Below are positions 1 through 31,403 of a DNA stretch of 31,403 nucleotides, one piece after another (the first letter of the stretch is position 1; each line of letters starts with the position of its first letter). Under the pieces are notes generated by a model. That model had not been told where the DNA came from. It did not search any database and was given only the letters and a program-made list of their open reading frames with translations. This DNA comes from a virus, in IMG/VR virus record IMGVR_UViG_3300013093_000173, positions 1-31,403 of that record. One strand, given 5' to 3'. A program made the translations under genes and the position numbers.

Positions 1-468
1 ACCGGAACCCAATTGGAACCCGACACTGCGGACGATTTCACTACGAGTGGGTTCGGCAAGTTCGTTATACATCTTGATGAACTGCGCACGGATGGTTGAT
101 GGGTTGTCGCTCTGGCAAATTTGCCACCAGCCGATTGCCCTGACGGTTCGGGTGATGGTTTCGCTCGACCAATCGGGTTTTCCACCATGAGAACCATACA
201 GCGTAACTGCTTCGTGGACTTCTGCCCATGCTTCTGTGGCGGTCTTTGGCAATACGCCAGCGATTTCAGCGCACTTCTTTCGGATGCCTGCGATGGTGGG
301 GAATCGTTCGTCGGTGAGAATCCAATCTTGTGTCGCTCGCATGACGATTTCACTATCCAAATCACCGAGCATCATGTGCCACATCTCAATGGTTTCGGAA
401 GTTGCGCTCCATGCTGGAAATGACGCTTTTAGGAGAGCGCAGACTTGGGCCGTATCGCTTCGCTTCAT
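1..468 (-). CDS. Helicase loader, phage G39P-like (partial, C-terminus off the left edge)
   Basis: This open frame begins with ATG at 468 and has no stop before the window edge, so 156 codons are visible. The N-terminal third reads like the small phage helicase loader/inhibitor family (SPP1 G39P type). It has an amphipathic start, an E-T-I-E-M-W-H-M-M-L-x-D stretch at residues 25-37, and a D-E-R-F-P-T-I-A-G-I-R-K segment around 55-66, matching the family pattern in which a short helical domain ends in 'FPPTIAEIR'. Such proteins bring the replicative helicase to the phage origin by contacting the initiator. That fits its position directly after the initiator gene: the initiator stop and this start share one base (TAATG), implying translational coupling. 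The C-terminal half looks alpha-helical and is not diagnostic. The assignment rests on motif resemblance only. Confidence 0.65.
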   Translation of the reverse strand, partial: MKRSDTAQVCALLKASFPAWSATSETIEMWHMMLGDLDSEIVMRATQDWILTDERFPTIAGIRKKCAEIAGVLPKTATEAWAEVHEAVTLYGSHGGKPDWSSETITRTVRAIGWWQICQSDNPSTIRAQFIKMYNELAEPTRSEIVRSVGFQLGSG

Positions 469-1280
469 TAATCGTCTCCCCTGCTCAGGAACTCGTTGAT
501 GGCGCTGAAAATCCGTGATGGCTTTGGCGCTTCATTCTCACGGATTGCTTCCCCGTTGTCAAGGTAGTCCTCGTAGCGCAGATTGGGGCCGTAGAAGGTT
601 GCTGGGTGCATGGTGAAACTTGCTTCCTCGCCCACCCGAAGAGCAGCGTAGTTCTGGGTGGATTCCAAAAGTTCGCTGAAGGGAGTGCCTGCTCGCAACC
701 GAGCCACCACCCTGTCGTATGCCATTTTGCGTCCCACTTTGCGTGGGTAGATTGACCATAGTTGCTGAAACTCAGAGGAAAAGGGTTTTTCTGCTTGTCC
801 GTCAGCCGTTTTGACGGCTGATGAAGAATCATTCTTGTTTTCAGTACTTGCTTTATTCAGTAATTGTTTATCTTCAGTACTTACTAGGTGGGGCACTTCA
901 CCGTTGACGGTAGAACCGTTCACGGTTTCACCGTTGACGGTAAACCCGCCCACGGTCTGACCTGAGGTTTTATGAATTGAAACTTCATGGACGATGCGTT
1001 CCGTGTGAGAAAAACGGCCTTTTTCACTATTGATGCGCTGTCCATTGTTCGTGATGTAACCGTTGGTTTCCAACTCGTTGAGAATGGCAAGCACCTTCTC
1101 CTTCTTGGCGTTGGGGCTTTCCTTCACAAGGTGATTGACCATGATGACCCAATTATCGGGTTTGGAGATGAGGTAGGCCAGCATTCCCTTTGCCTCCCAT
1201 GACAGGTTGATGTCGTTGAGGGTGACATTGGGGACGATGGTGTAGGACTGTCGGGTGACTGATGGGCTTCGGCGTATCAA
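468..1280 (-). CDS. Replication initiator / replisome organiser with winged-helix N-terminus
   Basis: The protein is 270 aa from a TTG start at 1280. I chose this start because AAGGAG lies five bases upstream, whereas the upstream ATG at 1364 has no such site and would add 28 unlikely residues. Residues 1-90 resemble the helix-turn-helix domain of phage replication proteins: a 'YTIVPN' strand, then 'LSWEAKGMLAYLISKPDNW', then a recognition-helix region ending 'LNELETNGYI'. Residues about 100-160 are a low-complexity S/T/N/G linker with a repeated T-V-N-G element. Residues about 165-260 are a second helical domain (start 'FQQLWSIYPRKVGRK') like the C-terminal part of DnaD/DnaA-N-type phage initiators. 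The linker is encoded by the iteron cluster at 802-960, the arrangement known from lambda O. It probably binds the origin and recruits the helicase loader encoded immediately downstream. Confidence 0.72.
   Translation of the reverse strand: MIRRSPSVTRQSYTIVPNVTLNDINLSWEAKGMLAYLISKPDNWVIMVNHLVKESPNAKKEKVLAILNELETNGYITNNGQRINSEKGRFSHTERIVHEVSIHKTSGQTVGGFTVNGETVNGSTVNGEVPHLVSTEDKQLLNKASTENKNDSSSAVKTADGQAEKPFSSEFQQLWSIYPRKVGRKMAYDRVVARLRAGTPFSELLESTQNYAALRVGEEASFTMHPATFYGPNLRYEDYLDNGEAIRENEAPKPSRIFSAINEFLSRGDD
840..882. repeat. Three AT-rich direct repeats, TTCAGTA(C/A)TT, 16-17 bp apart
   Basis: TTCAGTACTT occurs at 840-849 and again at 873-882, with the one-mismatch copy TTCAGTAATT at 856-865. 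The regular 16-17 bp spacing and high AT content suggest a helically phased binding or unwinding element rather than chance codon repetition. They lie on the gene-3' side of the iterons. Confidence 0.6.
901..960. repeat. Four tandem 15-bp iterons with an inner palindrome
   Basis: The units run 901-915, 916-930, 931-945 and 946-960. The core of units 1 and 3 is ACCGTTGACGGT; unit 2 has ACCGTTCACGGT and unit 4 is a decayed form ending CCACGGT. Each of the first three cores contains the inverted repeat ACCGT/ACGGT, typical of a site for a dimeric DNA-binding protein. At protein level they give repeated T-V-N-G units in the initiator's linker. Confidence 0.7.
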
Positions 1281-1467
1281 GGTCGCTCCTTGGCTTTTTC
1301 GTTTGGTGAGGGGCGTGACTTTACATGGTTTGAGCGACCAACGGAAACCCCTCATTTTTCCCACCAGATGTGGTGATGCACTTTAGAGGTAGACACAAGA
1401 TGTTGTGGTTGAGTGGGGTTTAGTTATGTCGGGGTTGGTGAACAATGCTCCACAAAGCCCTGTAACG

Positions 1468-1510
1468 CAAAAACCCCCCGAACCCTAGTCGTCATAGGGT
1501 CAGGGGGTTT
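1468..1510 (-). terminator. Rho-independent terminator after the Sak4-like ATPase gene
   Basis: Read on the minus strand, a stem pairs CCCCC-TG-ACCCTA with TAGGGT-TC-GGGGG around a 7-nt loop, with one 2x2 mismatch, and is followed by a T5 run. It starts about 35 bases after the stop at 1546. The initiator gene beyond it should therefore have its own promoter in 1281-1467. I see no convincing -35/-10 pair there. Confidence 0.8.
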
Positions 1511-1545
1511 GAGCGCCTTAGAAAGGCTTACAGGGGGTCTGAGGG

Positions 1546-2460
1546 CTACTCAGGTACTACCTCAGCGATGGCCTCATCGTCCTCTAGGGTGGAGACATTG
1601 ACGACCAGCGCCTGAGCCTCAATCAAGCGAGCCTGCGTCAGGTTGTTCACCTTGGGCAGACCAGCATCGCCCCACGCCTTCGCCAGCACACGGCGCTGAG
1701 ATGGAGTGAGGGTGCGGATACGACCATCAAGAGCGTCACGCTCGGTGTCGCTGATTACAGGGTCGCCGGACTTTAGCCAGTTGTTGAAAATGCCTGCCGC
1801 CTCGGTTCCCTTGTTCGATGCGAACACCTTGTCTGCGAGAGACTCGCAACGAGTCTTGCCGATGATGGTGCGGTGGTCGGTGTCCATCTCAACTACGAGG
1901 GTGAACTCATACTCGATACCGTCACGCTGAATCGGAGCCATGCCGACCTTGCGAGGTGCGGTGCGACCACGGTCGTCCTTCTCCAATGTGTATTCCGTCT
2001 TGGAGCGCATGGTGCTGATGATGTGACCGTTGAATGACAACATCGTGTCCACCATTCTTTGCTGAATGGGAGTTGCAACCTTCCAACCTGCGAACCCGTT
2101 ACCGTTCGCCTTCGCTCCTGCGAGGTCAACGATTTCCAACAAGCCACCTTGCCCGTTGTAGAAGTGGGTCAGGCTGTCAATGACAACTACTGCGTATCCC
2201 TCGTCCTCTGCCGCCTTCAGCACCTCAACCAAACGGTCGGGGTGATAGGGAGCCGACATGGAGAGGGTGTCGAAATCGAAACGGTCGGCGTACAACTTTG
2301 CGCTGTCACGCTCGGTGTCAATCACGGCAATCTTTCCGCCATCGGCAAGTTCGGTAGCCCACGCCAATGCGGAGTAGGTCTTACCGGAACCCGATGGGCC
2401 GGTTACTGCGATGCGGGCCTTGGCTTGCGCCTTGGTTGCCTTGGTGAATAAGGAACTCAT
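1546..2460 (-). CDS. RecA-like AAA ATPase, Sak4-type phage recombination protein
   Basis: The protein is 304 aa. A Walker A loop GPSGSGKT lies at residues 21-28 and a Walker B strand VVVID with following S-L-T-H at 91-99. After strand 2 there is an I-D-T-E-R segment (47-51), typical of the phage RecA-like core that includes Sak4. Sak4-type proteins act with a single-strand binding protein to anneal or pair DNA during phage recombination. Residues 190-230 still look like the ATPase core, and the last 70 residues form a helical tail with an acidic end. A purine-rich ribosome site (GAAAGAGAG) lies 8-9 bases before the ATG. The gene is divergent from the early plus-strand unit and is closed by its own terminator. 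No SSB gene is visible in the window. The exact subfamily is inferred. Confidence 0.78.
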   Translation of the reverse strand: MSSLFTKATKAQAKARIAVTGPSGSGKTYSALAWATELADGGKIAVIDTERDSAKLYADRFDFDTLSMSAPYHPDRLVEVLKAAEDEGYAVVVIDSLTHFYNGQGGLLEIVDLAGAKANGNGFAGWKVATPIQQRMVDTMLSFNGHIISTMRSKTEYTLEKDDRGRTAPRKVGMAPIQRDGIEYEFTLVVEMDTDHRTIIGKTRCESLADKVFASNKGTEAAGIFNNWLKSGDPVISDTERDALDGRIRTLTPSQRRVLAKAWGDAGLPKVNNLTQARLIEAQALVVNVSTLEDDEAIAEVVPE

Positions 2461-2587
2461 ATCAGTTTCTCTCTTTCTGTTGTCTTACACACGACTACTC
2501 GAAACCCCAACCTTAGTCGCTTACTACACCCCTGTCCACCCCATACAAAACAATACTTTCGTAAGTTTTTGTCAGGGTTGTCACAAG

Positions 2588-2609
2588 TGTCACTAAACCC
2601 TGCTACACT
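2588..2609 (+). promoter_or_regulatory. Early promoter P1 with TGTCAC box and -10 TACACT
   Basis: TGTCAC at 2588-2593 is followed by exactly 10 bases and then TACACT at 2604-2609. A TTGTCA at 2578-2583 is present but 20 bases from the -10, too far for an ideal sigma-70 promoter. It reads towards the gene starting at 2651 and shares its layout with the sites at 3381, 3964 and 28721. Confidence 0.55.
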
Positions 2610-2650
2610 AGGTAGGTAAGGAAATCCAACTGATGAAAGAAGGAAACAAA

Positions 2651-3004
2651 ATGAGTATCACTGCTTTCAGGGGAATCGGAACTCCAGAGATGTCAGTAGC
2701 CCAACAGAATGGCTACATCGTGGTCAAGGTAAGCATGGGCGATGACTACGCCGAGATTGGCGGGTTCACTTCTGTCGCACAGGCTGAGGAAGCCATCTTT
2801 ATCGCACAGCGTTCGCTTGACGCAATCATGCTTGTCCCCCACTCATCACAGACGTACAACTTTGTGGTTGGTCTGCTGAACTTCTTTGCCTCGCAAGGCT
2901 GGGTCATGCAAGCGCCTGAGATGTCCGATGATGACGCTGAGGTTCTCGCTGAGATGTATGACGAGGATTCGGCGGTTGAGGAATACTACATGGGGCGTGA
3001 CTAA
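2651..3004 (+). CDS. Small early protein of unknown function
   Basis: The product is 117 aa from ATG 2651. An in-frame ATG at 2633 exists, but an AAGGA ribosome site lies just before 2651 and overlaps the extra codons, so the shorter form is preferred. The protein looks like a compact alpha/beta domain (residues 20-60, with a 'YIVVKVSMGDDYAEIGGF' strand pair), followed by a helix and a strongly acidic C-terminal tail (D/E-rich from about residue 90). I recognise no family. It is the first gene after promoter P1 and its stop overlaps the next start as TAATG, so the two are probably made together early in infection. Acidic early phage proteins of this size are often host-takeover factors or DNA mimics, but nothing here proves that. 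Confidence 0.7.
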   Translation: MSITAFRGIGTPEMSVAQQNGYIVVKVSMGDDYAEIGGFTSVAQAEEAIFIAQRSLDAIMLVPHSSQTYNFVVGLLNFFASQGWVMQAPEMSDDDAEVLAEMYDEDSAVEEYYMGRD

Positions 3005-3366
3005 TGTCCCTGTCCATCGTGAACACCACGACAGGAGACGAGGTATGGAGTTCGTCTTACGCAGAGTTCCACACTTTTTGCGATGCGCTTCGCATTCTCG
3101 GTGCTGTTCAGTTGGGCGACTACATGAAAATGATGGACTACGCCAAGTCACGAGGTCTTTGGGAAATCACACCTGACGAACCCCTGCTTGTGTTGTTACT
3201 ACACAGCGATAGCAACGGCTACATTTTTCCCGAGCAGGCTGGCGTATTGGCAGAACGCATTGATGGCCTCATGCATTTACTCCAAATGTGGCAAGAGGAC
3301 GCTTCCGTGTTCGTTGATGGCTTGCGTTTCGCCCACGCCTACGAGCAAATCCTGAAGTTCACCTAA
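3004..3366 (+). CDS. Small early protein of unknown function, coupled to the gene before it
   Basis: The product is 120 aa. Its ATG overlaps the preceding stop by one base (TAATG) and there is no separate ribosome site, so translation is probably coupled. The N-terminal 25 residues look like two beta strands ('SIVNTTTGDEVWSSS'). The rest is mainly helical, with a hydrophobic L-L-V-L-L-L patch around residues 62-67 that is too short and isolated for a membrane span. I recognise no family. The unit ends 74 bases before the next gene, which has its own promoter. Confidence 0.68.
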   Translation: MSLSIVNTTTGDEVWSSSYAEFHTFCDALRILGAVQLGDYMKMMDYAKSRGLWEITPDEPLLVLLLHSDSNGYIFPEQAGVLAERIDGLMHLLQMWQEDASVFVDGLRFAHAYEQILKFT

Positions 3367-3380
3367 TCGGTATTTGTGTT

Positions 3381-3402
3381 TGTCACACCCCATTGGTAAG
3401 AT
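3381..3402 (+). promoter_or_regulatory. Early promoter P2 with TGTCAC box and -10 TAAGAT
   Basis: TGTCAC at 3381-3386, then 10 bases, then TAAGAT at 3397-3402. A possible -35, TTTGTG, at 3373-3378 gives an 18-bp spacer. The downstream leader (TAGGTAAGGAAAT...CCAACTGAT) closely repeats the leader after P1. Confidence 0.6.
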
Positions 3403-3440
3403 GGTTAGGTAAGGAAATGTCCAACTGATAGGAGATACAA

Positions 3441-3959
3441 ATGAACGGATACGAAAAGAGTTGCCGGTGCGGTGCGACCAGCCCTTACAACTGTAGAGAC
3501 AGGGGCGGTTGTGACGAGTTTTGGGAAGAAATGCGAGAAGCGAAGTTTCGTAGCGAGAAGCCTCGCTCATACACTGCCAGCGACAAGCAGTTGAACTTTA
3601 TGAAGGCGCTCGTTGCAAAGAAACAACTCACCGATGAGAAGTTGATTGAGAGTGTCGCCAAGATTGAGGCTTTGCTCGCAGAAGGTAAGGGCATCAACGG
3701 CGTAGTGGTCAGCAAGATTATTGACCACGCCAAGACTTGCGCCGACAAAGCAACCACTCCCAAAGCGACTGTTGCCAAGAGTGACGACACGGTGGCTACC
3801 GGAAAACAGCGTGGCTTCATCAAGTCGCTTGTCGCCAAGAAGGAAGTTCCTTCTGAGGTGATGGCACAGGTTGAGGGTGCGCTTGCTTCCAAAGAGTTGG
3901 CTTCCAAGTTGATTGGTGTTCTCATGTCCCTTCCCGACAAGGTGATGACATCGGCTTGA
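3441..3959 (+). CDS. Early protein with Cys cluster and two tandem helical repeats
   Basis: The product is 172 aa, with AGGAG placed well before the ATG. Residues 8-24 hold four cysteines (C8, C10, C18, C24) that could bind a metal. Two copies of a roughly 50-residue unit follow. Unit 1 (about 45-96) begins T-A-S-D-K-Q-L-N-F-M-K-A-L-V-A-K-K. Unit 2 (about 118-166) begins V-A-T-G-K-Q-R-G-F-I-K-S-L-V-A-K-K. Each continues as a short helical hairpin ending in an I-x-x-L or I-I-x-x-A helix. The 'T-x-K-Q-x-x-F-I/M-K-x-L' pattern is common in phage and bacterial DNA-metabolism proteins as a small basic helical add-on domain, so nucleic-acid binding is likely but not shown. A Lys/Thr-rich linker joins the units. 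It has its own promoter and is followed by a third promoter, so it may be monocistronic. Confidence 0.72.
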   Translation: MNGYEKSCRCGATSPYNCRDRGGCDEFWEEMREAKFRSEKPRSYTASDKQLNFMKALVAKKQLTDEKLIESVAKIEALLAEGKGINGVVVSKIIDHAKTCADKATTPKATVAKSDDTVATGKQRGFIKSLVAKKEVPSEVMAQVEGALASKELASKLIGVLMSLPDKVMTSA

Positions 3960-3961
3960 TC

Positions 3962-3985
3962 GGTGTCACACCCTGTTGGTAGGGT
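3962..3985 (+). promoter_or_regulatory. Early promoter P3 with GGTGT-C-ACACC palindrome and -10 TAGGGT
   Basis: A perfect GGTGT-C-ACACC inverted repeat spans 3962-3972. Its TGTCAC (3964-3969) is followed by 10 bases and TAGGGT at 3980-3985, a weak -10. It reads into the Gam-like gene at 4021. The weak hexamer next to a perfect palindrome suggests dependence on an activator or control by a repressor. Confidence 0.5.
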
Positions 3986-4020
3986 GAGTGCTAGCAATAC
4001 GAATAGAAAAGGAAACTGAT

Positions 4021-4644
4021 ATGACCATAGACAATGAATACGGAATCGTCGAAGTCGGTGAGGGTATGTCCCTTGCTGATTGGCTCATCGAGGACGGACA
4101 ACCAGAATCCCTTGTGGGCTTTGAATCTGCCGAAGGCGAGCAGGCACAGGCTTATGCCATCACCACCGATGACGAGGCTCTGTGGGCTATGCGCCGTCTT
4201 GCTCAGGCTCAACGCCAGATTGACGGCATCAAGGCTCAGGCGCAAGCGGAGATTGACCGCATCACCCGATGGGTTCAGGCATCAACGGCAAGTAACCATC
4301 GTGTCATCGAAAAGTGCGACCGCTTGCTTGGTGATTACCTCATGGTTGTCCGAGAGGACGAGACTGACGGACGCAAGAAGTTAGAGTTCCCCGATGGCTC
4401 TGTGTCAAGTCGCATGACCCCACCTAGGGTTGCTGTTGAGGACGCTGAAGCGTTTATCGCTTGGGCGGAAGCCAACGGCAAGAGCGAGTGGGTTCGTGTC
4501 AAGCGTGAGGCTGACATCGCAACCATCAAGAAGGTTGCTGATTACCAAGGCGACCAAGTGATTGACCCGATTACCGGAACGGTTGTTGAGGGCCTGTCAC
4601 ACACCGAGGGTGGCGTGTCCATCACGGTCAAGGTGGCTGAGTAG
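4021..4644 (+). CDS. Gam-like host-nuclease inhibitor (Mu Gam family)
   Basis: The product is 207 aa from ATG 4021, preceded by AAAAGGAAACTGAT. A GTG 33 bases upstream falls next to the promoter and is rejected as start. The central part fits the Mu Gam/DUF-Gam pattern: 'TDDEALWAMRRLAQAQRQID' (about residues 48-68), a long charged helix with E-I-D-R-I-x-x-W, then 'K-L-E-F-P-D-G-S-V-S-S-R' and a W-A-E-A-N-G-x-S-E-W segment. Gam proteins form dimers that bind double-stranded DNA ends and block host exonucleases such as RecBCD/AddAB, which suits a phage that also encodes a Sak4-like recombinase. The N-terminal 45 residues are acidic and specific to this protein. The coding frame runs up to the convergent terminator. 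Confidence 0.82.
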   Translation: MTIDNEYGIVEVGEGMSLADWLIEDGQPESLVGFESAEGEQAQAYAITTDDEALWAMRRLAQAQRQIDGIKAQAQAEIDRITRWVQASTASNHRVIEKCDRLLGDYLMVVREDETDGRKKLEFPDGSVSSRMTPPRVAVEDAEAFIAWAEANGKSEWVRVKREADIATIKKVADYQGDQVIDPITGTVVEGLSHTEGGVSITVKVAE

Positions 4645-4761
4645 CCAACAGTTCGTCACGGTGGACAGGGGGTGGGTTGTGAGGAAAAGTTCCTTATTTA
4701 CCGAGCCTATCTGTCGTCACTTCTCGGGCCTACCTCTTGTCCGCCGTGGTGTTTTAGAAAA

Positions 4762-4806
4762 CACAAAACCCCTAGGTCTGCGGAAGGACAGAACCTAGGG
4801 GTTTGT
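4762..4806. terminator. Strong bidirectional hairpin terminator between early and late units
   Basis: AAACCCCTAGGT pairs perfectly with ACCTAGGGGTTT, extended by CTG/CAG across a single bulged A, with an 8-nt loop. The arms carry A-rich and T-rich flanks. It lies between convergent genes ending at 4644 and 4839. The stretch 4645-4761 before it shows no gene or site that I can support. Confidence 0.8.
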
Positions 4807-4838
4807 GCTGTTCGCTTTTTGGGTAAGCGATGTATATG

Positions 4839-5186
4839 TTACTTGGTTGGCTGTGAGGTAGCCGGTGCGGGAACCACAATAGCGGCAACGGAAGGCCGTG
4901 TGGACTTGACACCGAGAAGGCGACCGAACTCGGGAACCTTCGTCTCCAACCAACGCACAATTACATAGTAACCAGAAGTTACGAATGGGAAAATCTTGCT
5001 GTAAGCCTCGGCGGTGGTCATGTGAAAACCAGCCTTAGCGCCTGCGGTAATAAGCCAACCGGCAAGAACGGGGGTGATGAAGCGAACAATCTCGTGACCG
5101 TATTGGTCAATTACGAGGTTGTTGGTCGTCTCCGTCTTGGTGACTGGTGTCGCCTCAGTCGTTGCGGGTGTCGTCGTTTCTGACAT
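4839..5186 (-). CDS. Small membrane protein, holin candidate
   Basis: The product is 115 aa. A Thr-rich polar N-terminus (residues 1-22) is followed by two hydrophobic segments: about 34-55 ('FITPVLAGWLITAGAKAGF') and about 60-78 ('AYSKIFPFVTSGYYVIVRWLE'). It then ends 'VPEFGRLLGV' plus a Pro/Thr/Ala tail. This 'Y-Y-x-x-V-R-x-L-E-x-x-x-P-x-x-G-x-L-L-G' pattern is common in small membrane proteins encoded after the tail genes of actinobacterial phages, often called holins without proof. AAGGAG lies 10 bases before the start, and the first 32 bases overlap the end of the upstream gene. It is the last gene of the late unit, just before the terminator. No endolysin is in the window to support a lysis cassette. 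Confidence 0.65.
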   Translation of the reverse strand: MSETTTPATTEATPVTKTETTNNLVIDQYGHEIVRFITPVLAGWLITAGAKAGFHMTTAEAYSKIFPFVTSGYYVIVRWLETKVPEFGRLLGVKSTRPSVAAIVVPAPATSQPTK

Positions 5187-5517
5187 CAGATGGTGTCTCC
5201 TTGGTAAGCATCTCTAGTAAGTGCATATCGGCTTGGTGAGTTCTGTGCCATCCGAGATGCCTCTCGACCTTATCCTCGATGCTGTCGAAGCGCAAGTCCA
5301 TCTTGGCAAAATGGGTGTCAATCCGCTCAAAGCGTGTGTCGAATTGGTTAAGTTTTTCACCAATCTGGCCTACCTGATGACTGACATCGTTGGCATCATT
5401 ATGGCTTTCTTTGCGCCCTTTGTGGGTTGAATACCATGCCGCCAGCGCCGTAAGGGTCGCTGGAATAGCCGCAATCATGGCGGCCTGAACATAGGGTTGT
5501 GAAGTCAGTACCGCCAT
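5155..5517 (-). CDS. N-terminally anchored coiled-coil protein, possible lysis or membrane factor
   Basis: The product is 120 aa. One membrane segment lies at residues 9-30 ('VQAAMIAAIPATLTALAAWY'). A long charged helix with heptad-like spacing follows ('QVGQIGEKLNQFDTRFERID', about 48-67), in which D-x-R-F/D-x-H-F repeats suggest a coiled coil. The C-terminus is polar. Small phage membrane proteins of this shape are found beside holins (DUF2746-like proteins are similar in outline), so it may work with the overlapping downstream gene. There is no ribosome site before the ATG. A -10-like TAAAAT ends six bases upstream, which would give a leaderless message. The function is not proven. Confidence 0.65.
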   Translation of the reverse strand: MAVLTSQPYVQAAMIAAIPATLTALAAWYSTHKGRKESHNDANDVSHQVGQIGEKLNQFDTRFERIDTHFAKMDLRFDSIEDKVERHLGWHRTHQADMHLLEMLTKETPSDVRNDDTRND

Positions 5518-5523
5518 GAGGTG

Positions 5524-5529
5524 ATTTTA
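5524..5529 (-). promoter_or_regulatory. Possible -10 element (TAAAAT) for leaderless expression of the membrane gene pair
   Basis: TAAAAT on the minus strand ends six bases before the ATG at 5517. A start of transcription at its usual distance would fall on the A of that ATG. The candidate -35 18 bases away (TTCAAC) is weak. The same 50-bp gap holds a small GTTGA-TAAT-TCAAC inverted repeat. Confidence 0.35.
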
Positions 5530-5567
5530 GGTCAGAGTTTTGGAAACGTTGAATTATCAACTGGCCT

Positions 5568-6431
5568 CTACGAAGCCACGCCCATGTCGTAGATGGTCAT
5601 TTGAACATTGTTGGGGTTGGTATCGCCGTTGATGGTGACGCTGAGAAGGCTACTGCTTCGCTTGATGCCTAGATACCAGTTGAAGTGGTTGTCGGGATAC
5701 TTGGACGCCCACTGACCGGGTTTCAAGGGGGTAACTGGCTTGTCGGAGTCAATGACCGAACCGTTGATGGTGAAAAGCGTGTTGGCGGAGTTTGCGGCAA
5801 CCTGCTGGCTTCCAAAAGACATCCAACCGTTTACGGGAGTCCAAATGCCTAGTGAAAAGTTCTGTGGAATGGAACTTGATGAGTTGGTTGCGATGACATT
5901 GACGGTGACTTCTGCCTTATACAAACGGTTTGGAAGAATGGGTGGGTAGACAAAAGCGCCCGGAATCTGCTCGTAAGAAGTGTTGGTGTCTTTGAAAACC
6001 AACGGCTTGTTTTTGGAGCCAAGGCTTACGGTTTGGTGGGCAATAACCGATGCCATTCCACCAACTGCCGTGTTGACAGTTTTATTGGCGACACTTTGGG
6101 CGGCTTGTTGAATGCTTCCCGAAAGAGAGCCGAGGACATACGCATCGTTTCCGGTTTGGGTAATGATGACCATTTCACCAATTTGGGGTGTGTAGTGGCT
6201 GGCAAAGCGACAGCCCGGAGTGGGAACATCTGAACCTGCGATGTAGACGCTTACTGCTGGGTAAGAACTGCCATCACCATCGCTGAACTGAGGGTCATAT
6301 CCGGCAATAGTTCCCATGCGCTGAACATCAACTGGCGGAAGGGACGCTTGACCATTTTGGGTAAGTGAGTTGGCAAGTTCACGAAAGTCAAACTGGGGCG
6401 GTGGATTGGTGCGATTTGGAATGAATTCCAT
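5568..6431 (-). CDS. Tail tip protein with OB-fold N-terminus (baseplate/spike-like)
   Basis: The product is 287 aa. Residues about 38-105 have the pattern of a gp5/gpV-type OB-fold: 'GTIAGYDPQFSDGDGSSYPA' with 'VSVYIAGSD', then 'ASHYTPQIGEMVIITQTGND' and 'AYVLGSLSG'. Such domains are the threaded collar of tail-tip or spike proteins. Residues 105-135 are a small-residue linker. Residues 150-287 are a beta-rich domain with F-S-L-G-I-W and 'FNWYLGIKRSSS' strands, perhaps a jelly roll used in host contact. It follows the hub gene by nine bases in the late unit. No enzymatic residues are evident. The start has only a weak AGGA seven bases upstream. Confidence 0.7.
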   Translation of the reverse strand: MEFIPNRTNPPPQFDFRELANSLTQNGQASLPPVDVQRMGTIAGYDPQFSDGDGSSYPAVSVYIAGSDVPTPGCRFASHYTPQIGEMVIITQTGNDAYVLGSLSGSIQQAAQSVANKTVNTAVGGMASVIAHQTVSLGSKNKPLVFKDTNTSYEQIPGAFVYPPILPNRLYKAEVTVNVIATNSSSSIPQNFSLGIWTPVNGWMSFGSQQVAANSANTLFTINGSVIDSDKPVTPLKPGQWASKYPDNHFNWYLGIKRSSSLLSVTINGDTNPNNVQMTIYDMGVAS

Positions 6432-6440
6432 AGTGAAATC

Positions 6441-8117
6441 CTAACCCCCGGCGTTGGGGTTGTCCTGTGAGTACTCAGCGATGCGAATGGCATCCTTGCG
6501 AGTACCAACCCGACGCTCACGAGCGGTCATGGACATGGCGGTGGAAACGTCAAGGGGAATAACAACTTTGTCAAGGTAGTAATTAACAGCCCCGCCGTTG
6601 GTTTGGATGTTGGGGTCGTTGATATTGGTGGATGTGACAAATGACGAAACCGCCTTAAAGGAATCAACATACAAAATCCGGTCACCCTTAGCAGCCGGTC
6701 GTGACACCGTGATGTTTTGGGTGATGTAGTCCGTATAGATAATCAAAGTATCCCCTGCTGAAATTGACTTTAGGAGCGGGTCTACGGGAAGCGATGTGTA
6801 GTTCTGCCCTTGGTTAAGATTGGCACTCAGCGAAGCCACAACTGCACTTGCATCAAAGATGCCCAGACGCTTACGACGAACGGCCACGACATCGTTGACA
6901 TCAAGGCAGGGATTCACCACACCCTCAATCGTTAGGCTCTCGTCACCACCCGTGAACCATGAAAGGTATGTGTTGGCGGCGTTCTGCACCTGCGCTTGGG
7001 TTTTCAGTAGTTTGCGACCCGGCTCATAGCCCACCACTCGACCGAAGGTTCCTGTGTAATTGGTTGGTGATGTTGGGTCGCTGTCCACCGCAATTGCTTT
7101 GAGGGGCGTCTTGGCGCTGGTGGCCTCGCCGGTGGCGATGACATAGTTGATGGTTTTGCTGTCAGACAAAACACGGTTGACATTAGTGAGAAGACCGCCA
7201 GAACCCTCACTGTCTCCGTCCAAGAAGTTCCAAACTGGTGAAATGGCGCTTGGGTCGGGGATGGAAAGGATTTGAAACACGCCTTCGGCGTTGACGAATA
7301 ACTCACCCGCACCGCTAGCACCGCCAGACCCCAATCCAGCCGCCAATGCTGAAATGTCTGTCCAAGGCGAGTTGGAGCCAGAATTGGAAACATTGGTTGA
7401 ACCCATGATGATGGGGGTGTGAATGGGGGCGTCCTGCACTGCGCTGAAATCAAACTGAGGCTTGCCAAACACGCCGGGGTGCGTGGGCCAACGGTCATTA
7501 ATAAGGATTTTGATGGCTTCACCAATGGTTTGCGCTATGTAGTTCTGTTCATTGGTTGTATCGCTCTTTGCTACCGGCACATGGTAGGCAGAGGTGTAGA
7601 CCGTTGTGGGGTTTGTCCAGTGGTTTTTACCAATGTTGTTACTGATGTCCGTGCCAGCCACCTCAATGGCAACATCTCCGTCGGTGTCTTCAGTCAGGGT
7701 GACGGTGTTGATGCGAAATACTCCGATAGGCACAAGTTCATAAGCGCCGTTCTCGGGGCGAAGCCATTTGTCCGTAAGGGGCGCTGCTTCTTCATATAGA
7801 CCCGGGTCAATGTTTTCAATATCCCAAACAATGCCACGGTAGGCGTAGAGGTGATTTCCGTAGATGTTGAGCGGGTCGGTGTCTTTTTGAGGGACAAGAT
7901 TTACTACCGTTCCATCCGCCTTTGTGATACTCGGGATATTGGTAGTGAAATCAATGGAGCGACGGAATTGAGCCGAGGTGCGGTCAACGGTAACCGTGCC
8001 ACTCACCACAGGAATGGTTGTGGTGGTTCCATCAATGCTACGAGCCTTGATAATCACCATGGGGCGGTGACTCTGCTTCAGGCTGTCCATGAACTTTTGT
8101 GTGGCCTTTTTATACAT
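6441..8117 (-). CDS. Tail hub / minor tail protein (DUF5047-like)
   Basis: The product is 558 aa. The N-terminus ('KFMDSLKQSHRPMVIIKARS', residues 8-27) followed by a strand-rich region with V-S-G-T-V-T-V-D-R-T and R-R-S-I-D-F-T is the pattern of DUF5047-type minor tail proteins, thought to be equivalents of the phage tail hub (gp27-like). The middle (about 165-330) has an I-x-x-A-I-K-I-L-I-N-D-R-W-P region as in hub proteins. The C-terminal third contains 'VVNPCLDVNDVVAVRRKRLG', also typical of the hub fold. It lies two bases after the large minor tail gene with no ribosome site, so it is probably translated by coupling. It should sit at the tail tip and carry the OB-fold protein encoded next. 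Confidence 0.75.
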   Translation of the reverse strand: MYKKATQKFMDSLKQSHRPMVIIKARSIDGTTTTIPVVSGTVTVDRTSAQFRRSIDFTTNIPSITKADGTVVNLVPQKDTDPLNIYGNHLYAYRGIVWDIENIDPGLYEEAAPLTDKWLRPENGAYELVPIGVFRINTVTLTEDTDGDVAIEVAGTDISNNIGKNHWTNPTTVYTSAYHVPVAKSDTTNEQNYIAQTIGEAIKILINDRWPTHPGVFGKPQFDFSAVQDAPIHTPIIMGSTNVSNSGSNSPWTDISALAAGLGSGGASGAGELFVNAEGVFQILSIPDPSAISPVWNFLDGDSEGSGGLLTNVNRVLSDSKTINYVIATGEATSAKTPLKAIAVDSDPTSPTNYTGTFGRVVGYEPGRKLLKTQAQVQNAANTYLSWFTGGDESLTIEGVVNPCLDVNDVVAVRRKRLGIFDASAVVASLSANLNQGQNYTSLPVDPLLKSISAGDTLIIYTDYITQNITVSRPAAKGDRILYVDSFKAVSSFVTSTNINDPNIQTNGGAVNYYLDKVVIPLDVSTAMSMTARERRVGTRKDAIRIAEYSQDNPNAGG

Positions 8118-8119
8118 GG

Positions 8120-11100
8120 TTAAGAGCCGTAGGTGTATCCGTATTGGGGTGGTGGGGCCTCGACATAAGAGATTTGGACATTTCGATATGGCGAAGCCGA
8201 TGCTTGGTGCGTGACCGTAACATCTTCACTGATAGCGATGTATTTCTTGGTGTTCTCCACGGGGTCGGTGAGAATAAGGATTTCACCAAGGTTGAGCATA
8301 CTGATGAAATTGTCCCAATTGGCAAGGTCTGTCCAAATGATGTTGATTTGAGCATCTCGGCCCTGAACCACACCATTGACAATGATGGGGCGACTGGCTC
8401 CAAGGGGGTAGAACACGCCCACAGGGTGCTTCTGTGTTTCTGCGTAAGCGTTTTGCACATTGATGGGGAAACGAAGGTCGGGGTCGGAGGTACTTGCTAG
8501 CCACCACGAGTTGACCGTAAGGGTTCCCACGGTGATTCCAGCCAACGGCACACCGGCAATCGTGTTGGAGTTTTTGTCAATGAATGATGGTGTAATCCGG
8601 TATGTCGCTGCTGTGTTGGGGGTTACTTCGACATCGTAGACACTCTTGATGTTTGCTCCGTTGTAGTCCGTAACCGCAACGCCCGTGCTGTCGGCAGCAA
8701 GGTAGTTATTTCCACTAACACCCTTGACATAAATGGGTGTGTAGGAACTTCCGCCGTTGTCGCTTCTCTCCACAAGGTAGCGATATGAGGTGTTGGGGGT
8801 GTTGATGTAGCCGTCATTGTTCCAATTGAATACGCCCACGAGCGTTCCTTGAGCCTGCGTGTAAGAAAGTCCACCATTGATGACAGAACCAGCAGAACTA
8901 CCGCCAAAATCAATTTCACGGGTTCCATTGCTGGCGTCTGGGTCAAACAAATAAATTGTGTTTTCACCATCGGTGGGTGCATAAGTGGCAAACTGAACAC
9001 TGTTGTTTCCGGCAGAGGCGGTAGCGGATATTGCTGGGAGTTTGGTGGAATAAGTGACATAGTTGCTTGACGGCAAGTAGGGCGTCAAGGCTTGAAACAT
9101 TGGCCCCGAAAATATAACTGCATCTTTGCCTGTCATGTTGCTGATATTGATGCGAGTGTTGGCAATAGCAGCGTTGGCAGGGGACACGGCTGCGATGGCA
9201 TTTGGAACCCAACCTGAATTAGCGCCCAAGGCGGTTTGGATTTGCACACCAAGACCCGCTTTGGTTCCAATGAGTGAAGCACTTGTGGTGGAAACTGTTG
9301 CCGTAGAAGACATAATAATGGCGTTTGTGCCAGAAAACGAAGCCACATAGGTAAAGGCCGGAATTCCCGTTCCCGACAACTTGGAGCCAACTACAAGTCC
9401 CGCCGTGCTGGAAACATTTGTGATTCCATAAGAACCCGATGTCACCGTTCCTGTGAAGTAGGAAACATTGGCATTCCCCGTAGTCAAACTTGTGCTTCCA
9501 TCTACAGTTGAGATGAAGTTTCCATTTGCGTCATACCAGTCAATTAATAGTGAAAAGAACGAAGTGTTATTACTGCTGTTGAGCGAACGACCCACAACGG
9601 CGAATCCATAAGTTTGGCTCGGATTGACGGGGACTGAGTTTTGATAGTTGAACGCACCACTACTGCTGTAAATGGAGACATCTGATACTCCCGTGCCACT
9701 TGCCGTGACACGCATGGCAGATGTTCCAAACTTGGTGGGCGCATACAACCGCACAGGGGTGTATTGAAGGAAGTTGGCGGAGGGCTTAATGGGGAGAATG
9801 GGAACACTCATCACGGGCAAAGTTCCGCTTGTTGCTGAAATCAAACCAAATCCCGGAGAGTAGAAGTCACCACTTACGCCAGATACTGAGTAAGTGGAAG
9901 CCGTGGCGCAGGGCTGTACACCCTGTGTCGATGACCCAAGAGAAAGAACATAACCAGCACCCAAACCGCCAACTGTGGTTGCTGATACCGAAACAACAGT
10001 TGCGCCAACGGGAAGTCCGCTAAGAAGTGCTGTGAAATTAGCAAGGCTGGCTGTCAGGGTTTCCGTGGTGTTGCTAGTGGGATTGGGGCTTACGGTGATG
10101 GCGTTTGTTCCGCTAATGCTCGTGATGACTGCACCCGAAAGACCAGTGCCCGAAATACTCATTCCCACCACAAGATTTGCTGTGCTGGAAACTCCCGTAA
10201 TGGTTGGCGAACCGCTTGTCAGGGTTCCCGTGAAAGTTGGCTGGACGGTTGCATCGGTAGTGAAAAGAGCGTTGTAAATGCCGTTGTTGACGCTTCCTGT
10301 TGCCGTAAGAGGGGTGAATGTAGAACCACTCAAATAGCCGAGGGTAAGGTTTTGGAACTTGGTGATGGGGGCTTGATTGTAAGACAAAGCAAATGTCTGT
10401 GTTTTATCGTTCTGTTTGGGAACCGATGACTTTTCGTAGACACTGATTTGCTTGGTGGTTTGACCAGCCAAGATTTTTACTGGTGAACCGCCCGTGACTG
10501 CTTGCGATGAGTAAAGAACAGTTACGGGGTCGCCATTATGTAACGACCAACCAGCCGTAGCACCCGTATTAATGGACTCAGTAAGGGTGATTTTGCGAAC
10601 AAAGTTAATGGAGTTCACGATGGGGCCATATGTAGCAATGGTCATGCTTGCACCATTGGGAATGTAGAACCCGTGTGTATTTGTTCCCTTGTTGTAGTAG
10701 TTGAAAGTATTGGCACTACTTATGGGGTGAATTTCAAGGGCGGTGAAAATACTTATTGTTGGCCCCTGAACATAAGAATCTGTACTAACCGTAACCGTTA
10801 CTTCCCTGTGCGCTGGTGAAAACTTGATGGGGCCACTGCCAGCAGGAATGGGGTAGCCGCCGTCGTAGGAAATGGTTACCTGCGTTCCTGCTGGGACAAA
10901 AGCGTATTTAACATCACTCTCGTAGAAAATTGGTTGTACATTTCCGAGGCCCGCAACGTTGCCCGACCAGTGAAATCCGATGCGATTAACCGTAGCACCA
11001 CCAAACGCCCCCACCCCTGATTCTCCCGCCGTTGCTGCGCTGACAGTTCCAAGGTTGCTGTAGTTGGTATTGGTTTGACCATTGTGACCGTTCCAATTTG

Positions 11101-12826
11101 AAGGAACACCCTGTACGGTTGCCACGGTAAAAGTTCGTGTTGCGCTGGAAACATACTTAGTTTCTTTGGTAACTACTTGAGTGCCGTGACCTTTTTTATT
11201 GGCTTTGTATGAGGTCTGGAATGTATCGTAGCCAATTTGTAGTTGGTCGCCATTGGCGATGGTGAAATCAATGTCGTGAACCCAAATGGTCTTGCCGTCT
11301 GCACTTGTAAGTGCCCCTGTGCTGCTTTTGGCAATGTAACAACGGGATGAGTATTGAGTGCCGCCTCCGGTGGTGTAATAACCACCACTCGTTCTTGCGG
11401 GGATAATTTCTGTCTCTTTCTTGATGGTTGTTGAGGCCACCGAGTAGTCGTACTGCTGGATGATTTCACCGGCGTAACCCGTGTAAATGTCTTGTTGAAG
11501 GCCGTAGTAGACAGTTGCTCCACCGTTGTGTGATGTCGCCGTTGTGCCCAAGTATCCACGCTCAATAACCGTAAAGGTATCGCCCGTGTTATTGCCATCC
11601 ATGTTGTTTTTCACTAGCAGGCGCTCGGAGTCAATCTGAATCCAAAACTGACCGCTTCTGGGGAAACCGACCGCATCTGCGGCTGCGTAGTAGTTGGCGG
11701 TGATATGGCCCGAACTAATGGCGGATGTCGCTTTGGCTGACAAGACCGCCGTGTAGTTTCCACCAACCACCCCAAGGCTATTGATGGTTGTTCCTGCTGG
11801 GATTCCATTTCCAAAAACCACCATGCCAACAATCAATTTGTTGTAAGCCGCCGAGGCGGAAACAGTTAGGTTGACGCTTCCTTTGGAAATACTGCCCGTA
11901 AAAGCGACATGGCTTGCGCCCGTGACGCTGGTGGAACCGCTTACCTTAAAGGTTGTATCAGTGGAACTGATGTCGCCAACAAGACCGCCATACGCACCAA
12001 TGGGCAAACTTGATACAACAGTGTCGGTGGAAAGTGGCGAACGAAGTGTGGTTTGGACAAGGGCAAGGTCGGTGGTGCTTTGAGCCGTGTCGAGGGTGGC
12101 GTTGGTTGAATTCCAACCGCCCTTAGTTCCAACAAAATCGGCATTGTCTGCTGAAAACAAGTTGTCCGAAGTTTGGATAGCAAGTTCGTTACGAGCATTT
12201 ACGCTGTCTACATACACTGCCAACAATGGCTGTTGAGGCTGAACAATGGTGACGGTGAATCCAACTGTCGTCCACTCGCCCTCGTAGCGTTGGCTAGAAA
12301 CTTCTTTGACCACCTTTACGGAGGCCCAGTACTGACCACCATTCACATACCCATCATTGGCGTTCAAAGGGTAAGTGCTGGAATTGTCGGTTCCAATAAA
12401 GGATTTGAGGGCCAGCGAAGTATTCCCCGGCGTCCATGAAGGGTTGTTGTATGCGGCGTTGGTGAAAATGTTGACCATGTAACCGACTTGAGGCGTACCG
12501 TCGGGGTCGTAGTAATTCCAAAGCAGGGCGTAATCGCCGTCAGAAATGGCGGACTTAAAGTTGAACCTGATGTTGTTGTCGGGAACAACGCTGAGTTGGA
12601 GAATCTGGGGGTGAGCCGTAATGGTGGCAGTTGCCACGGCGCTCTTGATGCTTACTTTTTGACCAGCCGGAACTTGTGCGTCCACCTTGGCACCATGGTG
12701 ACCCTTGTGGATTTTCTTGGGTTCCCATTTTTGTCCATTGGGGGCATTGTGTTTTTTTCCACCTGTGTGGACAGAATGATTGACCGTGCTTTTTGCGGTA
12801 GATGTTTTGCTCTTGGGCTTCGCCAC
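8120..12826 (-). CDS. Large minor tail protein: FN3-like, split carbohydrate-binding-like and beta-module regions
   Basis: The product is 1568 aa from GTG 12826 (GGGAG upstream). Residues 1-50 are very rich in Lys, His and Gly. Residues about 55-195 look like a fibronectin-type sandwich. At 221-255 a 'NLFSADNADFVGTKGGW' segment starts a carbohydrate-binding-like jelly roll. Its likely second half (A-M-R-V-T-A-S-G-T ... 'LLIDWYDANGNFIST') appears only at about 1030-1110, and its end ('GWVPNAIAAVSPANA') at about 1200-1245. Repeat modules fill the gaps (about 305-375, 860-970, 1122-1188). Residues 388-442 hold a 'GFPRSGQFWIQIDSERLLV' module ending in G-T-T-A-T-S-H. Residues 1450-1568 match a C-terminal domain seen in actinophage minor tail proteins ('HPVGVFYPLGASRPIIVNG'). 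It probably joins the tail tip to sugar-binding appendages. Confidence 0.75.
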   Translation of the reverse strand: MAKPKSKTSTAKSTVNHSVHTGGKKHNAPNGQKWEPKKIHKGHHGAKVDAQVPAGQKVSIKSAVATATITAHPQILQLSVVPDNNIRFNFKSAISDGDYALLWNYYDPDGTPQVGYMVNIFTNAAYNNPSWTPGNTSLALKSFIGTDNSSTYPLNANDGYVNGGQYWASVKVVKEVSSQRYEGEWTTVGFTVTIVQPQQPLLAVYVDSVNARNELAIQTSDNLFSADNADFVGTKGGWNSTNATLDTAQSTTDLALVQTTLRSPLSTDTVVSSLPIGAYGGLVGDISSTDTTFKVSGSTSVTGASHVAFTGSISKGSVNLTVSASAAYNKLIVGMVVFGNGIPAGTTINSLGVVGGNYTAVLSAKATSAISSGHITANYYAAADAVGFPRSGQFWIQIDSERLLVKNNMDGNNTGDTFTVIERGYLGTTATSHNGGATVYYGLQQDIYTGYAGEIIQQYDYSVASTTIKKETEIIPARTSGGYYTTGGGTQYSSRCYIAKSSTGALTSADGKTIWVHDIDFTIANGDQLQIGYDTFQTSYKANKKGHGTQVVTKETKYVSSATRTFTVATVQGVPSNWNGHNGQTNTNYSNLGTVSAATAGESGVGAFGGATVNRIGFHWSGNVAGLGNVQPIFYESDVKYAFVPAGTQVTISYDGGYPIPAGSGPIKFSPAHREVTVTVSTDSYVQGPTISIFTALEIHPISSANTFNYYNKGTNTHGFYIPNGASMTIATYGPIVNSINFVRKITLTESINTGATAGWSLHNGDPVTVLYSSQAVTGGSPVKILAGQTTKQISVYEKSSVPKQNDKTQTFALSYNQAPITKFQNLTLGYLSGSTFTPLTATGSVNNGIYNALFTTDATVQPTFTGTLTSGSPTITGVSSTANLVVGMSISGTGLSGAVITSISGTNAITVSPNPTSNTTETLTASLANFTALLSGLPVGATVVSVSATTVGGLGAGYVLSLGSSTQGVQPCATASTYSVSGVSGDFYSPGFGLISATSGTLPVMSVPILPIKPSANFLQYTPVRLYAPTKFGTSAMRVTASGTGVSDVSIYSSSGAFNYQNSVPVNPSQTYGFAVVGRSLNSSNNTSFFSLLIDWYDANGNFISTVDGSTSLTTGNANVSYFTGTVTSGSYGITNVSSTAGLVVGSKLSGTGIPAFTYVASFSGTNAIIMSSTATVSTTSASLIGTKAGLGVQIQTALGANSGWVPNAIAAVSPANAAIANTRINISNMTGKDAVIFSGPMFQALTPYLPSSNYVTYSTKLPAISATASAGNNSVQFATYAPTDGENTIYLFDPDASNGTREIDFGGSSAGSVINGGLSYTQAQGTLVGVFNWNNDGYINTPNTSYRYLVERSDNGGSSYTPIYVKGVSGNNYLAADSTGVAVTDYNGANIKSVYDVEVTPNTAATYRITPSFIDKNSNTIAGVPLAGITVGTLTVNSWWLASTSDPDLRFPINVQNAYAETQKHPVGVFYPLGASRPIIVNGVVQGRDAQINIIWTDLANWDNFISMLNLGEILILTDPVENTKKYIAISEDVTVTHQASASPYRNVQISYVEAPPPQYGYTYGS

Positions 12827-12886
12827 GGTTCTCCCAGCAATAAAAAGGTTTTCTTGTGGTGAAATCTTACCCCACTAAAGCGATTT

Positions 12887-15800
12887 TTAATAAGTAGGAG
12901 GCACCTGAGGGTTGATGTAGGTATCGGCTGGGCTGACATCTCCGGTGGAAAAATCAACAAGAGAGACAGAGACTTGACTGCCGTTATTTTGTGAAGCCTG
13001 CATACCCACCGTAACCGAAATATCTGAGATTTCAGCAGTATTCCAACGGGTTCCGTCGTAGACCTCAATACTGTTGGTGCTATTTACATACCGAGTATCG
13101 CCTGCACTGGGGGTTCCGGGAGGCGAGTAGTAGGAAATGTTGGTGTTGGCATCGTAGCCATTGACCGTGGGGGATGCGAGGGTGATGAGGTAGGTTCCAT
13201 CGGCTTGGAGAACAGGGGTTGTATAGGGGTACACGATTTCACTAAGGGTTTCATTCCCCAAAGTCAAGGCCACGGAAGTTGACAAGGTGGTTGGGTTTAT
13301 GTTGAAAGTGGCCCCCGTCACCGTAGCGTCTGCGTATGCGTTGACTGTGATGGTGGAACCAGACACCGAGGAAACAAAAGCCGGAATTCCAAACACCGAG
13401 TAAGAGGCAGTAAAGGTAGCCCCCGTAGCGGTTACAACTGCCGTGTCATAAAGATTCACCACATTTGTTCCGCTTATGGACACAATTGGGCTGGTAAGAA
13501 GCCCACTTCCCGATGTGGTCGGTGCTATTCCATTGGAAGTAATGGTTTCTGTAGCCGAAGTTGTTGCCACTGCGGACATAATCAAGGCCGTCGTGCCCGA
13601 GAACGAAGCGATGGTGGCGGTTGAGGGAATTCCCGTCCCAGAGATGCCTTCTCCCACAAACAAGTTCGCCGTGCTGGAAATGCCGGTAATTGTGGCGCTT
13701 CCGGTAGTGATGGTGCCCGTAAAGGAGACTGCGCTGGCGATGTCCGCCCCCACAACTAGACCTGCGGTGCTAGAAACCCCTGTAAGGGCCGTAGAACTGG
13801 CTGTGGCGTTCGCTGTGAAGGTTGTGGTGAAACTGTTAGGAATAAGTTGAGCGCCCAACAAGGGGCCACCGGGCGTAATTGTGGCGGTTGCTGTAGCCGT
13901 GGCGTAGGCCGACATGACCAAAGCAGTGGTTCCCGAGAAGGAGACGATGTAGGAGTTCAAGGGGATTCCGGTTGCCGAAAGAACTTGACCAGCAAACAGA
14001 TTGGCGGTAGTGGAAACTCCCGTGATGAGGTTGCTTCCAGTCGTGATGTTTCCTGTGAAGGGCGAGGCGAGGATGAAGGTGATTTGGTTGCTTCCCAAAG
14101 TTGTGTTTGCCGTGAAAGAACCACTAGCGATGGTGTCGTCGTAGTTGTAGAAGGGCAGGAATGGAGCAACCGGCACCACTTCGGTGGCAGTGGGTTCGGC
14201 GTTTTCCACGGTGATTTCTTGGGCGGTGGTTCCTGAGCCAATAATCAAAACTTGGTCGCCATGAAGAGGTGTAATGAGTCCATACGAGCATCGTGTTCCG
14301 TACCCAAAACCCGAAAGGGTGTCAGACAAAACGCCATTGTTCACATTGGTCGAGATGAAGTTGTAAACAGGGAAGGCGGTTACTGAAATGCTTGTGTCAC
14401 CGGCATTAGCAGCAACCGTTGTAAAGATTTCTTGACCGTATGGGCCATATTTGAGGTAGATGGTCGCACCAGCAGGAATGGGTGCAGGCAACGGAGTGGT
14501 GTAAATTGTGTAAACGAACTCCCCATCTGAGTAGAGGGAGGCATCAATGTTTAGCGTGACGCCACCGTTGACTGTTGGGTAAGCAGGTTGACCGGAAGCG
14601 TATTGCAGGGTTACCGTTCCCGTTCCACTACTGAAAGTTCCGCCTGTGCTTGTGCTTGAGATGTAAGCACCGGCAGGAATGCCGTTTCCAGCAACTTCGT
14701 AACCGAAGTAAATGGTGCCCGATGTCAAGTTTTGTGAAAATGGCAGACTCAGGGTTACGGTAGAACCGCTAACGCTTACCACAACAGTGCTTGCTTGGAT
14801 GCCCGGGTCGCCAAACATTGTCATGCCCAAAGAGGGAACGGTTCCAATGACCGTGTAGGTATTGCTTCCAGCCAAGCCAGAACTCAAGGTTCCTGATACC
14901 ACTCCGCTTAGGGGGGTGTTTTCATAAACGCCCGTAATGCTGGCGCTTGCCGTTGAAGCGATACCCGAGAAAGAGCGGTTGAGGTAAAAAGAAGGAACTG
15001 TCAATTCGGTTATCGGCGTAGCAGTATCGAGGTAACGAAGGCTGACGGGAGTTCCATCTTGGTAAGAAATGTTGGTGGGGCTAGCCAGAAGCATATAAAA
15101 ACCGCTTGGTGAAACCGTGGTGTCTGCAACACTCAAGATTCCACTTACCTGAACAATGTCTGTTCCAATCCGTGCAAAAAAACCGTTGGTGGGGACGGGA
15201 TATCCGCTAGGGGCAATTGGGACAACGGTGGTTCCCGAAGCCACGGCTCCTGCAATTCGCCCAATGTCGTGAGGAAAGAAGTTGTCAAGTTGGTAGACAT
15301 CTCCGTAAACATTGGCGGGGAACACATTGTTTCCCTTGAGATACAGGCTGGTGGAACCTGAAGGGGCTGACTTGGCAAGGGTTGTTCCCAAAGAAGAAAT
15401 GCCATTGTTCCCTGATTGCAACCAGTTGGGCAACAGGCCCAACGTGGTGGAAAGTGCGATGGCTTCTCCGCCTGCCGTGTTGTCTGCGGTTAGCGTCTGA
15501 ACGCTGGTTTTGGTGGTTTGGTCATCAGCACTACCAAGAATGGGTGCGCCAGCAGCGTGTTGGTTGGCAAATCCAGTGGTGGAAAGATTGGAAACAAACA
15601 CAGGCTCACCGGCAAAGTGGTTGTAGCGGAACTTTTGCCCAGAAGCCAAACCGATGGAAATGGGTGTGATGGTGTTTCCTGTGGCGCTTCCCGTCAAGAA
15701 ATTGTATTGACCGTTAAAGATGACAGTTTCTTGCGTATTACCTTGACCGACAACCATGACGCCCCAAACACTTGGCGTAAAGGTGTAACTGGCTGTAGTG

Positions 15801-18800
15801 GAATCAACCGCAACAGGATTGGAAAGAAGAACGTAGATGTCTTCTAGGTAGGTGACAATGGTGCCACTTGGAATTCCCGTTCCGTGAACCTGCCATCCAA
15901 CCCCGACCACAGGAGTGGTGGAAGGTTGAAGTTGGATGTAATACTGACCGGCAACTGTGGTGCATCCCGTTACGGTTGTGCTGGTAAGCACGGCAGCGCC
16001 CTGTGAGGCAGGATTGCCGTATTGGTCGTAGTAAGAACCCGATACAAGGTTGCTGGTGTTATTCAGAGGGGCGATAACCACCCCATCAGAAGCCGTAGTG
16101 ATGTCGTCGTAGAGGGTTGTTCCAAAAAGGGAGCCAATGGTGATTGGCGTGAGAACTTCCAAATCTCCCACAGTGGTGGAACCGAAGTAACGGTCGCCCT
16201 CATCATAAGAAGCAACGACGGTATTGGTTGCGTGGTTGTTGATGATGTTGTTAGCAAGGGTGATAACACCTGCCCCAAAACCGTCTTGGGTGGGTGTAGT
16301 GAAAGCCGAAAGGTAGGAGACAGTTTGCTCTAGGGGGTAGATAGCGTTGGGGTTGTCGCTATTGGGGTAAGAAACAACGCTTGAACCCGATGATGCGTTT
16401 CCATCTACGCTCCAAACAATCATCTTGTCGCTGGCGGGATAAGTTTCCAGCACAGCCAAACGACTACCGCCATAGACACAGTTGGGCGTGTAGGTGGCAA
16501 ACGAGCCAGAGCCGGAGGCAAGAAGGGTGATTGGTTGGCCCAAGTTGTCCTCTAAGAATACTGTGTAGGTGGAACCATTGGAAACAACCGCCGAGACAAA
16601 AACATTGCCATAACCGCTTTGTGAGGTGGAATAGTCACTTGACAGGTTTGATGGGATAAATACCGCATCGCCCACATTGATGTAGAGGGTGTCGGTGTAG
16701 GAAACCCCGTAGATGCCGTTGTAGCCAGCCGTAACGCTTGCCGTTGACTGCCATTGGTAAACAGGCGACAACTCAACATTGGAAAGAGTGTCCACAGTCA
16801 GGGTGAGCGTGTTGCTTACCCCTGCGTTTCCACCAGCCACCATTTGAATGTTGTATCCCCCACTTGGAATTGAGTATCCCGTGTAGTAAGTGACATAATA
16901 GATGGATGGAGCAACCCCACCGCTTACACTTCCAAAACTTCCGAGTGTGATGGTGTAGTAGTCAAATGTGATGGTGTCTTGGGCAACTGTAAAGAGTGCG
17001 GTATTGGAAACCGTAATCTGCGATTCGCTGTCAACGGAAACAATGGTGGTTCCTGCCGGAAAGCCTGTGTAGGAAACATCAATATTCTGACCCACCATGA
17101 GGCCATCGGTTCCACCATTGGTGCTGTCAGAGTTGGTGTTGGGGCCAACAATATTCTGAATGACGGCTGAACCAAAAGTAATGTCACCCGTGTAGGCAAC
17201 CGTTTGGGCGGTTTGTGAAATTGAGTAAATGTATGGGCCGGCAGTACCGTTTCCCGAACCCGAATCAACCACCCTGCGAGTTCCACCTGTAACCGTAAAG
17301 GGTGTTGCATCGCTTGACAATTGCTGACCCACGGAAAGACCCGTAATGTCAGCAATAACCAAAGGTGGTGAAAGATACATGGGGGAGGCCGTCACCGAAG
17401 TTCCGGTGTAGGCGGAAGCAAGGTTGATTACAAATCCCGTTCCGCTTTGGGTGATTCCTGTGATAGCCGTAGGCGTTGACCAAGAAACTCCAGAGTGAGA
17501 TGCAGACGCAGTAAATGACAAACCCCACAGTTGCCAACCGCTAGAAATGCTCGTTGCGTAGAAAGTTCCACTCGTGACCGTGCTGGTAGCAACGGCAGAC
17601 AGGGTGATAGAAGTCCCGCTAATGGAAAGAATTGTGGTTGATGCACTAACTCCCGTTCCCGAAACCGTCTGCCCCACGGAAAGGTTTGCCGTGCTAGAAA
17701 CCGTCATGGTGGCGCTACTAATTGTTGTGCTTCCCGTAAAGGTTGTGTAGAAGGTTCCGCCCGTTGGGTCTGAAACGTTGACTGTGGTTGCCGAAGTGGA
17801 CGCAGTTCCCAAGAAGTTGATTGATGGGGTGGGGTTACTGAAAACAGAAACGCCGTAGACAGTATTTCCGACACTTGGCGTGTGAGATGCGATGCCTGTT
17901 GCTAAAGCAATGGGTGTCGTTTGGATGCTCTTGGGGATGACCGGCATAATCAAGAACTGCCCATGGTTGGGGTTGTTGTATCCGTCAATGCTCAAGTAAG
18001 GAGCGGTGAAAAACTGACTGTCAAACTTGTTTTGAGAATCAGTGTTGAGGCGAGTGGTGAATCCATCAATGGTTGCCCCGAACGCCAATGCGTTGCTTTG
18101 TGGGACAGAGTAGCCAATGGTGTAAATTTCACGGCTCGCATCGGTGCCAGTCGAAGCATTTGATAGGGATACATAACCATTGATGATGGTGAATGTCTCA
18201 GAGACAGCAGAAGTGCCAGAGATAAGGGCGTTGGACAGGGTAACAAAGTTGGCCGAGGCTATTTTGGTAATGCCCGTAATGACCGCCGATGTGGTGGCGG
18301 CGCTACTTCCCACAATCATGCCCAACATGAGGCCAGTCCGTTGGTCAAGGCCACCCGAGAAACTGGGGAACAAAATGCCTGCCGGAGCAGTCATGCCCGT
18401 GAATGAGGTGTAGTAAGTTCCCGTTACCGTAAAAGTTTGAGCAGGGAACAAACTGGTAGAAAAAGTGAATGTGCCAGACGATGATGGATGGTGAGAAAGC
18501 GTTACCGTGCTGGCGACGGTATCCATATCAGTGATAACCGTTCCGGTGGGAAGCAAAGTGCCAGAGGTAACCGCTTGACCGATTGCTAGACCTTGCATAG
18601 CCGACCCGACGCTTAGTCCGTTGGGTGCGATAACACTACTTACCCCCGTAATGACATTAGAAGTGGTGGAAACAGTGCCGCTAAAAGATACCGACTGACC
18701 GCTCACAAATTCATCTTGAAGGTGATTGACTTGAACGGTGGTGTTGGCAGGAATGTTATTACCGGCAAAAGTCATTCCATTTAGGAAACTGCCGTCTGCT

Positions 18801-21800
18801 TGGTTGTTGGTGTAATACGAGTTCAGGCCCGAAACCACAAACCCGTCAGATGTCCATGATGACTGGTAGCCACTTGTTCCCAAGAAGTTGTAGACGGCGT
18901 TGGTGATAGAAAGCGGAGTTACGCTGCTTGTTCCTGAAGCAGTAGTAGTTGCTGAAATGTTGACTGTTGCGGTGCCCGAAACCGAAACCACCGTAGCCGT
19001 ATCAGGGATTCCAGCAGCCTGAACTGACATACCGGCGTAAACGCCAGAAGTATTGGAAACCGAAATAGCGGTCGTTCCTGAACTCCAAGATGCGGTGTTA
19101 GTGGTTCCCGTGGAGTTGTAGACGAAGGCTTGTCCGGCGGCGTACATTTCATCCACCGTTTCATTGACCGAACCCGTGACCGATGTTCCAAAGGTCTGGT
19201 AACCATCTGCAGTGAGGGCGCTAGACAAAAGAACCGTATTGGTTCCCGATACGCTAGAAACCGTTTCACCCGAGGGCGACAACAAAGTTGCACCGTTGTA
19301 AACCGTAATGGAATCTCCACCAGCCATAGGGATTGTTCCCGTAAAAGTCAAACTTGAAGAGTAAGTGGTTCCGGTGAAGTTGGCAGATACTGTGGCGGTC
19401 GCAGTCCAAGTTCCAGTAGTAGAAACCGGAGAGGCAAGCAAGTACTCGTATGGGCTACTGCCATTGATTCTGGTTCCGCTTGCAAACGAGTTACCCGAGC
19501 CAATGTATCCAGTTGCCGTAACGGTGGCGCTATTTGACAAAATGTTGTCTTGGGTCGTTCCTGTTGTGGTGACCAAAATGGTGCGACCAGTTGAACCCGT
19601 GATGGATGTGGTGGCAGTTGCGGCCTGACCAGTTGATGTGGCGGAAACGGTGGTTCCACCACTAAGAACAAATTGGTTGGCATTGAACGCAGCAGCCGTA
19701 AAGGTGACGCCGGTTGTTGTGCCGGTAACTGAAGCGTTCTGGTTCATAACAATTGTATTGGTGCCAGAAAAAGCCTCAATGTAGTAAGTATTGGCACTCA
19801 AAGATACCGAGGACAAAGATTGACCAAGAACTAATCCCGCAGTACTCGAAACACCCGTGATGTTGGGACTGGATGCACTGAGAGTTCCTGTAAAAGTGTG
19901 TGAAGTAGCCGTTGTGGGAGCCTGAGTAATGGTGCGACCCGTCCCAAGGGTGGACGAGGTGAAACTGTTGCCCACAAACAACAAAGTCGAAATGTTGTAA
20001 GTGGTTGAGCCAACCGTAAAAGAGCCACTTGAGTTGACTGTGTATGCCGTGCTTCCAATAGTCGCAGAGGTCACACTGACGGGCAAAGTGTTGCCTGTGG
20101 GTGCTGTGTATGACCAAGAAGCCGTAAATGAAACCGTAGAGGTGAAAGTGGCACTAGCCGTGTAGGAAACGGGTGAGGGGGTAATTCCGACTCGGTATTT
20201 GCTGACCCCATACCCCGTGCTGTCCACTGCCGTAATTCCACTTCCACCCGTAAGGCCGGTTCCTGTGAGGTTTGCCCATCCCGTTGGGGCAGGGCTGAGG
20301 TAGGGCAGAGCCGTAACCGCCGTAGTGGAAATCAAAATTGATGGGTTGTTTTGCGCCGTGAATGTCGCAGAAGCCGTGAAGGTGGCTCCTGATACAAGGG
20401 TTGCTGAAATACCATTGACCGTTATGGAGGTTCCGGTGCTTACTGCCGTGACCAATACTCCGGTAGTAAATGCCGTGGTTTGTGTAATGGTCTGGTTTAA
20501 CCCCACAACCGTGCTGGTCGTTGAGATGTAGTTTCCACCACTCAAAGTGGCTGTGTAAGTAACCGCACCATTGGGAACAGTTGAGTTTCCTGTGGCATTT
20601 TGTGAAATGGTGATTGCGGTGGATGAAATAGCCGTGATGTAACTGCCGTTGGGAATGAAACTTGTGTTGGTGGCATCCGTAATTGATTGACCCAACACAA
20701 GTCCAGCAGTAGAGGAAGGGCTTATCAAAAGATTGGAACCATTATTGACCACTGCGCTGAAACCGGCATTGGGCAACGGGAGAACCATATTGGAAGTGCT
20801 TAAATTCCCACTTACTCCACGAGATGTTTGTGTGTTCAAGTCGGTAGTGATGACATTTCCACTAATGGAAATAACTTTCCCTGCGTTCCAACCCATTGAT
20901 GCTGGAGTGAGAGTGGTTGTTGGCTTGAAGGCGACCGTAATGGTCTGGCCTACTGCGAATCCCGTAGTGCTAGAAACAGTTATTTGTGTGTTGTAGGTTC
21001 CAACAACAATGGAAGAAATGGTTGGGCTTAGACCCGCCGCCGCCGTAGCATCTGGGAGAATCGAAGAAAGATTAAAAAGAGCCGTTGAGTCGCCAGAGGT
21101 AGCCACATACATTGGTGAAGCCTGCCCATAGCCAACGGAGTAAGGGGTTGGGGATTGGCCTACCAAATAAGTTGTTGAAGTTTGTGGTGAAATAAACTGA
21201 CCGAGGTATTTATTCGCTGGCGGGTTGTAGAACGACAAGTTGGGTGACATGACCGACGAGATGTTTCCATATCCCTGTGGAAGCATCAGCGACGAAGTGG
21301 GGAAGTCCACGATGTCTACTGACTGCTTGTAGGGAACAGTGGGAATCAGGCCGGATGTGTTGTACTGAAACCATTCGCTGTAGAAAGCATCGGTTGAAGT
21401 TGCGGCAGGGGAATAGGGGGTCTTACCATCTTGCAAACCTTCCAAAATGGCAACAATTTGATTCTTGCGAAACTTGGAAATGTCCTCAACATAGGTGAAA
21501 TAATCGCCGCCAGACGAAGCAAAGTATTGGCTTGCAACAGCACTTGTCCCTGAGTATGTTGCGTATGTGGTTGAACAGGGGGCCGTAAAGATTTGAGCGG
21601 TGAAAACTACGCCTGTAACTGTTGCCGTAGCGGAAGCACTCAAAGTGACAGTTGTTACCCCGATAGAAGCAATAGTGGCACTTGGCAGACCTGCGTCATT
21701 TGTGACCGTAGCCCCCACAATCAGATTGGATGGGCTGGAAACACCCGTGATGGTGGCTGAGGCGGAAGTCAGATTTCCCGTAAACAACACGGAAGTAGTG

Positions 21801-22216
21801 GAAATGTTCCAAATGGCGTTGTAGCCCGTTACAGATGCCCCCGTGACCGTGATGTAAGCGTTGGGATTGGGATATGCACCCACAGAATTGGTGTAGGCAA
21901 ATCGAGCCGTAGCCGTGTCTGAGGTGATATTGGAAACTTGGTAGACAACGGGGGTTCCATCGTTGGGGTTGTAAGGCTCCACAGCATTGGAACTACGGTT
22001 CCCGACAGTGGGCTGGGTCATGTAGGTATACGCAGTGAAAAACTGGTACAAGTCCTGTGCTTGGGCGTAGTAGGTGTTGCCGTTCAGGTCGGGGATGGTG
22101 GCAACGGCGAAAGTGGTGGCGTCATTAACCGCCTCGTGATTGCTCTCCGAGTTCACGGCTGACCAGTTACCTTGTGAGGCAGCAGTCGAGTTGGGGTAAA
22201 GGGTCAGGACTTTCAT
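12887..22216 (-). CDS. Giant fibre-like tail protein made of beta-module repeats
   Basis: The product is 3109 aa, by far the largest gene here and nearly three times the tape measure. The protein is dominated by Ser, Thr, Gly, Ala and Val, with few charged residues. A roughly 60-residue module recurs about a dozen times. Its consensus runs F-T-G-x-[LI]-x-[ST]-G-S-x-x-I-T-G-V-S-S-T-A-x-L, V-G-x-x-[IV], G-x-G-[IL]-P-x-x-T-x-I, then S-[FIV]-S-G-T and a closing strand rich in alternating A/T. The clearest copies lie at about 13540-13730, 13870-14060, 17550-17760, 19700-19900 and 21600-21795. The N-terminus (about 140 residues) is unique and probably the tail anchor. The C-terminus contains 'GDTRYVNSTNSIEVYDGTRW', a motif common in phage fibre ends. 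It lies directly after the tape measure, where a distal tail protein is usual. It is probably a long adhesive or sheath-like fibre. Confidence 0.75.
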   Translation of the reverse strand: MKVLTLYPNSTAASQGNWSAVNSESNHEAVNDATTFAVATIPDLNGNTYYAQAQDLYQFFTAYTYMTQPTVGNRSSNAVEPYNPNDGTPVVYQVSNITSDTATARFAYTNSVGAYPNPNAYITVTGASVTGYNAIWNISTTSVLFTGNLTSASATITGVSSPSNLIVGATVTNDAGLPSATIASIGVTTVTLSASATATVTGVVFTAQIFTAPCSTTYATYSGTSAVASQYFASSGGDYFTYVEDISKFRKNQIVAILEGLQDGKTPYSPAATSTDAFYSEWFQYNTSGLIPTVPYKQSVDIVDFPTSSLMLPQGYGNISSVMSPNLSFYNPPANKYLGQFISPQTSTTYLVGQSPTPYSVGYGQASPMYVATSGDSTALFNLSSILPDATAAAGLSPTISSIVVGTYNTQITVSSTTGFAVGQTITVAFKPTTTLTPASMGWNAGKVISISGNVITTDLNTQTSRGVSGNLSTSNMVLPLPNAGFSAVVNNGSNLLISPSSTAGLVLGQSITDATNTSFIPNGSYITAISSTAITISQNATGNSTVPNGAVTYTATLSGGNYISTTSTVVGLNQTITQTTAFTTGVLVTAVSTGTSITVNGISATLVSGATFTASATFTAQNNPSILISTTAVTALPYLSPAPTGWANLTGTGLTGGSGITAVDSTGYGVSKYRVGITPSPVSYTASATFTSTVSFTASWSYTAPTGNTLPVSVTSATIGSTAYTVNSSGSFTVGSTTYNISTLLFVGNSFTSSTLGTGRTITQAPTTATSHTFTGTLSASSPNITGVSSTAGLVLGQSLSSVSLSANTYYIEAFSGTNTIVMNQNASVTGTTTGVTFTAAAFNANQFVLSGGTTVSATSTGQAATATTSITGSTGRTILVTTTGTTQDNILSNSATVTATGYIGSGNSFASGTRINGSSPYEYLLASPVSTTGTWTATATVSANFTGTTYSSSLTFTGTIPMAGGDSITVYNGATLLSPSGETVSSVSGTNTVLLSSALTADGYQTFGTSVTGSVNETVDEMYAAGQAFVYNSTGTTNTASWSSGTTAISVSNTSGVYAGMSVQAAGIPDTATVVSVSGTATVNISATTTASGTSSVTPLSITNAVYNFLGTSGYQSSWTSDGFVVSGLNSYYTNNQADGSFLNGMTFAGNNIPANTTVQVNHLQDEFVSGQSVSFSGTVSTTSNVITGVSSVIAPNGLSVGSAMQGLAIGQAVTSGTLLPTGTVITDMDTVASTVTLSHHPSSSGTFTFSTSLFPAQTFTVTGTYYTSFTGMTAPAGILFPSFSGGLDQRTGLMLGMIVGSSAATTSAVITGITKIASANFVTLSNALISGTSAVSETFTIINGYVSLSNASTGTDASREIYTIGYSVPQSNALAFGATIDGFTTRLNTDSQNKFDSQFFTAPYLSIDGYNNPNHGQFLIMPVIPKSIQTTPIALATGIASHTPSVGNTVYGVSVFSNPTPSINFLGTASTSATTVNVSDPTGGTFYTTFTGSTTISSATMTVSSTANLSVGQTVSGTGVSASTTILSISGTSITLSAVATSTVTSGTFYATSISSGWQLWGLSFTASASHSGVSWSTPTAITGITQSGTGFVINLASAYTGTSVTASPMYLSPPLVIADITGLSVGQQLSSDATPFTVTGGTRRVVDSGSGNGTAGPYIYSISQTAQTVAYTGDITFGSAVIQNIVGPNTNSDSTNGGTDGLMVGQNIDVSYTGFPAGTTIVSVDSESQITVSNTALFTVAQDTITFDYYTITLGSFGSVSGGVAPSIYYVTYYTGYSIPSGGYNIQMVAGGNAGVSNTLTLTVDTLSNVELSPVYQWQSTASVTAGYNGIYGVSYTDTLYINVGDAVFIPSNLSSDYSTSQSGYGNVFVSAVVSNGSTYTVFLEDNLGQPITLLASGSGSFATYTPNCVYGGSRLAVLETYPASDKMIVWSVDGNASSGSSVVSYPNSDNPNAIYPLEQTVSYLSAFTTPTQDGFGAGVITLANNIINNHATNTVVASYDEGDRYFGSTTVGDLEVLTPITIGSLFGTTLYDDITTASDGVVIAPLNNTSNLVSGSYYDQYGNPASQGAAVLTSTTVTGCTTVAGQYYIQLQPSTTPVVGVGWQVHGTGIPSGTIVTYLEDIYVLLSNPVAVDSTTASYTFTPSVWGVMVVGQGNTQETVIFNGQYNFLTGSATGNTITPISIGLASGQKFRYNHFAGEPVFVSNLSTTGFANQHAAGAPILGSADDQTTKTSVQTLTADNTAGGEAIALSTTLGLLPNWLQSGNNGISSLGTTLAKSAPSGSTSLYLKGNNVFPANVYGDVYQLDNFFPHDIGRIAGAVASGTTVVPIAPSGYPVPTNGFFARIGTDIVQVSGILSVADTTVSPSGFYMLLASPTNISYQDGTPVSLRYLDTATPITELTVPSFYLNRSFSGIASTASASITGVYENTPLSGVVSGTLSSGLAGSNTYTVIGTVPSLGMTMFGDPGIQASTVVVSVSGSTVTLSLPFSQNLTSGTIYFGYEVAGNGIPAGAYISSTSTGGTFSSGTGTVTLQYASGQPAYPTVNGGVTLNIDASLYSDGEFVYTIYTTPLPAPIPAGATIYLKYGPYGQEIFTTVAANAGDTSISVTAFPVYNFISTNVNNGVLSDTLSGFGYGTRCSYGLITPLHGDQVLIIGSGTTAQEITVENAEPTATEVVPVAPFLPFYNYDDTIASGSFTANTTLGSNQITFILASPFTGNITTGSNLITGVSTTANLFAGQVLSATGIPLNSYIVSFSGTTALVMSAYATATATATITPGGPLLGAQLIPNSFTTTFTANATASSTALTGVSSTAGLVVGADIASAVSFTGTITTGSATITGISSTANLFVGEGISGTGIPSTATIASFSGTTALIMSAVATTSATETITSNGIAPTTSGSGLLTSPIVSISGTNVVNLYDTAVVTATGATFTASYSVFGIPAFVSSVSGSTITVNAYADATVTGATFNINPTTLSTSVALTLGNETLSEIVYPYTTPVLQADGTYLITLASPTVNGYDANTNISYYSPPGTPSAGDTRYVNSTNSIEVYDGTRWNTAEISDISVTVGMQASQNNGSQVSVSLVDFSTGDVSPADTYINPQVPPTY
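13405..13830 (-). repeat. Beta module apparently nested inside another beta module
   Basis: Read on the minus strand, a first half-module ('STALTGVSSTAGLVVGADI') at about 13830-13735 breaks off where G-x-G-I-P is expected. A complete module (A-V-S-F-T-G-T-I-T-T-G ... S-F-S-G-T-T-A-L-I-M-S) occupies about 13731-13535. A matching second half ('SPIVSISGTNVVNLYDTAVV') follows at about 13510-13405. The split is seen directly; the insertion history is inferred. Confidence 0.5.
13870..14060 (-). repeat. Beta module, close relative of the nested copy
   Basis: This copy (N-I-T-T-G-S-N-L-I-T-G-V-S-T-T-A-N-L-F through S-F-S-G-T-T-A-L-V-M-S) is the nearest relative of the complete module at 13535-13731, with well over half of the residues the same. 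That points to a recent local duplication. DNA similarity includes the V-S-S-T-A segment, read on the plus strand as G-(T/C)-(G/A)-C-T-(G/A)-G-A-A-A at many modules. Confidence 0.55.
14560..14975 (-). repeat. Second probable nested module in the giant tail protein
   Basis: An opening half-module ('SFSGIASTASASITGVYENT') at about 14975-14920 is followed by a full module-like segment ('SGTLSSGLAGSNTYTVIGTV' through V-S-V-S-G-S-T-V-T-L-S). Then 'VAGNGIPAGAYISSTSTGG' appears at about 14700-14650, which would be the second half of the first module. The insertion point differs slightly from the case at 13405-13830. Confidence 0.4.
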
Positions 22217-22246
22217 GCTGACCCCACTTTACTACTATCCTGCCGT

Positions 22247-25200
22247 TTATCTACCTTGTGCTTTCAGCGAATAGCGCAATTGCCTGAACTGTTCGTTCAC
22301 ATGGTTCTTGACATCCGCCATGCTTGCGCTGTCCATATTTCCTTGGACATTCACGGTAAATGCTCCGGGGTGGACATTGACATTGGTGGACTGTTGATTG
22401 CTTCTGCCGGTTCCGTTAAGAGCCTTTCCAGCAGATGCCGAAGCACCCAGAATATGAACATTCATGGCATTCCCGGTCATGGAAACAGGGAACTTGCGTG
22501 ATGTGCTGTTTCCACCACCACCGCCAAACCAGTTGAGCGGGTTGAGGTCGTGGAGGACATGGCCCGCAAAGTGGACGACATCTCCAAAAAGGTGGACAAG
22601 ATGTTCAACAAGGCTGATGGCAAGGTGGATGGGGCCAATCACCATTGTTTGCCAAATCCCCTCAAAGACCTTCCCAATGAATTTCACCGCATCGCCAAGA
22701 CCGTGTAGGGCGTCCACACCCCATTGTTTGATGTCTTTCCAATACTTGATTGCCAAAATCAGGGGAGCCAAAAATGGCATCATAAACATAAGGGCGTCAA
22801 GGCCAAACTTTTTGAGGAAGTTCCAAACATCTATGGCGGCTGTCTTGATGCCGTGCCAAGCAACGCCAGCCCAGTGCATGAGGTCTTTGTGGTACTTGAT
22901 GATGAGGTAAATTGCTGCTCCAATGGCAAGGCCCGCAAGGATAAACGGGGCTGCTGCAATAAGCATTTCACCAAATGCCACCAATGCGGCACCAGCAACA
23001 GAAGCCCATCCCGCAATCATTTCAGCAAACATGGGCAGAAATGCTGCTTCCGTTGTTGTCGCAGTCGTCAACGCTTCTTCGGTTTCTGTAGCCATCACTC
23101 CCGTCATGGCTGTTTCGGTTTCACCAGCAGCAGCAATTGCTTCGGCGGCCGTGGATGAGAACATTGTTATAATCAATTTTCCAGCGCCGACAGCCATTTT
23201 GCCTAGACCTTGGAACACAGGAACCATTCCACCCAACACGCCAGACAACTGAAGGCCGCCCGTAATCATGCTGTTCCAGTCAACCTTCTTTCCACTAAAG
23301 AGGTCGGTAACTTGCTTTTTGAGAGTATCAAGCGTTCCCATTCCTCCGCCGAGAACAAAAGAAGCAGCAGCACCGGCACCGCCAAGAGCAGCCTTGGTGA
23401 CCCCCGTGCCAATTTTTCCAAAACCGCCAGACCCAAACAACCGGCTGGTAAATGAAGGCTTACTCATTTCACTATGGAGTGACTCGGCGACACCTTTGCC
23501 AGCCGCTTGCCCCATTTGTGTCATTTGGCGATACACCATGTCGCTGTATTCGGGGCTGTTGATATCGTAGGCACCGGCACGAGCCTTAGCATCTTGCATC
23601 AATTGGTAGGTGGGGTCGTTCTTGTACGCCTCTTTTCCACCACCAAATTGCTTTTTGTAATTGTCTGATGCCTTTTGAAGGGCATCTGTGTTTTCCCTTA
23701 GCGCCTTAAGGTTCTCATCTTCACCTTCGCCCTCGTCAAGTTTCATCATCTTGATGTAGGAACTAACATCCATTGTCGGCCCTTGGAGGTAAGCCCTCAC
23801 ACCACGCTGTGACTTCTGTTGCTTCTTGTATTCTGCGTAAGCCTCGTCGCTCTCACCTTCTTCTTGCTTGCGCATAAAGGCACGACCAAAGAGGGGCATG
23901 GCTGAGCGACGAAGATTCTTGTACTTCTCTTGGGCCAGCGCACCTTCGATTTGATTCTCTCGTTCGGCTCTAAGTGCTTCACGGGGATTGATTTGCTTGA
24001 GGCGCAACGCCTGAATAATGTCACGCTGTCTTTGCTGGTATTCAGCCTGTGCTTTACCAGCCTGACCACCCGTAAGAATGCCGACAAGTCCACGGTCACG
24101 AAAACCCTTTGTCGCCCCCGAGAGCGCCCCCTTGGTGGTTTCACCAAAGACCAAAGAGGCTCGGGTGGCCTTACCCATCATCTCCAAGAATCCTTGAATG
24201 GGGGTAATGAACAGGTGCTTGGCAAAGAACACCGCAGAAAGTGCAACCAATGCCCCCATGATGATTTCAAAGAGGGGCTTGAACTCCGAAATCTTTTTCA
24301 CTAGGTAATCAAAGGCGTTGACCAACTTGGTAAGACTGAAGGCAGCAAACTTCGCCATTGCGGTCACAATGGTCACCATGGGGGGAACCATGGGCAACAT
24401 GGCGGTCAAGATGTTGGCAAAAGCCGTAGCCAGAGTCGGCAGAATTGGCATGAGTGCCGCAAAGATTTGGTAGAAAGAAGTCCACAAAGCGGCCAACTGA
24501 CCGTTGCTTGTCATTTTGGTGAAAACATCACTGATTTCTTTGAGGGCTGGCGTGATGGCGTCGCCAAGAGTGGTTCCAAAACTGGCAAACAGGCCAATAA
24601 AGGTTTGCACGGCCTTGCTATTGAAAATGTTGTTGAGTTGAGTGCCAATGACGCCAATGAATTCAGCAATGGGTTGAACCACATCCAAGATTGCTGGCAG
24701 GACTCCTTGAGTGAAAACTTCTGCTAAAGGTTGAATAATTTTGGAAATGGAACCCAGCGTGTTTCCGATAGTGCCCGACATCGCTCCGATTGCTTGCGCA
24801 ACTGTATTGAAAATGGGGTCAAGGGCATAAAGGGTTTGACCAACAACTGCCGCCAAGTTATCAATAATGGGCATAAGACCACGGCCCATCTGTTGCATAA
24901 TCAACATGATGTCGTTCTGCATTCGTTGAACTGGTGAAATTGCCGCCTGAGCAGTTCCACGAAGACTACCGTTGATGTCTTGAAGAATCAACTGTTGAGC
25001 AGCCAACAACCCGTTTTGCTTTTGAACATTCTTGATTTGGATTTGTTGTGACAAAGCCAAGTGAAATCCCATGCGAGACATACTGCCCATGGAGCGTGCT
25101 GGGTCAGCAAGCAAACGAGAAACCATCCGTGATGCGCCAACGATTCCACTACCGCCAGAACCCATTTGTGCGGCAAGGTTGGCAGAAGCCTCAACCGCAG

Positions 25201-25723
25201 CGTTTAGGTAGCCACCAGTTGTTTTGGAATATTGGGTTTGAGAGGCGTATAGGGATGTGAGGTCTGTATTGGGGAGCAGAAGGTTTTGGGCTTGAATGAT
25301 TTGGTTCTTCTGAATACCCGATTGGAACGAAAGGTCTGTAGCCTGTTGGTCGAGCAATTTGGAGTATTGCTCACCCTTTTTGTTGACAGCAGTTTGCGTT
25401 CCAACGACCGTTTGAAGCCCACCAATAAATGACTGTTGGGTTTCATTTTGGTTTTTCAGCAGGGTGGCTTGAACTGACTGCAAACTCTGTTGTTGTGAGG
25501 CTAGGTCAATGCCCTTGCCCAATAGGGCGATTCCACCACCAATAGCAAAGGCACTGGTGAGGACTCCGCCGACATCACGGAATAGGCTGGACATTTTGCC
25601 AGCAGTACGCTCTGTGGCCCCAACAATGCTGTCAAGGGAGTGCTGAATGTTGGTTGGGTCACCGATGATTTGGACACGAAGTTGTGCCGCATTCATCATC
25701 CCCGAATCGCCAGCCATAGACAT
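22247..25723 (-). CDS. Tape measure protein
   Basis: The product is 1158 aa. Size, position after the chaperone pair and composition identify it. It is helix-rich with Gln/Ala stretches near residues 70-290, hydrophobic spans at about 310-480, a charged coiled region (about 590-720), and strongly hydrophobic segments at about 915-1010 ('FILAGLAIGAAIYLIIKYHK', 'FMMPFLAPLILAIKYW'). A Gly-rich linker and beta-rich tail then precede the C-terminus. It sets tail length and is packed inside the tube. By the usual rule of about 0.15 nm per residue the tail would be about 170 nm. No lysozyme or peptidase motif was recognised. The start lacks a strong ribosome site (an in-frame ATG two codons later is equally possible) and lies 39 bases after the chaperone stop. 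Confidence 0.85.
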   Translation of the reverse strand: MSMAGDSGMMNAAQLRVQIIGDPTNIQHSLDSIVGATERTAGKMSSLFRDVGGVLTSAFAIGGGIALLGKGIDLASQQQSLQSVQATLLKNQNETQQSFIGGLQTVVGTQTAVNKKGEQYSKLLDQQATDLSFQSGIQKNQIIQAQNLLLPNTDLTSLYASQTQYSKTTGGYLNAAVEASANLAAQMGSGGSGIVGASRMVSRLLADPARSMGSMSRMGFHLALSQQIQIKNVQKQNGLLAAQQLILQDINGSLRGTAQAAISPVQRMQNDIMLIMQQMGRGLMPIIDNLAAVVGQTLYALDPIFNTVAQAIGAMSGTIGNTLGSISKIIQPLAEVFTQGVLPAILDVVQPIAEFIGVIGTQLNNIFNSKAVQTFIGLFASFGTTLGDAITPALKEISDVFTKMTSNGQLAALWTSFYQIFAALMPILPTLATAFANILTAMLPMVPPMVTIVTAMAKFAAFSLTKLVNAFDYLVKKISEFKPLFEIIMGALVALSAVFFAKHLFITPIQGFLEMMGKATRASLVFGETTKGALSGATKGFRDRGLVGILTGGQAGKAQAEYQQRQRDIIQALRLKQINPREALRAERENQIEGALAQEKYKNLRRSAMPLFGRAFMRKQEEGESDEAYAEYKKQQKSQRGVRAYLQGPTMDVSSYIKMMKLDEGEGEDENLKALRENTDALQKASDNYKKQFGGGKEAYKNDPTYQLMQDAKARAGAYDINSPEYSDMVYRQMTQMGQAAGKGVAESLHSEMSKPSFTSRLFGSGGFGKIGTGVTKAALGGAGAAASFVLGGGMGTLDTLKKQVTDLFSGKKVDWNSMITGGLQLSGVLGGMVPVFQGLGKMAVGAGKLIITMFSSTAAEAIAAAGETETAMTGVMATETEEALTTATTTEAAFLPMFAEMIAGWASVAGAALVAFGEMLIAAAPFILAGLAIGAAIYLIIKYHKDLMHWAGVAWHGIKTAAIDVWNFLKKFGLDALMFMMPFLAPLILAIKYWKDIKQWGVDALHGLGDAVKFIGKVFEGIWQTMVIGPIHLAISLVEHLVHLFGDVVHFAGHVLHDLNPLNWFGGGGGNSTSRKFPVSMTGNAMNVHILGASASAGKALNGTGRSNQQSTNVNVHPGAFTVNVQGNMDSASMADVKNHVNEQFRQLRYSLKAQGR

Positions 25724-25762
25724 GGTTTCAGTCTATTTCACTATTGGGAATGGGCGTTCTTA

Positions 25763-26292
25763 CTAACCCCTTGTTGCTTGCTCTTGTTCAAAGGCACGGA
25801 GTTTGTAGAAGGCCATCCATTCCACCAACTCAGGTGACGACAACGGACGGTGTGAGGGTGACCCGTCTAAGAGTTCCTCAACTGTCCGGCCTAGTTGCTC
25901 CGCTAGGCTGAAAAGGAATCGTCGCTCTGGGTCGGCGAGAAGTCTTTTCCCGCTTCATCAACCGCCTGCTCGCCCATGCCTGAAAGACGAAGGGCGACGG
26001 TAGCAATCAACTCGATAGCGGCTGCCGACTTAGCCATGAGAGCGTCACGGTCACCGGGCTGGAATACACGCTCGCCCGATGCCGGGTCGAAGGTGCAGTG
26101 AATCACGAGGTCGGGCAGAACTTCCTCAAGGGCAAACAAGCCGTTGCTTTCTACCTGAGCCTTGCCAATCATTCTCGCACGGTCACGAGCGGTCATCGCT
26201 TTCACCAAAATCTGAACGCCCCATTGTGGGACATCCAAAACTTCTGACTCAATGTCGTCGGCTGCAAAAATCTGTTCACTAAGAGAGGACAT
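25763..26292 (-). CDS. Tail assembly chaperone, long form made by -1 frameshift (gpG-T like)
   Basis: Residues 1-116 come from the upstream frame. After the slippery heptamer at 25945-25951, a -1 shift opens a frame of 60 more residues, giving 176 aa and a stop at 25763-25765. The added part begins R-L-L-A-D-P-E-R-R-F-L-F-S-L, continues A-E-Q-L-G-R-T-V-E-E-L-L, and has L-S-S-P-E-L-V-E-W-M-A-F-Y-K-L. This is the usual look of the 'T' domain of siphovirus tail chaperones. The T domain has no start codon and ribosome site of its own that would explain it, and it overlaps the G frame, as in lambda G/T. The long form links the tape measure (encoded next) to tail tube subunits during assembly. The frameshift itself is inferred. 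Confidence 0.85.
25903..26292 (-). CDS. Tail assembly chaperone, short form (gpG like)
   Basis: This is the 129-aa product when no frameshift occurs. It has an acidic N-terminus, a beta-rich 'VPQWGVQILVKAMTARDRAR' segment (residues 21-40) and a helical A-I-E-L-I-A-T-V-A-L-R-L-S-G-M region near 92-106. These features are typical of siphovirus gpG-like chaperones (also described as tail subunit-like proteins with a 'W-G-x-x-V-x-V-R/K-x-M/L-x-x-x-E/D-R' motif). AGGAG lies just before the ATG at 26292. It follows the second tail-tube gene and precedes the tape measure gene, the conserved order. Confidence 0.85.
   Translation of the reverse strand: MSSLSEQIFAADDIESEVLDVPQWGVQILVKAMTARDRARMIGKAQVESNGLFALEEVLPDLVIHCTFDPASGERVFQPGDRDALMAKSAAAIELIATVALRLSGMGEQAVDEAGKDFSPTQSDDSFSA
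25945..25951 (-). promoter_or_regulatory. -1 ribosomal frameshift site GGGAAAA
   Basis: In the upstream frame the heptamer reads G-GGA-AAA (codons 115-116 preceded by one G), a proper X-XXY-YYZ slippery sequence, nearly the same as lambda's GGGAAAG. A GCCTAG/CTAGGC stem about 36 bases downstream contains the short-form stop codon and could act as a stimulator, though it is farther away than usual. Confidence 0.85.
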
Positions 26293-26308
26293 GATGCTCC
26301 TGTTCTAG

Positions 26309-26323
26309 GGTGGGGAAACCACC
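26309..26323 (-). other. Small hairpin in the leader of the chaperone gene
   Basis: GGTGG-TTTCC-CCACC on the minus strand lies between the tail-tube stop (26348) and the chaperone ribosome site. No T-run follows, so it is not a standard terminator. It may reduce or protect the downstream message. Confidence 0.25.
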
Positions 26324-26347
26324 ATACAGGGTATCCTACTACAGGAA

Positions 26348-27109
26348 CTAGATGGTTGTGCGAGAAACTGAACCCGTAACCTGCATTTCAGCGTCAAAGG
26401 TAACTACGCCGTTGACAGAGGACTTGAGGTCATACTTGGTAAGGATTCCCTGACCGAAGTACTTGGGTGATGCGGTTCCACCAACAAATGCGCCGGGGTC
26501 TGAGGGGCCATACACGAAGGAGATGAACTGTCCTGCGGTGTTTTGGAAGGCAAGCGCCGTTTGGAAAATAGCGTCCAAACCGCCCGCCTGACCCATGATG
26601 GTGCTGGAACCGTCGTAGTGACCAGAGAAAGTTACCGTGTAGTCACGCAAACCTACGATGAAAGACTTGACACCAGCAGCATTGAATGAGGTCGTTTCAG
26701 CGGCCTCAACAGCCTGAGGGAACGAAATGTCGTTGATGTAAGGCGAGATATTCCACATGGGAAGCAGGTAGCCCGTTCCCGAAGTCGCACCCGTGACGAT
26801 GGTGTTGCTGAACGAGATGCTCGTGCTTGAAGTGCTAGCAAGAGTCGTAGCGATGACAGGGGTCGTCAATGAGGGCAGAGGTGAAAAAGTCTGGCTCAAC
26901 ACAGGGTTCACGAAGTAGCCGTAGTAGGAGGTTGCGTTGACCGTAGCAAGCACATTGTCCGAAGCAGCAAGCGAACCAGACTGGATAAGCGTGCCAGCAG
27001 TGCCCGAAACAGATGTGGAACTCATGGATGAGAACACATTGGCAGTGCCGGTGCTGTTCTCAAAACCAAGTGCAAGAAAGGCGTTCTTACCGTGCTGGAA
27101 AATTGGCAT
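26348..27109 (-). CDS. Tail tube protein paralogue 2
   Basis: The product is 253 aa. It shares the start M-P-I-F-Q-H-G-K-N with the gene just upstream, and the core: 'ISPYINDISF' (about 121-130), A-V-E-A-A-E-T-T-S-F, 'VGLRDYTVTFSGHYDG' and 'GILTKYDLKSSVNGVVTFDA'. This is the pattern of siphovirus major tail proteins, whose subunits stack into the tube. Between the first strand (G-K-N-A-F) and the 'ISPYINDIS' segment lie about 105 Ser/Thr-rich residues that ordinary members lack, suggesting an outward loop domain. The ribosome site AAGGAG overlaps the stop codon of the upstream gene. Which paralogue is the major tube subunit cannot be told from sequence. Confidence 0.78.
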   Translation of the reverse strand: MPIFQHGKNAFLALGFENSTGTANVFSSMSSTSVSGTAGTLIQSGSLAASDNVLATVNATSYYGYFVNPVLSQTFSPLPSLTTPVIATTLASTSSTSISFSNTIVTGATSGTGYLLPMWNISPYINDISFPQAVEAAETTSFNAAGVKSFIVGLRDYTVTFSGHYDGSSTIMGQAGGLDAIFQTALAFQNTAGQFISFVYGPSDPGAFVGGTASPKYFGQGILTKYDLKSSVNGVVTFDAEMQVTGSVSRTTI

Positions 27110-27119
27110 TATTTACTCC

Positions 27120-28115
27120 TTAGTAGCGGGCAAACCCGTAATAAACCGTCGCTGAGGGGCTTGTGCCGCCCAGCGTTATTGCAAGCCTCGTGTATGGATA
27201 AATGCTACCTGACAAAATCTGAATGCTTGTTCCCACACTGGTCAGGGCGCTTCCCACATTGACCCACGAACCCCCCGTCAACGAGTGTTGCAACTGAAGG
27301 GAAATGGTGGGTGTAGTGCCGTTTAGTGAAATGACACCCATTTGAAGTTGACCGCCCTTGGTGGTCGAGATGGAGCCGAACTGTGAGGCTGAGGTGTAAT
27401 AGGTGCTTGCTCCGGTTAGCACCGTGCTGGGAATGTACTGACCCACGCCGTTCCAAACGCCACCATCGGCGGTGATGTCCATGTCAGCCGTGATTACGCC
27501 CGCAACAGGTGATTTGAGGTCGTACTTGGTGTCAATACCCTGTGCCATCTGGCAACGGAAGTCGCTTCCTCCCAAAACAGTGGCAGTTCCACCATCGGGG
27601 AAAATCAAAACACCGTCATCGCCACCCTTTTCGATGAGGGAGTTAAAGAAGGGGTCAGTTCCCTGAATTGTGCCTTCGTAGAGGCCAGTGAGAGAGATGG
27701 TGCCCTCACGCAGACCCTGAATGAAAGTCTTGTTGCCGTTGTTTTGAAAAGTGGTGGTTTCTGATGCTTCAATAGACCTTGTTACTGAAATGTCGTTGAA
27801 GAACTGCGACATATCGGCGGTGAAGCCAGAAGGTGCGCTCAGGGTGACAGGGGTGGGGCTAGTGGCGGCAACCGTCGTGGTGCCACTTACCGTCAGAGTG
27901 GCTCCTGTAAGCGAGAAGGACACGGCGGTGATAGTGCTGGCAGGAAGTCCCGCCGAAGTAGCCGCAACGCTCATACCGACATACAGAGGCGTTCCGGTGG
28001 AATCTACAGTGACCGTTGATGATGAGTTGCCCCAATGCGCCTGAATAGTAGAGGAAATGTATGACGGGTTGGAGATGAAAACTCTTGAATTCTTACCGTG
28101 TTGGAAAATAGGCAT
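27120..28115 (-). CDS. Tail tube protein paralogue 1, with inserted beta module and C-terminal domain
   Basis: The product is 331 aa. The tube core is clear: M-P-I-F-Q-H-G-K-N, 'MSQFFNDISVTRSIEASETT' (102-121), 'FIQGLREGTISLTGLYEG' and 'GIDTKYDLKSPVAGVITAD'. Residues about 31-95 are an insert resembling the beta module of the giant tail gene: 'YVGMSVAATSAGLPASTITA' followed by 'GATLTVSGTTTVAA'. After residue about 225 there is an extra domain of about 100 residues ('GGQLQMGVISLNGTTPTISL', 'YPYTRLAITLGGTSPSATVY'), probably a beta sandwich on the tube surface. The start overlaps the previous stop by one base (TAATG). Two tandem paralogues suggest gene duplication with divided roles, for example tube subunit and decorated variant. 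Confidence 0.78.
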   Translation of the reverse strand: MPIFQHGKNSRVFISNPSYISSTIQAHWGNSSSTVTVDSTGTPLYVGMSVAATSAGLPASTITAVSFSLTGATLTVSGTTTVAATSPTPVTLSAPSGFTADMSQFFNDISVTRSIEASETTTFQNNGNKTFIQGLREGTISLTGLYEGTIQGTDPFFNSLIEKGGDDGVLIFPDGGTATVLGGSDFRCQMAQGIDTKYDLKSPVAGVITADMDITADGGVWNGVGQYIPSTVLTGASTYYTSASQFGSISTTKGGQLQMGVISLNGTTPTISLQLQHSLTGGSWVNVGSALTSVGTSIQILSGSIYPYTRLAITLGGTSPSATVYYGFARY

Positions 28116-28342
28116 TAGGCACCAGCCTCAGGAGTAGCGGAATCAGCAGGGTCGGCCTCAGGTGCAGGCGCTGGGTCGGCGCTTGGTGCGCTAGCAGGGA
28201 CAATCCAACCATCAGCAAGAAGCCAAGTGATGTCCTCACCGGGAATGTCATTGACGACAGAACCCATCGGCGCAACTTTGCCGAGGTATGAAATGTCAGA
28301 AAGGTTTGTGACTTGATACGACTGAGGTGAAGCCTTTGCCAT
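28115..28342 (-). CDS. Small structural-cluster protein with Ala/Pro-rich tail
   Basis: The product is 75 aa. Residues 8-48 form a compact motif ('YQVTNLSDISYLGKVAPMGS', then 'WLLADGWIVPA') that recurs in small proteins of tailed-phage structural clusters. The remaining 25 residues are Ala/Pro/Asp-rich and probably disordered. AAAGG lies before the ATG, and the stop shares a base with the next start, so it is coupled to the tail-tube gene. The function is unknown. A minor connector or tail component would fit the position. Confidence 0.68.
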   Translation of the reverse strand: MAKASPQSYQVTNLSDISYLGKVAPMGSVVNDIPGEDITWLLADGWIVPASAPSADPAPAPEADPADSATPEAGA

Positions 28343-28408
28343 TGCGACCTTTCGGGAGCGTTCCTAGCAAAAATGCTACCACTAGAAATCCAAAATCCCT
28401 TTTGTCGC

Positions 28409-28681
28409 TTAGTCAAACTTGGGCTTGCGTTGCCTCTTTACTTTGGGCTTGCTCACCCTATTCGGGGTGAAGGCTCGGAAGCAGAGGTGACCTATTGGCC
28501 CACCCACCACATTGACAGCCACACACTCGTCCTCGACAAGGTGCGCTGATTGGAAGGTAAATACCCCTCGCTCGCCTTTGACAAGGACTTTCTCGCCCTT
28601 CTCAAAGCCATCCCATTCCTCAACCGCAATCCACTTGGGGTTGTAGTGCGGTGTATACGGTGTGATGTTTCTCTTAGCCAA
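28409..28681 (-). CDS. Small conserved phage protein with its own promoter (TTG start)
   Basis: The product is 90 aa from TTG 28681, supported by AGGAG six to seven bases upstream. No ATG exists at that point in this frame. The N-terminus has T-P-H-Y-N-P-K-W-I-A-V-E-E-W-D-G-F, followed by G-E-K-V-L-V-K-G-E-R-G-V-F-T-F, which looks like an SH3-like or small beta-barrel fold. A basic tail (K-P-K-V-K-R-Q-R-K-P-K) suggests nucleic-acid binding. It stands apart from its structural neighbours by having a near-consensus promoter that carries the same box as the early genes. It may therefore be an early or regulatory gene embedded in the late cluster. I recognise no certain family. Confidence 0.7.
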   Translation of the reverse strand: MAKRNITPYTPHYNPKWIAVEEWDGFEKGEKVLVKGERGVFTFQSAHLVEDECVAVNVVGGPIGHLCFRAFTPNRVSKPKVKRQRKPKFD

Positions 28682-28720
28682 GACAATCTCTCCTAGTCAG
28701 TTGATTATCTCTACATACCA

Positions 28721-28750
28721 ATTGTATCAGATGGGTGTAACACCCGTCAA
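28721..28750 (-). promoter_or_regulatory. Promoter P4, TTGACG-18-TACAAT, with GGGTGT-A-ACACCC palindrome
   Basis: On the minus strand, -35 TTGACG (28750-28745) and -10 TACAAT (28726-28721) are 18 bases apart, a strong sigma-70-type promoter. A perfect palindrome occupies 28733-28745 inside the spacer. Its TGTTAC lies exactly 10 bases before the -10, as in the three early promoters. The -35 overlaps the stop of the upstream gene. Confidence 0.75.
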
Positions 28751-28995
28751 TCATTTATTTCCTTATCTATTTGTTCACCACACTCACAAATAAGAAAAGA
28801 ACCCGTCATGGTGTTTACAGTCGTCGCATTCTCGTGCTTGCACTTGTCGTCTGTGATGTCGTCCTCGACGGTTTCCAATTCTCCGTCGCCTATGGTCAAC
28901 ATTTGCTCAACAGCGATAATGGCATGGATGGCGGCCTCGTTAGCCAAGCGTGCTGAACGCAGGGCGGTCAAGATGGGACTTTGCTCGTTAGACAT
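28747..28995 (-). CDS. Small protein with C-x-H...C-x-C motif, putative zinc binding
   Basis: The product is 82 aa. The N-terminal half is an Ala-rich helix pair ('LRSARLANEAAIHAIIAVEQ'). The C-terminal half carries C52, H54, C70 and C72 in a short beta hairpin context ('GSFLICECG'), compatible with a small zinc ribbon. The start overlaps the previous gene by eight bases. The function is unknown. Its stop codon merges into the -35 element of promoter P4. Confidence 0.65.
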   Translation of the reverse strand: MSNEQSPILTALRSARLANEAAIHAIIAVEQMLTIGDGELETVEDDITDDKCKHENATTVNTMTGSFLICECGEQIDKEIND

Positions 28996-29437
28996 TTGGA
29001 ATACCGTTAGTTGAGTTGGTGGTGAACATAAAGTTCATCGTGAACTTGGGGCGGTTCACTTCATCAAAGCCCATGTAGTTGGGAATGCCCGTTGTCTCGA
29101 TACGAATGCAATAGGGGAAGTAGGTGGCGTCTGGCATGACACGACCAGCAAGAGCGTTGCGAATCAGCACAGCCCATGCGTAAGTGCCGGGGTAATCCTC
29201 AGGGATGCCACGAACGGCGACTTGCACACGGGGGAATTCCAAAGCCGAGATACCAGACCCCATAGTGAAATCCGGTGTGTTGCCGAGGTATTCATAAATG
29301 GTGACAACGGCGTTAGGCGCTTCGGCAGGCGTGCGACCAAGAAACAGGTTGACACCCGTCTGAAGGTATTGGGTCGGGTAGTTCGTGCTATTGAGTTCTG
29401 CTGAAAGAAATGTTGCGATGTCGTCAAGTAGTGCCAT
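28988..29437 (-). CDS. Tail terminator / minor capsid-type connector protein
   Basis: The product is 149 aa from ATG 29437, which overlaps the previous stop as TAATG. A TTG 12 bases upstream is less likely. The protein begins 'MALLDDIATFLSAEL', then 'LFLGRTPAEAPNAVVTIYEY' and F-P-R-V-Q-V-A-V-R-G, ending in a beta strand with 'RPKFTMNFMFTTNST'. This matches the layout of 'minor capsid protein from bacteriophage' and tail-terminator proteins, small alpha/beta proteins that cap the tail tube at the head. Its position between the gp10-like gene and the tail-tube genes is as expected. Confidence 0.72.
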   Translation of the reverse strand: MALLDDIATFLSAELNSTNYPTQYLQTGVNLFLGRTPAEAPNAVVTIYEYLGNTPDFTMGSGISALEFPRVQVAVRGIPEDYPGTYAWAVLIRNALAGRVMPDATYFPYCIRIETTGIPNYMGFDEVNRPKFTMNFMFTTNSTNGIPNV

Positions 29438-29841
29438 TATTTTCTCCAACCCCTGATTGCGCCCTTGACCGCACCCTTTCCCATAGCCAGCATCAGTTTG
29501 AGGTGCGCTTGGGCAAGTGGTGTTTCCAAGTATTTTGCTTGTGTCGGTGGCAAGTGGAAGTTTTCCAATTCCTCGTGAACAAATACAGCGTAGGTCACGC
29601 TGGCGTTTCCGTAGGTTATTTCAGCATGGGGGAATCCATCGCCAGAGTCGGGTGAGGCTGGTATGAAGACGCCGGAATTGCGAAGGTCGCCGGTTTCCAC
29701 CGGCACAAATTCTTGGCTCTTGGCAAATACGCCCCTCATCACTTCGTTGATGGCGTCTGCAATCCCCCCATAAATCCCTTCCTTCAGCCTGCTGGGATTG
29801 GGGATGCTGCTTGGGTCAATCCTGACACTAAATTCTGCCAT
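29437..29841 (-). CDS. HK97 gp10-like neck / tail completion protein
   Basis: The product is 134 aa. The telling segment is 'VPVETGDLRNSGVF' (about residues 46-59), then a strand with 'YAVFVHEELENFHLPPTQAK' and F/Y-L-E, which is the usual signature of HK97-gp10-like proteins and related minor capsid components. These act at the neck between the head and tail. The C-terminus is short and basic (K-G-A-I-R-G-W-R-K). It lies ten bases after the previous gene. The start has a poor ribosome site, and its stop couples to the tail terminator gene by TAATG. Confidence 0.75.
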   Translation of the reverse strand: MAEFSVRIDPSSIPNPSRLKEGIYGGIADAINEVMRGVFAKSQEFVPVETGDLRNSGVFIPASPDSGDGFPHAEITYGNASVTYAVFVHEELENFHLPPTQAKYLETPLAQAHLKLMLAMGKGAVKGAIRGWRK

Positions 29842-29851
29842 TTTTCACTAC

Positions 29852-30319
29852 CTACTCAAAGTGCAGAACAGTGTTGTAGCCGGTCAGACCGTTCTCGTCG
29901 TAGTTCTGCTCGACAAACATGATGATGGGGTGTTCCTGCGCCGGATTGGTGACATTGGGAAGAGTCACACGGCTTTCCGTGCTGATTCCCAGATAGAAGC
30001 CGTTGAGGTAGGCACGGCCTGAACTCACCAAGTCACGCCCGTTGATGGTGGCAAGAACTTTTGTCTCGTATTCCAAACGGCATAGATACTTCGTAGCGGA
30101 GCCGTATTCCACCTGACCGCCACTACTGCCACTTGAGTTCACATAATGACGACCGTAACCGTCCAGTGTTGCCGTAGGGGGCATGGTGGAAAGTCCGGGG
30201 TTGGGAATGACATTCTCAATAAGAATGGGTTGATTCATCATGGCAAGAAGGTCGGGGTCAATACCAACGCTGGTGTTTCCAAGGTTGGGATTTTCCTCGT
30301 AGCCGTAATAGATAACCAT
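29852..30319 (-). CDS. Head-tail joining protein (stopper-like), probable
   Basis: The product is 155 aa. It is beta-rich with a Ser/Gly loop around residues 62-68. The segments 'KYLCRLEYETKVLATINGRD' and 'SSGRAYLNGFYLGISTESRV' alternate in a way that suits a small barrel, as in head-closure proteins. No clear family signature was found, so the role is inferred from position: directly after the adaptor and before the gp10-like gene, where the stopper (gp16-type) is usually encoded. Its start overlaps the adaptor stop (TAATG). Confidence 0.6.
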   Translation of the reverse strand: MVIYYGYEENPNLGNTSVGIDPDLLAMMNQPILIENVIPNPGLSTMPPTATLDGYGRHYVNSSGSSGGQVEYGSATKYLCRLEYETKVLATINGRDLVSSGRAYLNGFYLGISTESRVTLPNVTNPAQEHPIIMFVEQNYDENGLTGYNTVLHFE

Positions 30320-30879
30320 TAGTCGGCGTCACCCTCAGAAAGAACTGCTTGGATTTCACCTTGAACCAAGTCATCATCTGTGATGACATCTCCGGTTTCG
30401 GCAGTGAAATCTCCTTGGTAGTCAGGCGCATAACCCGTGCCGTAAGTGGTGGTAGTGCCGAGGACGGAACCGCTAGGCCACGCATTTGGAACTGCGTAGT
30501 AGGGGTCGAACTCGCCAATGACAAGTTCTGCACCAAGGGCGTTGGGGTCTGCTGAAACACGGGGTGGGTTGATGCGACGACCACGAAGCAGAAGGTCTTT
30601 GGCGAGGCGCTCGTAGCGTTGCGCACGATCACCATAAGACTTGCTGAGGCTGAGGCCACCTACTGACTTGCTCTCCTGTTGGGCTAGGCCGGTGAACTGA
30701 GCAGCAAGGTTGTAGCAGACATTGGAAGCCGCTCGATAGATGTTGTTTGATACTTCACCTAGAGCGAAGTAGATTTCCTCGTCTTGGAGCAGAGGTGATG
30801 CCTCTACGGTGTCGCCCACCATGAAGCGGATAGCGTCTTTGGTAGAACTTTGGGGGTTGCCTGAATATGTCCATCCCAT
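30319..30879 (-). CDS. Head-tail adaptor (connector) protein
   Basis: The product is 186 aa. The N-terminal half matches the familiar adaptor pattern: 'YSGNPQSSTKDAIRFMVGDT', then L-L-Q-D-E-E-I-Y-F-A-L, a helix rich in Ala and Asn (A-A-S-N-V-C-Y-N-L-A-A-Q-F), and 'KSVGGLSLSKSYGDRAQRYE'. Such proteins form a ring below the portal. The C-terminal 60 residues are Tyr/Gly-rich and then acidic, probably flexible. The start is coupled to the preceding gene by TAATG. Confidence 0.8.
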   Translation of the reverse strand: MGWTYSGNPQSSTKDAIRFMVGDTVEASPLLQDEEIYFALGEVSNNIYRAASNVCYNLAAQFTGLAQQESKSVGGLSLSKSYGDRAQRYERLAKDLLLRGRRINPPRVSADPNALGAELVIGEFDPYYAVPNAWPSGSVLGTTTTYGTGYAPDYQGDFTAETGDVITDDDLVQGEIQAVLSEGDAD

Positions 30880-31232
30880 TAGGAAAGCACCGCCTCGTCA
30901 ATCGTGAGGGTTCCCGTCATCACTCTTGCCGCACCGGAACCCGTTGCGGTGGCGGTGATTTGGAAGCGCCAACGCCCAGCCGAAAGGGTGCTGAGTTCGC
31001 CGGGTGCCCAGTTGACCGTCAAGTTTGGAACGCCTGCCGGTGCTGGTGAAACGCTGTTGGTCACAAAGTAGGACTGATTATTCTTGGTAATCAAAGCCAT
31101 ATTCGGTGGCTGTCCAATGGTCATACTGAATGTCCATCCGCTACTGAAATCCAAAGGATTCCCTGACGCATCCAACCAGATAAATGCTGCTGCGGGCAAA
31201 GATGCTGCTGGGGTTGGGTAGTGAATGGTCAT
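30879..31232 (-). CDS. Ig-like / BppU-N-like small structural protein
   Basis: The product is 117 aa with a good AAAGGA ribosome site. The pattern 'FIWLDASGNPLDFSSGWTFS' in the first third, N-L-T-V-N-W-A-P-G-E-L in the middle, and 'LSAGRWRFQITATATG' ending in a 'MTGTLTIDEAVL' strand is that of a single beta-sandwich domain, like the N-terminal domain of BppU and of related small phage structural proteins. In this place it may decorate the connector or head. The function is inferred from fold pattern and position. Confidence 0.62.
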   Translation of the reverse strand: MTIHYPTPAASLPAAAFIWLDASGNPLDFSSGWTFSMTIGQPPNMALITKNNQSYFVTNSVSPAPAGVPNLTVNWAPGELSTLSAGRWRFQITATATGSGAARVMTGTLTIDEAVLS

Positions 31233-31262
31233 TTCTTTCCTTTGGCGCTAGAGAAGGTGGAA

Positions 31263-31403
31263 TTATTGCCCGTCCTCATACGATGATACTCCGTTCTCTT
31301 GGAATGTCTCAGCCGAATTTTCGGTGGTGTATGAGGTGCTAGTGGGATTGTCAAACAGTTCTGTGGTGGAATACTCCGTGAACGGGTTGGGGTTTCGTGA
31401 CCC
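31263..31403 (-). CDS. C-terminal end of an upstream phage gene (partial)
   Basis: Only the last 46 codons are visible, with a TAA stop at 31263-31265; the start lies beyond the right edge. The segment is rich in Ser, Thr, Glu and Asn with short similar units (T-E-Y-S-T-T-E, S-Y-T-T-E-N-S), so it is probably a flexible tail. A second open frame on the same strand, ending about 31230 and overlapping the next start as ATGA, reads as a Pro/Arg-rich product and looks less natural. The choice between them is not secure. Confidence 0.45.
   Translation of the reverse strand, partial: GSRNPNPFTEYSTTELFDNPTSTSYTTENSAETFQENGVSSYEDGQ

Follow-up and report, generated by a model that had tools for sequence, protein, structure and literature searches.

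Nested copies of a small beta-barrel module in a phage tail protein and their probable origin by loop insertion

The analysis of a 31,403-nucleotide viral sequence (IMG/VR record IMGVR_UViG_3300013093_000173, hereafter the window) revealed a tail protein of 3109 residues in which a complete copy of a small module lies between the two halves of another copy of the same module. Very probably, the arrangement is best explained by a barrel of the insertion-domain kind that was nested by insertion into loops, the resulting nests being exchanged as cassettes. The gene encoding the protein (12887..22216, minus strand) directly follows a tape measure gene, recognized at 22247-25723 by its match to tape measure proteins, and is flanked on the other side by the gene for a 1568-residue protein; none of the search results assigned a beta-helix or an enzyme function to the 3109-residue protein. 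Relatives of the tape measure protein are found in Gordonia, Rhodococcus and Streptomyces phages, which suggests an actinobacterial host. Two neighbouring genes at 26348-28115 each matched major tail protein families.

The module spans about 65 residues, carries a "GTGIP" motif and belongs to no Pfam family. A profile was built from the seven intact copies only, leaving the split copy out, and placed the intact copies at residues 145-207, 486-556, 775-841, 1041-1100, 1493-1554, 2720-2781 and 2832-2893; the E-values of this search refer to a very small search space and are indicative only. A PHROGs search with the module returned weak matches only, mostly to virion structural proteins, while tblastn against annotated phages gave no match for the nest and none for a single module. 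Six strands were seen in each intact copy modelled with AlphaFold2, and there were matches to solved barrels; the module is predicted to fold as a small beta-barrel with six strands, a type that occurs in phage tailspikes as an insertion domain.

The initial annotation had proposed that a complete copy of the module separates the two halves of another one, and the profile returned exactly this order, i.e., a first half (model positions 1-29), an intact copy (1-62) and a second half (31-64), with boundaries close to those originally given. The first half of this middle host module (13733..13831, minus strand, residues 2796-2828) scored 20.0 bits over model positions 3-32 and is predicted to form strands E2-9, E15-17 and E30-32; the intact-copy profile aligned its positions 1-29 to residues 2800-2828. 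The inner intact module (13538..13723, minus strand, residues 2832-2893) scored 75 bits over positions 1-62, was modelled with six strands and a block pLDDT of 81-96 and is located in the GTG/IP loop of the middle host. It is followed by a linker of 17 residues (13487-13535, minus strand) and then by the second half of the host (13400..13486, minus strand, residues 2911-2939; strands E115-120, E124-127 and E135-143), which matched positions 31-64 with 13.1 bits in the window (residues 2904-2937) and positions 35-63 with 20.2 bits in the related locus L001. An ordinary tandem array, with complete copies side by side, was rejected as a description of this region, where split halves flank an intact copy.

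A further layer appears to surround this nest. An orphan second half, tentatively regarded in the initial annotation as an additional layer, was confirmed at 13298..13393 (minus strand, residues 2942-2973; 16.4 bits, model positions 37-67), where the intact-copy profile placed positions 36-62 at residues 2946-2971. On sequence grounds it paired best with a first strand pair at 14063..14122 (minus strand, residues 2699-2718, 'GSFTANTTLGSNQITFILAS'; 13.1 bits, model positions 5-21), which lies beyond the main range of the initial annotation and was aligned by the intact-copy profile at positions 1-13 (residues 2701-2713); the two pieces cover complementary parts of the model. Between them, in what would be an early loop of the outermost host, lies intact module 1 (13868..14059, minus strand, residues 2720-2783; 84.8 bits), modelled as a six-strand domain of its own with a pLDDT of about 88, followed by a weak candidate for a middle strand of the host at 13832..13867 (minus strand, residues 2784-2795, 'GGPLLGAQLIPN'). 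The composite of three pieces, with this short segment separating intact module 1 from the middle nest as the central one, scored 27.8 bits over the full span. When single pieces were replaced by random segments of the same protein, this score was reached in 0 of 300 cases for the first piece, in 1.3% for the last and in 20% for the middle one, indicating that the first and last pieces fit each other while the middle piece is not established. Judging from these profile matches, a third, outermost module appears to enclose both intact module 1 and the whole middle nest, which would make three levels.

A second nest had been proposed at 14975-14560. The corresponding region (14537..14983, minus strand) contains putative host pieces at residues 2412-2434 and 2507-2560 around an inner copy at residues 2436-2506, and nesting is plausible here; with 4.5 bits for the N-terminal piece and 13.0 bits for the C-terminal piece around an inner copy of 25.1 bits, the case is weaker than the middle nest and only suggestive.

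Self-nesting was also observed in other phages and in bacteria. A census was carried out with GTGIP motif patterns on viral and genome loci, at least several hundred in all and with the viral part being a sample; among the 445 loci sampled, full modules were present in 374, 580 in total, in 315 non-redundant contexts. For every context the two flanks were joined without the module between them and given a score, the gain being calculated over the better flank alone and compared with flanks paired at random. Gains above 8 bits were obtained in 7 of the 315 contexts (0.4 expected) and above 10 bits in 5 (0.2 expected). Clean self-nests occurred in L333 (flanks 'TAGLTFGEIVTGTGLPA' and 'GSYIKAINSLTQFTLSN'), L303 ('TTNLFAGMAVF' and 'GNPIPAGTIITGINNGTTVSLSQ') and L092 ('NNSGTIDEGMFVTGT' and 'IPPEIKVTTVTSQTSITLSS'), the latter with relatives L109, L127, L240 and L242. 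The junctions fell at the GTG/IP loop in L333, L260, L303, L302 and the L092/L109/L127/L240/L242 family, at the SGT loop in L263/L289/L313, L327 and L345, and at the early loop in L372, which carries a baseplate wedge domain, and, with low gain, in L229 and L256. In L224, L216, L146, L149 and L195 the module was found inside a cousin 'GTTLTVT' module. L333, L303 and L256, which derive from genome contigs of bacteria, are large proteins with PATR repeats and include self-nests, so that the module is common to phage tails and bacterial surface proteins.

The halves might alternatively be the remnants of two modules of a decayed tandem array, whose partner halves were deleted and which share no joint fold. 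Related proteins often carry modules in tandem, partnerless halves would look identical in sequence, and the window's own nest yielded 9.0 bits for the joined flanks against 18.9 bits for the first half alone, a joined score that taken by itself is not significant. This failure is accounted for by the 17-residue linker between the inner copy and the second host half, and the nest is supported instead by the separate matches of the two halves, by the relative L001 and by the structure model. We consider such decay improbable, since complementary halves recur in several lineages with their junctions at the same loops.

Further evidence for loop insertion was provided by homologous phage proteins of independent families that carry a module at a given site or lack it, namely L043/L106 (70% identity), L056/L053, L072 and L096/L224, and L221 and L175/L214. 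Pairs were counted only between different loci, the filtered list still holding within-protein tandem matches, and they show gain or loss of the module with no direction assigned. Related phages had also been indicated as the place to look for homologues of the outer module alone; no empty-site relative of the window's nest was found, L001 being the only close relative retrieved from the viral collection (94% DNA identity over 8.8 kb).

Alignment of L001 positions 1-822 to 13262-14083 of the window displayed a mosaic pattern of divergence. Synonymous divergence was 0.29 and 0.56 in the two halves of the middle host, 0.26 in the linker before it and 0.67 in that after the inner copy, with values of 0.09 within the inner copy and 0-0.02 just outside the nest; over 144 bases (residues 2827-2874), which take in two thirds of that copy from its start, the two sequences were identical. 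Both host halves had therefore diverged together while most of the inner copy had not, which again speaks against a decayed array. Selection was rejected as an explanation for the divergent host halves, as synonymous sites were raised too, and the nonsynonymous rates, lower than the synonymous ones in the host halves, make replacement by recombination look the case, with what look like breakpoints close to module boundaries and within the inner module. Divergence sets in just after intact module 1 and stops where the outermost second half begins, which is the pattern expected of a cassette lying in a host module. DNA identity between copies was 68-74%, indicating no recent copy-and-paste in this gene; DNA repeats in the region were only 68-86% alike over short stretches, so that a recent local duplication is rejected as the source of the nest.

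The fold of the nest was then modelled with AlphaFold2. A first model of residues 2690-2985, whose alignment comprised L001 and single modules without nested homologues, folded each of the two intact copies with high confidence into a six-strand domain of its own, the split pieces showing mostly pLDDT values below 50. A second model of residues 2796-2941, whose alignment combined L001 with nine further natural nests chosen by the analyst, reached a mean pLDDT of 81 and a pTM of 0.64, with strands arranged as 3+6+3. The inner barrel superimposed on chain 1 of 8eci, the decoration protein of the Arthrobacter phage Bridgette (Z 9.8, 69 residues, 1.7 Å, 35% identity), which was also retrieved by a sequence search of solved chains (E 0.011). 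Residues 285-371 of LKA1 gp49 (4ru4 chain B), crystallographically a beta-barrel insertion domain (PMC5701251), matched model range 1..146 over 66 residues at 2.3 Å in a single row with a Z of 6.1, a level at which fortuitous resemblance is frequent. The row nevertheless points to the two separated outer halves, because the inner barrel alone would fill positions 34-101, about 65 residues. The initial annotation would have been contradicted by two halves each forming an independent fold; the predicted 3+6+3 strands, with 66 outer residues on one solved barrel, did not show this and disagree equally with a decayed array.

Tail fibres and tailspikes are often trimers, and strands could pair between chains. 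Accordingly, the second model might be an alignment artefact, with the outer halves acting as linkers or packed elsewhere, e.g., between trimer subunits, and it is true that these halves were not resolved when nested rows were absent from the alignment; we regard this as quite unlikely, given that the pairing is not dictated by the alignment, that three of the five models had a mean pLDDT of at least 80 and that in L241 and L333, where a linker is nearly absent, the nests offer hardly any space for a different packing.

Insertion into loops is well supported as the origin of the nests by the self-nests at the same loops in unrelated lineages, the filled and empty sites of phage proteins and the match to solved insertion-domain barrels. 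The barrel would fit into loops of other domains and would itself accept further barrels at its early, GTG/IP and SGT loops; in the tail protein, one barrel would occupy the middle loop of a second, and this pair together with another intact barrel would interrupt a third. The barrels most likely reach these loops by recombination among structural genes of phages, and related phages would then trade the nests as cassettes. The tail would probably gain surface bulk or binding surface with an unchanged core, and the nested barrels may branch outward on the fibre. A broader proposal, that loops are preferred landing sites for copies of the same domain, with recursive growth of phage tail and bacterial surface proteins, here to three levels, and cassette exchange, is put forward tentatively and at less than even confidence.

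The fold, its habit of interrupting other domains and nested insertion in general are already known. The insertion domain of KP34gp57 is similar to that of LKA1 gp49, and its authors suggest horizontal acquisition (PMC10653864). These tailspike barrels resemble the module in fold by structure comparison and in interrupting a host domain (PMC5701251, PMC10653864), but they interrupt a beta-helix once and shape the active site, whereas the module interrupts its own copies, apparently up to three levels. The closest solved relative, the Bridgette protein (PDB 8ECI), shares the GIPAGTTI motif; it has about 125 residues and decorates the capsid, whereas the module is nested in a tail protein. A survey of nested domain insertion reported that insertion into host domains, nested cases included as in the module nests, is common, with inserts smaller than their hosts in 77% of events and different homologous groups joined in 66% (PMC13114784). 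In contrast to these usually smaller inserts, mostly of another homologous group, insert and host are here the same module and equal in size. In open-licence papers we found no description of self-nesting for this module or motif, and equal-sized recursive self-insertion recurring in unrelated lineages is a variant for which none was found there.

An unnamed but widespread sequence motif is now joined to the fold of tailspikes and of a capsid decoration protein. If the module does insert repeatedly into its own loops in unrelated lineages, this would be a simple route to bulk and variety in phage tails and bacterial surface proteins, and would offer a testable system for the origin and folding of nested domains.

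Finally, three further intact modules were observed in the neighbouring 1568-residue protein (11708-11902, 10052-10234 and 9278-9457), where they look inserted in other domains; a Pfam search of the region with the module left out found no host domain. Behind the module at 10052-10234 comes 'GLPVGATVVSVS', which resembles an orphan second half, and the two may constitute another early-loop nest. In the 21950-21500 region of the gene for the 3109-residue protein, a 'ITVTGASVTGYNAIWNIS' motif precedes the module at residues 145-207, and this module may interrupt a small beta domain of a second type.
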